DNA of 64,000 bases. It comes from Oceanobacillus damuensis (GTDB lineage Bacteria > Bacillota > Bacilli > Bacillales > Amphibacillaceae). Within the stretch, counting starts at the first letter, position 1; the number at the start of each line of letters is the position of its first letter. The translations under genes were made by a program, and so were the position numbers. Positions 1 through 64,000 of this stretch are shown here, piece by piece. The DNA lies in NCBI RefSeq assembly GCF_001618145.1, contig NZ_LQNF01000003.1, forward strand, positions 186,001-250,000. Reading direction: 5' to 3'. Below the pieces are notes generated by a model. The model was given only the letters and a program-made list of their open reading frames with translations. It did not search any database and was not told where the DNA came from.

Positions 1-1
1 G

Positions 2-790
2 GGAGTTCAAATGGGAGGAACTGCTCTGCTTCTTTGTATTGGAATGCAGCACGGTATTATGGGTCTTACTGCACTAATTGCTTCGGATTATGCAAGATAT
101 CTTAAACCGAAAGACATTAAGTTTGGTTCAGTAATAATCGGATTTCTCCCGCAAATTTTCTGTTTCGGTGTCATGGGCGGCCTGGGAATATGGTTTGGTG
201 TTCGTTTAGGTGAAGGAAATCCTGGTATCTATATTGTATTTCTTCTGGGACTGGGTGGAGCAATTTTCACATTGCTTACTCAAATAAGAATTAATATCAC
301 TAATATATACAGCAGCTCACTGTCCTTATCGAACTTCTTTGAGAATGTCTTTAATTTTAAACCTGGAAGACGTTTTTGGGTTGTTGTGGCAGGAATTATA
401 GCAATATTATTAATGCTTGGTGGCATCGTCGATCATTTAGGTACAGCGATGACATTCCAAGGGGTGTTTCTCTTAACTTGGGCAGCAATCCTTGTTACAG
501 ATGCATTGGTTGTTAAAAGACTTATGAAAACTGGGCCTGGTTATTATGAATCAAGACAGCAATATTTGTTCAAATGGAATCCGGTAGGTGTTGTGCCACT
601 ACTTGTATCCAGTGCACTTGGTACCATCGCTGCACTAGGATTCATGGGAACATTCCTGCAAAGTACTGCCGCATTCTTCGCCGCATTTCTTGCAGCAATA
701 CTAACTATTGTTTTTGCAAAAATTACAGACGGAAAATACTATATTAAAGAACACAAAGAAGACATACCAAAACAAGACTACATCGCTTAA
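2..790 (+). CDS. NCS1-type cytosine/purine permease, C-terminal part
   Basis: The reading frame is open through the left window edge and the first ATG (position 11) is internal, so this is the C-terminal 260 or so residues of a longer protein. It is strongly hydrophobic with about seven membrane segments and contains the stretch QIRINITNIYSSSLSLSNF, typical of the nucleobase:cation symporter-1 family (cytosine, purines, allantoin, thiamine). The last residues are charged and end in KQDYIA. An interspersed repeat starts one base after the TAA stop, and a strong bidirectional terminator follows. The family is fairly clear; the substrate cannot be told from this part. Confidence 0.8.
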   Translation, partial: GVQMGGTALLLCIGMQHGIMGLTALIASDYARYLKPKDIKFGSVIIGFLPQIFCFGVMGGLGIWFGVRLGEGNPGIYIVFLLGLGGAIFTLLTQIRINITNIYSSSLSLSNFFENVFNFKPGRRFWVVVAGIIAILLMLGGIVDHLGTAMTFQGVFLLTWAAILVTDALVVKRLMKTGPGYYESRQQYLFKWNPVGVVPLLVSSALGTIAALGFMGTFLQSTAAFFAAFLAAILTIVFAKITDGKYYIKEHKEDIPKQDYIA

Positions 791-791
791 T

Positions 792-821
792 GGTGCCTGT
801 CACTCCCCGAAATATGTGGAA
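792..821 (+). repeat. Interspersed REP-like unit 1
   Basis: Head GGTGCCTGTCACT is intact; the tail is degenerate (CCCCGAAATATGTGGAA). It begins one base after the permease stop codon. Confidence 0.85.
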
Positions 822-842
822 AAATATAGTGAAACATAATGA

Positions 843-890
843 AAAAGCATCCCAGCTGACTGATATTGGTCAGCTAGGATGCTTTTCTTT
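843..890. terminator. Bidirectional intrinsic terminator
   Basis: AAAAGCATCC pairs with GGATGCTTTT and, inside it, AGCTGAC pairs with GTCAGCT around an 8-base loop. A-rich and T-rich flanks suit termination on both strands, between the convergent permease and dipeptidase genes. Confidence 0.9.
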
Positions 891-897
891 TCAAAGG

Positions 898-927
898 GGT
901 GCCTGTCACTCCCCGAATTTTGTCGAA
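898..927 (+). repeat. Interspersed REP-like unit 2
   Basis: A full consensus 30-bp copy: head GGTGCCTGTCACT then tail CCCCGAATTTTGTCGAA. It lies between the shared terminator and the 3' end of the dipeptidase gene. Confidence 0.9.
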
Positions 928-944
928 ATTATTTTAGGATTTTA

Positions 945-2393
945 TTACCAGTCTTCGATATAAAATATTCTTGTATCCCTCACTGATTCTCCGTTTTCGG
1001 CTGCTGCTTCAAAAGTTACGACATGGAATTTTTCCCTTAGTGGTTCTTGTACCTGTACGGACATGGTAGATTGGTCAGAATCGAATTGGGCTTCATATTC
1101 TATTCCATCTACAACAACATGAAGACTACTTTCCTCAATTTTTACATCATTGGCAGTTTTGATCTCTGCTGTAAGAAGGGGGGTGGTGCTGTCCAGCATT
1201 TCACCCATCTCGAATGCAGCGTCGATTGCCAAATCAGTGGTGTTGCCATTATTGTAAGGTACGAGTTCCGCTGCTTTTTCCACATCCATAAGCAGTCGCA
1301 GCGTATTTTTACCAAGGATTTTTTCTATGTCCTCATTGGAGTAGCCTCTATTTAAAAGTTCGTCCGTGATTTTTGGAAGGTCAGTGACATCTTGTATATC
1401 TGCTGGCATGTCAGAACCGTCAAAGTCTGAGCCAAGTGCAACATGGTCGATGCCAATCAGATTTACGACATACTCAATATGATCGACAACATCTTCTGCA
1501 TATGCCTCAGGTTCGTCTGTTAAAAATGCCGGGTAAAAGACAATCCCTACGACACCGTTATTTTCTTTAATTGCCTTCAGTTGCTCATCTGTTAAATTGC
1601 GTTGATGGTCATGCAACGCATTGACACCGGAATGTGTGGCCATAATAGGGGCTCCAGTAACTTCCATGACATCCCAGAAGGTACTTTCGGCCATATGGGA
1701 AACATCGATAACCATTCCTAATTTGTTCATTTCCTTGGCAACAGCAGCTCCAAGCTCTGTTAATCCGCCCTGTGAAGGAGTTTTTTCCGGGTCACCATAG
1801 ACGCGGTTGGCACCTTCCCCAAGCGCGTTGGAGTAATTCCAATTAAACCCGACAGCTTTTATACCCAAGTCATGGTATTGGTGAAGCAGTTCGATTGCAT
1901 TGTGTTCCTCCAGGGAATAACCACCTTCAATTGTAGGGACTGCTGCGATTTCTCCTCTTCTTATTGACTCGATAATATCCAATGTATTTGACGTGATTTG
2001 CAATTGATCTGCATTGTTTTTTTCTGTCCAATAAAGAGCGTTGATCATTGCCAATGTACGGCTGATGCTGCGAGGGTTATTGCCATGATAGCCGGATGTA
2101 TAAGCAGCGAAAAATATTGCGTCGAGGCCGCCTTCCTGAAGCTTTGGTATATCGATATTCAGGGAGGTATCCTCGCCAATGTTCACTTCCGGAAGCCAAG
2201 AATCCTCGTTGATGATATGCATCATTGTGTCTGCGTGCCCATCAATTACGGTAGAGTCAAAATGGATATCACCGGTAATCTGATCTTTCCGCTCTGGTGA
2301 ATAAAAGGTATTGACCAGCTTCTCAATCTCGGGTATCGGATTAGGCGAGCTTAAGAGTAAAGAAACAATCATCCAAAATACCGAAAAAGCCAC
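945..2393 (-). CDS. Membrane dipeptidase, peptidase family M19
   Basis: A 482-residue zinc dipeptidase of the renal dipeptidase type. Visible metal and active-site motifs are H53-x-D55 in DGHADT, E156 in TIEGGY, H233 in DVSHM, H254 in ATHSG and D323 in GSDFDG, the full family set. A hydrophobic N-terminus (residues 2-16) suggests export or a membrane anchor. About 100 residues beyond the catalytic domain (from roughly 380) look like an extra beta-rich C-terminal region. The start is GTG, preceded by GGGAGGGG at 2399-2406. It is a single-gene unit, convergent with the permease. Natural substrates of bacterial members are dipeptides, including D-amino-acid ones; the exact one here is unknown. 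Confidence 0.9.
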   Translation of the reverse strand: MAFSVFWMIVSLLLSSPNPIPEIEKLVNTFYSPERKDQITGDIHFDSTVIDGHADTMMHIINEDSWLPEVNIGEDTSLNIDIPKLQEGGLDAIFFAAYTSGYHGNNPRSISRTLAMINALYWTEKNNADQLQITSNTLDIIESIRRGEIAAVPTIEGGYSLEEHNAIELLHQYHDLGIKAVGFNWNYSNALGEGANRVYGDPEKTPSQGGLTELGAAVAKEMNKLGMVIDVSHMAESTFWDVMEVTGAPIMATHSGVNALHDHQRNLTDEQLKAIKENNGVVGIVFYPAFLTDEPEAYAEDVVDHIEYVVNLIGIDHVALGSDFDGSDMPADIQDVTDLPKITDELLNRGYSNEDIEKILGKNTLRLLMDVEKAAELVPYNNGNTTDLAIDAAFEMGEMLDSTTPLLTAEIKTANDVKIEESSLHVVVDGIEYEAQFDSDQSTMSVQVQEPLREKFHVVTFEAAAENGESVRDTRIFYIEDW

Positions 2394-2416
2394 ATTAACC
2401 CCTCCCTTTTTTTAAC

Positions 2417-2446
2417 GGTGCCTGTCACTTCCCGGAATTTGTCGAA
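2417..2446 (+). repeat. Interspersed REP-like unit 3
   Basis: Variant with tail TTCCCGGAATTTGTCGAA after head GGTGCCTGTCAC. It lies just upstream of the dipeptidase start and downstream of the SEC-C gene. Confidence 0.88.
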
Positions 2447-2451
2447 AAATA

Positions 2452-3612
2452 TTATGCTCCGCAGCATTTTTTAAACTTCTTGCCGCTGCCGCAGATACAT
2501 GGATCATTCCGACCGATTCCTTTGCTTTTTGCTTCTTCCGCAATATGTTTCTTCTTTTCCAATTCCCAATAACTATCCGTCTCGACGATGTCTTGCTTCC
2601 ATTCCGCTAGACGTGGATGATCGATTTTGTTTATTACACAAATTGGGTAAAGGACCTCTGCTAAGTGGACTATTGCAGCATCAAAGCCATCTTCCAGCAT
2701 CTGTTCGAGCTTTGGTATTGCCTTCGTAGAGAGCTGGAGGCAAAGTGATTCGGCTATTAATGTTTTCGTAGTTATATCTTTTTCTTTATCAAAATAACGC
2801 AGCAATATTTCTTCAGCTGCCGGATGTTTAATGCTAGCAACAATATCAAGGGCGCCGATGGCAGTAGCTTCATTATCAATATATTTCTCCACTGCCTCAA
2901 GGACACCCACACTGCCAATTTTGATTAAAGCAGCTACAACTTCTTCGATCAACAGGTCTTCTTCTGCCCGGACCAATAGTACTGCCAGGTCCTGTATGAG
3001 GGGGGAAGCTTTTTGTTCACCAGCTACATAGGCATTATATATAGCATTCATGGACATGTATTCTTCATCAGACTCATTTTCAAAGGCATGTCTAATGTCC
3101 TTGAAATTCTCCTGATCGTATTCACCGCGCTCAATAAGTTCCTGAAAGATTCGTTTTCCGTAAAGGTAGTTATCATCATCAAACTTACGCTCGAGGCGAT
3201 TCATCACTTGACCGGCCTCCATAAAGAGGGACTCTGTATCTAATGATTGCAATTTAGTGATCTTAGCCATCTTCGTCTTTTTGACATATGGCGTCAGTTT
3301 TTCTTGATATGCTGCAAAAAGATCTGTTGGACAGTAATCTAAAATAGATAGATACCATTTATGGTTCTCGTCTTTTTTATCCAGACGCTTTAAAACTTCC
3401 AGGAGTACTTTCTCTGTAACCGGAAGATTCCTTGTGTACGGTACAATCGGGTTTACGTTGGAATCAGGAGTGAGCTTGTCCATTGCCTGTAAAGCCAGCA
3501 AAAATGTGTGCTCCGTACCTAAATAAGCGCGATCAATAGCTTCCAATACAAAATCCCGTACATGTTTATCATCACTTATAATAAAAGGCTCCACTTTTTC
3601 TAAGAAATTCAT
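2452..3612 (-). CDS. SEC-C motif protein of unknown role
   Basis: A 386-residue, mostly helical protein whose last 20 residues form a SEC-C zinc-binding tail: the Cys residues of DPCICGSGKKFKKCC, as found at the end of SecA and in many stand-alone proteins. The central part (about residues 200-340) has short helical repeats rich in Ala, Leu, Ile and Glu that read like HEAT-type scaffolding. No catalytic motif was seen. The ATG start is preceded by AGTGAGG. Repeat units lie on both sides. The metal-binding tail is certain; the function is not known, though protein-protein or ribosome/translocase contacts are usual guesses for the family. Confidence 0.75.
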   Translation of the reverse strand: MNFLEKVEPFIISDDKHVRDFVLEAIDRAYLGTEHTFLLALQAMDKLTPDSNVNPIVPYTRNLPVTEKVLLEVLKRLDKKDENHKWYLSILDYCPTDLFAAYQEKLTPYVKKTKMAKITKLQSLDTESLFMEAGQVMNRLERKFDDDNYLYGKRIFQELIERGEYDQENFKDIRHAFENESDEEYMSMNAIYNAYVAGEQKASPLIQDLAVLLVRAEEDLLIEEVVAALIKIGSVGVLEAVEKYIDNEATAIGALDIVASIKHPAAEEILLRYFDKEKDITTKTLIAESLCLQLSTKAIPKLEQMLEDGFDAAIVHLAEVLYPICVINKIDHPRLAEWKQDIVETDSYWELEKKKHIAEEAKSKGIGRNDPCICGSGKKFKKCCGA

Positions 3613-3652
3613 CCAAAAAACCTCACTTTTCCCTTCATTGTACAGAAGAAAA

Positions 3653-3720
3653 AGTGCCTGTCACTTCCCGGAATTTGTCGAAAACCGAACAGTGACAGGC
3701 ACCACCCGAATTATGTCGAA
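3653..3720 (+). repeat. 68-bp REP-like dimer (units 4a and 4b)
   Basis: Unit 4a (3653-3682) has the normal head; an 8-base linker AACCGAAC follows; unit 4b (3691-3720) has the head inverted (AGTGACAGGCACC) but the same tail ACCCGAATTATGTCGAA. The two heads can pair with each other as a long hairpin. Confidence 0.92.
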
Positions 3721-3749
3721 TTTGGTACAGTGCCTGTATGTTTTGCTGT

Positions 3750-5180
3750 TTACTTGTTGGTATCCTTTGTGCCAGTACTGGTGCGTTCCCAACACTCGAT
3801 ACCGTCCTGGTTATCCAGTACATCTTTGTAAAATACAGGATCTTTACCTTCTTTTCGTTGTTTCATGTAATCATTGAGCAAGCGATTTGCGATTTTGAAA
3901 AGCCTTGTGATGGCATATAAGTTAATCAAAGCCATGATTGCCATCGTCAAGTCTGCCAGTGCCCAAACAAAATTAAATGAAGCTACTGCTCCGAAGACAA
4001 CCATAGCCAGCACGGCAATACGGTAGATAAACAGTCCGGCTTTGCTTTCTTTAATATAGGCGATATTGCTTTCCCCATAATAATAGTTTCCTAAAATGGA
4101 ACTGAATGCGAAGAGGAAAATGGCGATGGCGATAAATACACCAGCCCAGTCACCAAGCATTTGTGCAAAAGCGTTCTGTGTGATCTGAATCCCGTCAGCT
4201 TCACTACCAGCAAATCCACCGGCAGAAAGAATGACGAATCCAGTGGCGGTACACACAAGAATGGTATCGAAAAACACTCCCATCGCCTGAATCAGTCCCT
4301 GTTTAACGGGATGTGTTACTTCTGCGGTAGCGGCTGCATTGGGAGCAGCCCCCATCCCAGCCTCATTGGAGAACAGTCCACGTTTGATCCCCATCATAAT
4401 TGCGGCACCAAATCCACCACCTGCAACCTGCTGCAGACCAAATGCATTTGCAAAAATAAGTGAAAACATATCTGGTATAGCTGGAAGATTCATGAAAAGA
4501 ATGATAACAGCCAGTACAACATATAAGACCGCCATTACTGGAACAATGATCTGAGAAACATTAGCAATGCTTTTTAAACCACCGAAAATAACGGCGGCTG
4601 TCAAAATTACTAAAGCAATTGCGATGATTGTAGGATCAATCGAAAACTGCCCTACAAAAGCAAGACTTATTGTATTGGACTGTACGGAGTTGAATACGAG
4701 GCCATATGTAAATGTAATGGTGACTGCAAATACAATACCAAGCCATCTCTTTTTCAGACCTTTTTCAATATAGTAGGCGGGTCCACCACGATATTGATCA
4801 GCATCCCTGACTTTATAAACCTGTGCAAGCGTACTCTCCACGAAGCCTGAAGCAGCACCTAAAAGAGCAATCAACCACATCCAGAACAACGCTCCAGGCC
4901 CGCCAAGTGCAACAGCTGAAGCAACACCAGCCATATTACCTGTACCGACACGGGAAGCTGCACTGATTGCGAATGCCTGGAAGGAACTTGTCCCTTTCTT
5001 GCCCGAAGCATCGTATGCCCGTTTATCCGTAATTACCCGAAACATTTCAGGAATGGTCCTGAACTGAACAAATTTTGTTTTAATAGTATAGTAGAGTCCT
5101 AATCCAATTAAAACAATGATTAATATGTAACTCCACAGAAAATCATTAATGATACCAATGATTCCTTCCAAAAATTCCAT
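3750..5180 (-). CDS. Sodium:alanine symporter family (AGCS) transporter
   Basis: A 476-residue polytopic membrane protein with about ten to eleven membrane segments. The signature region FQAFAISAASRVGTGNMAGV (about residues 70-90) and GGPGALFWMWLIALLGAA are diagnostic of the AGCS family (Bacillus AlsT, E. coli YaaJ), which couple Na+ or H+ to uptake of alanine, glycine or glutamine. I prefer the ATG at 5178-5180 (spaced 8 bases from AGGAG) over the GTG nine bases upstream, which overlaps that ribosome site. A promoter at 5203-5231 precedes it. The family is certain; the amino acid carried is not resolved. Confidence 0.9.
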   Translation of the reverse strand: MEFLEGIIGIINDFLWSYILIIVLIGLGLYYTIKTKFVQFRTIPEMFRVITDKRAYDASGKKGTSSFQAFAISAASRVGTGNMAGVASAVALGGPGALFWMWLIALLGAASGFVESTLAQVYKVRDADQYRGGPAYYIEKGLKKRWLGIVFAVTITFTYGLVFNSVQSNTISLAFVGQFSIDPTIIAIALVILTAAVIFGGLKSIANVSQIIVPVMAVLYVVLAVIILFMNLPAIPDMFSLIFANAFGLQQVAGGGFGAAIMMGIKRGLFSNEAGMGAAPNAAATAEVTHPVKQGLIQAMGVFFDTILVCTATGFVILSAGGFAGSEADGIQITQNAFAQMLGDWAGVFIAIAIFLFAFSSILGNYYYGESNIAYIKESKAGLFIYRIAVLAMVVFGAVASFNFVWALADLTMAIMALINLYAITRLFKIANRLLNDYMKQRKEGKDPVFYKDVLDNQDGIECWERTSTGTKDTNK

Positions 5181-5202
5181 AACTAACACTCCTTAAAATA
5201 AT

Positions 5203-5231
5203 ATAATACCTTGATACCCTAAATTAAGCAA
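5203..5231 (-). promoter_or_regulatory. Sigma-A type promoter of the AGCS symporter gene
   Basis: On the minus strand TTGCTT (5226-5231) and TATTAT (5203-5208) are separated by exactly 17 bases and lie shortly upstream of the ribosome site. Confidence 0.55.
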
Positions 5232-5244
5232 AACGAACCCTAAC

Positions 5245-5274
5245 GGTGCCTGGCACTCCCCGAATTATGTCGAA
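5245..5274 (+). repeat. Interspersed REP-like unit 5
   Basis: Head variant GGTGCCTGGCACT, in which GTGCCTGGCAC is a perfect odd palindrome, then tail CCCCGAATTATGTCGAA. It lies between the symporter promoter and the 3' end of the BI-1 family gene. Confidence 0.88.
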
Positions 5275-5279
5275 TATTC

Positions 5280-5909
5280 TCACCCCCTTCTCTTTAAAAA
5301 GTAGGATAGAATCCGCAGAAGGTCCATAAAGAGATTCACAAAATCAAGATACAGACTTAAAACCATTCTTGGAACATCTTTCTTTGTTAGATTTCTATGT
5401 TTTATCCGATTGAAATCGTACATAATATACACGGAAAACAGCACGGCTGAAATACAGGCAACAATTACCAACATCGTCTCAGACTGTGGGACGAAAAAAT
5501 TAAAAATGCTAAAAGCAATCAGCCCAATTAATATAATGAACAGGGTAGATCCCATGAACGATAAGTCCTTTTTAATCACCCAGCCAAATATTCCCATGAA
5601 AACAAAGATAACCAGTGTCAGCAGAAAGGCAAATAAAACAATATCTGCTCCGATTTCACTGAGATAGTAATAGATTGCCGGATACATTGTAATCCCTGAA
5701 ATGGTTACAAATAGGAAAAGGAAGGTATAACTGATTTTTTTTCGTCTTCTTAAAAAGGCTGCGGCAAGAAGCATAATGAGTTCGATTACCATTAGCGGCA
5801 GCATCAATGGTTCCGGAACAAATTGACCAATGTATATTCCGAGACAGGCTACCGCAAGAGAAAACGTAAAAATTCTAAGAATCTTATTCAGTAATTCACT
5901 TTTGCTCAT
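5280..5909 (-). CDS. Bax inhibitor-1 (BI-1/YetJ/YccA) family membrane protein
   Basis: A 209-residue protein with seven predicted membrane segments and almost no soluble parts. The C-terminal DFVNLFMDLLRIL resembles the conserved last helix of the BI-1 family, whose Bacillus member YetJ is a pH-sensitive calcium leak channel. I place the start at the ATG 5907-5909 (MSKSELL); a longer open frame upstream is translated repeat sequence (5943-6010) and part of pdxR, so it is not part of the gene. The ribosome site is weak (AAAGTGGTG). The channel role is inferred from the family only. Confidence 0.78.
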   Translation of the reverse strand: MSKSELLNKILRIFTFSLAVACLGIYIGQFVPEPLMLPLMVIELIMLLAAAFLRRRKKISYTFLFLFVTISGITMYPAIYYYLSEIGADIVLFAFLLTLVIFVFMGIFGWVIKKDLSFMGSTLFIILIGLIAFSIFNFFVPQSETMLVIVACISAVLFSVYIMYDFNRIKHRNLTKKDVPRMVLSLYLDFVNLFMDLLRILSYFLKRRG

Positions 5910-5942
5910 AAAAAAAGCACCACTTTCGCTTTCTGAGTATTT

Positions 5943-6010
5943 TTCGACATAATTCGGGTGGTGCCTGTCACTGTTCGGTTTTCGACAAATTTCGGGGAGT
6001 GACAGGCACC
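5943..6010 (-). repeat. 68-bp REP-like dimer (units 6a and 6b), fused to the pdxR 3' end
   Basis: On the minus strand it has the same architecture as 3653-3720: normal unit (6010 to 5981), linker AACCGAAC, then a unit with inverted head (5972 to 5943). It supplies the last codons and the stop of pdxR. Confidence 0.92.
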
Positions 6011-7404
6011 CAGACTTCGAGGAGGTTTGTGATGGCTGTCGGCAGTTCTTCCTCTGGGACGCCGGCAAATCCTAGAATGATTTTCGGCGGATTTTCATAG
6101 TTTTTCCCCAATGAATAGCCTGAAAGGGGGTAAACCTTAATGCCTGCAGCTGTTGCCTTTTGAACGAGCTCATCCTCACACATGCCATTATTGACCGAAA
6201 GTACGATATGCAGTCCAGATCGCTCTCCTATGATGGAAACTGTTTCCTCGTACGGCTTCACCAGCTCTGAAATTTTTTCCAGTTTGCGCCGGTAGATTTT
6301 TCTCATTCGGTTTAAGTGTCTTTCAAAATCTCCCTCTTTCATAAACTGAGCAAGAATATGCTGGTCGATCCGTGAAACAGAAGAATGATAGAATGCCAAC
6401 TCACGCTTATATCGCTTAAGCAACGGTTTAGGCAAAACCATATAACTGATACGCAATGATGGAATCAAAGACTTGGAGAAGGAACCTAAATAAATTACTT
6501 TTCCTGCCTGGTCCATGCTTTTTAAAGATGGTATCGATTTCCCTGTATAACGGAATTCACTGTCATAATCATCTTCTATAATGTACCTGCTTTCTTGCTC
6601 AGCTGCCCAGTTTAATAGCTGTGTCCGCCGATTTACAGAAAGCACAGTACCATACGGAAAATGATGGGACGGTGTCACATAAACGACATCTGGATTTGCT
6701 TTTTCAATTGGCTCGACTTGAATCCCCTCATCGTCAACTTCAAGCGGATAAACATCATTAGGAAAGCTTTTTAAAATTCGAGAAATCAGATGGTAACCCG
6801 GATCTTCGACACCATAAATCGTATCTTTATTGAATAAAAGCAGAAGCTGCTGCAGTAGCACCTCAACCCCAGCTCCTACGATAATAGCTTCCGGTGAACA
6901 CTGCATCCCCCGGGCATGATACAAATAGTTTGATATTTCCTGGCGAAGCGCAAATTCACCTTGTGCATCTCCAAGCAAGAGAAGGGAATGGTTTTGTTTA
7001 TCTATCGTATTTTTTGCATATTTTCGCCACTGTGCAAAGGGGAAATTTTCAGTATCCACCCAGCTTGGATGAAAATTATATCGAATGGTTGACTGCTTTT
7101 CTTCATGGAGCTCATGGTTTGGAGGCACATCTGCTGCCTGCACATATTCCAAATCACCGCTTGCCATGACAAAATAGCCTTTTCGCGGCAGAGATTCTAC
7201 ATAACCCTCAGCAATCAACTGATCATATGCGGTTTCCACGGTATTTTGACTAATATTAAGAAAATCCGCTAGTTTACGTTTAGAAGGAAGTTTGGAGCCA
7301 TATTCCAGACGCCCCTCCGTAATTTCATTTTTTATATAAATATATAACTGCTCGTATAAGGGTAAATCAGTATCTCGGTTTAAATGACAGGATAGCATTT
7401 CCAT
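5968..7404 (-). CDS. pdxR: MocR/GntR-type regulator, probable PdxR
   Basis: A 478-residue MocR protein: winged helix-turn-helix of GntR type (about residues 12-78) joined to a fold-type I aminotransferase-like domain. The PLP lysine is K311 in YLGSFSKSLIPSLR, and IIEDDYDSEFRY carries the usual cofactor Asp/Tyr. It is divergent from pdxS with 127 bases between, the standard arrangement of PdxR, which senses PLP and controls pdxST. An odd point is that the final 13 residues (VPVTPRNLSKTEQ) and the TGA stop are encoded by the repeat dimer, so the native C-terminus has been replaced or extended. Start ATG at 7402-7404, with GGAGG on the minus strand just upstream. Confidence 0.88.
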   Translation of the reverse strand: MEMLSCHLNRDTDLPLYEQLYIYIKNEITEGRLEYGSKLPSKRKLADFLNISQNTVETAYDQLIAEGYVESLPRKGYFVMASGDLEYVQAADVPPNHELHEEKQSTIRYNFHPSWVDTENFPFAQWRKYAKNTIDKQNHSLLLLGDAQGEFALRQEISNYLYHARGMQCSPEAIIVGAGVEVLLQQLLLLFNKDTIYGVEDPGYHLISRILKSFPNDVYPLEVDDEGIQVEPIEKANPDVVYVTPSHHFPYGTVLSVNRRTQLLNWAAEQESRYIIEDDYDSEFRYTGKSIPSLKSMDQAGKVIYLGSFSKSLIPSLRISYMVLPKPLLKRYKRELAFYHSSVSRIDQHILAQFMKEGDFERHLNRMRKIYRRKLEKISELVKPYEETVSIIGERSGLHIVLSVNNGMCEDELVQKATAAGIKVYPLSGYSLGKNYENPPKIILGFAGVPEEELPTAITNLLEVWVPVTPRNLSKTEQ

Positions 7405-7454
7405 AATATTACCTCCATTCCATCTGACCTTATTATTTTTTAAAAAACTGACAC

Positions 7455-7483
7455 TTTCAATAGGTTCACATAGTTTTTATAAT
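7455..7483 (+). promoter_or_regulatory. Candidate promoter of pdxS-pdxT in the pdxR-pdxS interval
   Basis: TATAAT lies at 7478-7483 with only a poor -35 (TTTCAA, 17-base spacing), as expected for an activator-dependent promoter. The octamer AAACTGAC occurs twice around it (7445-7452 and 7506-7513) and could be part of PdxR binding; this last point is a guess. Confidence 0.45.
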
Positions 7484-7531
7484 AAACTACATATTAGAAA
7501 ATTACAAACTGACTTTTAAGGAGTGGGGATA

Positions 7532-8419
7532 TTGGAAAAATTAATAGGCAGTGAAACAGTTAAAAGAGGGATGGCCCAGATGCAAAAAGGTGGCGTCATT
7601 ATGGATGTCGTCAATGCAGAACAGGCAAAAATAGCGGAAGCATCAGGAGCGGTCGCTGTAATGGCCTTGGAAAGAGTACCATCTGACATACGTGCGGCTG
7701 GTGGGGTGGCAAGAATGGCTGACCCGCGAATTGTGGAAGAAGTGTTGAATGCTGTATCCATTCCGGTCATGGCAAAAGCGCGTATCGGCCACATTGTGGA
7801 AGCGAGGGTGCTTGAAGCGATGGGTGTTGACTATATCGATGAAAGTGAAGTACTCACTCCGGCTGATGAAGAATTTCATCTTTTAAAAAGTGACTATACC
7901 GTGCCATTTGTCTGCGGCTGCCGTGATTTAGGTGAAGCCTCCCGACGTATCGGTGAAGGTGCTGCAATGCTTCGTACAAAAGGCGAGCCTGGTACAGGGA
8001 ACATTGTGGAAGCTGTCCGTCATATGCGCAAGGTGCAGGCACAGGTTAGAAAAGTCGTTCACATGAATGATGATGAATTGATGACAGAGGCAAAATTATT
8101 GGGTGCTCCTTATGAAGTTTTAAAACAGATCAGAGCGGAAGGAAAGCTTCCAGTCGTTAACTTTGCTGCCGGTGGTGTAGCAACTCCAGCAGATGCTGCG
8201 TTAATGATGGAGCTTGGCGCGGATGGAGTCTTCGTAGGATCAGGAGTCTTCAAATCGGAAAACCCGGAAAAATTCGCCAGTGCGATTGTTCAGGCAACAA
8301 CTTACTATAATGATTACGAATTAATCGGAAAACTATCAAAAGAACTTGGCAGCGCAATGAAAGGAATCGACATCTCCAAACTATCCGCCGAAGAAAGAAT
8401 GCAAGAACGCGGCTGGTAA
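7532..8419 (+). CDS. pdxS: Pyridoxal 5'-phosphate synthase subunit PdxS
   Basis: A 295-residue TIM-barrel synthase that builds PLP from ribose 5-phosphate, glyceraldehyde 3-phosphate and ammonia delivered by PdxT. Both catalytic lysines are present: MAKARIGH (about K82) and [11 protein letters not shown] (about K150). Sequence is close to the Bacillus enzyme over the full length. I choose the TTG at 7532, eight bases after AAGGAG (7518-7523); the GTG at 7523 lies inside that ribosome site. It is followed by pdxT, with a repeat unit inserted in the 67-base gap. Regulated most likely by the divergent PdxR. Confidence 0.96.
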
Positions 8420-8425
8420 TCGAAC

Positions 8426-8455
8426 AGTGCCTGGCACCACCCGAATTTTGTCGAA
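8426..8455 (+). repeat. Interspersed REP-like unit 7, inside the pdxST operon
   Basis: Inverted-head type: AGTGCCTGGCACC then ACCCGAATTTTGTCGAA, preceded by CGAAC as in the dimer linkers. It sits between the pdxS stop and the pdxT ribosome site and forms a GTGCCTGGCAC palindrome in the transcript. Confidence 0.88.
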
Positions 8456-8486
8456 TATTTTCAGGTTAAAAAGGGGTCGAACAAGT

Positions 8487-9092
8487 ATGGAAAATAAAAT
8501 GAAAACAATTGGTGTTCTTGGACTGCAAGGTGCAGTACAAGAGCATCTAAAACAAATTGAAGCTTTAGGCATGAACGGATTAATTGTGAAAAAGCCTGAG
8601 CAGATGAACGAAATTGACGGCTTAATCATACCAGGCGGGGAAAGTACCGCAATAAAAAACCTGATCGTCAGGTATGGTTTTCTTGCCCCATTAAGAGACT
8701 TTTCTCAAAAAGGAAAACCAATCCTCGGAACGTGTGCAGGCATGGTGCTTCTTGCGAAAGAGATTACGGATACTGACGAATCACATTTAGGTTTGATGGA
8801 TATTAAAGTAAAGCGTAATGCCTATGGAAGACAGCGTGACAGCTTTGAAGTCGATTTAGAAGTGAAAGGGATAGAGGACGTTTTCCCGTCTGTTTTTATC
8901 CGTGCTCCATATATTGAAGCGGTTGGTGGGAATGTGGAAGTCCTGGCCACTTATGAGGACAAGATTGTCGCAGCCCGTCAAGGGAATCTCATGGTCTCAT
9001 CTTTTCATCCTGAATTGACCGCTGATACAAGATTTATCAATTTATTTGCCGAATTGGTTGATGCACCTGCAATGGCCCCGGTTGCCCCATAA
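8487..9092 (+). CDS. pdxT: Pyridoxal 5'-phosphate synthase glutaminase subunit PdxT
   Basis: A 201-residue class I glutaminase that hydrolyses glutamine and channels ammonia to PdxS. Motifs seen: GGEST (50-54), nucleophile C83 in GTCAGM, and H174/E176 in FHPEL. The ATG at 8487 is 10 bases after AAGGGG; an upstream in-frame extension of 20 codons is read from the repeat unit and is rejected. The C-terminus (DAPAMAPVAP) is slightly longer than usual. Second gene of the pdxS-pdxT operon. Confidence 0.95.
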   Translation: MENKMKTIGVLGLQGAVQEHLKQIEALGMNGLIVKKPEQMNEIDGLIIPGGESTAIKNLIVRYGFLAPLRDFSQKGKPILGTCAGMVLLAKEITDTDESHLGLMDIKVKRNAYGRQRDSFEVDLEVKGIEDVFPSVFIRAPYIEAVGGNVEVLATYEDKIVAARQGNLMVSSFHPELTADTRFINLFAELVDAPAMAPVAP

Positions 9093-9118
9093 TTTCAGCA
9101 AAGCCAAATAGATGCCAA

Positions 9119-9143
9119 GTTTAAAATCTCCTGCAGCGGGTAC
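9119..9143 (+). promoter_or_regulatory. Sigma-B type promoter of csbD
   Basis: GTTTAA (9119-9124), 13 bases, GGGTAC (9138-9143). This fits the Bacillus general-stress consensus GTTTAA-N12-14-GGGTAT with one mismatch, and lies 33 bases before the csbD start. Confidence 0.75.
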
Positions 9144-9175
9144 TCGTATATTAACTTCAAATTGGAGGGATTTAT

Positions 9176-9364
9176 ATGGCAGACAATGGTTTTAAAGAAA
9201 AAGCAAAAGGCGCCGGAAATAAAATAAAAGGTGAAGCAAAAGATCAATGGGGCAGTGCAACAAACGACTCCAGCAAAAAGACAGACGGAAAGCTGGATAA
9301 AGTAAAAGGTGAAGTCCAAGATAGTGTTGGGGATAGCAAGAATAATAATGTAAATAATAAGTAA
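9176..9364 (+). CDS. CsbD-like general stress protein
   Basis: A 62-residue, very hydrophilic protein (MADNGFKEKAKGAGNKIKG start) rich in Lys, Gly, Asp and Asn with the GxxKEKxKGxxxKxKG pattern of the CsbD family. CsbD is a sigma-B controlled stress protein of unknown molecular role in B. subtilis, and the sigma-B type promoter at 9119-9143 fits that. The ribosome site GGAGGG is well placed. Monocistronic: a terminator follows at once. Confidence 0.88.
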   Translation: MADNGFKEKAKGAGNKIKGEAKDQWGSATNDSSKKTDGKLDKVKGEVQDSVGDSKNNNVNNK

Positions 9365-9373
9365 GATAACAGA

Positions 9374-9408
9374 AGCCATTGGAGTGGAATCATTCCAATG
9401 GCTTTTTC
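9374..9408 (+). terminator. Intrinsic terminator after csbD
   Basis: AGCCATTGGA pairs with TCCAATGGCT and is followed by TTTTT. Confidence 0.88.
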
Positions 9409-9419
9409 CATCGACAATA

Positions 9420-9449
9420 TTCAACAAAATTCGGGTAGTGACAGGCACT
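9420..9449 (-). repeat. Interspersed REP-like unit 8
   Basis: On the minus strand, AGTGCCTGTCACT then ACCCGAATTTTGTTGAA. An additional partial TCGA tail (9411-9419) lies at its outer side. Confidence 0.82.
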
Positions 9450-9547
9450 CCAGAATGGTTGTATAAGAGTGGTAATTCTGTTAATCTATTTAAAACCATA
9501 CTAAATATATAGGGATTATTACCTTTAACCAAAAGGAGGAATAGGAA

Positions 9548-10447
9548 ATGAGTAAAGTACCTCTCATTGTGAGTACGGAATGGTTGGCTAAAAGGATGGA
9601 TGATCCTAAATTAAGGCTGCTGGACGCTACAACGTTTTTAAAGCAATCCCCTGAAGGTGGCTATTATGATGTTTGGTCAGGAAAGGAAGCATACGAAAAA
9701 GGTCATATTCCAGGTGCGGTATATGCCGATTTACTTGGAGACCTTTCAGATCCAGATTCAGAATACAAATTTACTGTCCCATCGAGAGCAAGATTTGTAA
9801 ATAAAATCAGTGAACTAGGTGTTGGAGATGACACGTATGTGGTGGTGTATGATCAAGGATATGCGGTTGCCGGAGCTCCTGTGATTGCCTCTGATTGGGC
9901 TTCCCGACTTGCATGGCAACTGCGCTACGAAGGGTTTGAAAACGTAGCGGTGCTTGATGGCGGATTTCCTAAGTGGCAAGAAGAAGGGCGGCCTGTTACA
10001 ACAGAGCCAGGTTCTTATCCTCCCGCAACATTTACCGGAGAACGCCGACCAGAACTTTTAGCAACAAAAGAGGACGTGAAAAATGCACTGGACGATGATA
10101 ACGTACTCCTGCTGAATAGCTTATCTGAAGCGGATTTTAAAGGAGAATCAGATACGTATGCAAGAAGCGGCCACATTCCAGGAAGTGTGAATGTATTTTT
10201 CGGTGATCTATCCGATATGGAAACGAAAAAACTTTTCGATGATGAACAGTTACGTGAGAAATTTGAAAAAGCAGGCGCACTGGACCAAAATAAAAAGGTA
10301 ATTACTTATTGCGGAAGCGGAATTGCTGCAACATGGAATGCCCTTGTACTGAATAAACTTGGACAAAATAATGTGGCAATGTATGATGGATCGATGACCG
10401 AATGGGCGGCTGATCCTTCCTTGCCATTACACAAGATTAAAGACTGA
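9548..10447 (+). CDS. Sulfurtransferase with two rhodanese domains
   Basis: A 299-residue tandem rhodanese of the thiosulfate / 3-mercaptopyruvate sulfurtransferase type. The N-terminal, inactive domain spans about 5-145 (GHIPGAVYADLLGDLSD), the catalytic domain about 165-295. The persulfide-forming residue is C255 in YCGSGIAA, a loop more like thiosulfate-type than CGSGVTA mercaptopyruvate-type, so the donor is undecided. ATG after AAAGGAGG. No signal peptide, so cytoplasmic. Flanked on both sides by repeat units and followed by its own terminator. Confidence 0.92.
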   Translation: MSKVPLIVSTEWLAKRMDDPKLRLLDATTFLKQSPEGGYYDVWSGKEAYEKGHIPGAVYADLLGDLSDPDSEYKFTVPSRARFVNKISELGVGDDTYVVVYDQGYAVAGAPVIASDWASRLAWQLRYEGFENVAVLDGGFPKWQEEGRPVTTEPGSYPPATFTGERRPELLATKEDVKNALDDDNVLLLNSLSEADFKGESDTYARSGHIPGSVNVFFGDLSDMETKKLFDDEQLREKFEKAGALDQNKKVITYCGSGIAATWNALVLNKLGQNNVAMYDGSMTEWAADPSLPLHKIKD

Positions 10448-10468
10448 CAAAATGAAACCAAAATAAAA

Positions 10469-10514
10469 GGTTAGCTCTGAAGTTGGGTTTTCACCACAAA
10501 GAGCTAACCTTCTC
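10469..10514 (+). terminator. Intrinsic terminator after the sulfurtransferase gene
   Basis: AAGGTTAGCTCT pairs with AGAGCTAACCTT around a loop of about 20 bases; it may also serve the opposite strand. Confidence 0.8.
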
Positions 10515-10524
10515 ATCGACAATA

Positions 10525-10554
10525 TTCGCCAAAATTCGGGGAGTGACAGGCACC
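10525..10554 (-). repeat. Interspersed REP-like unit 9, forming a stop codon
   Basis: On the minus strand, head GGTGCCTGTCACT then CCCCGAATTTTGGCGAA. Its first G is the last base of the TAG stop of the DUF3006 gene. Confidence 0.88.
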
Positions 10555-10814
10555 TACTTCTTTTTAAATTTACTTCCGCTGCTTTTGGCTCTTAGTTTGG
10601 CCATTAGGTCAGATGATTTCTGCGCTTCTGCCTGTGTGCTGGCAGTATCGACGGAAAGAATGGTATATTCCCCATTATTCTCCTCTACAAGCAAAACAGT
10701 GTTGACTTTGCTTCCCGGTGGTAATTCGCTTTTCTCAACAATAAGCTCGGTTTTATTTTCTTCAACTAGGATGACTGCTTTGTCACCTTCAAAGCGATCA
10801 AGAATCCCCTTCAT
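10554..10814 (-). CDS. DUF3006 family protein
   Basis: An 86-residue protein starting MKGILDRFEGDKAVILVEE, the characteristic opening of DUF3006, a small beta-barrel-like family often encoded next to ComEC-like metallo-beta-lactamase proteins. The C-terminal part (SSDLMAKLRAKSSGSKFKKK) is basic. It lies 92 bases downstream of the MBL lipoprotein gene on the same strand and is probably co-transcribed with it. Its TAG stop overlaps a repeat unit. Function unknown. Confidence 0.8.
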   Translation of the reverse strand: MKGILDRFEGDKAVILVEENKTELIVEKSELPPGSKVNTVLLVEENNGEYTILSVDTASTQAEAQKSSDLMAKLRAKSSGSKFKKK

Positions 10815-10906
10815 ATGTTAACCTCCCTAAAATGATTATCCTCCATAACGAGGTTAGCTATCTGCCAGTTTAACAGACAGTCAGACCAACGCAGTGAAGT
10901 TTTACT

Positions 10907-12232
10907 TTACGTGCACGCTAATCCTTCATTTTTTATATCGGTAATACGGGCAGGGCCAATTCCGCTGATGCGGCTTAACTGATCTACTGAATCATATGGT
11001 CTCAAGTCGATTAAATCCTGTGCTCGTTCTGGTCCAATATGAATAATTCCTTGTACTTCCTCAAATGAAGCGTTATTGATATTGACACAGGAACTGTTGG
11101 AGGGAGTTTCTTCGACAGCTTCTTCCTCAGTCTCACCCTCGTCGGCCTCTGATTTTTCCTCAGCAGGTGGTGCAGAAGCTGGCTCTTCTCCCGGGCTTAC
11201 AGTGCCATCTTTGTTCGTTGCAATGGTATAGTTCTCTCCATCTGAAGTAACGATGATTGTTCCGTTCACATCTGTACCATAAAGGTCGATTCCTGCATTC
11301 TGAATCAATGAAACCACTTCAGCGCTTGGATGTCCATAACTATTATTTTCCCCAGCGCTATAAATGGCAACGGACGGATTCACAGCCTCAATGAATGCGG
11401 GATCACTGGACGTTTTGGAACCGTGATGACCGAGCTGCAGGATATCTGCCTGTATATCAATTCCACTGTTTATCATTTTTAATTCATCACTTCTGCCGGC
11501 ATCACCAGTAAATAAAAATTTTGTGCTGCCATATGTGAAAAGCAATGAAACAGATTCTTCATTTGCTTTCCCTGAGATAGTTTCAGGGTATAGCACATCA
11601 ATTTCAAGCGGGCCAATTTGATATTCTTCCCCTGTTCGCGGTTCATGAAAATCTGCCCCGCTGTTCAGTACTGCTTCGATCCCCCGTTGAAATGTTTGGG
11701 AGGAGCTTTCATTGCCGGACATCCAAACCTCACCGACATCAAACGTATTCACGACTTTATCCAGCTGACCGATATGATCGGCATCCGGGTGGCTCACTAC
11801 AACAAGATCAATGGAGGAAACATTTTGTGCTTGGAGGTAATTAACTACCTCATTCCCTCGCCAATCACCTGTATCGTAAAGAATCGTGTAGGCTTTCCCA
11901 TCATCGGAATACTGAAAAAGCGTTGCATCTGCCTGTCCAACATCCATATAATGAATTTTTAAATCGTCAAATTCTGTTTGACTGATTTCTTCTTTTTCCT
12001 CTGCGGCTGTTTCTGACGCAGCATCATCCTCATTTTCCTTTTCCTCAGGCTCATCGGATGCTTCGGTTTCATTTTTACTTTCATTTTCACTTTCAGAAAC
12101 ATCTTCCGTTTCTGATATAACTTCGGTGCTTGTATCATCCTGACTATCTTCTATCGGTTGTGTTGTGTCCCCTTGTCCACATGCAACAAGGAAAATTGAT
12201 AGAATCATTGCTAATAAAAATTTTATATTCAA
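10907..12232 (-). CDS. Secreted ComEC-like metallo-beta-lactamase-fold lipoprotein with helix-hairpin-helix tail
   Basis: A 441-residue lipoprotein: signal peptide with lipobox LVAC (C18), then an acidic low-complexity linker to about residue 88, then a metallo-beta-lactamase domain (about 92-325) with HPDADH (148-153), GDAG and LGHHGSKTS, resembling the extracellular C-terminal domain of ComEC. A second acidic linker precedes a helix-hairpin-helix pair (about 380-441, NINNASFEEVQGI and ISGIGPARI), like ComEA. It may be a surface nuclease or phosphodiesterase acting on DNA; the competence link is inferred from the domains only. DUF3006 follows. Confidence 0.88.
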   Translation of the reverse strand: MNIKFLLAMILSIFLVACGQGDTTQPIEDSQDDTSTEVISETEDVSESENESKNETEASDEPEEKENEDDAASETAAEEKEEISQTEFDDLKIHYMDVGQADATLFQYSDDGKAYTILYDTGDWRGNEVVNYLQAQNVSSIDLVVVSHPDADHIGQLDKVVNTFDVGEVWMSGNESSSQTFQRGIEAVLNSGADFHEPRTGEEYQIGPLEIDVLYPETISGKANEESVSLLFTYGSTKFLFTGDAGRSDELKMINSGIDIQADILQLGHHGSKTSSDPAFIEAVNPSVAIYSAGENNSYGHPSAEVVSLIQNAGIDLYGTDVNGTIIVTSDGENYTIATNKDGTVSPGEEPASAPPAEEKSEADEGETEEEAVEETPSNSSCVNINNASFEEVQGIIHIGPERAQDLIDLRPYDSVDQLSRISGIGPARITDIKNEGLACT

Positions 12233-12487
12233 TTTTATTCCTCCATAATTTTACAGTCGTCTTTAGCGTATCAAAGATTTTCTGAGAAATCTATGTGATT
12301 CGCCAGTTGAATTTATAAAATCTATGAAAAATAAGTTTTACATATCATTTTGCAAGGAACTATTGCATTTTATCTAGGGGTAAAATTGGTTTTTCCAAGG
12401 TATAAAAGTATCGATTTTTCATTTTTTGGAATGTGCAAGTTTTCAGGACAGTTGGCATAATGGAGAAAATGGAAAGGAGCGATGTGT

Positions 12488-12784
12488 ATGTTAGTTGAAT
12501 TGAACAGCAAACGAAGCATTATCTATTTTCTCTCGGTGATAGTCGGATTGATCGTTTTTTTATTATTCAGTGGCATAGTGTTTTCATATGATGAAGGAAA
12601 CAGAGTAGAGATTACCGGTTTAATCGACCGATTCGAAGATGATTCTGCTGTTATACTTCTGGAAGATATTGGGGAAGAACTGATCCTGCCCCCAGCACTT
12701 CTCCCCCAAAACAGCCAAGACGACACATACCTCAAACTCGAAGTGGTGCCTGTCACTCCCCGAATTATGTCGAAAAATAATTGA
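12488..12784 (+). CDS. Membrane-anchored DUF3006-like protein with repeat-encoded C-terminus
   Basis: A 98-residue protein: one membrane segment (about residues 9-31), then a DUF3006-like stretch (GLIDRFEDDSAVILLEDIGEE) similar to the protein at 10554-10814. The family domain stops early: from about residue 87 the sequence VPVTPRIMSK is the translated repeat unit 12745-12774 and the frame closes at TGA 12782-12784, just before the transposase gene. It is therefore truncated by the repeat. The ATG at 12488 is better spaced from AAGGAG than the one at 12482. Divergent from the MBL lipoprotein gene. Confidence 0.65.
   Translation: MLVELNSKRSIIYFLSVIVGLIVFLLFSGIVFSYDEGNRVEITGLIDRFEDDSAVILLEDIGEELILPPALLPQNSQDDTYLKLEVVPVTPRIMSKNN
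12745..12774 (+). repeat. Interspersed REP-like unit 10, left flank of the transposase gene
   Basis: Consensus head GGTGCCTGTCACT and tail CCCCGAATTATGTCGAA, 27 bases before the transposase start; read through by the DUF3006-like gene. Confidence 0.9.
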
Positions 12785-12801
12785 AAAAGGAGATGGTTTA
12801 T

Positions 12802-13371
12802 TTGCCAAGAAACAAACGATTATGGATTCCCGATACGTACTATCATATAACATCACGAGGAAATCGAAGGGAGCAATTATTCAAGGAAGAAGAAGATTAT
12901 AAGACCTTTTTATCCATTCTGCGCATGATTCATCAAAAAACCCCCTTCAAACTGGCTTCTTATTGTTTGCTATCAAATCACTATCATTTGCTGATGAGCA
13001 CAACCGAGCAACCGATATCCAAAGTAATGGCTTTGGTAAACAAGCGATATGCCGATTATTTCAATACTAAAAATAATGTAAGTGGCCATGTTTTTGAAAA
13101 ACGATACTTTGATAAACCGATTGGTACGGCATATGGTCTGTTGGAAGTAAGCAGGTATATTCATCTAAATCCAGTAAAGGCAGGTATCGTTGAGCGGCCA
13201 GAAACCTATCAATGGAGCAGCTACCGCCACTATTACTACCATTCGAAGGCAGCTTTATTAAATAAACAAGATATATTACAGTACCTCGCTGAAGATGAAA
13301 GTGACCAGAAGAAAAAGTACGAAGAGTTTATGAACAGAACAGACGAAAGTATCATTTTAAGTAAGGTATGA
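12802..13371 (+). CDS. REP-associated tyrosine transposase (RAYT, Y1_Tnp superfamily)
   Basis: A 189-residue single-domain protein with the HUH motif H60-Y-H62 in SNHYHLLM and the proposed nucleophile Y119 in SRYIHLNPVKAG, followed by the usual YQWSSYRHY. These are the marks of RAYTs, relatives of IS200/IS605 transposases that act on palindromic REP sequences and are usually single-copy chromosomal genes. I choose the TTG at 12802, nine bases from AAGGAG, giving the typical opening MPRNKRLWIPDTYYHITSRG; an ATG at 12793 is too close to the ribosome site. Repeat units of opposite orientation lie on both sides (12745-12774 and 13450-13479), making a REPtron-like cassette. Confidence 0.92.
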   Translation: MPRNKRLWIPDTYYHITSRGNRREQLFKEEEDYKTFLSILRMIHQKTPFKLASYCLLSNHYHLLMSTTEQPISKVMALVNKRYADYFNTKNNVSGHVFEKRYFDKPIGTAYGLLEVSRYIHLNPVKAGIVERPETYQWSSYRHYYYHSKAALLNKQDILQYLAEDESDQKKKYEEFMNRTDESIILSKV

Positions 13372-13827
13372 ACTTGCAATTTATGACCTTTCTGCAGGAT
13401 ATTCAACAAATATCAAAGGGATGATTCACTGTCCCTCCTACACAGGATATTCGACAAATTTCGGGAAGTGACAGGCACTCTGATTAGCATGGCATTTAAT
13501 AGGGAACAGTTCAATGTGTGGCAATGAGCTTTCTATCTTGTCAGCACTGATTATTTCGCATACTGCAGGGAGGAAGTCGAAAAAAATCTGGACGCAGCTA
13601 TTTTGGAACAGCATATGGAATCAATGATTTTCAGGTTTTTTTAGTCATATAACAGATAATTATAGATAGATGGAAGGATTGAATTCATACCTAAAAAATT
13701 ACGGCATATATAAAAGGAAGCTAAACAAATCGTTTCCCGGCACTAGTTCAAAGGCATACAATACAGCTTTAATGTTTACCAGAACAGAATAAGAAGAATC
13801 GCGAGCCATCATCAAAGGAGGTAAAGA
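13372..13827. other. Intergenic stretch without a gene, right of the transposase
   Basis: No convincing coding frame. It holds a decayed repeat-like sequence (about 13397-13440, with TTCAACAAATATC and CACTGTCCCTCC), a good unit at 13450-13479, and AT-rich sequence before the ribosome site of the PPK2 gene. I see nothing else. Confidence 0.6.
13450..13479 (-). repeat. Interspersed REP-like unit 11, right flank of the transposase gene
   Basis: On the minus strand, AGTGCCTGTCACT then TCCCGAAATTTGTCGAA; orientation opposite to unit 10. Confidence 0.88.
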
Positions 13828-14586
13828 ATGGAAATCGATCTAACCAAATTGCAGGATGACAAAAAAATGGACAAGGCAACGTATAAGAAACAGCTTGATA
13901 AATACCAAAAAAGATTAATGAGCTTACAAAGGAAAATCGTCGATGAAAACATTGGTGTGATTATCGCGTTTGAAGGTGTTGATGCCGCGGGGAAGGGAGG
14001 GGCGATCAAACGTCTGACATCAGATCTTGACCCACGCGGGATTACAGTTCACCCAATCGCAGCACCAAAACCGCACGAAAAGAGGTACCATTACATGCAG
14101 CGTTTTTGGCGGAAAATTCCTCAATATGGTCAGTTCGGGGTTTTTGACCGTTCTTGGTATGGAAGGGTGCTCGTCGAACGTATTGAAGGTTTTGCAACGA
14201 GTGAGGAATGGCAACGGGCCTATGATGAAATTAATCATTTTGAGAGGCTATTAACGGATGATCACTATATTCTTCTGAAGTTCTGGATTCAGATTTCAAA
14301 AGAAGAGCAGTTAAATCGCTTTGAAAAAAGGCAAAATGACCCACTGAAAAGCTGGAAAATAACAGAGGAGGATTGGCGTAATCGGGAAAAATGGGATGAG
14401 AATTTAACGGCAGCAGAGGAAATGCTCCGTCGTACCGATCACGGTTATGCTCCGTGGATAGTCGTTGAAGGAACGAATAAAAGATATGCCCGTGTCAAGG
14501 TACTTAAAAGTACGGTGAAACACATGGAGAAATATTTTAAAGAAAACGGAATCGATTTACCGGACTATTCTTTATTCGAAAAGTAA
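13828..14586 (+). CDS. Polyphosphate kinase 2 family protein
   Basis: A 252-residue PPK2 kinase that transfers phosphate between polyphosphate and nucleotides. Walker A is EGVDAAGKGGAIKRL (about 49-63), the Walker B region is FGVFDRSWYGRVLVERIEG (D107), and the lid region has the usual Arg/Lys-rich KRQNDPLKSWKI. The single domain and length fit class I or III members that make ATP or ADP from polyphosphate. ATG after AAAGGAGG. Stands alone, convergent with coaW across a terminator. Direction and nucleotide preference cannot be told here. Confidence 0.92.
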   Translation: MEIDLTKLQDDKKMDKATYKKQLDKYQKRLMSLQRKIVDENIGVIIAFEGVDAAGKGGAIKRLTSDLDPRGITVHPIAAPKPHEKRYHYMQRFWRKIPQYGQFGVFDRSWYGRVLVERIEGFATSEEWQRAYDEINHFERLLTDDHYILLKFWIQISKEEQLNRFEKRQNDPLKSWKITEEDWRNREKWDENLTAAEEMLRRTDHGYAPWIVVEGTNKRYARVKVLKSTVKHMEKYFKENGIDLPDYSLFEK

Positions 14587-14619
14587 GTCGGACAAGTGAA
14601 TCTTGCCCGGCTTATTTTT
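14585..14619. terminator. Intrinsic terminator between PPK2 and coaW genes
   Basis: AAGTCGGACAAG pairs imperfectly with CTTGCCCGGCTT across a short loop, then ATTTTTA. Confidence 0.65.
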
Positions 14620-14672
14620 ATACGGATTCACCAGCACTTTAAAGTTGACGGAAGTTATGTTAGCTGGAATGG

Positions 14673-15473
14673 TTAAGAAATCAGTGCACCGATCGCTCCA
14701 GCATATGGTCCTTTTTCAAGAAAAACAGGTTCATATGGCATTATGTTCTGGAAACTGCTTAATGCGTCTTTAAGTGGTTTATTGCCATTTAATGTGCTGC
14801 CAACGAAAACAATTTTCTGCGCATTTTTCATTGCAGCTGCCTGGGTGGCGAGTAAAATGGTTGATTCAGCAATTAATTGTATAAGTGCAGCCATGTGGTC
14901 ATTGGTAGTTGCAAGCTCATGATCATGTGCTTTGCCAAAATTAGCTGCGGTGAGATCACCAAAAAGCGGTGGTACTTCAGGTGCATAGATATCTTTCACC
15001 AATAGATCACTGTTTTCATGTTTCCCATTTGCAGCTGCCTTAACAAGTTCTTTAAATTCCTTTTTGCCAGTGATCAGTGAGCCAAGTCCGATTAATGTGC
15101 CACCGCCAATTCCACTCCCGGTTACTCGTTCAAAATTCGTCTGTGTGACATGGAAAATGGATGTCCCGGTCCCAATACTGACTACAATATAATTATCGAT
15201 CTGACGATGGCTTTCCATGTCGAGTAAATAGCGCGTCCCTTCCACTATTGCCTGAAATTCATCTGCTTGCAGCTGTTTATGTTTCGCGATGGTGGTCATG
15301 TGCCGGCTCTTTCCCCCTGTCATATGTAATTCAGCATCAGGGGTGACATTGTTCAGCCAGTGCACAAGCTTTTCCATTTCCTGATTGGGATAGGTCTTTA
15401 CATGAAGCCTGCCGCGTTCCTCATAGGCAATTTTTATAAGCGTTCCTCCTGCATCAATACCAATTCGTTTCAT
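14673..15473 (-). CDS. coaW: Type II pantothenate kinase CoaW
   Basis: A 266-residue ASKHA-fold kinase that phosphorylates pantothenate, the first step of coenzyme A synthesis. Seen are the phosphate-1 loop GIDAGGTLIKIAY (5-17), the catalytic Glu region (VEGTRYLL), the adenosine loops VSIGTGTSIF and GSGIGGGTLIGL, and the C-terminal PYAGAIGAL. Length and order match the staphylococcal/Bacillus CoaW type rather than CoaA or CoaX. The ATG start is preceded by GGAGG on the minus strand. Divergent from xpaC-telA, with a repeat dimer in the interval. Confidence 0.92.
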   Translation of the reverse strand: MKRIGIDAGGTLIKIAYEERGRLHVKTYPNQEMEKLVHWLNNVTPDAELHMTGGKSRHMTTIAKHKQLQADEFQAIVEGTRYLLDMESHRQIDNYIVVSIGTGTSIFHVTQTNFERVTGSGIGGGTLIGLGSLITGKKEFKELVKAAANGKHENSDLLVKDIYAPEVPPLFGDLTAANFGKAHDHELATTNDHMAALIQLIAESTILLATQAAAMKNAQKIVFVGSTLNGNKPLKDALSSFQNIMPYEPVFLEKGPYAGAIGALIS

Positions 15474-15544
15474 CGATTACCCTCCTCCATTCAACACATT
15501 TCTCTATTTAAACATCATATCGTACACACTCCTCTTCGACAAAA

Positions 15545-15612
15545 TTCAACAAAACCCGGGGAGTGACAGGCACTGTTCGGTTTTCGACATAATTCGGGGA
15601 GTGACAGGCACC
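15545..15612 (-). repeat. 68-bp REP-like dimer (units 12a and 12b) with both heads in the same orientation
   Basis: Read on the minus strand: unit 15612-15583, linker AACCGAAC (15582-15575), unit 15574-15545. Unlike the two other dimers the second head is not inverted. A further tail-like TTCGACAAAA lies at 15535-15544. Confidence 0.9.
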
Positions 15613-15629
15613 AAAAAAGTATGAAACCT

Positions 15630-15658
15630 TTGGCGGGTGGCTATCGTAGTAGTATAAT
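15630..15658 (+). promoter_or_regulatory. Promoter of xpaC-telA
   Basis: TTGGCG (15630-15635) and TATAAT (15653-15658) with 17-base spacing, starting 17 bases after the repeat dimer. Confidence 0.65.
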
Positions 15659-15718
15659 AGAAGGTGTAGTTTTAATTTAACTAAAAATCTATTGGGATTT
15701 TATATAGGAGTGTTGGAG

Positions 15719-16363
15719 ATGAGGGCTGTGTTTCAACTAATGATTCAGTCGATGACAGGTTTCGTCGGTACCGTAGCGACCTGGCTGATCAGTTTTTTTG
15801 CTTTTGAACAAACGTTTCTGCTCTCGAGTTTATTTGCGGTTGCAGGGGGAGCAGTGGTCTATCTCACCTCGAAGCAAATGCTGGATTACCGTTTTGTAAA
15901 GATTAATGGGCTTACAAGACGGGAATATAAATTTATCGAAAATAATCTGAAAGACGCCAAGCGGAAGATTTCACGGCTGCAAAAGGCATTATTCCGGGTT
16001 AGGTCGCTTCAGCATGCAAAGCAGAATCTTGAAATAGCGCGAACTGCTCAAAAGATCTATTCCAATGCAAAAAAAGAGCCAAAGCGTTTTTATCAGGCGG
16101 AGGGATTTTTCTACAATCATCTGGATTCCCTCGTCGAATTAGCTGAAAAATATGCTTACCTCTCTTCTCAGCCGGCGAAAACACGAGAGATGGAACAATC
16201 ACTGCGGAATACCCGCCAGACGGTTTCCATGCTGGGCGAGACAATAAAAAAAGACTTGCACATTATGCTGGATGACGACATCGACACATTGCATTTTGAA
16301 CTGGATGTGGCCAAACAGTCCATTAATAGAACGAACAAGAATAACAGGAGGTTAACGAAATGA
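15719..16363 (+). CDS. xpaC: XpaC-like protein
   Basis: A 214-residue protein resembling Bacillus XpaC, which was first noted through hydrolysis of 5-bromo-4-chloroindolyl phosphate and whose true role is unknown. The N-terminal 55 residues hold two hydrophobic segments; the rest is a charged alpha-helical, probably coiled-coil region. The ATG at 15719 lies eight bases after AGGAG. It overlaps telA by four bases (ATGA), so the two are translationally coupled, as in B. subtilis xpaC-yaaN. Recognised by sequence character plus this gene pair. Confidence 0.82.
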
Positions 16364-17538
16364 GTGAACAAAGCGAACGCCGAGAAAAAACGTCCGAAGA
16401 AATAGATGATTTACTTGCAAATCCGTTTGGCATATTGAAAGATGAAATCCCGGCTGCCCCGGTAGCACAGCGGAATCAGCCAAAGGACAAGCCTGAAAAG
16501 CTAATCAATAAATTAACGGATGAAAATCGGGAGCGGGCAACTCAACTGGCAGAACAAATTGATCCGAAAAATAATCAGTCTATTGCCCAATATGGTACCG
16601 AGGCACAGTCAAAGCTCTTGGATTTTTCACATGGAATGCTTGAACACGTGCAAAATCAGGATGTCGGTGAGATTGGTTCCATCTTAAGTGATCTAATGAA
16701 AAAGCTCGAGCAAGTGAACCCCGATGAATTGAAGCCTGAAAAGCGTGGATTGATTTCCCGTGTATTTGGAAAAATTTCTGGCTCAGTGAATGAAATCCTA
16801 TCCAAATATCAAAAAACCGGTGCACAGATTGACCGAATCAGCGTAAAACTGAATCGCAGCAAAGATGTACTGATGTCTGACAATAGCATGCTAGAGCAGC
16901 TTTTTGAGAAAAACAGAGATTATTATGATGCGCTGAATATTTATATTGCAGCTGGGGAACTAAAGCTGGAGGAGCTTGAGACACAAACCATTCCGGAACT
17001 GAGACGGAAAGCTGAACTAAGTCAAAGTCAGATGGATTTTCAGGAAGTCAATGATATGATGCAGTTTGCTGACCGTCTGGAAAAACGGACACATGATTTG
17101 AAACTGAGCAGACAGATTACGATGCAGAGCGCTCCGCAAATCCGTCTTATCCAAAACACGAACCAAGCACTGGTCGAAAAAATTCAATCTTCCATTCTGA
17201 CAGCTATTCCATTATGGAAAAACCAGGTAGCCATTGCACTCACACTTCTGCGCCAGCGGAATGCGGTCGAAGCACAAAAGCAAGTATCGAAAACGACCAA
17301 TGATTTACTGTTGAAAAATGCGGAAATGCTTAAGACGAATACAGTTGAAACAGCAAGAGAAAACGAACGCGGTCTGATTGATATCGAGACATTAAAGCAG
17401 ACACAGGAACACTTAGTATCAACGATTGAAGAAACAATCCACATTCAAACAGAAGGCCGGGAAAAACGAAACCAGGCCGAACAGGAACTGCAAGGCATGG
17501 AGGAAGAACTCAAACAAAAACTCCTCGAACTTCGTTAG
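16360..17538 (+). CDS. TelA/YaaN family toxic anion resistance protein
   Basis: A 392-residue soluble, almost all-helical protein with the TelA core ([41 protein letters not shown], and [40 protein letters not shown] at about 255-295). Family members are linked to tellurite or cell-envelope stress resistance and often co-occur with XpaC-type membrane partners. Starts inside the xpaC stop (ATGA overlap). The stop TAG shares its last two bases with a repeat unit, followed by a terminator. Confidence 0.9.
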
Positions 17539-17566
17539 TGCCTGTCACTCCCCGAATTTTGTCGAA
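17537..17566 (+). repeat. Interspersed REP-like unit 13, overlapping the telA stop codon
   Basis: AGTGCCTGTCACT then CCCCGAATTTTGTCGAA. The AG of the telA TAG stop is the beginning of the unit. Confidence 0.9.
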
Positions 17567-17576
17567 ATTAGTATGG

Positions 17577-17615
17577 TCGGCGATTCTCCATAAACGGAGG
17601 GTCGCCGATTTTTGT
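17577..17615 (+). terminator. Intrinsic terminator of xpaC-telA
   Basis: TCGGCGA pairs with TCGCCGA, with inner CTCC/GGAG pairing, then TTTTTG. Confidence 0.85.
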
Positions 17616-17797
17616 ATACGCTCAATTTCATTTGCTTCTTGAAAATGATATGATGGTATAATAAATCTCTTCTGACTTTATGTATCGCAGCCATCCATGC
17701 GAAAATACAAAACATCCATCTTCCTCCAAGTAATACTAATATATTCAGTAGCATGGTAACATCCTAATAGAAGACGCAGAAAAAGGAGAGTGACATC

Positions 17798-19018
17798 ATG
17801 ACAAAAAATGACCCGAAAATGATGACAGAGAAAGATAAAAAAAGCAGAAGAAATTCGTTGATTGGTGCCGCTTTTCTGATGGCAACATCAGCAGTCGGAC
17901 CAGGATTTCTGACACAGACTGCCGTTTTTACGGAAACACTTCTTGCAAGCTTTGGGTTTGTAATTTTAGCTTCCATATTTTTAGATATTGGTGCACAGCT
18001 GAATGTATGGCGGATTATTGTTGTATCAAAGAAACGGGGGCAGGAAATAGCCAACGCTGTTTTACCTGGATTAGGATTTGTTGTAGCGATTTTCATTGTG
18101 ATTGGCGGACTTGCTTTCAACATCGGAAATATTGGTGGTGCAGGGCTTGGTACAAATGTACTGTTTGGATTTGACCCGAGAGTAGGAGCAATCATCACTG
18201 CAGCCATTGCGATTTTTATATTTTTATCCAAAGAAGCCGGTGCTGCGATGGACCAGATTGTGAAGTGGCTCGGTGGCATATTGATTATTTTGATTGCCTA
18301 TGTGATGTTCGTCAGCCAGCCACCGGTAGGAGAAGCGATTTATCGGTCTTTCGTTCCTTTAGAACTTGATTTTTATGCAATCATTACGATTGTTGGTGGT
18401 ACAGTCGGCGGATATATTACTTTTTCCGGTGGCCATCGCTTATTGGATGCAGGAATTTCAGGGAAGGAAAGCATACCTGAGGTTAATCGGACATCTGTCA
18501 TGGGGATTTTAGTGGCATCCTTTATCCGGATTATGCTTTTCCTTGCTGTGCTCGGTGTCGTTTCTGCTGGTGTGAGCTTGAATCCGGAAAATCCCGCAGC
18601 AACGGTGTTTCAGTATGCTGCCGGAGAAATCGGCTACCGAATGTTCGGGCTCGTTCTATGGGTTGCAGGGATCACTTCTGTAATCGGGGCAGCGTATACT
18701 TCCGTGTCATTTCTAAGGTCGTTTCACGGAAAAATTGAAAAACATTACAGATATTGGATTATCGGTTTTATTATATTTTCAACAACTGTTTTTGTTTTTG
18801 TCGGCCAAGCAGTAACGCTGCTCGTCCTGGCTGGTGCTGTAAACGGATTGATTTTGCCATTGACTTTGGGATGTATTCTGTTGGCTGCACATAATTCGAA
18901 AATTGTCGGTGATTACAAGCACCCCGTCTGGCTGACCGTGTTTGGTGCAATTGTTGTTATCTTAACAGCATATCTCGGAATCAGAACACTGCTCCAAACA
19001 TTGCCGCAATTGTTTTAG
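17798..19018 (+). CDS. ycsG: NRAMP-like transporter of the YcsG type
   Basis: A 406-residue protein with about eleven membrane segments and an NRAMP-like opening AFLMATSAVGPGFLTQTAVF (about 25-44). In B. subtilis YcsG belongs to the cluster with ycsF, kipI, kipA and ycsI, the same genes found just downstream here. The metal-binding DPGN of true NRAMP carriers is not visible (GPGFLTQT instead), which argues against metal transport and for an organic substrate, possibly 5-oxoproline; that is inference from position. ATG after AAAGGAG. Confidence 0.82.
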   Translation: MTKNDPKMMTEKDKKSRRNSLIGAAFLMATSAVGPGFLTQTAVFTETLLASFGFVILASIFLDIGAQLNVWRIIVVSKKRGQEIANAVLPGLGFVVAIFIVIGGLAFNIGNIGGAGLGTNVLFGFDPRVGAIITAAIAIFIFLSKEAGAAMDQIVKWLGGILIILIAYVMFVSQPPVGEAIYRSFVPLELDFYAIITIVGGTVGGYITFSGGHRLLDAGISGKESIPEVNRTSVMGILVASFIRIMLFLAVLGVVSAGVSLNPENPAATVFQYAAGEIGYRMFGLVLWVAGITSVIGAAYTSVSFLRSFHGKIEKHYRYWIIGFIIFSTTVFVFVGQAVTLLVLAGAVNGLILPLTLGCILLAAHNSKIVGDYKHPVWLTVFGAIVVILTAYLGIRTLLQTLPQLF

Positions 19019-19025
19019 GGGCAGT

Positions 19026-19056
19026 TTGAAAAGCGTCTAATAAAAAATGTTATAAT
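19026..19056 (+). promoter_or_regulatory. Possible promoter before pxpB
   Basis: TATAAT at 19051-19056 and TTGAAA at 19026-19031; the spacing of 19 bases is longer than ideal. It could let the pxp genes be read separately from ycsG. Confidence 0.4.
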
Positions 19057-19108
19057 ATAAAGAGGATAATGAGTAAATCCTCTTAATCTTTATGATGGTG
19101 GGATACGA

Positions 19109-19831
19109 ATGTTACAAATAACTGCTTATGGGGATGCAGGCCTGCGGGTTGATTTTGGAAACACTATTTCCGAAGAGATAAATGAAAAAATCCGGAGCTT
19201 TTGCATGTACCTTGAAAAAGAACAGATACCAGGTGTCATCGAATGGATTCCAACATATACGGCGGTTTCCATAGTCTATGACCCGTATCTTATTTTATTT
19301 GATGAATTAAAAAAGCGAATAAAATTGATGGAGGATCAGCTTTCCAATCTAGATCTGCCTGCAGCAGAGGTCGTGCATATTCCTGTGCTTTACGGGGGAG
19401 AAAAAGGTCCAGATCTTTTACGGGTTGCACAAAGAAATGGGCTTTCAGAAGAGGAAGTCATCTCAGTTCACACCGGAACAGACTACTTAATCTACATGAT
19501 GGGCTTCATTCCAGGTTTTCCTTATCTTGGAGGTATGTCAAAAAAAATTGCCGCACCGAGGTTATCCAATCCGAGGGAGGCAATTCCAGCCGGGTCAGTG
19601 GGAATCGCGGGCGAACAGACCGGAATATATCCGCTCGATTCACCGGGTGGCTGGCAAATCATTGGACAAACCCCAGTGACCATCTATGATCCGAATCGGG
19701 AGCAGCCAATTTTGCTTCGTGCGGGAAATTATATACGTTTCGTTCCAATTACTTCGGAGGAATTTGACAGGATTGAGGCGGAAGTCAAAGCGGGAAGCTA
19801 CATTACTCATGTCGAAAAATATAAAAAATAA
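19109..19831 (+). CDS. pxpB: 5-oxoprolinase subunit PxpB (KipI)
   Basis: A 240-residue KipI/PxpB protein. Motifs seen are GDAGLRVDFG at the start, HTGTDYLIYMMGFIPGFPYLGGM (about 130-152), and the cyclophilin-like PGGWQIIGQTPV. With PxpA and PxpC it forms the ATP-dependent 5-oxoprolinase that opens 5-oxo-L-proline, a spontaneous glutamine breakdown product, to glutamate. KipI of B. subtilis was also described as an inhibitor of the sporulation kinase KinA. First of three tightly packed pxp genes; the gap to pxpA is 18 bases. Confidence 0.93.
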   Translation: MLQITAYGDAGLRVDFGNTISEEINEKIRSFCMYLEKEQIPGVIEWIPTYTAVSIVYDPYLILFDELKKRIKLMEDQLSNLDLPAAEVVHIPVLYGGEKGPDLLRVAQRNGLSEEEVISVHTGTDYLIYMMGFIPGFPYLGGMSKKIAAPRLSNPREAIPAGSVGIAGEQTGIYPLDSPGGWQIIGQTPVTIYDPNREQPILLRAGNYIRFVPITSEEFDRIEAEVKAGSYITHVEKYKK

Positions 19832-19849
19832 CGATGGGAGAGAGATACG

Positions 19850-20614
19850 ATGGCAAATCACGTCGACCTGAACAGCGATTTGGGAGAAAGTTTTGGCGCA
19901 TATACAATTGGGCAGGATGATTTAGTGATGAACTACATATCTTCTGCCAATATTGCCTGCGGTTATCATGCCGGCGATCATAATGTCATGCAACTGACAG
20001 TAAAAAATGCAACGGAAAAAAACGTTGGACTTGGGGCACATCCGGGATTGCAGGATTTGATCGGGTTTGGTCGCCGTCCGATGAAAATTGCTCCGGAAGA
20101 AGTCTATAATCTCGTTGTATACCAGGTAGGAGCAATCGAATCGTTCGCAAAAATCAATGGCAACAGACTGAATCATGTTAAACCACATGGTGCTTTGTAT
20201 AATATGGCTGCAAAGGATAAGGAAATATCCCAGGCAATTGCCGAAGCAGTTTATGCTATAAATCCAAACCTTATTTTATTTGGCCTTGCAGGCAGTGAAC
20301 TTGTTAAGCATGGAAGAGAAACGGGTCTTACTGTTGCCGAAGAAGTATTTGCAGACCGCACGTATCAGCCTGATGGCACATTAACCCCACGCACTGCGGA
20401 AAACGCGATGATTGAAGATGCCGATGAAGCTGTCAGTCGGGTCATCCGCATGGTAAAGGATGGAAAAGTGGAAGCAGTCGATGGCTCTGATGTCGCAATT
20501 CAAGCGGATACGATCTGCATCCATGGGGACGAACAAAAGTCATTGGAATTTGCAAAAAGACTTTATAATGAATTAACAGCACAAGGTATTTCTATAGAAA
20601 AAGTAGGGAAGTAA
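19850..20614 (+). CDS. pxpA: 5-oxoprolinase subunit PxpA (LamB/YcsF family)
   Basis: A 254-residue LamB/YcsF protein, opening with VDLNSDLGESFGAYTIG and containing ISSANIACGYHAGDH, LGAHPGLQDLIGFGRRPM and HVKPHGALYNMA, the conserved sugar-deacetylase-like fold residues. It is the catalytic-type subunit that works with PxpB and PxpC. ATG after GGGAGAGAG. The pxpC ATG begins at the base right after its TAA, so the two are translationally coupled. No KipR-type regulator is seen beside the set. Confidence 0.95.
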   Translation: MANHVDLNSDLGESFGAYTIGQDDLVMNYISSANIACGYHAGDHNVMQLTVKNATEKNVGLGAHPGLQDLIGFGRRPMKIAPEEVYNLVVYQVGAIESFAKINGNRLNHVKPHGALYNMAAKDKEISQAIAEAVYAINPNLILFGLAGSELVKHGRETGLTVAEEVFADRTYQPDGTLTPRTAENAMIEDADEAVSRVIRMVKDGKVEAVDGSDVAIQADTICIHGDEQKSLEFAKRLYNELTAQGISIEKVGK

Positions 20615-21574
20615 ATGGGGAAACTATTTGAAGTAATCAAGTCAGGGCTGGCAACCTCTGTACAGGATCTTGGCAGAACGGGCTACCAGCAGTATGGCGT
20701 AGTCGTCTCGGGTGCCATGGACAGTTTTGCGTTGCAGGTAGCAAACTTACTCGTTGGAAATCACCGAAATGAAGCAGGTCTAGAGGTAGTAATTATGGGT
20801 CCAGAGCTGCGTGTGCTCGAAGAAACGGTACTTGCAATTTGTGGGGCCGATTTATCTCCTAAACTGGATGGTAAGCCGGTTGCAAATTGGAAGTCCTTTA
20901 AAGCAAAAAGAGGGCAACATCTGACATTCGGCCAGCCTCAAAGCGGAAGCTATACTTATATCGCTGTGGCTGGAGGCATAAAAACTTCTTCAGTTATGGG
21001 AAGTAAATCCACGTATGTCAAAGCAGGGATAGGTGGATTCGAAGGGCGTTATCTTCAAAATGACGATCGTTTGGATGCAGGTGAAGCGAATGAACCGCTT
21101 GGAAAACTATCTGGAAGAGGGTTATCCGACAGTCTTGTCCCGGATTATCGTTCACAAAAAAAAATCCGAGTGATTCCAGGGCCTGACCAGCAAGCATTTT
21201 CGGAAGAAGAGTTTGAAAAATTTTGCACGTCAACATTTACAATGACTGCTCAATCTGATCGTATGGGTTACCGTCTGGAAGGACCCGAAATATCCCATCT
21301 TAATGGGGCAGATATTATCTCAGATGCCATTTTACCTGGGGCGATCCAAGTGCCAGCAAACGGACAGCCAATTATTTTGCTTGCAGACAGGCAAACGACA
21401 GGAGGCTATACGAGAATCGCCACGGTAATTACCGTCGATCTTCCATATGTCGTTCAGAAAATGTCCGGCAGTGAACTGCAATTTGAAGCCATGAGCGTGG
21501 AAGAGGCACAACAGCTGTATGTCGAACGTGAAATTTTATTGCGAAATCTGAGTCTGCATGCGGGAGTTATTTGA
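20615..21574 (+). CDS. pxpC: 5-oxoprolinase subunit PxpC (KipA)
   Basis: A 319-residue biotin-dependent-carboxyltransferase-like protein of the KipA/PxpC family. Motifs: SGLATSVQDLGRTGYQQYGV (about 10-29), GAMDSFALQVANLLVGN, GPELRVLEETVLAICGADLSP and the C-terminal PANGQPIILLADRQTTGGYTRIA. Abuts pxpA with no gap. A 21-bp tandem repeat begins 20 bases after its stop. Confidence 0.94.
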   Translation: MGKLFEVIKSGLATSVQDLGRTGYQQYGVVVSGAMDSFALQVANLLVGNHRNEAGLEVVIMGPELRVLEETVLAICGADLSPKLDGKPVANWKSFKAKRGQHLTFGQPQSGSYTYIAVAGGIKTSSVMGSKSTYVKAGIGGFEGRYLQNDDRLDAGEANEPLGKLSGRGLSDSLVPDYRSQKKIRVIPGPDQQAFSEEEFEKFCTSTFTMTAQSDRMGYRLEGPEISHLNGADIISDAILPGAIQVPANGQPIILLADRQTTGGYTRIATVITVDLPYVVQKMSGSELQFEAMSVEEAQQLYVEREILLRNLSLHAGVI

Positions 21575-21594
21575 TTGTAGATTTAAGTGAGGAA

Positions 21595-21678
21595 GCCATA
21601 GTTCACAGTGACTTCGCCGTAGTATTACTCCATTTTGCCGAAGTTTCCTGCAACTATGCCATAGTTCACAATATAAAT
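21595..21678. repeat. 21-bp degenerate tandem repeat, four units
   Basis: GCC begins at 21595, 21616, 21637 and 21658, exactly 21 bases apart. Each unit opens GCC(A/G)(T/A)AGT; units 1 and 4 share GCCATAGTTCACA. It lies between pxpC and ycsI. In the forward frame it would read as heptapeptides A(I/V/E)V, but there is no ribosome site for such a gene. Confidence 0.75.
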
Positions 21679-21745
21679 AACAATGTTCACAATTTCAAAA
21701 GCCATAATAGTAATAATACATTCATCTCAACAAGGAGGCCTTCGC

Positions 21746-22525
21746 ATGTATCAGAGCCCGAAAGAAATTCGCAGCGCAATCAGAACTGGTGAGTGGACGA
21801 AGCCAACAACCGGTTTGGCTCCAAGGTTTACACAGGCAAACCTTGTCATTATGCCGAAGAAATATGCTTATGATTTTTTACTGTTCTGCGTACGCAATCC
21901 CAAATCCTGTCCGCTTATTGAGGTTACGGATGCAGGTTCAGCAGAGCCAGGAAAAACTGCACCTGAAGCAGACTTGAGAACGGATCTTCCTAAATATCGT
22001 ATTTATCATGATGGTGTTCTGACGGAAGAGACAACAGAAATTGCTACCTATTGGCAGGAAGATTTCGTTTCTTTCCTGATCGGCTGCAGTTTTACTTTTG
22101 AAAAGCCACTTCTCGAAAACGGGATTCCAATCCGCTATATTGAACAGGAACGTAATGTATCGATGTACAGTACAAATATTGCTTGTGATGCAGCTGGAAT
22201 ATTCAGCGGGCCGATGGTAGTAAGTATGCGGCCAATGAAACCTTCAGAGGCAATCCGCGCAACACAGATAACATCACGCTTTCCTTCCGTCCACGGGGCA
22301 CCTGTTCATATTGGTGATCCTGCAGCAATTGGAATCGATGATATAGACAAGCCGGATTTCGGAGATGCTGTTACGATTCATGAAGGAGAAGTTCCCGTTT
22401 TTTGGGCTTGTGGTGTAACACCACAGGCAGCTGTAATGGCCAGCAAACCGGAGCTGGTCATTACCCATGCACCAGGTCATATGTTTATTACAGATGTGAA
22501 GGACGATACGCATGCTGTAATATAA
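21746..22525 (+). CDS. ycsI: YcsI-like DUF1445 protein (putative hydro-lyase / D-glutamate cyclase relative)
   Basis: A 259-residue DUF1445 protein, with QANLVIMPKKYAYDFLLFCVRNPKSCPLIEV, YWQEDFVSFLIGCSFTFE, NIACDAAGIFSGPMVVSMRP, VPVFWACGVTPQ and the C-terminal ITHAPGHMFITD. In several Bacilli it accompanies the kip/pxp genes; animal D-glutamate cyclase contains a related region, so a role in making or handling 5-oxoproline is plausible but not shown. The ATG at 21746 lies seven bases after AAGGAGG (21732-21738); longer upstream frames run into the tandem repeat and are rejected. A terminator follows. Confidence 0.88.
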   Translation: MYQSPKEIRSAIRTGEWTKPTTGLAPRFTQANLVIMPKKYAYDFLLFCVRNPKSCPLIEVTDAGSAEPGKTAPEADLRTDLPKYRIYHDGVLTEETTEIATYWQEDFVSFLIGCSFTFEKPLLENGIPIRYIEQERNVSMYSTNIACDAAGIFSGPMVVSMRPMKPSEAIRATQITSRFPSVHGAPVHIGDPAAIGIDDIDKPDFGDAVTIHEGEVPVFWACGVTPQAAVMASKPELVITHAPGHMFITDVKDDTHAVI

Positions 22526-22553
22526 TTGGAAAAGGTAAGCTATTGTTTGGCTG

Positions 22554-22594
22554 AAAACGAGTCTGGAGTGGATCTCTGGCTCGTTTTTTATTTT
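22554..22594 (+). terminator. Intrinsic terminator after ycsI
   Basis: AAAACGAG pairs with CTCGTTTT, with inner GAG/CTC pairing, then a run of T. Confidence 0.85.
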
Positions 22595-22599
22595 GTCTG

Positions 22600-23194
22600 G
22601 AAAAAGAATGCAGAACTCTATTAGGATAATTTAGTTATAACCAACCTACATAAATAACGAGACAGTATTTAATGCCTATTTTAACTTCATTACAACATCT
22701 AATTGGCATTATTCGTCAAAATATTTCCCGGGTAATAAATCAGGAGTTTTCCCTTTCATATTAGAGAGTGAAGGAGGCTGCTGATTTTTTTCACGAAGGT
22801 CTCAATCTCAATTGAACTGTTAACTTCCTCAGGGTAATTGTGCTTAATCTTTAAATCACCCTTATTAGAGTTGCTGAGACACTCCTATAACATATCCATA
22901 AGCACTTTTAAGAAATGAAAATCAGAAAGGAAAATGACTTTCCTGAAATTAAAAATATTTCTTAAAACTCTATTTACAAATAATTTTAAATTAGGTAGTA
23001 TATGTTTTAAACATTGCGACAAATTTATTGAAATTACGTCAATTAATTTTATGTTGATTTCAGTAACATGTAGCATGCAGTAATTAGTACTGGGATCGTA
23101 CATTATCTGTTTTTTGAATAATGTGATTTTGTGTTAAAAAGAGTAACTGGTGTCTTTAGAAAAAAATACAGAAAGTAACGGGGAGGCAATTATT
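22600..23194. other. AT-rich non-coding stretch before the TRAP operon
   Basis: No convincing gene on either strand. The only clear structure is the odd palindrome ATGTTTTAAACAT at 23002-23014, a possible operator for the TRAP genes downstream. There is no regulator gene next to it. Confidence 0.5.
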
Positions 23195-24184
23195 GTGAAA
23201 AAGAAACTGATTATGGTTATGATTTTTTCGGCCATGGTGTTAATGGCAGCCTGCAATAGTGGTGACGCAGATGGGCAAGAAGTTTATACATTACAGGCAG
23301 GACATTCTTTACCGGATGATCATCCATATCATCTTGGGTTGTTGGAAATGAAAGAAAATGTGGAAGAGAGAACAGATGGCAGGGTAGTAATCGAAGTTTT
23401 TCCATGCAGTGAACTAGGTGCTGAACGGGAGTTGACGGAAGGCATGACATTGGGTACTGTCGACCTTGTTGTCTCATCAACCGCACCTGTGACCAACTTT
23501 GTTCCCGAACTTGCAGTATTGGATGCACCATTTCTATTTAATGATCGTGAATCCGCTGTTGAAGTTTTAAATGGGGAGATTGGTAATGAACTGTTCGATG
23601 CTTTAGATGAAAAGGGGATTATCGGTTTGTCTTGGGCTGAAAATGGATACCGACACATTACAAACAGTACACATCCAATTGAAAAACCAGAAGATCTAAA
23701 GGGAGTAAAAATCAGAACACAGGAAAATGAAATCCACTTGGCTGCTTTTGAAAAGTTGGGAGCACAACCGACTCCAATGGCATGGACGGAAGCTTTAACA
23801 GCTTTGCAGCAGGGAGTAGTTGATGCCCAGGAGAATCCGGCAATCGTTGCAGATCAATATAGTCTCTATGAATCCAATCAAGAATACATGACATTAACCG
23901 GACATGTCTATTCTGTCGCGATTTACATGATGAGTAAGCAGACATATGAGGAACTCCCTGAAGATTTACGTGACATCGTTGTAGAGGAAGGTGAACGAAT
24001 CGGGGCTGTCGAACGAGATATGATCGTAGAGATGGAAAAAGATTCAATTGAAACATTGAAAGAACAAGGTATGGAAATTATTGAGGATATCGATGTTGCA
24101 CCATTCCAGGAAGCTGTAAGTGAAGTATATGAATTGGTAGAGCATCAGGAACTATTGAATAAAATTTTGGATGCACAAAAATAG
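23195..24184 (+). CDS. dctP: TRAP transporter solute-binding lipoprotein, DctP family
   Basis: A 329-residue extracellular binding protein: signal peptide with lipobox LMAAC, then the DctP fold. GHSLPDDHPYHLG (about 28-40), LKGVKIRTQEN (with the Arg that usually clamps the substrate carboxylate) and QQGVVDAQENPAIV are all typical. The GTG at 23195, eight bases after GGAGG, is the start; the upstream frame has no ribosome site. Substrates of this family are carboxylates such as C4-dicarboxylates, sugar acids or hydroxy acids. A stem-loop separates it from dctQ. Confidence 0.93.
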   Translation: MKKKLIMVMIFSAMVLMAACNSGDADGQEVYTLQAGHSLPDDHPYHLGLLEMKENVEERTDGRVVIEVFPCSELGAERELTEGMTLGTVDLVVSSTAPVTNFVPELAVLDAPFLFNDRESAVEVLNGEIGNELFDALDEKGIIGLSWAENGYRHITNSTHPIEKPEDLKGVKIRTQENEIHLAAFEKLGAQPTPMAWTEALTALQQGVVDAQENPAIVADQYSLYESNQEYMTLTGHVYSVAIYMMSKQTYEELPEDLRDIVVEEGERIGAVERDMIVEMEKDSIETLKEQGMEIIEDIDVAPFQEAVSEVYELVEHQELLNKILDAQK

Positions 24185-24210
24185 AATACATGCTTTGATA
24201 AGCGGAGGAA

Positions 24211-24238
24211 CAGGAGAATCTAATTTTCTCCTGTTTTC
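24211..24238 (+). terminator. Stem-loop / partial terminator between dctP and dctQ
   Basis: CAGGAGAA pairs with TTCTCCTG around TCTAAT, then TTTTCTC. It probably lets the binding protein be made in excess over the membrane subunits. Confidence 0.75.
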
Positions 24239-24263
24239 TCTCATGAAATAGGGAGAGGATTTA

Positions 24264-24752
24264 GTGCAGCGAATTGTAAATTACATAAATTACGGTATGA
24301 AACATTTTCTCAATATCATAATGGCTGTTCTCGTGTTTTCCACTTTTATGCAAGTCGTGTTCAGATTTGTTATGAATAATCCACTTGCCTGGACCGAGGA
24401 ACTTGCGAGATATAGTTTAATCGTTTTGACATTTTTGGGTGCTGCCTATGCAATGTCTTTAAAACAACATATAGGTATAGAAATTTTAGTAGATAAATTT
24501 CCACCGGCTGGAAAGAAATTTTTGCAAACAATTGCACTTCTTGTCTGTCTGTTGTTCTATCTGCTTATGATTGTTCATGGATTCAGTTTGGCGAATAGCG
24601 CTATGAACCAATTATCTCCGGTGCTCCGCATACCGATGGGGATGCTCTATTTAGTCATTACGATCAGTGGCCTGCTTTTGGCGGTAAATCATCTGTCCAA
24701 TTTCGTGGAAGCTTTGAAAGGGGGCGGTGAGCATGACGATTCTGTTGTTTAG
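24264..24752 (+). CDS. dctQ: TRAP transporter small membrane subunit DctQ
   Basis: A 162-residue protein with four membrane segments and the DctQ signature NPLAWTEELARYSLIVLTFLGAAYAM (about 41-66). It forms the membrane part with DctM. The start is GTG after GGGAGAGG. Its end overlaps the start of dctM by 20 bases. Confidence 0.93.
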   Translation: MQRIVNYINYGMKHFLNIIMAVLVFSTFMQVVFRFVMNNPLAWTEELARYSLIVLTFLGAAYAMSLKQHIGIEILVDKFPPAGKKFLQTIALLVCLLFYLLMIVHGFSLANSAMNQLSPVLRIPMGMLYLVITISGLLLAVNHLSNFVEALKGGGEHDDSVV

Positions 24753-26001
24753 TCTGATGATTTTATTGTTTTTCATAAATGTACCGATCGCAATTGCACT
24801 TGCCATCTCTGCTTCGTTTATTTTCCTGATTCAGGGAGATGTTTCATTGATTGTAATCATGCAACGAATGTTTAACTCAGTAGACTCGTTTCCACTTCTT
24901 GCCATTCCATTCTTTATACTTGCCGGTAAATTAATGGAAAGTGGGGGTATCTCCAGAAGGCTGATTCACTTTGCCAATGTAATATTTGGTCGGGTAAATG
25001 GTGGACTGGCGATTGTTTCGATTGCAGCGTGTGCATTTTTTGCAGCCATATCTGGCTCGGCAGCAGCGACTACAGCTGCCGTCGGCTCCATTCTGATCCC
25101 GGCAATGGTGAAAAAAGGATATGATAAAAGTTTTTCTACAGCGATCCAGGCTGCTGGCGGAACAATCGGGGTGATGATTCCTCCAAGTGTACCGCTTGTG
25201 TTGTACGGGGTTACTGCAGGTGTATCGATCAGTGAGCTGTTTATTGCTGGTGTAATTCCAGGGGTACTGGTTACGTTGTCTCTCATGATTTTAGTTTATG
25301 TCATATCTTTGAAACAGGGGTATGGTGGGGGAGAGACATTTACATTCAAGGAATTGACCAAAGCTTTCTTTGACGCCATTCTTGCGATGCTGATGCCTGT
25401 TATTATATTAGGCGGTATTTACGGAGGTATATTTACTCCTACTGAAGCAGCAGTCGTGGCTGTGGTTTACGGGCTTATCGTTGGAATTGTTATCTATCGG
25501 GAAATCAAGTTAAAGGATCTGCCGGAGATATTTTCTAAATCTGTTGTAATGAGTGCGGTTATTATGTTCATTATTGCGGGGGCTTCCGTATTCGGATATT
25601 ACCTGACAAGGGAAAGAGTACCTAGGGAAATGGCAGAATTCATGCTTGGTATTACGGATAATGTAATCATTGCTCTCTTGATCATTAACCTGTTATTGCT
25701 CATCATCGGTACGTTTATCGAGACTTCTGCCGCAATCATTATTATGACACCAATCCTTGCTCCGATTGCAACGGCACTTGGTATTGATTTGATCCATTTT
25801 GGGATTATCATGATTGTCAATCTAGCTATCGGATTTATTACGCCGCCGGTCGGAGTGAATCTGTTCGTAGCCTCCAATATATCGGGCACAAAAATCGAAC
25901 ATGTCATACGGGCAATCATACCGTTTATTATCGTAATGATCATTAGTTTATTAGTTATTTCATTTCTACCGGCATTAAGTTTGCTGATGCTGAATAGATA
26001 G
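24733..26001 (+). CDS. dctM: TRAP transporter large membrane subunit DctM
   Basis: A 422-residue protein with about twelve membrane segments. Signature stretches are FPLLAIPFFILAGKLMESGGI, AAISGSAAATTAAVGSILIPAM, QAAGGTIGVMIPPSVPLVLYG and GFITPPVGVNLFVAS, the conserved pore loops of the DctM family. ATG at 24733 eight bases after GGGGG; the in-frame GTG at 24727 is too close. Next gene follows after 15 bases, so the catabolic genes are likely in one operon with the transporter. Confidence 0.94.
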   Translation: MTILLFSLMILLFFINVPIAIALAISASFIFLIQGDVSLIVIMQRMFNSVDSFPLLAIPFFILAGKLMESGGISRRLIHFANVIFGRVNGGLAIVSIAACAFFAAISGSAAATTAAVGSILIPAMVKKGYDKSFSTAIQAAGGTIGVMIPPSVPLVLYGVTAGVSISELFIAGVIPGVLVTLSLMILVYVISLKQGYGGGETFTFKELTKAFFDAILAMLMPVIILGGIYGGIFTPTEAAVVAVVYGLIVGIVIYREIKLKDLPEIFSKSVVMSAVIMFIIAGASVFGYYLTRERVPREMAEFMLGITDNVIIALLIINLLLLIIGTFIETSAAIIIMTPILAPIATALGIDLIHFGIIMIVNLAIGFITPPVGVNLFVASNISGTKIEHVIRAIIPFIIVMIISLLVISFLPALSLLMLNR

Positions 26002-26016
26002 GAGAGGTGTTTAATA

Positions 26017-27078
26017 TTGAGTACTTATAAAATTGCTGTCCTGCCTGGAGATGGTATTGGACCTGAAGTTACAAAGGAAGCAGTGAAGGTTTTACATGCT
26101 CTGGCAAAGATTGACGCCAGTTTTGAATTCGAAGTTGAAGAGCTCAATTGGAATAGTCAGTATTATTTGGATCATGGACGAATGATGCCTGAGAATGGGT
26201 TGGAAGTTTTAAAGGAATATGACAGCATTCTGTTTGGAGCAATCGGAGACGAACGTGTGCCTGATCAGATATCGATTTGGGACTTGATTATGCCAATCCG
26301 CAAGAACTTCCAGCAATATGTCAACTTCAGACCCGTCAAGCTATTGAAGGGCTTGGCAAGTCCATTGAGGAAAGAAGACCCAATAGATTTCGTAATCATT
26401 CGTGAAAATGGTGAAGGTGAATATTCCAATATTGGAGGGACAATGTTTCATGGAGAATCTCGTGAAATGGCCGTCCAAAACACCATTATGACGCGGCAGG
26501 GTGTAACCCAGATAACGGAATTTGCCTACCGCTATGCCCGTGAGCATGATTTAACTAAAGTGACCAATGCGACAAAATCCAATGCCATCATCCATGCGAT
26601 GAAATTCTGGGATCAGATTGTGGAAGAAGTTGCGGAAGCCAATTCCGATATTGCTTATGAACGCTATTATATTGATGCGCTTGCCGCATATTTTGTCCAG
26701 CGGCCGGAAAGCTTTCAGGTCGTATTGGCCTCAAACTTATTTGGCGATATTTTATCTGACTTGGGTTCGGCAATTGTCGGCGGACTTGGCGTTGCTCCCT
26801 CGGGAAATATCAATCCGTCTCGTGAGTTCCCCTCCATGTTTGAAGCTGTTCATGGCTCGGCACCCGATATTGCAGGAAAAGGAATCGCGAATCCAATTGC
26901 ACAAATATGGTCGGCTGCACTAATGCTGGAACATTTGGGAAGAAGAGATTTGCACGATAAAATTTTACAAGCAATTGAAGAATTATTGGTAGAGAAAAAA
27001 CATTTGACTCCAGATATTGGAGGTTCAGCAACAACAGAAGAAGTAGGTAGTGCCATTGCAGAAAAACTGCTTGGATAG
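26017..27078 (+). CDS. NAD-dependent beta-decarboxylating dehydrogenase (tartrate / D-malate dehydrogenase type)
   Basis: A 353-residue member of the isocitrate/isopropylmalate dehydrogenase family. LPGDGIGPEV (8-17), FVIIRENGEGEYSNIGG, the metal ligands in NLFGDILSDLGSAIVGGLGVAPSGNI and the cofactor loop FEAVHGSAPDIAGKGIANP are clear. The stretch DQISIWDLIMPIRKNFQQYVNFRPVKLL is closer to tartrate/D-malate dehydrogenases (TtuC, DmlA) than to LeuB. TTG start after AGGAGAGG. The neighbour TRAP transporter suggests its substrate is an imported hydroxy-dicarboxylate. Confidence 0.88.
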   Translation: MSTYKIAVLPGDGIGPEVTKEAVKVLHALAKIDASFEFEVEELNWNSQYYLDHGRMMPENGLEVLKEYDSILFGAIGDERVPDQISIWDLIMPIRKNFQQYVNFRPVKLLKGLASPLRKEDPIDFVIIRENGEGEYSNIGGTMFHGESREMAVQNTIMTRQGVTQITEFAYRYAREHDLTKVTNATKSNAIIHAMKFWDQIVEEVAEANSDIAYERYYIDALAAYFVQRPESFQVVLASNLFGDILSDLGSAIVGGLGVAPSGNINPSREFPSMFEAVHGSAPDIAGKGIANPIAQIWSAALMLEHLGRRDLHDKILQAIEELLVEKKHLTPDIGGSATTEEVGSAIAEKLLG

Positions 27079-27138
27079 AACAAAACAGTTCACGAATAAC
27101 TCACATGAAGCAAAACTACAGTAAATGGAGTGATAATG

Positions 27139-27888
27139 ATGACTGTCAAAGGAAAAACAATTGTAGTAACAGGTGCAGGCGGCGGAATGGGAAAAGCTAC
27201 CGTGGAATTACTTTTGAAGAATGGTGCGAATGTGGTCGGCTGTGATCTCAATACAGATTCACTGGAACCATTTGCTGGGCAGAAAAATTTCATGGCTTAT
27301 AAAGGTAACTTTCTGGACGAAGATACTGTTAAGAGAGCCTTTAAAACAGTGTCTGAGAAATTTGGCAGTATAGATGGCCTGGCGAATATCGCAGGAATTG
27401 CGCAAAGCAATACGCCAATTGAGAAAGTGAGTTTGCAGGAATTCCATAAAATAATGGATATCAATTTGACAATGACTTTCCTGACCTGCCGGGAAGCGGC
27501 ACTCTATATGAAAGGAAACAAAACCGGTAAGATTGTTAATGTGGGTTCTGTCTCAGCGACAAGACCGAGACCTGGACTGCAAGCTTATGTTGCATCAAAG
27601 GGAGCAGTCGAGTCATTTACGAAGGCGATGGCATTAGAACTGGCACCATTTCATATAAATGTAAATATCTTGCATCCCGGGCCAGCGGACACAACGATGC
27701 TTGGCAAATTCACTGCAGCAGAAGCAGAGATAGAAGACACGAAAAAGGAAATCTTCGAAAAAAGTGTACCACTCGGAAGACTGATTCAGCCAGACGACAT
27801 AGCAAACTCCATTAAATTTCTATTATCTGAGGAAGCCAACATGATTACAGGCACCATCCTGCACGTAGACGGCGGCAGAAATATATAG
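27139..27888 (+). CDS. Short-chain dehydrogenase/reductase
   Basis: A 249-residue classical SDR with the NAD(P) loop TGAGGGMG (about 10-17), NIAGIAQ, catalytic Ser in VGSVSA and YVASK (Tyr-x-x-x-Lys), and the C-terminal TGTILHVDGGRNI. The ATG at 27139 is best spaced from GGAG; 27136 is also possible. Operon context with a decarboxylating dehydrogenase and an aldehyde dehydrogenase suggests it oxidises an alcohol of the same pathway. The stop TAG ends in the first G of a repeat unit. Confidence 0.88.
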   Translation: MTVKGKTIVVTGAGGGMGKATVELLLKNGANVVGCDLNTDSLEPFAGQKNFMAYKGNFLDEDTVKRAFKTVSEKFGSIDGLANIAGIAQSNTPIEKVSLQEFHKIMDINLTMTFLTCREAALYMKGNKTGKIVNVGSVSATRPRPGLQAYVASKGAVESFTKAMALELAPFHINVNILHPGPADTTMLGKFTAAEAEIEDTKKEIFEKSVPLGRLIQPDDIANSIKFLLSEEANMITGTILHVDGGRNI

Positions 27889-27926
27889 GTGCCTGTCACT
27901 CCCCGGATTTTGTCGGTATTTGTCGA
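27888..27926 (+). repeat. Interspersed REP-like unit 14, overlapping the SDR stop; last copy in the window
   Basis: Head GGTGCCTGTCACT, tail CCCCGGATTTTGTCGG, then a second partial tail TATTTGTCGAA. No copy was found from here to the end of the window. Confidence 0.88.
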
Positions 27927-27953
27927 ACAGAAAAATAAAAGAGGAGGGTTTAT

Positions 27954-29399
27954 GTGGAAAGATTAAAGATGTTTATCAATGGAGAATGGGTTGAAAGTTC
28001 GAATGGTGAGGCAATCGATGTAAAAAATCCATCTTCCGGTGAAGTGATTGCGAGTATCCCTTGTGGCACGAAGGAAGATGTAAGTTCAGCTGTAGAGGCG
28101 GCGAAGAAGGCATTTCACGATGAAGAATGGCGAAAGGTTAACCCCCATGAAAGAGGGGATCTATTATTTGCCATCGCAGACAAACTGAAAGCGAACCGTG
28201 ATGAACTAGCCAAATTAGAGACAATTGATGTGGGAAAACCACTGGCCCAGGGATATGCAGATGTCGATGCAGCCATCCGCTATTTCCGATTTTATGGAGG
28301 AGCGGCAGATAAAGTTATGGGTGATACGATTCCGATTGAGGATGGGCTGATTGATTATGTCGTGAGGGAACCGGTAGGCGTTACCGCACATATTATCCCT
28401 TGGAATTACCCGATACAAATCATCTCACGCAGTGTTGCGGCAGCGATAGCAATGGGAAATACCGTTGTTGTAAAAAGTGCAGAAGATACGCCAATGACAG
28501 CAAACAAACTGACCGAATACTTTGCTGAACTGGGGCTTCCAAATGGCGTCTTCAATCATATTACAGGATATGGTTTCGAAGCTGGTGCAGCCTTATCAGG
28601 ACACCCGTCTGTCAACCACGTCACGTTTACCGGATCTGTTCAGACAGGCGTTGCAGTAGCACAGGCAGCAACTGCAAATGTCGTCCCGGTAACATTGGAG
28701 CTCGGCGGGAAGTCACCGAACATTGTTTTTGCCGATTGTGATGTTGAAAAAACGGTTGATGGCGTTGTCCGCGCAATTATCCAAAATGCAGGACAGACAT
28801 GTTCGGCAGGTTCCAGGTTACTCATTGAGGAATCGTTTAAAGATGAATTCTTGGGTAAAGTGGTCAATCGGTTTAAAAGTCTCGAAGTCAATGCCGGCAT
28901 AGAAGATAAGGATATCGGTCCGATCCTGAATGAGAAACAATTCAATCGTGTGATGGAATTTGTGGAACTTGCTAAAGCAGAAGGGCAAATTGTAACAGGT
29001 GGAAATCGTGTACACGTTGATGGTTATGAAGGGGGTTATTATCTGGAACCTACCATTATTGATGGAGTCAGCCCCGAAAGCAAGCTTGCCCAGGAGGAAA
29101 TCTTTGGACCGGTCTTGACTGTATTTACATTTAAAGATACGAAGGAAGCGCTTGAATTAGCGAACAGTACCGAGTATGGGCTGGTTACCGGAATTTGGAC
29201 AAAAGATATTAATCGTGCCCATTATCTTGCAAGCAGAATTGATGCAGGACAGGTATTTGTAAATAATTACGGTGCCGGCGGCGGTGTCCAGATGCCGTTC
29301 GGTGGATATAGGAAGAGTGGATTTGGCCGGGAAAAGGGCTGGATTGCGCTTTATAATTATACGGTTGTTAAGAATGTCGCAATCAAGTACGGCGATTAG
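27954..29399 (+). CDS. NAD(P)-dependent aldehyde dehydrogenase
   Basis: A 481-residue ALDH with FINGEWVESSNG opening, PWNYPIQI (150-157), the general base E249 in LELGGKSPN, catalytic C283 in NAGQTCSAGSR and EEIFGPVLTVF. It resembles betaine-aldehyde or gamma-aminobutyraldehyde type enzymes, but the substrate cannot be fixed. The start is GTG after GAGGAGGG (the ATG two bases earlier is out of frame). Last gene of the TRAP-associated group, terminated at 29416-29459. A decayed relative lies at 40154-40542. Confidence 0.92.
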   Translation: MERLKMFINGEWVESSNGEAIDVKNPSSGEVIASIPCGTKEDVSSAVEAAKKAFHDEEWRKVNPHERGDLLFAIADKLKANRDELAKLETIDVGKPLAQGYADVDAAIRYFRFYGGAADKVMGDTIPIEDGLIDYVVREPVGVTAHIIPWNYPIQIISRSVAAAIAMGNTVVVKSAEDTPMTANKLTEYFAELGLPNGVFNHITGYGFEAGAALSGHPSVNHVTFTGSVQTGVAVAQAATANVVPVTLELGGKSPNIVFADCDVEKTVDGVVRAIIQNAGQTCSAGSRLLIEESFKDEFLGKVVNRFKSLEVNAGIEDKDIGPILNEKQFNRVMEFVELAKAEGQIVTGGNRVHVDGYEGGYYLEPTIIDGVSPESKLAQEEIFGPVLTVFTFKDTKEALELANSTEYGLVTGIWTKDINRAHYLASRIDAGQVFVNNYGAGGGVQMPFGGYRKSGFGREKGWIALYNYTVVKNVAIKYGD

Positions 29400-29415
29400 C
29401 TGCAAGATTCAAAAT

Positions 29416-29459
29416 AAAACTGTTTATCTCAAAAACTGGAGATAAGCAGTTTTTATTGT
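29416..29459 (+). terminator. Intrinsic terminator after the aldehyde dehydrogenase gene
   Basis: AAAACTG and TTTATCTC pair with GAGATAA and CAGTTTTT, then ATTG. Confidence 0.85.
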
Positions 29460-29550
29460 TATTGGAAATCAGCAATCATGTGTGTCGCTATAGACGAACT
29501 GATGAATTTATGAAAAAATAGGAATAAAAAGTAATTTAGGAGCATTTGCT

Positions 29551-30966
29551 ATGAAGAAAGTTATCCAGTGGGGTTTAACCCTTTCGATTACCTTATTTAC
29601 GATTTTGCATTTTTATACTTATTTTAATGAACACGATATATTACTTACTTCACTGTCCATCAGCGGTATGGGCATATTTGTTTTCACTGTCATTATCTAT
29701 ACACCGCCAAAAATAAAAATGCCGCTTGGTCTGTTTATGGTAGGCGTCGTGATTTTAGTATTTTCGGACACCTCGCTTACACAAGGTGTGTTGAATGGTT
29801 TTCTTCAGATGCGTAATATGATCGGGTTGCTTGTTATTGTACCGATGATCAGCTGGGTGCTGCGGGAAGAGCCTTATTTGGAAGCTATAATGGGGTTTGG
29901 TCATCGCCTTCTCAATACAAGCAGAAAGTTTTACTTCGGCATTATTTCATTTACGCAAATCATCGCTTACTTCATGTTATTTGGTTCAATTCCAATGATG
30001 TATCAATTTGTGAATATGATTTTGAAAGATGAAAAGGGAGAAGCCTGGGAGAACTTTAAAGGGACAGCCATCCTTCGTGGTTTTGCACTTTCCGTCATGT
30101 GGGTTGTGAGTATCCCAAGCTTTGCATATGTTGTGGAAACAATGGATGCCTCGCTTGGAGTTTCCATTTTACAGGGGATGCTTGTAGCTGTTGCCGGTGT
30201 TATTGTCTCACTTATCTTTTCCAAATTTGAGGAAAGAAAATATGGCGTGAACCTTACTGCTGGGCTAACGTCAGAAATAGAAGATCTTCTCAGCCATACT
30301 TCCAATAAGAAGGCAATGAACCGGAATGTTATCGAATTTAGTATTCTATTTGTTTCACTTTTCGGTTCCATTTTTATTCTAAGCTCCTTCGTGGATATCG
30401 AGCTGCTTGTGTTAATTCCACTAATCGTAATGATATGGATTGTTTCGTACTATGTATTCAAAGGCAAAATGAATAGACTGATAGATACTGCAAAAACATA
30501 CGTCCGAAAAGACATGGCACATCAATCCTATCAGCTCTGTGTCATGCTTGGCGCTGGAATACTTATTTTTGGACTGAGTCAAACTGGTTTTGCAAGCTTC
30601 TTCGTGAATGGTATCTATTCCCTTCAGGAGGTGCTGCCTTTCCTGAATGTCTTATACTTCCTTCCCTTTATGATTATTATACTTGGGTTTGTGGGGCTCG
30701 GGCCACTCACGGTAATGGTTCTGGTTGCAGGGATTCTGGAAAGTATCTATCTTCCTTATCCACCTGAACTTATCGTTCTTACTGTAACGTTGGGAAGTTC
30801 GATATCAATTTTATTGTCGCCGGTACTGATGCCCATTATCGTGCTGAGTGGTGCAAATGGATTGAGTGGATTTAAGAATGGGGTGAAGTTTAATTGGAAG
30901 TTTGCGCTCGTCCTCTATGTGATGGTGATGGGGTATGTGCAGGTTAGGGTTTATATGGGGTGGTAG
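29551..30966 (+). CDS. Polytopic membrane protein of unknown substrate
   Basis: A 471-residue protein with about eleven to twelve hydrophobic segments and short loops. A larger cytoplasmic or external loop near residues 225-260 (KFEERKYGVNLTAGLTSEIEDLLSHTSNKKAMN) separates two halves, as in many secondary transporters. I do not recognise the family. Notable stretches are GLGPLTVMVLVAGILES and LLSPVLMPIIVLSGANG near the C-terminus, reminiscent of ion-transporter re-entrant loops. ATG start after TTTAGGAG. It is a single-gene unit between two terminators, so a transporter for the neighbouring pathways is likely but unproved. Confidence 0.7.
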   Translation: MKKVIQWGLTLSITLFTILHFYTYFNEHDILLTSLSISGMGIFVFTVIIYTPPKIKMPLGLFMVGVVILVFSDTSLTQGVLNGFLQMRNMIGLLVIVPMISWVLREEPYLEAIMGFGHRLLNTSRKFYFGIISFTQIIAYFMLFGSIPMMYQFVNMILKDEKGEAWENFKGTAILRGFALSVMWVVSIPSFAYVVETMDASLGVSILQGMLVAVAGVIVSLIFSKFEERKYGVNLTAGLTSEIEDLLSHTSNKKAMNRNVIEFSILFVSLFGSIFILSSFVDIELLVLIPLIVMIWIVSYYVFKGKMNRLIDTAKTYVRKDMAHQSYQLCVMLGAGILIFGLSQTGFASFFVNGIYSLQEVLPFLNVLYFLPFMIIILGFVGLGPLTVMVLVAGILESIYLPYPPELIVLTVTLGSSISILLSPVLMPIIVLSGANGLSGFKNGVKFNWKFALVLYVMVMGYVQVRVYMGW

Positions 30967-31020
30967 GTGTTTAGTGACCTGAATAATAGTAATACAAAAT
31001 TAACTTTTCTAAAATTAATA

Positions 31021-31066
31021 AAGATGGAAAGCGCTAATACATTTAAGCTGCTTTCTATCTTTTATT
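31021..31066. terminator. Bidirectional terminator between the membrane protein and lysR genes
   Basis: AAGATGGAAAGC pairs with GCTTTCTATCTT (one mismatch), followed by TTATTT; the two genes are convergent. Confidence 0.7.
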
Positions 31067-31935
31067 TACAATCCTTTCACATCCAACGTCCGAATAAAAC
31101 TAACAAATGCATGAACAATATTCATCTTCAATGATTCTTCATGATAATACATCCATGTTTTACGTGTAATTGGCTTACCTAAATGATTATATAATGGTTT
31201 AGTGATAAGTTCGGGGTGTGGGCGGACAACTAAGTCTGCCAAAATAGCATAGCCTAACCCATTGATAACCATCTCTTTACATGTTTCCACTTGATTGACT
31301 TGAATATTTATATTGGGACTTTGCTTGTAATTATTGTACCACCAATGATCTACGAGACTTTTCATCCGTTCATCCGTAAAATAATCGATACGTGGTAAGG
31401 TTGGAAGTGATTCCCATTCAAATTCCCATGGAGATGCGATGCAGATATTCTCTTCATAGAGTAATTCTTTTCGTTCCTTCCAGGGATAGTCCCCTTTGAT
31501 AAAGCTAATATGTACATCATTATTCAAAATTAACCGATGCATTTCGCTGCTCCATCCAGAAACAACTTGGAATTCCACGTTTGGATATTCTTGTTTAAAT
31601 AAACGTAGCAATTTAGGCATTTTATTTAGAGCAAAAAAATTAGAGACTCCTACTCGAAGTGTTCCTGCGACTTGTTTTCCCATGTTGTTTAACTTTTCTT
31701 CAATTTTTCTTTGCTCATTTAGCATATGTATAGCATGTTCAGCAAGCTTTTCTCCCTCGGGGGTAAACGTGACCCCTCTTCGCTTTCTCATAATAATTTG
31801 TATCTTGTAATAGTCTTCTAATTTCTTTATGCGAGAAGTCAATGTTGGCTGTGATAAAAATAAACGGTGTGCTGCCTGTGTGATGTTCTCTGTAGAATGC
31901 AATGTTGCAAGCATTTCCCAATCTTGATAATTCAT
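31066..31935 (-). CDS. LysR family regulator, probable activator of prpC-prpD-prpB
   Basis: A 289-residue LysR protein. The N-terminal helix-turn-helix (about 16-60) reads ENITQAAHRLFLSQPTLTSRIKKLEDYY, followed by the linker helix and an effector domain (GTLRVGVSNFFALNKMPKLL). The ATG at 31933-31935 is nine bases from AGGGG; an in-frame GTG pair upstream overlaps that site. It is divergent from the methylcitrate genes with a 209-base interval that carries a near-perfect cre and a weak -35, as expected for an activator target. A remnant of a similar gene lies at about 40672-40780. Confidence 0.85.
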   Translation of the reverse strand: MNYQDWEMLATLHSTENITQAAHRLFLSQPTLTSRIKKLEDYYKIQIIMRKRRGVTFTPEGEKLAEHAIHMLNEQRKIEEKLNNMGKQVAGTLRVGVSNFFALNKMPKLLRLFKQEYPNVEFQVVSGWSSEMHRLILNNDVHISFIKGDYPWKERKELLYEENICIASPWEFEWESLPTLPRIDYFTDERMKSLVDHWWYNNYKQSPNINIQVNQVETCKEMVINGLGYAILADLVVRPHPELITKPLYNHLGKPITRKTWMYYHEESLKMNIVHAFVSFIRTLDVKGL

Positions 31936-32043
31936 TCCCACCACCCCTTAGTTTTGGAAAATAATGGATTAAGCAAATAGGTATTGATATACTCTATGGC
32001 TGATTATAAATATTATATATTTTCCTAATCTTCAAATCAATAT

Positions 32044-32077
32044 TATAATAGAATCAGTTGATATGATAACGTTTTCA
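32044..32077 (+). promoter_or_regulatory. Promoter and CcpA cre-like box of prpC
   Basis: TATAAT at 32044-32049 has no good -35. The box TGATAACGTTTTCA (32064-32077) matches the cre consensus TGWAANCGNTNWCA at 13 of 14 positions and lies about 15 bases beyond the -10, a road-block position. An imperfect dyad at 31977-31997 could be a LysR site. Confidence 0.7.
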
Positions 32078-32144
32078 AAAATGCTTTTAGTTGAAGATTT
32101 TGCATCATAAGATACCTCATAAAGATTAAATAAGGAGGATTTTG

Positions 32145-33248
32145 ATGAAGACAGTAGACAAGTATTTTCCAGGTTTAGAAGGGGTTATCGCATCAGAAAC
32201 AGCAATTTCTTTTCTTGATGTGGAGCAAGAGAAAATCATTATTAAAGGGTATGAACTGATTGAACTATCGAAGGACAAGGAATACGTCGACATTGTCAAT
32301 CTATTATTGGAAGGGACCTTGCCTTCAGCAACTGACAAAGTGGGTTTGGAAGAAAAGTTAAGTTCAAATTATGATGTGCCCTCAAGGCTATTTGATGTCC
32401 TTCAACTATTACCAAAACAGACTCACCCGATGGATGGATTGAGAACTGGAATATCCGTACTTTCTGGTTACGATGAGAATATAGACAATCGTTCACTAAA
32501 TAAGGAAAGAGCATACCAACTTTTAGGGAAACTCCCAACCATTACTGTAAATAGCTACCGAATTATTAATGAACAAAAACCTGTATATCCGCAGAAGGAC
32601 CTTTCCTATAGCGCTAACTTCTTATATATGATCACAGGTGAGAAACCAACCGAACTAGAGGCAAATATCTTTGATCGCTCTCTTCTTTTATACAGCGAAC
32701 ATGAAATGCCTAATTCAACCTTCACTGCAAGAGTTATTGCATCGACCCAATCTGATATTTACGGTGCTCTGACCGGTGCAGTTGCCTCTTTGAAAGGAAG
32801 TTTGCATGGTGGAGCGAACGAAGCGGTTATGTATATGTTGAATGAAGCTAGTTCAGTTACAGAATTTGAAGATTTACTGAGAGAAAAATTACTGAATAAA
32901 GAGAAAATTATGGGATTCGGTCATCGTGTATACATGAAAAAGATGGATCCAAGAGCACTTATCATGAAAGAATCCTTAAAGCAATTATGTGATAAAAAGG
33001 GCGATTATCTGCTGTTGGAAATGTGTGAGGCTGGTGAAAAGATAATGGAGCAGGAAAAAGGACTATATCCAAATCTAGATTATTACGCAGCACCTGTTTA
33101 TTGGATGCTAGGTATACCAATTCCATTATATACGCCAATTTTCTTCAGTGCGAGAACAGTTGGACTATGTGCCCATGTTATGGAACAGCATGAAAACAAT
33201 CGGTTATTTCGCCCTCGAGTAAATTATACTGGTGAACGCTATGTGTAA
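32145..33248 (+). CDS. prpC: 2-methylcitrate synthase / citrate synthase family
   Basis: A 367-residue citrate synthase-fold enzyme of the short Gram-positive type (MmgD). The catalytic residues are present: H221 in SLHGGANE, H260 in GFGHRVY and D312 in DYYAAPV. It condenses propionyl-CoA (and probably acetyl-CoA) with oxaloacetate. Substrate assignment rests on the following prpD and prpB genes. The ATG at 32145 is well spaced from AAGGAGG; a TTG three bases earlier is less likely. Under a LysR-type and cre-type control region. Confidence 0.92.
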   Translation: MKTVDKYFPGLEGVIASETAISFLDVEQEKIIIKGYELIELSKDKEYVDIVNLLLEGTLPSATDKVGLEEKLSSNYDVPSRLFDVLQLLPKQTHPMDGLRTGISVLSGYDENIDNRSLNKERAYQLLGKLPTITVNSYRIINEQKPVYPQKDLSYSANFLYMITGEKPTELEANIFDRSLLLYSEHEMPNSTFTARVIASTQSDIYGALTGAVASLKGSLHGGANEAVMYMLNEASSVTEFEDLLREKLLNKEKIMGFGHRVYMKKMDPRALIMKESLKQLCDKKGDYLLLEMCEAGEKIMEQEKGLYPNLDYYAAPVYWMLGIPIPLYTPIFFSARTVGLCAHVMEQHENNRLFRPRVNYTGERYV

Positions 33249-33311
33249 GGAAGGTATTCTGTAATTTTTAATGAATACAAAAACGAAACATAAAGAGAAA
33301 GGGAGATAAGC

Positions 33312-34745
33312 ATGTTGAAAGTGGATGAACGGCAGAAAACAGATGCCCTCATAGAAGAAATTACTGACTATGTATTAAATAAAGAAATAACAAGTGAGGA
33401 AGCTTTCAAAACTGCGCAGTATGTATTAATCGATACCCTTGGGTGTGGAATTCTGGCGCTCAGTTACCCTGAATGTACAAAATTACTAGGACCAGTTGTA
33501 CCTGGTACGGTTGTTCCTAATGGAAGCCGTGTTCCAGGAACTTCTTATGTGCTTGATCCAGTACAGGGGGCATTCAATATTGGGGCGATGATTCGTTGGC
33601 TTGATTATAACGATACATGGCTTGCTGCAGAGTGGGGGCATCCATCCGATAACTTAGGAGGAATATTGGCAGTAGCTGATTATGTCAGCCAGCAACGTAT
33701 TTCCAAAGGTCAAGAGCCACTTAAAATTTATGATGTGCTGGAAATGATGATTAAAGCACATGAGATTCAAGGGGTTTTAGCATTAGAGAACAGTTTAAAC
33801 CGTGTAGGGTTAGACCATGTGCTATATGTAAAAATTGCAACAACAGCAGTCGTAACAAAGATGTTGGGTGGTGAAAAAGAGGAAATTAACAATGCATTAT
33901 CGAATGCCTGGATAGACAATTCCAGCTTACGAACGTACCGACACGCACCTAATACAGGGTCCCGCAAATCTTGGGCTGCTGGGGATGCTACAAGTAGAGC
34001 GGTTCGTTTAGCGATGATGGCTGTAAAAGGAGAAATGGGTTATCCTACCGCACTGACTGCACAGGGCTGGGGATTCCAGGACGTGTTATTTAACAAACAA
34101 AGCTTAAAGCTTAGCCAACCGTTAGATAGTTATGTGATGGAGAATGTATTATTTAAAGTTTCCTACCCAGCAGAATTCCATGCGCAAACTGCTGCAGAGG
34201 CAGCAGTACAATTGCATCCAGATGTGGTAGATCGGATAGATGAAATTGAAAAAATAACCATTACCACCCATGAATCAGCTATCAGAATCATTGATAAGAA
34301 AGGACCTTTAAACAATCCAGCTGATCGTGACCATTGTCTTCAATATATTACAGCAGTGGGACTTTTAAAAGGCGATATTACAGCTGAAGACTATGAAGAT
34401 ACAGTGGCTGCAGATCCTAGAATTGATTTATTGAGAGATAAAATGGTTGTTGTGGAAAACAAACAGTATACGAAAGATTATCTAGATCCGAGCAAGCGCT
34501 CAATCGCAAATGCAGTTCAGGTTCAATTTAAGGATGGATTTGCAACGGAAAATGTTGAATGCGAATATCCATTGGGGCATCGGTTCCGCAGAGAGGAAGC
34601 AGGACCGAAAATTTTAGAAAAATTTACGGCCAACCTCGCTACACACTATACAGAAAAGCAGCGAAAGAAAACCGAAGAAATAAGCAATGATTATCAAAAG
34701 CTCATCAAAATGAATGTAAATGAATTTGTTGAGTTATTTATTTAA
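33312..34745 (+). CDS. prpD: 2-methylcitrate dehydratase, MmgE/PrpD family
   Basis: A 477-residue MmgE/PrpD protein with [42 protein letters not shown] (about 95-127) and the internal [15 protein letters not shown]. It removes water from 2-methylcitrate to give 2-methylaconitate or methylisocitrate. Gap to prpC is 63 bases and to prpB 15 bases. Length and order fit the B. subtilis mmgE product. ATG after AAAGGGAG. Confidence 0.94.
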
Positions 34746-34760
34746 GGAGGCTCATCTAGT

Positions 34761-35669
34761 ATGGCATGGATTGTAAATCAACAGTCAACGCAAATAGAAT
34801 TAGCAAATCAATTTAAGGAACTTATACAGTTAGAAACTATTTTACAAATCCCCGGTGCACATGATGCGATGGCCGCACTGGTTGCAAAAGATGCTGGATT
34901 CTCAGCCCTTTATTTATCTGGCGCAGCATACACCGCTAGTCGCGGATTACCAGATCTTGGCATTGTAACCTCAACAGAAGTTACCGAACGAGCTCGGGAT
35001 CTCGTTCGGGCTACTAATTTACCGGTACTTGTTGATATTGACACGGGATTCGGCGGGGTACTTAATGCTGCACGAACTGCACTTGAAATGGTGGAAGCCA
35101 ATGTAGCAGCAGTACAGATAGAAGATCAACAATTACCTAAAAAATGCGGACATCTGAATGGGAAACAGCTTGTTACAACAGAAGAGATGGCACAAAAAAT
35201 TAAAGCTATAAAAGAGGTAGCTCCATCCTTAATTGTTGTAGCAAGAACTGATGCTAGGGCAGTTGAAGGGATAGAAGCAGCTTTAGAGAGAGTGCAAGCA
35301 TATATTGATGCTGGTGCCGACGCTATTTTCCCAGAAGCATTACAGAATGAAGAAGAGTTTCGCTGGTTTGCAGATAAGGTAGAAGTACCGCTGCTTGCAA
35401 ACATGACTGAGTTTGGTAAGACACCGTTTATATCGGCAGGGGCATTTCAAGATATGGGATTTAGTATGGTGATTTATCCCGTGACTTCGCTTAGAGTAGC
35501 TGCGAAAGCTTATGAACGTATTTTTAATTTGATTAAAGAGCAGGGATCTCAAGAAGAGGGCGTTTCTGATATGCAGACGCGAAAAGAGCTTTATGAGACG
35601 ATTAGTTATGATGCGTTTGAGGAGTTGGATGAGAGTATTGCGAAGACGGTGTTGGTGGGAGATGAATAG
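34761..35669 (+). CDS. prpB: Methylisocitrate lyase
   Basis: A 302-residue isocitrate lyase-superfamily enzyme that splits 2-methylisocitrate into pyruvate and succinate. The metal-site DIDTGFGG (about 92-99), the catalytic loop KKCGHLNGK (about 129-137) and RTDAR are present. Last gene of prpC-prpD-prpB. ATG after AAGGAGG. The mmgABC beta-oxidation genes that precede these genes in B. subtilis are not here. Confidence 0.95.
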   Translation: MAWIVNQQSTQIELANQFKELIQLETILQIPGAHDAMAALVAKDAGFSALYLSGAAYTASRGLPDLGIVTSTEVTERARDLVRATNLPVLVDIDTGFGGVLNAARTALEMVEANVAAVQIEDQQLPKKCGHLNGKQLVTTEEMAQKIKAIKEVAPSLIVVARTDARAVEGIEAALERVQAYIDAGADAIFPEALQNEEEFRWFADKVEVPLLANMTEFGKTPFISAGAFQDMGFSMVIYPVTSLRVAAKAYERIFNLIKEQGSQEEGVSDMQTRKELYETISYDAFEELDESIAKTVLVGDE

Positions 35670-35835
35670 GAAATAAAAATAATGCAATTTTATCTTTACT
35701 AAATTCTAGTTTTAAAGCAATATACCTTTTCTCAAAAATTAGTATTTAATTCTTTTTTACTTACTTTTGAATAGAGAGGATTAACAAAAATTAAAACTAT
35801 TATGAGTATAATTTCGTAAAACAGTTTAGTTTGAA

Positions 35836-35850
35836 ATGACAGCGTTTTCT
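35836..35850 (+). promoter_or_regulatory. CcpA cre-like box before the 3-hydroxyisobutyrate dehydrogenase gene
   Basis: ATGACAGCGTTTTCT departs from WTGNAANCGNWNNCW at a single position. A TATAAT lies upstream at 35809-35814, so the box sits downstream of the likely start of transcription. Confidence 0.6.
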
Positions 35851-35881
35851 GATTTGCCTTATAATCCAAAGGAGGGATTTT

Positions 35882-36778
35882 ATGGATGTAAAAAAAGTGG
35901 GGTTTATAGGTTTAGGTAACATGGGATTTCCAATGGCATCAAATTTGTTGAAAGCTGGATATACCGTTTATGGGGTGGACGTTAATAAGGAGAATGAAAA
36001 ACGTTTTGTTGAAATCGGTGGCAGAGTTGGTTTTACTCCAGCAACTCTTTCAAGTGAAGTAGATATTATGCTTACTAGCTTGCCTACTCCACAGATTGTA
36101 GAAAGTGTTTATTTGAATCCAGATGGACTTATACCGAATGGCGAGGCACCGTTAACATTAATTGATTTAAGTACAGTATCTCCTGAAGTAAATAAAAAGA
36201 TTGCCCAAACTGCCGAAGAGAATGGTATTCAATATTTGGCTGCTCCAGTAAGTGGAAGTGTGACAGGAGCTGAGGCAGCAACATTAAGTGTGATGGTTGG
36301 TGGAGCTCAGGATACCTTTGAATTCGCGATACCTTATTTAAATACAATTGGGAAAAATATTTTCCATGTTGGGGAAGACCATGGACTAGGGACTATTGTT
36401 AAATTGATCAATAACTTAATGGCTGGTATTCATACCCAAGCAGTAGCTGAAGCTTTATCGCTTGCAGATGCCGCGGGATTAAGTCATGAAAAAGTTTACG
36501 AAATTGTAAATGTAAGCTCTGGCCAGAGTGGAGTATTTACACGAAACTATAAAAGCTTTATTGAAAAAAATGAGTATATTAAGGGATCATTTACAACAGC
36601 TCTTTTACTGAAAGATTTGAAGTTAGCAAATCATGTATCGGAATCTCTGAATAGAGAGTTACCTTTAGGGAAAATGTTAGTTGATTATTTCGAATCAAAT
36701 ATTGAAGGTTATGCTGAGAAGGATATGTCATCAGCATATCTCATGCTCACAAATAAAACAGTAGAAGCTGCTAAATAG
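35882..36778 (+). CDS. mmsB: 3-hydroxyisobutyrate dehydrogenase family protein
   Basis: A 298-residue beta-hydroxyacid dehydrogenase with FIGLGNMGFPMASNL (8-22), LTSLPTP, APVSGSVTGAEAATLSVMVGG (substrate loop) and the catalytic Lys in VKLINNLMAG (about 179). Followed by the methylmalonate-semialdehyde dehydrogenase gene, the standard valine-degradation pair, so 3-hydroxyisobutyrate is the likeliest substrate. ATG after AAAGGAGGG. Confidence 0.88.
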   Translation: MDVKKVGFIGLGNMGFPMASNLLKAGYTVYGVDVNKENEKRFVEIGGRVGFTPATLSSEVDIMLTSLPTPQIVESVYLNPDGLIPNGEAPLTLIDLSTVSPEVNKKIAQTAEENGIQYLAAPVSGSVTGAEAATLSVMVGGAQDTFEFAIPYLNTIGKNIFHVGEDHGLGTIVKLINNLMAGIHTQAVAEALSLADAAGLSHEKVYEIVNVSSGQSGVFTRNYKSFIEKNEYIKGSFTTALLLKDLKLANHVSESLNRELPLGKMLVDYFESNIEGYAEKDMSSAYLMLTNKTVEAAK

Positions 36779-36864
36779 TTATTTACAAAAGGTCTACTTT
36801 TGGGCAATTAATTAACAGATTATACATTAAATATAAGCTATTCCAAAAATAGGGAGTGTAATTA

Positions 36865-38373
36865 ATGGAAACAGTGACGTTAGAAGCCGTATCACATTAT
36901 ATTAATGGTGAAAAGGTTAGAGGGAAGAATGATAAGTTTGGTTATGTATATAGTCCGTCAACAGGTCAAAAAATAGCCACCGTCCCTTATGCATCGGTTG
37001 AAGAAGTGGACGAGACCGTAAAACTTGCGAAAGAAGCGGGAAAAAAATGGGCTAATACTTCAGTTGGAAAAAGAGTAGAGGTTCTTTTTAAATTTCGTCA
37101 GTTATTAGTAGATAATACAGACAAATTAGCCAGATTGATTGGTAAAGAAAATGGGAAAACTGTGTCAGATGCCGCAGGTGAAGTAAGTAGAGGAATTGAA
37201 TCCGTTGATTTGGCTATAGGAGCACCACAAATCCTAAAAGGAGAACATTCTGTTAACGTAGGTGGGGAAATTAATGCATACTCTATGAAGCAACCTTTAG
37301 GTGTTGTCACTTGTATCTCACCTTTTAATTTTCCTGTTATGGTTCCACTTGCTATGAGTACAATGGCAGTTGCTGTTGGAAATGCAATGATCTTAAAACC
37401 ATCTGAAAAGGTTCCATATTCTGCTCTTTTAATATCTGACCTGTGGGAAGAGGCTGGATTACCTAATGGAGTTTGGAATGTTTTAAATGGTGATAAAGAT
37501 ACTGTAAATTCTATTATTACACACAAGGATGTACAGGCAATCAGCTTTGTAGGCTCCACAAAAGTGGCTGAAATCATTTATGAAACAGGAACCAAGCATC
37601 ATAAGAGAGTAAATGCCTTTGGTGGTGGAAAGAATCACATGGTTATCATGCCAGATGCAGATTTAGATAAAGCGGTTGATTCCTTTTTAGGTGCTGCTTA
37701 TGGATCCGCTTCTCAGCGATGTATGGCAATTTCAGTAGCGATGACTGTAGGTCAAAAAACAAAAGAATTATTTACGGAAAAACTAAAAGTAAAAGTGGAA
37801 AACTTAAAACCTGGGTCCTATGATGACGTAAGCGCAGATTTTGGTGCAGTAATTAGTGCAGAAGCGAAGCAAACTATTCTAGAAGCAATTGACGAAGCAA
37901 TTAATGAAGGAGCTAACATTGTTGTTGACGGTAGAAATCCCGATGTTGAAAATAAAGAAGGTTTCTATCTTGGTGCAACGTTGTTAGATAATGTTACTCC
38001 TGATATGAATGTATACAAAGAGGAGGTATTTGGTCCCGCACGTGTAATCGTTTCAGTAGACTCAATTGAAGAGGCGATACAATTAATTAATGATCATCAA
38101 TATGGTAATGGAGTGACTGTATTTACTAACAGTGGACGTGATGCTCGGAAATTTACACAAGAAATTGAAGTGGGAATGGTTGGTGTAAATGTTCCTATCC
38201 CAATCCCAGTAGGATACCACAATTTCGGAGGGTGGAAGGATTCTAGATTTGGTGAGGGTCAAATGTTTGGACCGGACACTGCAAGATTCTTCACAAAAAC
38301 CAAAACAGTATCTGAGAGATGGTTTGACGAAACAGACTCTGACGAAACAAACTTTGCCTTTCCTAGTAGCTAA
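36865..38373 (+). CDS. mmsA: CoA-acylating methylmalonate-semialdehyde dehydrogenase
   Basis: A 502-residue ALDH of the MmsA/IolA type. The catalytic loop is SQRCMAIS (C286) where ordinary ALDHs have GQxC, and there is no general-base Glu (FGGGKNHMV in place of ELGGKSP), both marks of the CoA-acylating subfamily. The product is propionyl-CoA from methylmalonate semialdehyde, or acetyl-CoA from malonate semialdehyde. Its propionyl-CoA would feed the prpCDB genes just upstream. A terminator follows at 38376-38406. Confidence 0.93.
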   Translation: METVTLEAVSHYINGEKVRGKNDKFGYVYSPSTGQKIATVPYASVEEVDETVKLAKEAGKKWANTSVGKRVEVLFKFRQLLVDNTDKLARLIGKENGKTVSDAAGEVSRGIESVDLAIGAPQILKGEHSVNVGGEINAYSMKQPLGVVTCISPFNFPVMVPLAMSTMAVAVGNAMILKPSEKVPYSALLISDLWEEAGLPNGVWNVLNGDKDTVNSIITHKDVQAISFVGSTKVAEIIYETGTKHHKRVNAFGGGKNHMVIMPDADLDKAVDSFLGAAYGSASQRCMAISVAMTVGQKTKELFTEKLKVKVENLKPGSYDDVSADFGAVISAEAKQTILEAIDEAINEGANIVVDGRNPDVENKEGFYLGATLLDNVTPDMNVYKEEVFGPARVIVSVDSIEEAIQLINDHQYGNGVTVFTNSGRDARKFTQEIEVGMVGVNVPIPIPVGYHNFGGWKDSRFGEGQMFGPDTARFFTKTKTVSERWFDETDSDETNFAFPSS

Positions 38374-38375
38374 AA

Positions 38376-38406
38376 TAAGGGGCCATTCAGTTGGCCCTTG
38401 TTTTAT
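38376..38406 (+). terminator. Intrinsic terminator after mmsA
   Basis: AAGGGGCCA pairs with TGGCCCTT around TTCAGT, then GTTTT. Confidence 0.88.
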
Positions 38407-38449
38407 AAATATTGATTGTGAGTATAAAAATTTATTTTATATTTTAATA

Positions 38450-38465
38450 ATGTAAGGGGTTACAT
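38450..38465 (+). promoter_or_regulatory. Palindrome before the GntP-type permease gene
   Basis: ATGTAA-GGGG-TTACAT has perfect 6-base arms; TATAAT lies ten bases downstream at 38475-38480. A possible operator; the binding protein is unknown. Confidence 0.5.
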
Positions 38466-38502
38466 AAAGGTAAATATAATTGTTGATTTAAGGGGGGATT
38501 TA

Positions 38503-39792
38503 ATGTTAGGAATATTATTAGGACTAATTTTGTTAATAGTCCTAGCTTATCGTGGTTGGTCAATTATATGGATAGCTCCGATTTGTGCTGGGGTCGTGGC
38601 AATTTTCGGAGGACTCGACTTACTTGATGCATATACAAACACATATATGCAAGGATTTGTAGATTTCACGAAAAGTTGGTTCCCTGTATTTATGTTAGGT
38701 GCAATATTTGGTAAATTAATGGAATACAGTGGAATGGCTCAATCCGTCGCTCAAGGTATTATTAAACTATTTGGTGAAAAGCAGGCAATAATAGGTGTGA
38801 TTATGGCCTCTGCGACATTGGCATATGGCGGTATTAGTGTATTTGTGGTTGTATTTGCAGTTTACCCACTTGCAGTAAGTATGTTTAGACAAGCCGATAT
38901 TCCCAGAAGACTTATGCCGGGAACAATTGTAGCGGGCATGATGACCTTTTCAATGACAGCGCTTCCTGGAACGCCGCAAATCCAAAATTTAATTCCAACC
39001 GTGTATTTTAATACTACGGCAACCGCAGCGCCAATTATGGGGCTTGCTGCTTCGTTAGTTATGGGTGGAGGAGCTTTTTATTATCTTAAAAGAAGAGAAA
39101 AAAAATTAAAAGCAGCTGGTGAAGGTTTCAAAGAGTTAAAAAAGGATGCCGAATCGAAAGGCAAATTAATTGAAAATCCTCCACATATTATTATATCTCT
39201 ACTACCTCTTGTTTCAGTAATCTTTACACTTAACGTACTTAAATGGGATATAGTTGTTTGTTTAATAGTAGCTGTTTTACTAATCATTTTATTATCTATC
39301 AATAAACTGAAAGGTTTTATTCCAGCTTTAAACCAAGGGGCTTCAGATTCGGTAATGGCAATGATTAATACATCTGCTGCAGTTGGATTTGGAACAGTTG
39401 TACGTGTTGTTCCAGGATTTCAAAAATTAAGTGATTATATTCTAGGAATTGATGCAAATCCTTTAATCTCTATGGCAATTGCATCAAATGTATTGTCAGG
39501 TGCAACCGGTTCTGCATCTGGAGGTTTAGGTATTACAATGGAAGCATTAGGTGAAAAATACAATGAAATAGCTCTATCTTCAGGGATAGCTCCAGAAGCT
39601 TTTCACCGTATTGCATCCATTTCATCTGGTGGCCTAGATGCATTGCCACACAATGGTGCAGTTATTACAATCCTTATTGTAACAGGTTTAACACATAAAG
39701 AATCATACAGAGATATTGCGGTAGTTGCAATTGTGTTCCCGATATTATCGTTAATTCCAGCTATTTTACTTGCTAGTGTAGGGGTTTACTAA
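38503..39792 (+). CDS. GntP-family permease
   Basis: A 429-residue permease with about eleven membrane segments. FKSWFPVFMLGAIFGKLMEYSG-like and LAYGGISVFVVVFAVYPLAVSMFR stretches, SGATGSASGGLGITMEALG and SGGLDALPHNGAVITIL (near residue 375) are typical of the GntP/citMHS-like transporters for sugar acids, hydroxy acids and 3-hydroxybutyrate. The position after mmsB-mmsA makes a branched or 3-hydroxy acid a good guess. Start ATG after AAGGGGGG. A cytoplasmic Lys-rich loop is near residue 195-225. Confidence 0.85.
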   Translation: MLGILLGLILLIVLAYRGWSIIWIAPICAGVVAIFGGLDLLDAYTNTYMQGFVDFTKSWFPVFMLGAIFGKLMEYSGMAQSVAQGIIKLFGEKQAIIGVIMASATLAYGGISVFVVVFAVYPLAVSMFRQADIPRRLMPGTIVAGMMTFSMTALPGTPQIQNLIPTVYFNTTATAAPIMGLAASLVMGGGAFYYLKRREKKLKAAGEGFKELKKDAESKGKLIENPPHIIISLLPLVSVIFTLNVLKWDIVVCLIVAVLLIILLSINKLKGFIPALNQGASDSVMAMINTSAAVGFGTVVRVVPGFQKLSDYILGIDANPLISMAIASNVLSGATGSASGGLGITMEALGEKYNEIALSSGIAPEAFHRIASISSGGLDALPHNGAVITILIVTGLTHKESYRDIAVVAIVFPILSLIPAILLASVGVY

Positions 39793-40153
39793 CTTTTAGG
39801 AACCTGGAAACAGATCGAACTAATGGGGGAAGTTACAATATGTTGAAGTGGCGAAAAACAGCTAGTACTATGCTCATAGGAGATTAATGCGAAGACTTGA
39901 AGCCAAAACCTGGAGCAGGCGACAATAAACCCATGCTAGCTGATAGAATCGGATATCCTTCAAAGAAGGGAGTGTCTAGTTCCAGACTTGTATGTATAAG
40001 TGCAGGATGCTTTTGTTTCCTGATGTTGGTGTTGATAAGAGAAAAAGTATTAACCGGGCTCGCTTTTGATCTACTAAATAACATTAATTAGTAGCTTTGA
40101 CCCTGTCTATTTTCGTCAGTATTGTTCTACAATAATTTTACTTACTAGCTTCT
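39793..40153. other. Non-coding stretch without recognised content
   Basis: No ribosome site or credible gene. Short frames exist on both strands (39884-40091) but none resembles a known protein. The sequence is richer in G and C than its surroundings near 39900-40020 and may be the relic of a lost gene or inserted element. Confidence 0.45.
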
Positions 40154-40542
40154 GACGATCAAGAGAGCAGCTGCAGAAAATATTATTCCAATTACACTGG
40201 AATTGGGAGGTAAATCACCACAAGTTGTTTTTGCAGATGCAGATCTCGATGAAGCAGCAAAAGTTGTTGCAAAAGCAATTACCTTGAATACTGGCCAAGT
40301 ATGTTCTGCGGGATCCCGTTTACTTGTGTCCGTACATGAATCCTTTGTAGCAAAAGTAAGAAACTATATGAAAGCAATGACAAGAAGACCAGGTGAAAGC
40401 AATCCAGATCAAAGACAATTGGAAATAGTAGAATCATATGTTGATTATGCAATGCAAAAGAAAAGTGGTATAGGACGCGAAAAGGGTCTGGAAGTATTGA
40501 AATATTATACTTAAGTTTAAGAATGTAGCGATAAAATATTGA
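40154..40542 (+). pseudogene. Aldehyde dehydrogenase remnant with internal deletion and frame breaks
   Basis: The frame opens without a start codon and reads ENIIPITLELGGKSPQVVFA, then NTGQVCSAGSRLL (catalytic Cys region), and jumps from about residue 310 of a normal ALDH straight to the C-terminal KKSGIGREKGLEVLKYYT. A stop and a one-base shift follow, after which KNVAIKY and a final TGA can still be read. The whole N-terminal half and about 130 central residues are gone. The ending matches that of the intact gene at 27954-29399 (VVKNVAIKYGD). Confidence 0.85.
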
Positions 40543-40553
40543 TAAATATATTA

Positions 40554-40604
40554 AGTAGTGGTACATTACAATCTTTTTAATGATTGCTGTGCCACCTTTT
40601 TGTA
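40554..40604. terminator. Terminator-like hairpin after the ALDH remnant
   Basis: AGTGGTACA pairs imperfectly with TGTGCCACC, with inner ATC/GAT pairing, then TTTTTG. Confidence 0.5.
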
Positions 40605-40671
40605 GTATTTTACCGTTGATTTTTATGTATAGGTGCAGGTAAAGTCTTTCTGCACTTATTATAATTCACGC

Positions 40672-40780
40672 CACTTTTACGTCCAAGTCCGAATAGTTAT
40701 TCCTGAACATTATTCGCCTTTAATGAAACTTCATGCTAATACATCCACATTTTTGGATAACAGAACCAAATTTATCAATG
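40672..40780 (-). pseudogene. Remnant of a LysR-type regulator C-terminus
   Basis: On the minus strand KMWMY-stop-HEVSLKANNVQE can be read, matching KTWMYYHEESLKMNIVHAF near the C-terminus of the LysR protein at 31066-31935. Base-level similarity is visible too (TCATGCTAATACATCCACA here, TCATGATAATACATCCATG there). Stops and shifts show decay. Upstream parts of the gene are not recognisable. Confidence 0.65.
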
Positions 40781-40951
40781 TATTGTATCCTTAAGGGAGT
40801 TTATGGACACAAACATTGAGGTAATCACTTTAAAAAAATTTACAAAGGATTTAATAGATTGATATAAGGAGATTCTTCAAAAATATTAATAAGGTTCTAA
40901 AATGGAAGAACTGTAATATATCTCTAAAGAGACTTACTAAGGAGGAAAGAT

Positions 40952-41962
40952 ATGAATACGAATAGACAAATTCTATTAATTAATAGACCGAAAGGAATGC
41001 CGAGTCAAGAAAACTTTAAACTCATTAGCAGTCAGATTCCTGAAATAAACGATGGTGAAGTGCTTATTCAAACTATTTATTTATCTGTCGATCCTTACAT
41101 GCGAGGTAGAATGCGTGGAATTAAAACATATACGAATCCATATGAATTGAATGAAGTCCTTACTGGTGGTGTTGTTGGGGAGATAATCGAGTCTAAAAAT
41201 GATTGGTTTAGCCCTGGAGATATTATTGAAGGAAGGCTGGACTGGGCTGATTACTCGGTATCAGACGGTAATGGTATTCGGAAAGTTAATCCTACTATTG
41301 CTCCAATTACAACAGCATTGGGAGTAGTTGGTATGCCAGGGTTGACTGCTTACTTCGGATTACTGGATATTGGAAAACCCAAAGAAGGAGAAACGATTGT
41401 CGTATCTGGAGCAGCTGGCGCTGTTGGAACAGTAGTAGGTCAGATTGCGAAACTAAAAGGATGTCGAGTAGTTGGAATAGCTGGTTCACAAGAAAAAAGG
41501 GATTATCTGGAGAAGGAACTGGGTTTTGATGTGACAATTAATTATAAAGAAGAAAATATGCTACAAACTTTAAGGAAGAAGTGTCCGGATGGAATCGATG
41601 TTTATTTTGATAATGTTGGAGGAGAAGTATCGGACGCGGTAATGCATCTAATTAATTTTCAAGCTAGAATTATCGTTTGTGGCCAGATATCTGAATATAA
41701 TAAAGAACAACCACAGTACGGCCCACGAGTTCAAAGGTTTATGCTTAACAGTAGTGCGTTAATGAAGGCATTTATAGTTGGGGACTATGCTGATCGATTT
41801 CAGGAAGGGTATAATCAGTTAGGGAAATGGGTGCAAGAAGGTAAATTAAAATACAGGGAAAATATAGTAGAAGGATTAGAAAACACTCCTCGTGCTTTTA
41901 TGGGATTATTTATGGGGGAAAATATTGGAAAACAGTTAGTTAGGGTCTTGACTGAATCATAA
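40952..41962 (+). CDS. Zinc-independent MDR-family NADPH-dependent oxidoreductase (YfmJ/CurA type)
   Basis: A 336-residue medium-chain dehydrogenase without zinc ligands. YLSVDPYMRGRM (about 47-58), VSGAAGAVGTVVGQIAKLKG (nucleotide loop, about 150-169) and VDVYFDNVGG-like IDVYFDNVGGEVSD identify the leukotriene B4 12-hydroxydehydrogenase / alkenal double-bond reductase group. It probably reduces an alpha,beta-unsaturated carbonyl compound. ATG after AAGGAGG. It stands alone, between the decay zone and the acyl-CoA dehydrogenase. Confidence 0.88.
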   Translation: MNTNRQILLINRPKGMPSQENFKLISSQIPEINDGEVLIQTIYLSVDPYMRGRMRGIKTYTNPYELNEVLTGGVVGEIIESKNDWFSPGDIIEGRLDWADYSVSDGNGIRKVNPTIAPITTALGVVGMPGLTAYFGLLDIGKPKEGETIVVSGAAGAVGTVVGQIAKLKGCRVVGIAGSQEKRDYLEKELGFDVTINYKEENMLQTLRKKCPDGIDVYFDNVGGEVSDAVMHLINFQARIIVCGQISEYNKEQPQYGPRVQRFMLNSSALMKAFIVGDYADRFQEGYNQLGKWVQEGKLKYRENIVEGLENTPRAFMGLFMGENIGKQLVRVLTES

Positions 41963-42037
41963 GATAGTTTAAAGATTGCTAGGATATCATGAAATACCAG
42001 CTATTCATTTCATCGTATTTCATATACAAAAACAAAC

Positions 42038-42076
42038 GTGAAAGCGCTTTACTTTTTGATTCGCCTTTGCTATAAT
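42038..42076 (+). promoter_or_regulatory. Promoter of the acyl-CoA dehydrogenase group with overlapping cre-like box
   Basis: TTTACT (42048-42053), 17 bases, TATAAT (42071-42076). The near-palindrome GTGAAAGCGCTTTAC (42038-42052) overlaps the -35 and resembles a CcpA cre box (core AAAGCGCTTT). Confidence 0.68.
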
Positions 42077-42094
42077 ATAAGCAATATTCAGAAC

Positions 42095-42112
42095 ATACTA
42101 TACAGTAGGTAT
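42095..42112 (+). promoter_or_regulatory. Candidate TetR operator, site 1
   Basis: ATACTATACAGTAGGTAT, with outer arms ATAC/GTAT extended by ACATAC/GTATGT at 42093-42114. It lies 18 bases beyond the -10 and shares 11 of 18 positions with site 2 (44840-44857). Confidence 0.5.
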
Positions 42113-42140
42113 GTAAAAATAATGTTAGGGGAGAAGAAAA

Positions 42141-43348
42141 ATGAATTTTTCACATTCTGAGAAAGTACTAGATTTACAAAAAAAAGTTAGCGCATTTATG
42201 GAAGAGCATGTTTACCCAAATGAAAAGGTTTATCAGGAACAATTAAATCAGCAAGAAACCAGATGGTCTAATACCCCTCCAATCATGAACGAATTAAAAA
42301 AGAGGGCGCAAGCGGATGGATTATGGAACCTATTTTTACCTGAAAGTGAGTATGGAGCAGGATTAACTAATTTAGAATATGCACCCCTATGTGAAATCAT
42401 GGGAAGATCTGTAATAGGGCCTGAAGCATTTAACTGTAGTGCCCCGGATACAGGGAACATGGAAGTGATTGCACGCTATGGTTCAGAAAATCAAAAAAAG
42501 AATGGCTTGAACCGCTATTAGCTGGTGAAATTAGATCATGTTTTTCTATGACAGAACCTGACGTTGCTTCCAGTGATGCAACGAATATCTCTACAAGTAT
42601 TGTAAGAGATGGGGATGAGTATGTAATTAATGGAAGAAAATGGTGGTCTTCTGGTGCTGGGGATCCAAGATGTAAAATTGCAATAGTTATGGGGAAAACA
42701 GATACGTCAGCATCGAAACACGAACAACAATCCATGATTCTAGTTCCATTAGACACTCCTGGAGTTAAAATAGAAAGAATGCTTCCGGTTTTTGGATATG
42801 ATGATGCTCCACATGGTCATGCCGAAATTCATTATGACAATGTAAGAGTACCTGCTGAAAATATGTTATGGGAGGAAGGAAAGGGCTTTGCCATTGCTCA
42901 AGGAAGACTTGGACCAGGAAGAATTCACCATTGTATGCGTTTAATTGGGCTTGCTGAACGAGCACTGGAAGATTTATGTAATCGCATACAGGAGAAGGAG
43001 ACATTTGGTAAAAAATTGTCAGAACAAGGAGTTATTCAAGAATGGATTGCAGATTCTCGAATTGAGATTGAACAGGCACGCTTGTTAACTCTTAAAGCAG
43101 CCTACATGATGGATACGGTTGGAAATAAAATCGCAAAAGCGGAAATTGCAATGATTAAAGTTGTTGCACCAAATATGGCATTAAAAGTGCTGGATCGTGC
43201 TATACAGGCTCATGGTGGTGCAGGAGTGAGTGATGATTTTACTTTAGCATATCATTGGGCGAACGCTAGAACACTTCGACTTGCAGACGGTCCGGACGAG
43301 GTGCATCGCCGTCAAATTGCAAAATTAGAGTTAAGAAAATACAAATAA
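42141..43348 (+). pseudogene. Acyl-CoA dehydrogenase, ACAD10/11-like, interrupted by a -1 frameshift
   Basis: Two adjoining frames (42141-42521 and 42500-43348) together give a normal ACAD of about 402 residues. The first part has the ACAD10/11-type stretch [17 protein letters not shown]; the second has [15 protein letters not shown] (flavin/substrate loop), [16 protein letters not shown], and [17 protein letters not shown]. The break is in a run of seven A (42493-42499) followed by G: CAA AAA AAG, then stop-bound frame. An eighth A, or a -1 slip on A AAA AAG, restores GAA TGG CTT GAA. It could be a real mutation, a sequencing error, or rarely a programmed slip. Followed by an SDR gene after 19 bases. 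Confidence 0.85.
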
Positions 43349-43367
43349 AAGTAATGGAGGAATAGTT

Positions 43368-44147
43368 ATGAGTGTAATGGATTTATTTGATTTAAAAGGT
43401 AAAACTGCAATTATTACTGGTGGAGGACGTGGGCTTGGTGCACAGATTGCAGAAGCCTACGCAGAAGCAGGTGCAAATGTGGTATTATGCTCAAGAAAAG
43501 TTGATGCTTGTAAAGAAAAAAGTGAAGAGCTTAAAAATAAGTATGGTGTGGGGGCACTAGCATTCAGTTGCGATGTTTCCAACGGTGAAGATGTAAAGAA
43601 GGTAGTTAATAAGACGGTCGAACATTTTGGTACGGTAGATATTTTAGTAAATAATAGTGGTGCAACATGGGGAGCACCGGTAACTGAAATGCCATTTGAA
43701 GCCTGGGAAAAGGTAATGAATGTAAATATAACCGGAACATACTTAATGAGCTTAGAGGCTGGAAAAGTGATGATTAATCAAAAGAGTGGAAAGATCATTA
43801 ATATAGCTTCCGTTGCAGGGTTTGGTGGAACAGATCCTAGTGTAATGGATACGATTGGATATAATACTAGTAAAGGGGCTGTGATGACATTTACAAAAGA
43901 TTTATCAGTAAAATGGGGACCTCACAATATCAATGTAAATGCAATTGCCCCAGGATTTTTTCCCACGAAGATGTCGAAAGGTTTATTGGAAAAAGGTGGG
44001 GATAAGATTTTGGCTAGAACACCATTAAATCGTTTCGGAAGTGATGAAGACATGAAAGGTGCTGCACTCTTTCTGGCATCAAAGGCATCGGACTTTGTAA
44101 CGGGAGACGTTTTAAGGGTTGATGGTGGATCGAGTGCCTATGCATAA
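43368..44147 (+). CDS. Short-chain dehydrogenase/reductase
   Basis: A 259-residue SDR: TGGGRGLG nucleotide loop (about 18-25), NNSGAT, catalytic Ser in IASVAGFGG and YNTSKGA, C-terminal VTGDVLRVDGGSS. It resembles gluconate 5-dehydrogenase and 3-oxoacyl reductase type enzymes. Encoded right behind the acyl-CoA dehydrogenase; SDRs are constant companions of ACAD11-type kinase/dehydrogenase pairs in bacteria, which suggests oxidation of a hydroxyacyl-CoA. ATG after ATGGAGG. Confidence 0.88.
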   Translation: MSVMDLFDLKGKTAIITGGGRGLGAQIAEAYAEAGANVVLCSRKVDACKEKSEELKNKYGVGALAFSCDVSNGEDVKKVVNKTVEHFGTVDILVNNSGATWGAPVTEMPFEAWEKVMNVNITGTYLMSLEAGKVMINQKSGKIINIASVAGFGGTDPSVMDTIGYNTSKGAVMTFTKDLSVKWGPHNINVNAIAPGFFPTKMSKGLLEKGGDKILARTPLNRFGSDEDMKGAALFLASKASDFVTGDVLRVDGGSSAYA

Positions 44148-44220
44148 TGGATTATGATTTATGATAGACGTTGTGTTACATTAAATATGTACAAAAATCT
44201 ACGCAGCGAGGAAAGATAGT

Positions 44221-44784
44221 ATGAAAGATAAAATAATAGGAGAGAGTATCAAGCTTTTTGAGAGAAAGGGATTCAGCGCAACGTCTATCCAAGATATTGT
44301 AGATGCAATTGGAGTAACAAAAGGGACCTTTTACTATTATTATCCCAGTAAAGAACAATTATTAATGGATATTCATAACGATTATATTACAACTCTGCTA
44401 AAAAGACAGAACAGTATTGTGGAAAAGAGGCATTTATCACAAAAGGAAAAACTTACGGCAATTATCCAATTACTAATTATGGATGTTGCTGAACAAGGTC
44501 CTCATGCAAGAGTCTTCTTTAGGGAAATGAGACATTTAACTGATGAAAATGTTGAGAAAATCAAAATGATCAGAAAACAGTTTTTTATAAATGTTAGAAC
44601 AGTGATTCAAGAAGGAATTAATCAAGGAGAATTTAAAAAAACTAATCATCCGGATATGCTTGCATATGGTGTAGTAGGTATAACTAACTGGAGTTATAAT
44701 TGGTATAACCCAGAAGGTGTTGTATCGCCGAGTGAATTGGCAAAAATTTATACAAATATGATTTTAAATGGAATAGAAAACTAG
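44221..44784 (+). CDS. TetR/AcrR family regulator
   Basis: A 187-residue TetR protein. The helix-turn-helix covers about 4-48 (FSATSIQDIVDAIGVTKGTFYYYYPSKEQLL), and the remaining helices form the ligand-binding and dimer domain. It lies inside the acyl-CoA cluster, and three similar 18-bp dyads downstream of cluster promoters (42095, 44840, 59782) are its natural candidate operators. Family members that control fatty-acid genes are released from DNA by acyl-CoA; that is inference here. ATG start; ribosome site GCGAGGAAAG is moderate. Confidence 0.88.
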   Translation: MKDKIIGESIKLFERKGFSATSIQDIVDAIGVTKGTFYYYYPSKEQLLMDIHNDYITTLLKRQNSIVEKRHLSQKEKLTAIIQLLIMDVAEQGPHARVFFREMRHLTDENVEKIKMIRKQFFINVRTVIQEGINQGEFKKTNHPDMLAYGVVGITNWSYNWYNPEGVVSPSELAKIYTNMILNGIEN

Positions 44785-44814
44785 ATTATTATCTATACAT
44801 AGGTAATAGTCTGG

Positions 44815-44857
44815 TATAAAGTTTCTGAATAAACATAAAATACCTACCGGTTAGTAT
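44815..44857 (+). promoter_or_regulatory. Extended -10 promoter and candidate TetR operator, site 2
   Basis: TGGTATAAA gives an extended -10 (TATAAA 44815-44820). The dyad ATACCTACCGGTTAGTAT at 44840-44857 matches its own reverse complement at 14 of 18 positions and is the best of the three copies. Confidence 0.65.
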
Positions 44858-44909
44858 TAGGTTTTTATATGTTATTAAAAGTATTTGTTACCACGAGAGG
44901 AGAAATTTA

Positions 44910-45977
44910 ATGAAGTCTTCTTTTAATGACACAATTCATGTTAGAAAAGGTGAAGAGTTAAATAAGGACACCCTATCGAAATTTATTCGTGAAAACCTTC
45001 CTCAAATTCCACGTGGTAATTTAGAAATTAAGCAATTTGGTGCAGGACATTCCAATTTAACCTATTTACTGAAAATTGGGACTTGGGAGGCGGTATTGCG
45101 CCGTCCTCCCCTTGGTCCAGTTGCTCCAAAAGCCCACGATATGGAAAGGGAATTTAGAGTTTTGAAAAATATTCATCCTTTATATTCTACAGCACCAGAA
45201 CCATATATTTTTCTAGATAATAAATCAGTCGTTGGCAGTAGCTTTTTTATTATGGAACGAAGAAAAGGAATTATCATTGATACAGACTTCCCACCATCAG
45301 TCACTTATACACCAGAAATAGGACGTAAACTTTCCCAAATTATGGTGGATAAATTAGTCGAATTACATCAAATAGACTACTCCAAAACAGACCTATTGAA
45401 TATTTCTAAGCCTAAAGGATTTATGGAACGCCAAGTGGCGGGATGGACAAAACGGTATTACCTTTCCAAAACAGATGAAATTACAGGGGTCGATGAGTTA
45501 ACAAAGTGGCTTGAAGAAAATGCCTCAACCTCTGAGGAACCAGCAATTATTCATTATGATTATAAGTTCAACAATGCCATGTTCGCGGAGGACTGCGGTG
45601 AAATGGTAGGCCTCTTTGATTGGGAGATGACAACGGTAGGAGACCCTCTTGCAGATCTTGGAGCAGCTTTAGGATATTGGCTTGAAGCCAGTGACCCAGA
45701 ACCATTAAAGAATGGATTTGGAAAAGCACCAGTAACTATTCGAGATGGATTTTTTACTAGAGAGGAATTTATGCAGGAATATGCAAAGAAGAGTGGGAGA
45801 GATTTGTCTAACATCCATTTCTATCTAACCTTTGCGTATTTCAAGCTTGCTGTTATTTGCCAACAGATTTATTACAGGTTTAAGAGAGGACAGACACAAG
45901 ACCAGCGATTTGCAAATTTGAATTCGTATGTTGAGAGTTTGATTCATCATGCATTGAATTATAGCAAAGGTGTGTGA
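44910..45977 (+). CDS. Aminoglycoside-phosphotransferase-fold kinase, ACAD10/11 N-domain and LvaA type
   Basis: A 355-residue kinase. The nucleotide-binding FGAGHSNLTYLLKIG (about 43-57) is followed by VLRRPPLGPVAPKAHDMEREF, the catalytic loop HYDYKFNNAMF (H215, D217, N222) and the metal-binding D237 in GLFDWEMTTVGDPLADLG. In animals this domain is fused to an acyl-CoA dehydrogenase in ACAD10/11, and in Pseudomonas LvaA phosphorylates 4-hydroxyvaleryl-CoA. Here the dehydrogenase is a separate gene 1.6 kb upstream. The next gene, a phosphatase homologue, starts 4 bases after this stop. Behind its own promoter and TetR-type dyad. Confidence 0.88.
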   Translation: MKSSFNDTIHVRKGEELNKDTLSKFIRENLPQIPRGNLEIKQFGAGHSNLTYLLKIGTWEAVLRRPPLGPVAPKAHDMEREFRVLKNIHPLYSTAPEPYIFLDNKSVVGSSFFIMERRKGIIIDTDFPPSVTYTPEIGRKLSQIMVDKLVELHQIDYSKTDLLNISKPKGFMERQVAGWTKRYYLSKTDEITGVDELTKWLEENASTSEEPAIIHYDYKFNNAMFAEDCGEMVGLFDWEMTTVGDPLADLGAALGYWLEASDPEPLKNGFGKAPVTIRDGFFTREEFMQEYAKKSGRDLSNIHFYLTFAYFKLAVICQQIYYRFKRGQTQDQRFANLNSYVESLIHHALNYSKGV

Positions 45978-45981
45978 CACA

Positions 45982-46716
45982 TTGAAAATTCATCTTTTAC
46001 TGAAGAAAGAAGAAATTGATTCCATACAGATGGACCAAAATAAGATTGCCGTTGTCTTTGATGTCCTGCTAGCAACATCAACCATTACCGCTTGTCTCAA
46101 TTTTGGAGCAAAATGTGTTATTCCAGTTATGGATGAAAAAGAGGCATTGTTAGAGGCAAAAAAATATCTCCCTGAGGAAATTGCATTAGTAGGTGAATAT
46201 AATGGTCTCACGATTGGTGGTTTCCATAATCCAGCACCATCTTTTCTTAAAGATCATGTGGGAGGGAAAACAGTAATCCTTTCTACAACCAATGGGACGG
46301 TAGCTATTCGTAAATCATCATCGGCGAAGAAGGTCTATGCTGCTTCATTATTAAATGGCGAGGCAGTTAGTGAACATATTGCCAAAACTATTTCTAACGA
46401 GACGATAATTGTTGTTTGTTCCGGATCATCCAATCAATTTTGTATGGAAGATTTTTATGGTGCAGGGTATTTCATAAAGAAATTTACTGAATTGGTGAAC
46501 GGGGGAAACGTAGAGTTAACAGATAGTGCGCAAGCTTCTATGTTATTCTATGAAAGCTTTTCTAATAGTGCCTACCAGATACTTGACCATACAAGGGTTG
46601 GAAAAATGTTAAATGCTTATGAATTACAGGAAGATATTCGTTTTGTAAGCCAACAGGGGATTATGACAATGATACCCCAATTTATCGATGGGAAATCTAT
46701 TGCAGCAGGAAATTAA
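45982..46716 (+). CDS. ComB/YitC-like 2-phosphosulfolactate phosphatase family protein
   Basis: A 244-residue protein with the ComB family marks VVFDVLLATSTITACLNFGA (about 24-43), GEYNGLTIGGFHNPAPS, ILSTTNGTVAI and VVCSGSSNQFCMEDFYGAGYF. ComB removes phosphate from 2-phospho-3-sulfolactate in coenzyme M or sulfolactate synthesis, but no partner genes of those pathways are here. The arginine often seen in DVLRATST is Leu in this protein. The TTG at 45982 follows AAAGGTGTG and lies four bases after the kinase stop, so it is coupled to the kinase gene; it may act on a phosphorylated acid made by that kinase (inference). Confidence 0.8.
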   Translation: MKIHLLLKKEEIDSIQMDQNKIAVVFDVLLATSTITACLNFGAKCVIPVMDEKEALLEAKKYLPEEIALVGEYNGLTIGGFHNPAPSFLKDHVGGKTVILSTTNGTVAIRKSSSAKKVYAASLLNGEAVSEHIAKTISNETIIVVCSGSSNQFCMEDFYGAGYFIKKFTELVNGGNVELTDSAQASMLFYESFSNSAYQILDHTRVGKMLNAYELQEDIRFVSQQGIMTMIPQFIDGKSIAAGN

Positions 46717-46755
46717 GAACATGATTATTGGTCGATTTAAGGAGGAGAATATGTC

Positions 46756-47730
46756 ATGAGAGCAGTACAATTTAAAGAATATGGCGGTCCAGAAGTATTG
46801 GAAATGATAAATCCTGAAATACCGAGTATTGCAGAAAATGAGGTATTAATCAGCATAAAGGCGATTGGTGTAAATTATGCCGATACAGCGAGACGGGAAG
46901 GCGTTTATGTTGTACCTACTCCTTTACCTTATATTCCTGGGTCAGAGATTGCTGGCGAAATTGTGGATATAGGCAATAAGGTAAGGGGCTTCAAAAAAGG
47001 TGATAGAGTGATGGCACTTATTGAATCTGGCGGTTATGCAGATTCTGCTGTGATAAAAGCTAATCAGATTATTCCCGTTCCAGATGGAGTTACATTTGAA
47101 CATGCCGTGGCTCTTCCACTACAAGGTTTAAGCGCTTACCACATTCTTAAAACAATGGGGAGACTGAACAAAGGGGAAACAGTGCTTGTACATGCGGCAG
47201 CTGGTGGTGTTGGTTTATTAGCTGTCCAGCTTGCCAAGTTGTTTGGAGCTGGAAAGGTTATCGCAACAGCGAGTACAACAGAGAAGTTGCAATTAGCGAA
47301 AGAAATGGGAGCGGACGATTTGGTTAATTATACAGAAGAAGGTTGGGAGAATAAAATACGAGAAATTACACAAGGGACTGGTGTAAATGTAGCGCTCGAG
47401 ATGGCAGGTGGAGATGTCTTTCACAAGACGATAAACTGTCTAGCTCCTTTTGGTCGACTCGTCATTTATGGAGTTGCCAGCGGAGTTATGCCGAAATTTT
47501 ATCCCTCGAAACTGATGAAAAGAAACCAATCCGTTATTGGATTTTTTCTTCCTCAAATTATGAAAGACTCAGTATTATATCAAACGAGTTTGAAAAAATT
47601 ACTGAAATTTGCGGAACAAGGTGAAATTAAGACAACAATAGGAGGAACTTTTCCTTTAGAGGAAGCGGCTCATGTTCATCAAATTTTGCAGGGCAGGAAA
47701 ACGACAGGGAAACTTATCTTAACTCCATAG
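46756..47730 (+). CDS. Quinone oxidoreductase-like MDR protein
   Basis: A 324-residue zinc-less medium-chain dehydrogenase: GVNYADTARREG (about 36-47), PGSEIAGEIVDIG, VLVHAAAGGVGLLAVQLAKLFGA (nucleotide loop), and the C-terminal TTGKLILTP. Members reduce quinones, enones or enoyl-CoA thioesters with NADPH. In this cluster an enoyl-CoA reductase-like role is possible. ATG after AAGGAGG, 39 bases behind the phosphatase gene. A distant paralogue lies at 59849. Confidence 0.9.
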   Translation: MRAVQFKEYGGPEVLEMINPEIPSIAENEVLISIKAIGVNYADTARREGVYVVPTPLPYIPGSEIAGEIVDIGNKVRGFKKGDRVMALIESGGYADSAVIKANQIIPVPDGVTFEHAVALPLQGLSAYHILKTMGRLNKGETVLVHAAAGGVGLLAVQLAKLFGAGKVIATASTTEKLQLAKEMGADDLVNYTEEGWENKIREITQGTGVNVALEMAGGDVFHKTINCLAPFGRLVIYGVASGVMPKFYPSKLMKRNQSVIGFFLPQIMKDSVLYQTSLKKLLKFAEQGEIKTTIGGTFPLEEAAHVHQILQGRKTTGKLILTP

Positions 47731-47761
47731 AATAATAAATTTATATAAAGGAGAGGAGACC

Positions 47762-49417
47762 ATGAAAAATACAAATCATTTCGAATATTGGCCGTCGAGA
47801 TTACCTAAAAATTTAACTGTTCCAGAAACTACATTATATGAAAATCTGGAAATGTCAGTTAGGAAATATCCAGATAAAATAGCTTTCCACTATTATGGAG
47901 CATCCTATTCCTACAAGGAGTTCTTTAATGAGGTGGAACATCTTGCTGGTTATTTAGAAAAAGAATTGGATATTAAGGAAAAAGACAAGATTTTACTGTT
48001 CATGCAGAATTCTCCTCAGTTTATTATTAGTTTTTTTGCTATTTTACGGCTAAGAGCGGTTGTTGTACCAATCAATCCGATGAGCGTGGCGAAAGACTTG
48101 GAGTTTTATGTAAAAGACTGTGGTATTAATCAAGCAATAGTAGGCCAGGAATTATTTGAAAAAGTCATTCCACTAAAGAAAGAGGATCTATTAAAAAATA
48201 TTATAGTGGCGTCTTATTCCGAATATATTAATGAAAGAAATTCACTGCTTGACATGCCATCAGTAGTTTCTGAACCTGTTAAGAGATTTTCGGAAGGAAT
48301 TCCATGGGAGGTTGCATTGAATAGGGCACATCTAGCTTCTGCATACAAAGGAAAGAGTGATGATATGGCCGTAATTCCTTATACATCAGGAACTACTGGC
48401 CTACCTAAAGGATGTGTACATACCAATAGTACTGTTCAAGCAAATACCGTAGGAACTTACCATTGGATGAATTTGACAGCGAATACAGTTACTTTAACAA
48501 CTTTGCCACTATTCCATGTAACTGGATTAGTACACAGTACACTATCCCCGATTTATGCAGGAAGCACACTGGTCATCATGACTCGTTGGGACCGTGAGTA
48601 TGCAGCAAATGCGATAGAGGAATTTAGATGTACTCATTGGATCAATATCAGTACGATGTTAATTGACTTTTTATCCAATCCGAATCTTGAAAACTACGAT
48701 ATTTCATCCCTTGAAGCAATAGGTGGTGGAGGGGCACCACTTCCAGCGGCTGTAGGTGAAGACTTGTATGAACGAATAGGACTTCACTTTATCGAGGGTT
48801 ATGGTTTATCAGAGACAATATCTCAGACACATTTTAATCCCCCCGACCGGGCAAAATTGCAATGTCTCGGGATACCTTCCTTTGATGTGGATGCAAGAAT
48901 AATTGATACTGCAACAGGAAAAGAACTAGGGGTAAATCAAGAAGGTGAACTTATTGTCAATGGACCTCAAGTTTTTAAAGAGTATTACCGGCGTGAAGAA
49001 GACAATGAAAATGCACATATTGAATTAGATGGAAAGAGGTTCTTTAAAACAGGTGATATCGTCAAAATGGATGAGGAAGGATATTTCTTCATTGTCGATC
49101 GTTTAAAGCGGATGATCAATGCATCTGGTTTTAAAGTTTGGCCTACAGAAGTTGAATCTATTTTATACAAACATCCAGCAGTTCAACAGGCGTGTGTAGT
49201 AAGTGCACCAGACAAAAAACGTGGAGAAACGGTTAAGGCGTTTATTATTTTAAATGATAATTATAAAGGCAAAGTTAAAGTTCAAGACATTATTGAATGG
49301 TCTAAGGATCAAATGGCTGCTTATAAATATCCAAGAATAGTAGAGTTTAGAGATAGCTTCCCAACAACGAGTAGTGGAAAAATCCTGTGGAGAGCACTAC
49401 AGAAAAATCGACAGTAA
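47762..49417 (+). CDS. AMP-forming acyl-CoA ligase 1
   Basis: A 551-residue ANL-superfamily ligase. The P-loop is VIPYTSGTTGLPKGCVHTN (about 204-222), then LPLFHVTGLVHS, GYGLSETISQTHFNP, the hinge FFIVDRLKRMINASGFKVWPTEVE and the catalytic Lys in TSSGKILWRAL near the end. It activates a fatty or aromatic acid to its CoA thioester in two steps through an acyl-adenylate. Its C-terminal part (NYKGKVKVQDIIEWSKDQMAAYKYPR) closely matches ligase 4 at 56457, so the two are likely duplicates. ATG after GGAGAGG. Confidence 0.93.
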   Translation: MKNTNHFEYWPSRLPKNLTVPETTLYENLEMSVRKYPDKIAFHYYGASYSYKEFFNEVEHLAGYLEKELDIKEKDKILLFMQNSPQFIISFFAILRLRAVVVPINPMSVAKDLEFYVKDCGINQAIVGQELFEKVIPLKKEDLLKNIIVASYSEYINERNSLLDMPSVVSEPVKRFSEGIPWEVALNRAHLASAYKGKSDDMAVIPYTSGTTGLPKGCVHTNSTVQANTVGTYHWMNLTANTVTLTTLPLFHVTGLVHSTLSPIYAGSTLVIMTRWDREYAANAIEEFRCTHWINISTMLIDFLSNPNLENYDISSLEAIGGGGAPLPAAVGEDLYERIGLHFIEGYGLSETISQTHFNPPDRAKLQCLGIPSFDVDARIIDTATGKELGVNQEGELIVNGPQVFKEYYRREEDNENAHIELDGKRFFKTGDIVKMDEEGYFFIVDRLKRMINASGFKVWPTEVESILYKHPAVQQACVVSAPDKKRGETVKAFIILNDNYKGKVKVQDIIEWSKDQMAAYKYPRIVEFRDSFPTTSSGKILWRALQKNRQ

Positions 49418-49507
49418 GTGTAAGGTCAGTTATTTATCCTATGTTTTATCTTTAAATTTGGGCAATATGATACGATATCTCAAAACTTCTCTAGGGGAGG
49501 AATCGTA

Positions 49508-51109
49508 ATGAGAAAATGGTTGGAGTATTATCCGGAACATATCTCTAAGGAAATAACTATTCCTGATATATCTTTAGCTGATATGTTAAGAGAAACAGTC
49601 TCAAAGTATGGGGACAACAAAGCACTCTATTTTTTTGGAAAGGAAACGACCTATAAAGAGCTTGGTAATCTTGTTAATGCATTTACATCGGCCCTTCAGC
49701 AAAAAGGAATAAAAAAAGGTGATCGAGCGGCTATCATGTTGCCCAACTGTCCGCAGTATGTGATTAGTTACTACGGGATACTACAAGCTGGCGGAATTGT
49801 TACTCAATTAAATCCTATGCTTGTCGGTAAAGAATTGGAATATATATTAAACGACTCGGGAGCAGAGACCATTGTTATATATGAACCACTATTACCTGTA
49901 CTGAATCAAGTAATCGATAATACTTCCGTGAAAAATGTGATTAAGGTAAATCTCGAGGGGCCAGATACAACAGACGATTTTGCTACGGGATTCCAATCCT
50001 TTTTAAAAAATATTAATAATAAGCCGGTCAGAGTTGAAAGCAATCCTAGTGAAGATATAGCTATTCTACAGTATACAGGTGGAACAACAGGACGCTCAAA
50101 AGGAGTAATGTTAACGCATCGCAATCTTTTAGCAAATATTAAGCAGTCATATGAATTTTTTCAAGATGCTATTGATATGGGGAAAGAAAGGTTTCTAAGT
50201 GTTATTCCATTATTCCATGTTTATGGAATGAGCTCGTGTATGAATCTATCGATTTATACAGCTGCAATGAATATTTTATTGCCTAGATTTGATGTGGATG
50301 AGGTCCTTGAAACTATTAAATCAGTTCAGCCAACTTCATTCCCTGGTGTACCTACAATGTATATTGCACTAATTAATCATCCTAAGGTGAGTGAGTATGG
50401 TCTCGATAGTATAGAAATTTGTAATAGTGGAAGCGCACCGATGCCAGTTGAAATTATGCGAGCCTTTGAAGAAAAAACTGGAGCGAAAATAGCAGAAGGC
50501 TATGGACTTTCCGAAAGTTCACCGACAACACACTGTAATCCGTTATTTGCTGCTAGGAAACCAGGCAGTGTTGGAATTGGTGTACCAAGCACAGATTATA
50601 AGATTGTGGATTTAAGTACTGGCGATAACGAGCTTCCTCCTGGTGAGGTGGGAGAGATTATTATTAAAGGTCCTCAAATAATGAAGGGTTATTGGAATAT
50701 GCCTGATGAATCCGCCCAAACATTACGAAATGGTTGGCTTTATACTGGCGATATTGCCTATATGGATGAAGATGGCTACCTTTATATCGTGGATCGAAAG
50801 AAAGATCTGATAATAGCAAGTGGCTATAATGTTTATCCACGGGATGTCGAGGAGGTATTATACGAGCATCCGTCTATTCAAGAAGCAGTAGTTGTCGGAG
50901 TGCCAGATTCCTACCGAGGGGAAACGGTTAAAGCAGTTATTGTCTTAAAAGAAGGAAGTACGTGTACAGAAGAAGAATTGATTAATTATTGTAGGAAAAA
51001 TCTTTCTGCATACAAAGTACCCCGTATTATTGAGTTCAGAAAGGAACTTCCAAAGACTGGTGTTGGGAAAATCCTTAGGAGGAAAATTCGTGAAGAATCC
51101 TCTAAATAA
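49508..51109 (+). CDS. AMP-forming acyl-CoA ligase 2
   Basis: A 533-residue long-chain-type ligase. P-loop ILQYTGGTTGRSKGVMLTH (about 185-203), IPLFHVYGMSSCMN, EGYGLSESSPTTHCNP, hinge LYIVDRKKDLIIASGYNVYPRDVEE and C-terminal TGVGKILRRKIRE. The TGGTTGRSKG loop and overall pattern are shared with ligase 5 at 60861 and with Bacillus LcfA/LcfB. ATG after AGGGGAGGAA. It precedes the beta-oxidation genes by 28 bases and is probably in one unit with them. Confidence 0.94.
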   Translation: MRKWLEYYPEHISKEITIPDISLADMLRETVSKYGDNKALYFFGKETTYKELGNLVNAFTSALQQKGIKKGDRAAIMLPNCPQYVISYYGILQAGGIVTQLNPMLVGKELEYILNDSGAETIVIYEPLLPVLNQVIDNTSVKNVIKVNLEGPDTTDDFATGFQSFLKNINNKPVRVESNPSEDIAILQYTGGTTGRSKGVMLTHRNLLANIKQSYEFFQDAIDMGKERFLSVIPLFHVYGMSSCMNLSIYTAAMNILLPRFDVDEVLETIKSVQPTSFPGVPTMYIALINHPKVSEYGLDSIEICNSGSAPMPVEIMRAFEEKTGAKIAEGYGLSESSPTTHCNPLFAARKPGSVGIGVPSTDYKIVDLSTGDNELPPGEVGEIIIKGPQIMKGYWNMPDESAQTLRNGWLYTGDIAYMDEDGYLYIVDRKKDLIIASGYNVYPRDVEEVLYEHPSIQEAVVVGVPDSYRGETVKAVIVLKEGSTCTEEELINYCRKNLSAYKVPRIIEFRKELPKTGVGKILRRKIREESSK

Positions 51110-51137
51110 ATCATAGGATTGAGGGAGGAAAATAGTG

Positions 51138-52022
51138 ATGAATATAGATCAAGTTCAAAAGGTTGCTGTTTTAGGAGCAGGGTCCATGGGGCATCAAATA
51201 TCTATGCTCTGTGCCCTAGGAGGTTATGAGACTTACTTACAGGATATTGACGGAAAGGCATTGGATAAAGCCAAATCAACATTGGAAAGCCGCATGAATG
51301 AGTGGGTGAAAAAGAACAAAATTACAGAGGATGAAAAAAATACTGCTTTCTCAAGATTACAACTTACAACAGATTTAGAAACAGCAGTTAGTGAAGCAGA
51401 TCTAGTGATTGAGGCAGTAGTGGAGAAACTAGATGTGAAAAGAGAAATCTTTTCTAAACTAGAGAAATTAGCACCGAAGCATGCAGTCTTAGCAACAAAT
51501 AGTTCAACAATTGTAAATTCCAAAATTGCAGATGTAACAACAAGACCAGAGAAAGTGATAAATATGCACTTTTTCTTTCCGCCACTGGTCATGGATTGCG
51601 TAGAAATAGTTAAAAGTGATCAGACATCCGATGAAACAGCCCAGGTGGCTATGGCCTTTTGTGAGCGTCTTGATCGAACCGGAGTCTTACTAGAAAAGGA
51701 AATTTATGGATTTATAGCTAATCGTTTGCTATTTGCTCTTTCAAATGAAGCTATTTACTTATATGAGAATGGCTATGCAGATTTTAAGGATATAGATTTG
51801 ATTGCCAAAAAGGCTTTAAGCCATCCACTTGGCCCATTTGAATTGGCAGACCTTTCTGGAATTGATGTTGGTTACTATGCAAATCTACAACTCTATGAGG
51901 AAACAGGGGATTCGAAAGATAAACCAGCTAGGTCAATTGAAGAAAAAGTAAAACAAGGTAATCTTGGAAGAAAAACCGGTAGAGGTTGGTATGATTATAC
52001 AAAAGGAGCAGTGATGAAATGA
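51138..52022 (+). CDS. 3-hydroxyacyl-CoA dehydrogenase
   Basis: A 294-residue NAD-dependent dehydrogenase with LGAGSMGHQISMLCALGG (about 14-31), the catalytic His in NMHFFFPPLVMDCVEIV, the usual Asn in YGFIANRLLFALSNEA and a C-terminal HPLGPFELADLSGIDVG dimer domain. The family norm HFFNP reads HFFFP here, an unusual change next to the catalytic His. ATG at 51138 is well spaced from GGGAGG. Four-base overlap (ATGA) with the following crotonase gene indicates coupled translation. Confidence 0.92.
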   Translation: MNIDQVQKVAVLGAGSMGHQISMLCALGGYETYLQDIDGKALDKAKSTLESRMNEWVKKNKITEDEKNTAFSRLQLTTDLETAVSEADLVIEAVVEKLDVKREIFSKLEKLAPKHAVLATNSSTIVNSKIADVTTRPEKVINMHFFFPPLVMDCVEIVKSDQTSDETAQVAMAFCERLDRTGVLLEKEIYGFIANRLLFALSNEAIYLYENGYADFKDIDLIAKKALSHPLGPFELADLSGIDVGYYANLQLYEETGDSKDKPARSIEEKVKQGNLGRKTGRGWYDYTKGAVMK

Positions 52023-52798
52023 CGAACCTAGTTTCTTGGGAAAAAGATGACGGAATTGCAGTCATCACAATCGACAATCCCCCATTAAATGTGCTTAATC
52101 AGCAAGTACAAAAAGAACTAAAAGTAATTACGACAGAGATTAAGGAAGATAAAGAAGTGGTAAGTGTACTATTAAGAACTGCCGGCAATAAAGCCTTTAT
52201 GGCAGGAGCAGATATTAAGGAATTTCCGCAGATGATGAATAACCCCAATATGAAAGAAGAAGTCATGTTTATGCATGGCGTTCTAAATGACTTGGATAAT
52301 TTACCGAAACCAACGATTGCTGTTCTAGATGGTCTTACTTTCGGTGGGGGATTAGAGCTTGCATTAACTTGTGATATTCGTATTGCCGAAGAAGATACAC
52401 GGCTGGGATTTCCTGAAATTAAGCTAGGTCTATTCCCGGGTGGAGCAGGAACGCAACGACTTCCGCGGCTTATTGGGGAGGCAAAAGCAAAAGAAATGAT
52501 GTATATAGGTGATCCAATAACCTCAAAAGAAGCTGAAAGAATTGGGTTAGTAAACCATGTAGTAGAAAATGGGGCTTCCTTTGAAAAAGCTATGAAAATG
52601 GCCAAACAGATTGCGGCGATGTCACTACCCGCGCTATCACTAATTAAGGAGGCAGTGGATAGAGGACTTGAAATGGAATTAAGCAAAGGGATAGAAAATG
52701 AGGCTGCCCTTTTTGAAGAGGTATTCCAAACGGAGGATATTAAAGAAGGGGTAGCGGCATTTATCGAAAAAAGAAAGCCACAATTTAAACATAATTAA
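52019..52798 (+). CDS. Enoyl-CoA hydratase/isomerase (crotonase family)
   Basis: A 259-residue crotonase: oxyanion loop AFMAGADIKEF (about 58-68), GGGLELALTCDIRIA and the second catalytic Glu in GFPEIKLGLFPGGAGTQRLPR. Both glutamates used by true hydratases are present. With the preceding dehydrogenase it performs the hydration and second oxidation steps of beta-oxidation; no thiolase gene was found in the window to finish the cycle. Confidence 0.93.
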   Translation: MTNLVSWEKDDGIAVITIDNPPLNVLNQQVQKELKVITTEIKEDKEVVSVLLRTAGNKAFMAGADIKEFPQMMNNPNMKEEVMFMHGVLNDLDNLPKPTIAVLDGLTFGGGLELALTCDIRIAEEDTRLGFPEIKLGLFPGGAGTQRLPRLIGEAKAKEMMYIGDPITSKEAERIGLVNHVVENGASFEKAMKMAKQIAAMSLPALSLIKEAVDRGLEMELSKGIENEAALFEEVFQTEDIKEGVAAFIEKRKPQFKHN

Positions 52799-52808
52799 AA
52801 TGAATAGT

Positions 52809-52839
52809 CTAGTAGGATGATAAAATTTCTTCTTACTAG
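52809..52839 (+). terminator. Possible stem-loop terminator after the crotonase gene
   Basis: CTAGTAGGA pairs with TCTTACTAG (8 of 9), but only GGTTTAAT follows, so termination would be weak. Confidence 0.4.
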
Positions 52840-52882
52840 GGTTTAATCACCTTCCACTTAGTACGGGAGAGGAGGAATAGAT

Positions 52883-54436
52883 GTGAGCTGGCAACCAGAA
52901 ATTAATGAGTTAAGAAAAAGGGAAAAGTTAGCAAAGGAAATGGGTGGGGAGAAAAACGTAGAAAAGCACCGATCTAGAGGGAAATTAACCGTACGGGAAA
53001 GAATTAATCATCTCTTAGATAAGAACACATTTCATGAGAAGGGTGCAATTGCTGGAAAAGCGGAATATCAGGGAAATGAATTAAAGAACTTTACTCCAGC
53101 TAACTTCTTAATAGGAACAGGAGAGATTGATGGAAGAAAAGTTGTCATCGGCGCTGATGATTTCACTGTTCGAGGCGGGGCAGCAGATGGGGCTATCAAG
53201 GAAAAGCAAATATATTCGGAACAATTAGCGCATGATTTACAATTACCAATGGTTAGGCTTGTAGACGGAACAGGTGGGGGCGGTAGCGTGACATTTCTTG
53301 AAACAGAGGGTCACACTTATGTCCCGGTTAATCCTGCTTGGGATTACGTTGTTAGAAACATGGGGAGAGTTCCCGTTGTTGGAGCATGTTTAGGTTCTGT
53401 TGCTGGTTTAGGGGCTGCACGAGTTACTGCTTCACATTTTTCCGTCATGGTCGAAGAAATATCTCAACTGTTTGTCGCGGGACCTCAAATTGTTAATTTT
53501 GGTGTTGGTCAAAACCTGACGAAAGAAGAACTTGGCGGTACACAAGTCCACCGTTCAAGTGGAGCAATTGATAATATTGTAAAAACAGAGGACGAAGCTT
53601 TTGAACATATTAGGAAGTTTTTAACCTATCTTCCAAGTAATGTATTTCAATTGCCACCTGTAAATGATACAAATGATGACCGTAATAGAAGAGAAGATGA
53701 GCTGATTTCAGTTATTCCTAAAAACCGAAGAACACCATATAAAATACGTCCTATTCTAAAAATGATTTTTGATAAGAATTCAATTTTTGAGATGGGGCGT
53801 TACTTCGGTGGCGGAACAGTAACTGGATTCGCACGCTTAGATGGCCATCCTGTTGGTTTCCTAGCAAATGATTCGTATGTGGCTGGTGGGGGATTAACCG
53901 TAGAAAGCTGTGAAAAAATAGAGCGTTTTGTAGATTTATGTGAAACATTCCATTTACCGATTGTTAACCTAGTTGATCAACCAGGAATTTCAATCGGTCT
54001 TGCGGCTGAGAAGAGAGGAACAATTCGGAAAGGAGTTCGTGCCATCTCAGCTATCTATCAGGCAACCGTACCCATGATTGAAATTATCATGAGAAGGGTG
54101 TTTGGAGTTGGTGGTGCTGGAATGATTAATGGTCATGGATTGCACTTCAGATATGCTTGGCCATCTGGTGATTGGGGTTCCTTACCAGTTGAAGGGGGTA
54201 TACAGGTAGCTTATAAACGGAAATTAGAAGCAAGTGATAATCCTCAGGCATTACTGGAGGAGTTAGCGGAACAGATGGAGAGTGTCCGTTCTCCACTAAG
54301 GACAGCAGAAGCATTTGGTATAGAAGAAATTATTGACCCAAGGGATACAAGACCACTTTTATGTGATTGGGTTGACGATGCATATAACCTATTACCTCAG
54401 CATCTAGGACCATCAAGACATACTATGCGGCCTTAA
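52883..54436 (+). CDS. Biotin-dependent acyl-CoA carboxylase, carboxyltransferase subunit 1
   Basis: A 517-residue carboxyltransferase of the PccB/MccB type. N-half: EKHRSRGKLTVRERINHLLD and GTGGGGSVTFLETEGH (acyl-CoA oxyanion hole); C-half: FLANDSYVAGGGLTVESCEKIERFVDLC, LVDQPGISIGLAAEKRGTIRKG and RVFGVGGAGMINGHG. It would carboxylate an acyl-CoA using a biotin carrier, possibly the one at 56199. Start GTG after GGAGAGGAGG. A second such gene is at 58181. No biotin carboxylase subunit is in the window. Confidence 0.9.
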   Translation: MSWQPEINELRKREKLAKEMGGEKNVEKHRSRGKLTVRERINHLLDKNTFHEKGAIAGKAEYQGNELKNFTPANFLIGTGEIDGRKVVIGADDFTVRGGAADGAIKEKQIYSEQLAHDLQLPMVRLVDGTGGGGSVTFLETEGHTYVPVNPAWDYVVRNMGRVPVVGACLGSVAGLGAARVTASHFSVMVEEISQLFVAGPQIVNFGVGQNLTKEELGGTQVHRSSGAIDNIVKTEDEAFEHIRKFLTYLPSNVFQLPPVNDTNDDRNRREDELISVIPKNRRTPYKIRPILKMIFDKNSIFEMGRYFGGGTVTGFARLDGHPVGFLANDSYVAGGGLTVESCEKIERFVDLCETFHLPIVNLVDQPGISIGLAAEKRGTIRKGVRAISAIYQATVPMIEIIMRRVFGVGGAGMINGHGLHFRYAWPSGDWGSLPVEGGIQVAYKRKLEASDNPQALLEELAEQMESVRSPLRTAEAFGIEEIIDPRDTRPLLCDWVDDAYNLLPQHLGPSRHTMRP

Positions 54437-54452
54437 GAAAGAGGGGATTATA

Positions 54453-56183
54453 GTGGAAATAAAGCGTTTTGAAGAAACATTGGGTACGGAAGAAGAACTA
54501 GTTACCAAAAAACTAGAAAGATGGGCGGAAGCAATTGGAGATAAAACGTTTATCTATTATGGCGAGGAAAATCAGTCTATTTCATATCGGACATTCAATC
54601 AACTAGCAAATGCCTTTGCAAATAATTTAATAAAAAAGGGAATTAAAAAAGGAGATCGTATTTCTCTTTTCTTAAGGAATCCACTTGTTACTACTATTGC
54701 CATGTTTGGTGTATGGAAAGCAGGGGCTGTCTATTGTCCAATTAACTTTAATTATAAAGGGAGATTACTATCCTATCAAATTAATGATACACAGCCGAGT
54801 ATGTTCATTACAGAAAGACAGATGGTTCCATTGTTAAATGATGTTCATTCTAAGTTGTTCCCTTTATCTGTAGTTGTATATGATCCAAAGAAAGGAGATC
54901 ATGATTATCAACCAGAGCTAAAGGATGTGGAGTTACATGGGAAACTTCCCTCCGTATCGTTTGATGATATGGTTTCTGGTAATACAAAGAATCCAGAAGT
55001 CACTCTAAAATACTACGATAATGCAAACATTATTTACACTTCTGGCACAACAGGTAATGCAAAAGGAGTCGTTCAATCTTATCGATGGATTCACGGTTAT
55101 ACGTATATGTTCCGAGTATTTAATAAGCAAGAAGATATAATCTATAATGATTTACCAATGTATCATGTTGGGGGTGCGTTTGCATTGGTTGCTAGAGCTG
55201 CTTTTCTAGGTTGTACCGTTGCACTTTGGGATAAATTTAGTTCTAATGATTTTTGGAAAAGAATAAAAGTAAGCAAGGCATCGAATGCAATACTCTTAGA
55301 TATTATGATTCCTTGGCTTATGAATAAAGAACCTAGTGAAAATGATCATGTAAATACATTAACACGTGTCCATATGCAACCACTTCCTAAGTATCATCAT
55401 GAAGTAGCGAAAAGATTTGGCATTAATTTTGTTTCAGCTGGTTATGGACAAACGGAAGCGGGAGTTGGATTTGTCGGAATTATAGACGAATTAGAAGAAG
55501 GCCAAGGGACACCTAAAGGCCTGTTCAAAGGATTTACAAGGAAAGAGACATTAAAAATTTCCAATAAACTAGGGATTCCTTTCCAGAAAGGGAACCAAGA
55601 TTTGGCCAAAGGATATATGGGTAAAGCAACAACATTTTATGAGGCCGCAGTTGTAAATGATTATGATGAAGAATGTGGTCCGAATGAGACTGGTCAGCTT
55701 GTCTTAAGGCCTCGCTATCCACATCTCCAACTCAATGAATATTTCAATACACCTAGAGCAACCGTAAATGCATTTAAGAACTTGTGGTTTCATACAGGAG
55801 ATGCAGGCTATAAAGATGAACAAGAGAATTATTATTTTGTAGACCGGATGAAAGATGTAATTCGACATAAAGGAGAGAACATCTCTTCTTATCAAGTTGA
55901 AGATATGGTGAATCAACATAAAGATGTGAATGTATGTGCTGCTTTTCCAGTATTAGCAGCGCAAGGGGATGAAGATGATATTGTTGTATATGCAGTTGCT
56001 AATTCTGATGATCTACAAGTAGAGGACTTAAAAAAATGGACACAGGAAACTATGCCAAAATTTATGTGGCCTAAATATATTAAATTAATATCAGAGTTAC
56101 CTCGAACCCCTACAAATAAAGTTGAAAAGTACAAATTAAAAGAGATGTTTCAAAACGAATTAATTGAAAAATCTAATTACTAA
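54453..56183 (+). CDS. AMP-forming acyl-CoA ligase 3
   Basis: A 576-residue ANL ligase, the most divergent of the five. P-loop NIIYTSGTTGNAKGVVQSY (about 191-209), MYHVGGAFALVARAAFLG, AGYGQTEAGVGFVG, hinge YYFVDRMKDVIRHKGENISSYQVED and the C-terminal Lys in PRTPTNKVEKYKL. An extra segment around residues 350-400 (EEGQGTPKGLFKGFTRKETL) is not usual. It resembles crotonobetaine/carnitine-CoA ligase-like enzymes. Start GTG after AGAGGGG, 16 bases behind the carboxyltransferase gene. Confidence 0.9.
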   Translation: MEIKRFEETLGTEEELVTKKLERWAEAIGDKTFIYYGEENQSISYRTFNQLANAFANNLIKKGIKKGDRISLFLRNPLVTTIAMFGVWKAGAVYCPINFNYKGRLLSYQINDTQPSMFITERQMVPLLNDVHSKLFPLSVVVYDPKKGDHDYQPELKDVELHGKLPSVSFDDMVSGNTKNPEVTLKYYDNANIIYTSGTTGNAKGVVQSYRWIHGYTYMFRVFNKQEDIIYNDLPMYHVGGAFALVARAAFLGCTVALWDKFSSNDFWKRIKVSKASNAILLDIMIPWLMNKEPSENDHVNTLTRVHMQPLPKYHHEVAKRFGINFVSAGYGQTEAGVGFVGIIDELEEGQGTPKGLFKGFTRKETLKISNKLGIPFQKGNQDLAKGYMGKATTFYEAAVVNDYDEECGPNETGQLVLRPRYPHLQLNEYFNTPRATVNAFKNLWFHTGDAGYKDEQENYYFVDRMKDVIRHKGENISSYQVEDMVNQHKDVNVCAAFPVLAAQGDEDDIVVYAVANSDDLQVEDLKKWTQETMPKFMWPKYIKLISELPRTPTNKVEKYKLKEMFQNELIEKSNY

Positions 56184-56198
56184 GGGAGTAGTTCTATA

Positions 56199-56408
56199 AT
56201 GGAGATTAAAGCGAATATGGCAGGAAGTGTTTGGAAGGTATTAGTTAGTGTTGGTGATGAAATCAGCGTAGAACAGGATGTGGTTATTTTAGAGTCAATG
56301 AAAATGGAAATACCGATTGGAGCAGAGCAAGGTGGCAGGGTAAGTGAGGTTAAGATAAATGAAGGTGATTTTGTTAACGAGGGTGATATTTTAATTGTTG
56401 TTGACTAA
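56199..56408 (+). CDS. Small biotin carrier protein (BLAP/YngHB-like)
   Basis: A 69-residue stand-alone biotinyl domain. The target lysine is K35 in LESMKMEIPI, flanked by the usual GDEISVEQDVV and EGDFVNEGDILIVVD hairpins. It is the size of B. subtilis YngHB, which works with a separate biotin carboxylase and the carboxyltransferase YngE. Here it lies between ligase genes and near two carboxyltransferase genes. ATG after AAGGGAG. ESMKMEI distinguishes it from lipoyl domains (which have DK-A or similar). Confidence 0.93.
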   Translation: MEIKANMAGSVWKVLVSVGDEISVEQDVVILESMKMEIPIGAEQGGRVSEVKINEGDFVNEGDILIVVD

Positions 56409-56456
56409 TTTGATATGAAACAAATAGATACTAATTATTTAAGGGAGGAGAAAAAC

Positions 56457-58109
56457 GTGAAAACAATATTAAGGAAAAGCTGGCCAAAAGACCTTCCAGA
56501 AAAATTGGAATACCGTTTAGGTGAAAAACCTCTTCATGAATATTTAATTCAAAATGCAAGAGAACATCCAGATGAGCCAGGATATATATATTATGGAAAT
56601 AATATTTCTTGGAAGCAATTAGTGGGTTATACACGTCGTCTTGCTAGTTGTCTTAAAAGTCAAGGCATTGGTAAGGGTGATCGAGTAGCACTGTATATGC
56701 AAAATTGTCCCCAATATTTGATAGGCCATTATGCCATACAAATGCTTGGTGCTGCCGTTGTCCCGCTAAATCCAATGTATAAGGCATCGGAACTAGATTA
56801 TTTTATTACTGAGGCTGAAATTAAAGCGGTAATAGCTGGGCAAGAACTTTATCAAAATATCGAGACTATTAAAGATCAAACTCCGTCTCTTCAATTAATA
56901 GTTACAACTAATTATGCTGATTTTCTTCCTGATAATTTAACTCTTCCTATACCTAATGAATTAAAGACCGAAAAGAAATATATAGATAGCACATTTGATA
57001 TGGAAAGAATGATTTACTCTACTGACCCGTTAATGGAAATAGAAGAAATCGATATATGGAATGATGTTGGGCTAATGGTTTTTACTTCTGGAACTACAGG
57101 TAGACCAAAAGCTGCTATGTTAACATATGGAAATGCGTTATTCAAAACTGCTGCCACAGTGCACGGATATCGATTGGAACAAGAGGATAATACCATAGCT
57201 AGCGCACCACTATGCCATATTGCCGGAATGGTAATGGGGGTCAATATTCCTGTGTATAGAGCGCTATCCTGTGTTCTTCTTACTCGTTTTGATCCTGGAG
57301 CAGCTATTCAAGCAATAGAAGATTATAAAATCAACAAATTATATACCGTTGCAACAATGAATGCGGCTATATTAAATTACCCTGGTATTGAGAAAAGAGA
57401 CCTGTCTTCACTTGAGTTGAATTTTGCAACGAGTTTCGGAATGAAGGTAGACGAAAAGTTAGCAAGTGATTGGAAAGAGCTAACAAACGGTTGTGTTTTA
57501 CTTGAAGCATCATATGGTTTGACTGAAACACATACATGCGACACCTTTATGCCTATCCAACAAATTAAATTTGGTTCATGCGGTATAGTCACGTATGATA
57601 CAGAGCTTCGAATTGTTAATCCAGAAACAGAAGAATCCCTTCATCCTGGAGAGCAAGGGGAAATTGTCGTAAAGAATCCGGGTGTTTTTAAGGGATATTT
57701 AAATAGACCTGAAGCAACGGCGGAAACATTACACAATGGATGGGTATTCACAGGTGATATTGGTTCTATAGATGAAGATGGGTATTTATATTTCCATGGA
57801 CGTGTAAAGGAAATGATTAAATCATCTGGTTTTAGTGTGTTTCCAGAAGATGTTGAAGCACTAATGAGTGAACACGAAGCTATATCCCAAGTTGCCTGTA
57901 TTGGTGTTCCTGATTCGAAAAGAGAGGAAAGTGTCAAAGCATTTATCGTATTGAAACCTCCATACAAAGGGAAGGTTAGCGAGGATGAAATGATAGATTG
58001 GGCAAAAGAAAAAATGGCTGCTTATAAATATCCGCGTTCAGTGGAATTTATCGATAGTCTTCCAGCAACAAGCTCTGGAAAAGTACTGAGGAGACTTTTG
58101 AAAGAATAG
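56457..58109 (+). CDS. AMP-forming acyl-CoA ligase 4
   Basis: A 550-residue ANL ligase. P-loop LMVFTSGTTGRPKAAMLTY (about 204-222; the usual Gly after Lys is Ala), APLCHIAGMVMGV, EASYGLTETHTCDTFMP, hinge LYFHGRVKEMIKSSGFSVFPEDVE with HGR in place of the common VDR, and TSSGKVLRRLLKE. Paralogue of ligase 1. I choose the GTG at 56457 after GGGAGGAG; an in-frame ATG at 56415 has no ribosome site. Confidence 0.92.
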   Translation: MKTILRKSWPKDLPEKLEYRLGEKPLHEYLIQNAREHPDEPGYIYYGNNISWKQLVGYTRRLASCLKSQGIGKGDRVALYMQNCPQYLIGHYAIQMLGAAVVPLNPMYKASELDYFITEAEIKAVIAGQELYQNIETIKDQTPSLQLIVTTNYADFLPDNLTLPIPNELKTEKKYIDSTFDMERMIYSTDPLMEIEEIDIWNDVGLMVFTSGTTGRPKAAMLTYGNALFKTAATVHGYRLEQEDNTIASAPLCHIAGMVMGVNIPVYRALSCVLLTRFDPGAAIQAIEDYKINKLYTVATMNAAILNYPGIEKRDLSSLELNFATSFGMKVDEKLASDWKELTNGCVLLEASYGLTETHTCDTFMPIQQIKFGSCGIVTYDTELRIVNPETEESLHPGEQGEIVVKNPGVFKGYLNRPEATAETLHNGWVFTGDIGSIDEDGYLYFHGRVKEMIKSSGFSVFPEDVEALMSEHEAISQVACIGVPDSKREESVKAFIVLKPPYKGKVSEDEMIDWAKEKMAAYKYPRSVEFIDSLPATSSGKVLRRLLKE

Positions 58110-58180
58110 ATTTAAGATGACAGATTATAATTTATTTTAATCTAATGTACGTAATAGTCTTACAAAAGAGGAGATCAATC

Positions 58181-59719
58181 ATGGAAAAGGATATCCAAGA
58201 ATTATTAAAAAGAAAAGAAATGGCGAAATTTGGGGGAGGAAAGAATAAAATTAAACACCTGCATGAGCTAGGCTTTTATACTGCTAGGGAGAGAATAGAT
58301 AAATTAGTGGATCAAGGCTCATTTTTAGAACTAGGTTTACTAGCACACTCAGATGAAGAAGGACAAGAACATAAAAGTGCTGGTGATGGTATTGTTACCG
58401 GACTTGGGAAAGTTAATGGACGTCCAATTGTTGTGCAGGCTGCAGATAAAACAGTTTTTGCTGGTACAGAGGGAAGGGTATATTTTCGAAAAACGAAGGC
58501 ATTACATGATTATGCCGTAAAACGTGGTATTCCCTTGATTAATTTAATGGAGGGCGGCGGATTGCGTATGCCTGATGGAATGGGATCAGATGGAATTAGT
58601 CAAGTATTATTTCCACAAGAACTACTACTACATTGTCGGCAAGTTCCAATGATCACCTCCATCCTAGGAGATAGCTTTGGTGGTCCAACCTGGACAGCGG
58701 TATCATCAGACTTTGTTACACAAGTGAAGGGAACAACAATGGCTGTTGCTGGACCTAGGATGCTCGAAGTAGCGACAGGAGAAAAAGTATCAAATGAAGA
58801 ACTGGGTGGATGGAATATCCATGCGGAGTACACAGGGCAGGCGGATGAGTTTTCTGAGAGCGAAGAGGATTCGATTGAAAAAATAAAGAGATTCCTTGAA
58901 TATATGCCGCAGCACGCAGGGGAGGAGCCGAATTATAAAGAAACTAACGACGACCCATATCGCAGATTAGATAAAGTTGTAAATATCGTGCCTACCCGAA
59001 GAAAACGTGCCTACGATATGAAAAGGGTCATTGAATTAATCGTGGATGATGGGGACTTTTTTGAGATGAAACCGACTTATGGAAAGGCTCTTATCACCGT
59101 TTTATCTAGAATAAATGGAAGAGTAGTTGGAATAGTTGCTAATCAACCCATGCATTTTGCAGGCGCTGCTGGTGCCAAGGAATGTGAAAAAGCAACCGAT
59201 TTCATTTGTTTATGTGACTCCTATAATATTCCGTTAATTTTTTTTCATGATATACCAGGATTCCGTGTGTCGAGTGATGCTGAAAAGCTTAAAATGCCAA
59301 CAAAGATCATGATGTGGAATCAGGCGTTAGCACAATCTACTGTACCTAAAATTTCCGTAGTCATTCGAAAAAGTATTGGTGCAGCTTATGGTAATATGTG
59401 TGGACCGACAATGGGAGCGGATTTTGTTGTGGCATGGCCGATAGCTGAAATTAACTTTACAGGACCAGAAGTAGGTATCAATGTGGTATATGGCCGGGAG
59501 TTGGAAAACACAGAAAATATTAAGGAAGAACGTTCGGAATTATTAAAATCATGGGGATTTGATAGTTCGCCATATAAAGCGGCTGGTAAGTATTTGATTG
59601 ATGATGTTATTGATCCAAGAGATACAAGAAAGTTTTTAAGTCAAACTTTAGAATATGCTTGTGCTAAAAATGGATCAATGAGTGAGAAAAACCTAGCAAA
59701 TTGGCCAACAGGATTTTAG
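58181..59719 (+). CDS. Biotin-dependent acyl-CoA carboxylase, carboxyltransferase subunit 2
   Basis: A 512-residue carboxyltransferase paralogous to that at 52883. HELGFYTARERIDKLVD, MEGGGLRMPDG, ILGDSFGGPTWTAVSSDFV, MHFAGAAGAKECEKATDFICLCDSYNIPLIFFHDIPGF and KSIGAAYGNMCGPTMGADF cover both crotonase-like halves. The substrate acyl-CoA is unknown. The ATG at 58181 follows AGAGGAG; an upstream in-frame ATG at 58145 lacks a ribosome site. Probably terminates a transcription unit, since the next gene has its own promoter. Confidence 0.9.
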   Translation: MEKDIQELLKRKEMAKFGGGKNKIKHLHELGFYTARERIDKLVDQGSFLELGLLAHSDEEGQEHKSAGDGIVTGLGKVNGRPIVVQAADKTVFAGTEGRVYFRKTKALHDYAVKRGIPLINLMEGGGLRMPDGMGSDGISQVLFPQELLLHCRQVPMITSILGDSFGGPTWTAVSSDFVTQVKGTTMAVAGPRMLEVATGEKVSNEELGGWNIHAEYTGQADEFSESEEDSIEKIKRFLEYMPQHAGEEPNYKETNDDPYRRLDKVVNIVPTRRKRAYDMKRVIELIVDDGDFFEMKPTYGKALITVLSRINGRVVGIVANQPMHFAGAAGAKECEKATDFICLCDSYNIPLIFFHDIPGFRVSSDAEKLKMPTKIMMWNQALAQSTVPKISVVIRKSIGAAYGNMCGPTMGADFVVAWPIAEINFTGPEVGINVVYGRELENTENIKEERSELLKSWGFDSSPYKAAGKYLIDDVIDPRDTRKFLSQTLEYACAKNGSMSEKNLANWPTGF

Positions 59720-59739
59720 AAAAATAAATAAAACATGTA

Positions 59740-59799
59740 TTGAATATTCGGAAAATATATTATATAATAAATTTACCTAACATACCGTACGTTTAGTAT
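59740..59799 (+). promoter_or_regulatory. Promoter and candidate TetR operator, site 3
   Basis: TTGAAT (59740-59745), 17 bases, TATAAT (59763-59768). The dyad ATACCGTACGTTTAGTAT (59782-59799) agrees with site 2 at 14 of 18 positions and sits just beyond the -10. Confidence 0.68.
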
Positions 59800-59848
59800 T
59801 TTAATTTAACGAAAAGATAAAATGGTGAATTTTATGGGAGGAATAAAG

Positions 59849-60829
59849 ATGCGTAGCTGGAAAGTGACAAAATTAGGTGATCCTAAAGATGTATTGGAAT
59901 TATTAGAAACGGAGCGACCAGAAGTAAAAGAGAATGAAGTGTTGATAGAGGTAGAAGCATCCTCGCTCAATTTCTTTGACATTTTACTGTGTCAGGGAAA
60001 ATATCAGGAAAAACCCCCACTTCCATTTACACCTGGTGCAGAAATAGCTGGGGTTATTCGTGAAGTAGGGGATAATTCTATACTCAAAGTGGGGCAACGT
60101 GTAATTGCAACACCTCCACTTCCAAATGGAGGGTTATCTGAGTTTGTCAGTGTGTCAGAGGATACTGTCTATGTTATTCCAGATTCGATGTCTGCAAGTG
60201 AAGCTGCTGGAATGTTTATTACTTACCAAACATCCTATTATGCTTTATTCTACCGAAGCAAACTTCAAAAAGGAGAAGTTCTTGTAGTACATGCAGGTGC
60301 TGGCGGAGTAGGTTCTGCTGCCATACAGTTGGGTAAAGCAAAAGGAGCAACGGTTATTGCGACAGCAGGAGGTCCAGAGAAAATCAAGGTTTGTAAGGAA
60401 TTAGGGGCGGATGTTGTTATTGATTATACCTCTGAAGATTTTGTATCTGTTGTTAAGAAAGAAACAGATGGACGGGGTGCTGATGTCATTTATGATCCAG
60501 TAGGAGGAGATATATTTGACCGTTCTCGTAAATGTATTGCTTTTGATGGACGTATTTTAGTAATTGGCTTTGCAGGAGGTCGTATTCCAGAAGCACCTGT
60601 TAATCATGCATTAGTTAAAAATTATTCCATAGTTGGTGTTCACTGGGGGTTGTTTGCTAGAAAGAACCCAGAGGAAGTAATAAAGATTCATAACGAGTTA
60701 GTTAGACTTTATAAAGAAGGATCTGTTCGTCCGTTGATTTATAAAGAGTATTATTTCGATGGAGTTCCAGACGCACTAGAGGTACTTGCAGATCGGAAAA
60801 CGTATGGAAAGCTAATTGCGATCCCTTAA
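59849..60829 (+). CDS. Quinone oxidoreductase-like MDR protein 2
   Basis: A 326-residue zinc-less medium-chain dehydrogenase with SSLNFFDILLCQGKYQ (about 37-52), PGAEIAGVIREVG, VVHAGAGGVGSAAIQLGKAKGA and VIYDPVGGDIFDRS. It resembles NADPH:quinone reductases and the acrylyl-CoA/crotonyl-CoA reductase branch; a specific substrate cannot be given. The ATG at 59849 follows GGGAGG; two upstream in-frame ATGs (59822 and 59834) are less well placed. First gene behind the site 3 promoter. Confidence 0.88.
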   Translation: MRSWKVTKLGDPKDVLELLETERPEVKENEVLIEVEASSLNFFDILLCQGKYQEKPPLPFTPGAEIAGVIREVGDNSILKVGQRVIATPPLPNGGLSEFVSVSEDTVYVIPDSMSASEAAGMFITYQTSYYALFYRSKLQKGEVLVVHAGAGGVGSAAIQLGKAKGATVIATAGGPEKIKVCKELGADVVIDYTSEDFVSVVKKETDGRGADVIYDPVGGDIFDRSRKCIAFDGRILVIGFAGGRIPEAPVNHALVKNYSIVGVHWGLFARKNPEEVIKIHNELVRLYKEGSVRPLIYKEYYFDGVPDALEVLADRKTYGKLIAIP

Positions 60830-60860
60830 AGGACATATATGAAAGCCTTATAAAAAGTCA

Positions 60861-62531
60861 ATGAAAAGGTGGAGATGTAGTCTGAACTCTAAAGAGAAAA
60901 TATGGTTAAAATCCTATCCTGATGATGTAGATCCCAATTTGGAGATTAAGGAGAGGTCTTTAACTGAATTATTAGATGATGCAGTTAAGAAATTTGGTGA
61001 AGCAATCTCTCTTCAATTTGAAAATCACTCTTGGACCTATAAAGAGGTTCAACAGGTATCTGAAAAGTTAGCGGGTTGCCTTTTTCAACAGGGTTTCAAG
61101 AAGGGTGACCGATTATCCATTATGTTACCGAATTGTGCTCAATACGTTTTTTCTGTCTTTGGTGTTATCAGGTTAGGCGGAATCGTAGTTCAGACAAATC
61201 CCATGTATGTGGAAAGAGAAATTGATTATCAATTGAAAGATACAGAAGCTGAGTTTATGATCTGTCATGACACGGTTTATGAACGAGTAAAAAGAGTTCA
61301 AGATCAAACCTTACTAAAGAAAATAATCGTTGTACAGTTCAACGATAAAAAAAATATAAAACTTGATGTGAATGATATGTACTTTGATGATTTTTTAGAA
61401 ACGTATCATTCCCCTCCACCAAAAGTGGAAATAAACCCAAACGAAGATATTGCAGTTCTTCAATATACAGGCGGTACAACTGGAAGGTCAAAAGGTGTCA
61501 TATTAACTCATCAAAACTTTGTTAATCAAGCGGAGCTAGTCAATGAGTTTCTATTAAAAGAATTTGAATATGACCAAGATGCACACCGAGTGGTTATAAG
61601 TTTTTTGCCATTATTTCACATCTTTGGACTGGCAAGTGTAACAATGACGGGCTATCTATTTGGATATAAGCAAATCATCCTTCCACGTTTCGAAACAGAA
61701 TCCGTATTGAATTTAATTAAGAAGGAACAACCTATATTCTTTTTTGGGGTACCAACTATGTTTACCTCGATGCTTAATTTTCCTAATGTTGAATCGTATG
61801 GGATAGAACATATTAAGGTGTTCTTTTGCGGCAGCTCTCCTATGCCGTTGGAAACATATAATAGTTTTAAAAAATTAATGGGAAAGAAAGCATATCTTTC
61901 AGATGGATATGGATTATCTGAAATGACTTCTGGAACTATTAGCAATCCCCATTCAAAAATGAAAATAGGTAGTGTTGGAGTACCTTTGCCATTAACAGAG
62001 GCTAAAATTGTTATTGAAACAGATAACGGGTTGGAAGAAGCCTCTTACAAAACGGAGGGCGAGATTATTGTCAGGGGTCCTCAAATGATGAAAGGGTACT
62101 GGAATAATCCTGAGGAGACGGGGATAGCATTACGAAATGGATGGCTGCATACAGGGGATATAGGTTATATGGATCAAGATGGGTACTTTTATATCGTTGA
62201 TCGTATGAAGGATATGATTATTGCGGGCGGTTATAATGTTTACCCGCGAGAAATCGAGGAAGTAATCTATCAAATTCGACAAGTAAACGAAGTAATCGTA
62301 ATAGGTATACCCGATGAATATAGAGGAGAAACAGTAAAAGCCTATATTACATTAAAGGAAAATCAAATAATAAAGGAAGAAGAAATTATTACTTTCTGTC
62401 GTAGTAATTTAGCAGCTTACAAAGTTCCAAGATTTATAGAATTTAGGGAGAATCTTCCGAAGTCTAGTGTTGGAAAACTTTTAAAACGAAAACTTAGGAA
62501 TGAAGAATTATCAAATAAAAATATAACCTAG
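60861..62531 (+). CDS. AMP-forming acyl-CoA ligase 5
   Basis: A 556-residue long-chain-type ligase and paralogue of ligase 2: P-loop VLQYTGGTTGRSKGVILTH (about 200-218), LPLFHIFGLASVTM, DGYGLSEMTSGTISNP, hinge FYIVDRMKDMIIAGGYNVYPREIEE and SSVGKLLKRKLR. The start is unclear. The ATG at 60861 has no ribosome site before it, whereas GGTGGAG (60868 on) lies inside the frame; an in-frame CTG at 60882 is spaced correctly from it. Homology begins only after residue 15, so either start is possible. Confidence 0.9.
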   Translation: MKRWRCSLNSKEKIWLKSYPDDVDPNLEIKERSLTELLDDAVKKFGEAISLQFENHSWTYKEVQQVSEKLAGCLFQQGFKKGDRLSIMLPNCAQYVFSVFGVIRLGGIVVQTNPMYVEREIDYQLKDTEAEFMICHDTVYERVKRVQDQTLLKKIIVVQFNDKKNIKLDVNDMYFDDFLETYHSPPPKVEINPNEDIAVLQYTGGTTGRSKGVILTHQNFVNQAELVNEFLLKEFEYDQDAHRVVISFLPLFHIFGLASVTMTGYLFGYKQIILPRFETESVLNLIKKEQPIFFFGVPTMFTSMLNFPNVESYGIEHIKVFFCGSSPMPLETYNSFKKLMGKKAYLSDGYGLSEMTSGTISNPHSKMKIGSVGVPLPLTEAKIVIETDNGLEEASYKTEGEIIVRGPQMMKGYWNNPEETGIALRNGWLHTGDIGYMDQDGYFYIVDRMKDMIIAGGYNVYPREIEEVIYQIRQVNEVIVIGIPDEYRGETVKAYITLKENQIIKEEEIITFCRSNLAAYKVPRFIEFRENLPKSSVGKLLKRKLRNEELSNKNIT

Positions 62532-62570
62532 GTAATAGTTATTAGTTCAATATTGGAAAGGGTGGATGAC

Positions 62571-63314
62571 ATGCGTTTAGAAAATAAAGTAGCAATTATT
62601 ACTGGCGGAGGAGGGGATATCGGTAGAGAAACGGCTATTCGATTCACAAATGAGGGAGCAAAGGTAGTTGTCGCAGATATTAGAGAAGAAGCCGCCCAAC
62701 AAACGGTAGCAATCATACAGGAAAGTGGGGGGGAAGCAGAATATATTCGTTGTGACATGACAAACCCGGAAGAAGTAAAGAATATGGTGGAAATGGCAAT
62801 AGATACATTTGGTAAACTCGATATTTTCTTTAATAATGCAGGGGTGAATAGTGTTGAAAAGAAACTGCCTGATGTTTCTTTAGAAGAATGGGAAAAAGTG
62901 ATGGACATAAATATAAAAGGTGTCTTTCTTGGAATGAAATACGCTATTCCGAAAATGAAGTCCGGTAGCTCTATTATTAATACTGCAAGCATTGCTGGAA
63001 TTAAAGGGCAGAAGCTTGTATCTGCTTATTCCGCATCTAAAAGCGGTGTGATTACATTAACAAAAACTGCTGCAACCGAATTCGGGCGAAAGAATATACG
63101 AGTGAATGCAATAGCACCGGGAATAACGGATACAACCATGGTAGAGGATTGGAAGAAAACAGATAAGTGGCCCATACTTTCTACTGCGAATGCTTTAAGA
63201 AGGATTGGAAAACCAGAAGAAATAGCAAATGCTGTTGTATTTCTTGCATCAGATGAGGCATCTTTTATAACTGGGGAAACCCTTGTCATTGATGGTGGTA
63301 CATTAAACCTTTAA
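62571..63314 (+). CDS. Short-chain dehydrogenase/reductase
   Basis: A 247-residue SDR: TGGGGDIG nucleotide loop (about 12-19), FFNNAGVN, catalytic Ser in NTASIAG and YSASKSG, C-terminal TGETLVIDGGTLNL. The order and spacing fit 3-oxoacyl or 3-hydroxyacyl-CoA type SDRs. The ATG at 62571 is preceded by GGAAAGGGTGG; an in-frame TTG at 62553 is unlikely. Last recognisable enzyme of the acyl-CoA cluster. Confidence 0.9.
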   Translation: MRLENKVAIITGGGGDIGRETAIRFTNEGAKVVVADIREEAAQQTVAIIQESGGEAEYIRCDMTNPEEVKNMVEMAIDTFGKLDIFFNNAGVNSVEKKLPDVSLEEWEKVMDINIKGVFLGMKYAIPKMKSGSSIINTASIAGIKGQKLVSAYSASKSGVITLTKTAATEFGRKNIRVNAIAPGITDTTMVEDWKKTDKWPILSTANALRRIGKPEEIANAVVFLASDEASFITGETLVIDGGTLNL

Positions 63315-63376
63315 TAAACTCAACTGATTCTTAAATGGTTTTTAAATGGTTTAATGAAAGGAGAGAATTGAATTCA

Positions 63377-63817
63377 GTGTTAAACAAAAAATGGGAAGTA
63401 TATGCAAATCTATCCCAAAATGAAGCTTTTCAAACATTTAAACAGATCTTAGAAAAACAGAGAATTCCTTTTGAAGTAGAAAAAGCTTCACCGAATTTTA
63501 TGTATGATTCTAACAATGAACAGTATATTATTAAAACAGAAAATTTTGTAATTAATGTAATCTATGTTTCTGCTGATCCACTAACACGTATTTTCGCATC
63601 GTTGCTAGGGACAGCCAAAAACTTTAATGGCATTACTTTTTTATCAATTAGATATCACAAAAGAACTAGTGTAAAGCTAGTAACCGTTCTAAAGGAATTT
63701 GTTAGTATAAGCACTAATGTACCTTGGAATATTACAGCGTATCCACGTTTTAGATTTGCAGTATTGCTCCAATCTATTACAAAACTAAAGTGGAAGCGTT
63801 TTCTAGGTAATCACTAA
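63377..63817 (+). CDS. Protein of unknown function
   Basis: A protein of 146 residues (160 if an ATG at 63335 is used, 149 from a TTG at 63368). It is soluble and mixed alpha/beta, with YDSNNEQYIIKTENFVINVIYVSADPLTRIF in the middle and a basic C-terminus (KLKWKRFLGNH). I recognise no family. The ribosome site AAAGGAGAG (63357-63365) lies inside the longest frame, which argues for one of the later starts; GTG 63377 is a little far, TTG 63368 a little close. It precedes a small membrane protein gene by 31 bases and may share its operon. Confidence 0.55.
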   Translation: MLNKKWEVYANLSQNEAFQTFKQILEKQRIPFEVEKASPNFMYDSNNEQYIIKTENFVINVIYVSADPLTRIFASLLGTAKNFNGITFLSIRYHKRTSVKLVTVLKEFVSISTNVPWNITAYPRFRFAVLLQSITKLKWKRFLGNH

Positions 63818-63848
63818 TAAAGTTTTACAAACATCGGAGGTTATAGTG

Positions 63849-64000
63849 ATGGAAAAAAATAAGAACTGGTTTAAAATGCCAAAGAAAGACGCAATCTTTC
63901 TTATCGGTATTGTTTTATACGTACTTATGTTTTTTCTGCCTTGGACTTACGAAATTAAAATACTAGGTGTATCTCTACTTGCCTGGGGTGGGGCGTTACT
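63849..64000 (+). CDS. Start of a small membrane protein, cut by the window edge
   Basis: MEKNKNWFKMPKKDAIFLIG then a hydrophobic segment (VLYVLMFFLPW), a short polar turn and a second hydrophobic segment, 50 codons to the edge. The ATG is eight bases after GGAGG. Two-segment proteins of this kind are often the small partner of a sodium/solute symporter encoded next; that is only a guess, because the rest is missing. Confidence 0.55.
   Translation, partial: MEKNKNWFKMPKKDAIFLIGIVLYVLMFFLPWTYEIKILGVSLLAWGGAL

Follow-up and report, generated by a model that had tools for sequence, protein, structure and literature searches.

We describe here a REPtron-like cassette in the window (the whole 64,000-nt stretch of the Oceanobacillus damuensis genome that was analysed), in which a gene for a REP-associated tyrosine transposase (RAYT) is bracketed by inverted copies of a short dispersed repeat. 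It is best read, with a probability of about 0.7, as a single-copy, domesticated HUH/Y1 transposase accompanied by its cognate short repeat. The gene and its flanking repeats are REPtron-like in anatomy, and TIRtron-like in having no GTAG tag. Gene-repeat partnerships of the RAYT/REP type are best described in Gram-negative bacteria.

The RAYT gene and its flanking repeats

The cassette comprises the following features, G075 being a relative that is co-linear with positions 1-20000 of the window.

12745..12774 (+), upstream repeat unit with its sharp GTGCC edge facing outward; matched by a unit at the equivalent place in G075
12802..13371 (+), RAYT, with HUH motif HYH and Tyr119; matches to Pfam, NCBIfam and 4er8, invariant residues
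13395..13434 (-), degenerate second downstream copy, in direct repeat with 13443-13462 at a spacing of 48
13450..13479 (-), downstream repeat unit, inverted, sharp edge outward; counterpart in G075

The RAYT is encoded by a single plus-strand ORF of 189 aa with a TTG start (12802-13371). ORFs were called mechanically, with at least 80 aa, and the program-made ORF spanned 12781..13371; the start was set to TTG 12802 because relatives align from residue 8 on and because AAAGGAG precedes this TTG. By family and by fold, the protein is a RAYT. It possesses a Y1 HUH transposase core, with the HYH motif (SNHYHL) at residues 60-62 and Tyr119 within SRYIHLNP, and SRYIHLNPVKAG is present. It matched Pfam Y1_Tnp (5.5e-15) and exceeded the cut-off of the NCBIfam equivalog for REP-associated tyrosine transposases (NF047646, 88.9 bits vs 80), while H60, H62 and Y119 were invariant in an alignment with 20 relatives. 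E. coli TnpA-REP (4er8) was the top solved-structure match, both by sequence and by fold. The RAYT identity, with HYH and Tyr, proposed in the initial annotation was thus confirmed. A PHROGs search gave one matching family (7.1e-6), for which function is listed as unknown. Genomes of the family commonly contain a further group of RAYT-like proteins (about 250-300 aa, about 30% identity); G071 has a member together with 0 repeats of the present pattern, and G081 a member together with 21.

The flanking units, 12746-12774 (+) and 13450-13478 (-), form arms of 29 nt that are 90% complementary, so that the RAYT is indeed bracketed by inverted copies of one repeat, the same that is dispersed in the genome. 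The distances initially annotated (27 bases upstream, about 80 downstream) were also right, the upstream unit ending 27 nt before 12802 and the downstream unit starting 78 nt past the RAYT stop. The GGGGAG said to precede the repeat was found at the upstream copy, but the downstream copy reads GGGAAG. As a side observation, the DUF3006 ORF 12482-12784 ends in the upstream unit, the repeat thus encoding its C-terminus, and its counterpart in G075 (123 aa) likewise takes its last residues from the unit.

Such an anatomy may also be that of an insertion sequence, the 733-bp cassette then having terminal inverted repeats and the dispersed units being its solitary ends or remnants of MITE type, mobilised by an IS200-type transposase. 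This seems unlikely to us. Inverted 29-nt ends do surround the RAYT, and TIRtrons with dispersed TIR families are described by Di Nocera 2013 (PMC3733652). However, the genome holds one Y1 transposase gene and one copy of the cassette, no second complete one being seen, and the equivalog model matched is REP-associated. Moreover, the cassette occupies the same locus in G075 (the comparison being between species), as for a vertically kept gene.

Inverted bracketing is one arrangement among several and is not general. Among named Bacillaceae RAYT loci (the best 80 of 427), 73 contained a total of 247 unit matches (1 with the reversed pattern), with 47 plus and 17 minus matches upstream of the RAYT (at most 350 nt) and 19 minus and 15 plus matches downstream (at most 450 nt); the quasi-palindromic core sometimes matches on both strands, which enters some elements twice in the denominators of these 80 loci, of the hairpin arms and of the stop codons. 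The inverted flanking pair of the present unit was found at 13 of these 80 loci.

A dispersed repeat family that is mostly single and folds poorly

The consensus [R]GTGCCTGTCACTYCCCGAATTWTGTCGAA was found both in the inverted flanking copies and in the genome. In the window, 16 matches to its core, GTGCCTGTCACT, have no more than 1 mismatch (15 exact), against 0.15 expected, and a 19-mer with up to 3 mismatches has 104 copies in the genome (54 forward, 50 reverse), against 1 for the reversed-pattern control. A logo of 83 copies, drawn from the window and from 20 other stretches of the same genome (328 kb) that were picked because they bear units, gave the consensus [R]GTGCCTGTCACTYCCCGRWTTTTGTCGAA. 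The left (GTGCC) edge is sharp, with a purine at position -1 in 82 of the 83 copies and a near-background flank from -2 on. The right edge is ragged and fading, and a second TTTGTCGA appears in a subset. Beyond the cassette, the window contains these units.

793..821 (+), dispersed unit, 2 nt after the stop of ORF 11-790
899..927 (+), dispersed unit, just past an inverted repeat with a T-run
2418..2446 (+), dispersed unit; at the same junction G075 has three extra genes between direct units
3654..3720 (+), 67-nt dimer, with AACCGAACA joining its two cores; dimer in G075 too
5246..5274 (+), dispersed unit, GTGCCTGGCAC core
5943..6009 (-), 67-nt dimer
8427..8455 (+), dispersed unit, CGAACA left arm, 7 nt after a stop codon
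9420..9448 (-), dispersed unit
10525..10553 (-), dispersed unit, left edge directly after the TAG of the DUF3006-like ORF 10554-10814 (-)
15545..15611 (-), tandem dimer
17538..17566 (+), dispersed unit overlapping the G of a stop TAG, before a terminator; site empty in G070 and G073
27889..27917 (+), dispersed unit immediately following a stop TAG

Dimers of 67 nt, in which a second core is joined via AACCGAACA, form a subset in this genome. Most cores are singlets (171 of 207 in stretches of seven genomes have no other core within 100 nt), and the inverted doublet that characterises REPINs is not the main dispersed unit. The palindrome attributed to the repeat in the initial annotation proved weak: on neither strand did a single consensus unit fold better than its shuffled versions (z -0.23 and +0.30), and the stable palindrome of GTAG REPs is absent from the monomer. 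Folding was clear for dimers and for the AACCGAACA palindrome (z -5.7 to -7.3), and the palindrome AAACCGAACAGTGCCTGGCACTGTTCGGTTT also folds well. The window had no Rfam match at the gathering score. A near-perfect palindrome, AACCGAACAGTGCC(A/T)GGCACTGTTCGGTT, which has the family core and occurs at L155:11253, L155:19062 and L154:19335, may be another form of the repeat family. Unit-like matches also exist outside the family, in G161 (same order, other family). The letters at +11/+12 of the unit vary by genome (TT in G152 and G060, GC in G153, CA in G063, TC in O. damuensis), as if copies had been homogenised within each genome.

Co-occurrence and crowding link the gene to the repeat

The initial annotation expected this RAYT clade and this repeat to occur together, and held genomes with the repeat but no such RAYT to be evidence against their partnership. 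Co-occurrence was evaluated in 159 genomes of the family, one per species, with counts read by hand; the clade was defined by a best match of at least 175 bits and repeat-bearing genomes by at least 8 copies, both cuts being set after seeing the lists. The two largely coincide, at least 8 repeats being found in 27/39 genomes with the clade vs 6/120 without it (Fisher p 1e-15, uncorrected for kinship) and, within the genus, in 6/7 vs 3/21 (p 0.0014). The expectation failed in the 12 of the 39 clade genomes that had fewer than 8 pattern matches. Genomes with the repeat but without the clade do exist, and are few. RAYT fragments, consistent with gene loss, persist in four of the six (G054, G056, G090 and G103). 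The other two have none of this clade: G067 carries 15 copies and no RAYT match, and G081 carries 21 copies and only a longer, 31%-identical relative.

Copies are also crowded round the RAYT, and the link between gene and repeat is supported by this crowding as well as by co-occurrence. In a rotation test of copies within 50 kb of the gene, leaving out those closer than 1.5 kb, p was below 0.05 in four of seven genomes (0.020, 0.176, 0.101, 0.017, 0.024, 0.136 and 0.022; combined 8e-5), the "gene" of G090 being a fragment. This test and that of local similarity covered genomes other than G056 (90 copies, RAYT fragment) and the O. damuensis draft, and only contig C1 of G063 and G045 (25/37 and 19/25 copies, respectively). 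In O. damuensis, 23 copies besides the flanking pair lie within 50 kb of the RAYT, where about 2.4 would be expected if uniform, according to a hand count with 100 of the 104 copies listed. Other clusters of units lie far from the RAYT too. Neighbouring copies resembled one another in Mantel tests of G152 (p 0.0004), G153 (p 0.003) and G090 (p 0.047), and these tests were not significant in G117, G118, G063 and G045; local similarity is a hint only.

A replication-strand bias of the units was considered and not adopted: 70 of 117 pooled units were co-directional with the fork (p 0.04), a result driven by G152, the five genomes giving 32/44, 12/22, 9/20, 14/22 and 3/9, with the terminus taken at mid-genome for G153 and G118. 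A dif search with a B. subtilis 28-mer found a site in four of seven genomes.

Stem arms instead of a GTAG tag

The GGAG before the repeat had been likened to the GTAG tag of other REPs, a comparison that was not supported. No GT[AG]G tetranucleotide at a hairpin foot appears in the unit logo, and where an element has both arms, as a minority do, GGGNN pairs with NNCCC as a stem. Left flank and right arm paired at 5 or more of 6 positions in 11/43 RAYT-proximal upstream units vs 20/141 others and 19/113 in O. damuensis, some elements being counted twice in these denominators. The paired arms vary by species (GGGAA/TTCCC, GGGGC/GCCCC, GGGTG/CACCC), so that a minority of elements has a true hairpin, of which the GGGGA once likened to GTAG is a stem arm. 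Furthermore, residues W94, Q95 and R104 of E. coli TnpA-REP, named as those of GTAG recognition in PMC6006769, are replaced by F, E and G in the present RAYT (pairwise alignment). Where +11 was T, position -1 was a purine in 212 of 214 cases, and where +11 was G it was mostly C (12/18), in a table of pairs whose named loci overlap the genome stretches (e.g., L091/G063 and L072/G060); -1/+11 is thus a closing pair, retained even in one-armed units. Pairing of TYCCCG with the left flank was considered as a means of target choice and not adopted: beyond -1, an excess of pairing was present in G152, G063, G060 and the named set, and absent in O. damuensis (p 0.54), G045 and G075.

Placement after stop codons

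Units often lie immediately after genes. Stop abutment, defined as a left edge lying between -3 and +7 nt relative to the stop codon of an ORF on the same strand and evaluated on non-intragenic matches, some of them representing one element twice, was observed for 25/90 in O. damuensis (null 2.4%, p 8e-20), 9/19 in G063 (null 1.7%, p 9e-12) and 4/15 in G045 (null 2.9%, p 7e-4). It was weak in G152 (3/48, null 1.6%, p 0.04) and G153 (1/8, null 2.8%, p 0.2). The mirror arrangement, in which a convergent ORF has its stop at the right edge, occurred twice in O. damuensis. The three forward frames of the unit contain no stop codon, and the abutting stops are therefore not the unit's own, save where its first G completes TAG. 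Some units adjoin intrinsic terminators, for instance at 655818 in G063, where the same gene pair in G060 is unit-free.

In 16 of 322 copies, the unit is preceded by a tandem stutter made of 7-12 nt of flank and GTGCC, GTGCCT or GTGCCTGT (at L180, L184, L145, L176, L118, L153 and other loci). The flank letters differ each time, and no stutter appeared in the controls (20 shuffled, 20 with random flanks). These stutters are compatible with aborted joining and also with ordinary slippage at an imperfect hairpin.

Empty sites in relatives

Positions 1-20000 of the window are co-linear with G075, G070 and G073. The RAYT and units are present in G075, while G070 and G073 have 0 RAYT matches and 0 repeat matches genome-wide. 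At 17538, the unit has a stop codon on one side and a terminator on the other; in G070 and G073 this terminator directly follows the stop, after a spacer of about 8 nt, and in the window about 10 nt separate it from the unit. The spacer of these relatives thus persists between the unit and the terminator, which at this one site agrees better with insertion at the stop than with a left flank eroded as far as the stop codon.

Units have same-gap counterparts in O. damuensis and G075, and are strongly conserved where the flanks diverge. Nine orthologous units of this pair were no closer to each other than non-orthologous ones (p 0.59), from which the dispersed copies would be old or homogenised and not demonstrably new insertions. 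The ORF 14673-15473 has a counterpart in G075 that is split into 184 and 81 aa (21338-22134, L205+L206, reverse), perhaps through a frameshift or an assembly error.

These shared, conserved units and their sense-strand stop abutment might be taken to indicate a host 3'-end element, i.e., an RNA or DNA signal after stops kept under selection, the RAYT being a bystander. We regard this as quite improbable, considering the co-occurrence with the RAYT clade and the crowding round its gene, the absence of units from syntenic genomes having the same genes, and a window without Rfam match in which the single unit has no stable fold.

One unit at 2418 in the window corresponds to four direct units enclosing three genes in G075. 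At C1:656725-658547 of G063 (L174), an abhydrolase gene and an SDR gene, each then a unit, stand between M55 and M20 peptidase genes; in G060, the M55 gene is closely trailed by a short M20-like match instead. Such arrangements, with two genes standing between neighbours adjacent in G060 and three genes missing at a single-unit junction, could suggest that the units are recombination sites which, in the manner of integron attC, mobilise gene cassettes. This reading is highly improbable: the enclosed genes are ordinary enzymes, and the 368-aa gene of the G075 trio, not among the ORFs of the window, is also present in the unit-less G070 and G073 (63-64% identical), which points to deletion in the window rather than cassette gain. 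The simplest reading of the genes missing at 2393-2452, compared with 4436-8718 of G075 (L205+L206, reverse), would be a deletion between direct units.

Proposed mechanism

Under the preferred reading of a domesticated RAYT and its cognate repeat, the enzyme would most likely act on single-stranded repeat DNA, cutting it at its fixed GTGCC edge via a 5'-phosphotyrosine and joining it to a target strand. Copies would arise mostly near the RAYT gene, with one exact and one ragged end, the exact end in many cases being placed, on the coding strand, immediately behind a stop codon. HUH/Y1 enzymes produce a 5'-phosphotyrosine and a free 3'-OH, and strands are rejoined, as described in PMC8266576. 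Joining at one exact end is proposed because a fixed edge lies beside a variable target and the far edge is ragged.

Characterised RAYTs bind folded REPs, whereas the single unit has no better-than-chance hairpin; the substrate proper may be this one-armed unit or the less common hairpin and dimer forms. A more specific possibility, which we put forward tentatively and with more doubt than confidence, is that the dispersing entity is this hairpin-poor single half-REP and not a hairpin doublet. The RAYT would then transfer one end at a time, the fixed 5' GTGCC end being joined to the coding strand right after stops and the 3' end remaining ragged, mostly within tens of kb, and aborted attempts would leave the stutters of 7-12 nt of target plus GTGCC(TGT). 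Sharp and ragged edges, stop abutment, crowding and stutters, all observed, would thus share a common origin in one RAYT reaction.

How REPs spread is stated to be unresolved in PMC8266576. The Bacillaceae RAYT would provide a second, tag-less system for one-ended transfer, post-stop target choice and short-range spread. Its assets for testing are a repeat whose copies can be counted, relatives of matching gene order with empty sites, many independent species and the proximity of the tractable host B. subtilis. It also carries a warning, namely that repeat-mediated deletions occur at such units.

Comparison with known systems

A literature search, partly poorly aimed, found no description of a RAYT-repeat pair in the Gram-positive Bacillaceae, and an 11-mer of the repeat sought in papers matched only human and animal primers. 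IS200/IS605 elements (IS608, ISDra2) share the catalytic fold of RAYT, but here there is no multi-copy mobile element and the product model is REP-associated. The E. coli REPtron (TnpA-REP/RAYT and REP; 4er8) differs in that the present system has no GTAG tag, its contact residues W94, Q95 and R104 being replaced, and in that the present unit is short of one stem arm, does not fold and occurs mostly as singlets. As in REPINs (PMC3116915, PMC8049555), a short repeat is dispersed together with a RAYT and some dimers have inverted cores; however, REPIN doublets are the mobile unit and singlets are described as immobile remnants (Bertels and Rainey, 2011, PMC3116915; PMC8049555), and singlets predominate here.

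The most striking habits of the present repeat, crowding and 3'-end placement, have Gram-negative precedents. According to Nunvar 2010 (PMC2817692), REPs accumulate near rayt, within 200 kb, in three marine gammaproteobacteria and Thauera, which gives crowding round the RAYT a precedent; the present case differs by its phylum, by its repeat and by additional clusters far off. In P. fluorescens SBW25, REP spacing showed no departure from randomness above 200 bp (PMC3116915). Stop abutment has its precedent in the REPs located near ORF 3' ends, with GTAG termini supplying TAG, that Di Nocera 2013 (PMC3733652) describes.

The closest likeness in anatomy is with TIRtrons/TIRYTs as presented by Di Nocera 2013 (PMC3733652), in which a RAYT-like gene lies between long inverted non-GTAG repeats belonging to a moderately abundant dispersed family with dimers. 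The present cassette has the same constitution, a RAYT-like gene between TIRs that are unrelated to GTAG REPs and are dispersed. It departs from the GGGGWSAS motif, common to some TIRs only, GGGGAGTG differing at position 7, and Bacillaceae are unnamed in the accessible text of Di Nocera 2013 (PMC3733652). The present case extends the RAYT/repeat partnership to Bacillaceae; the repeat involved is unusual, lacking a strong hairpin and being frequently located just behind stop codons.
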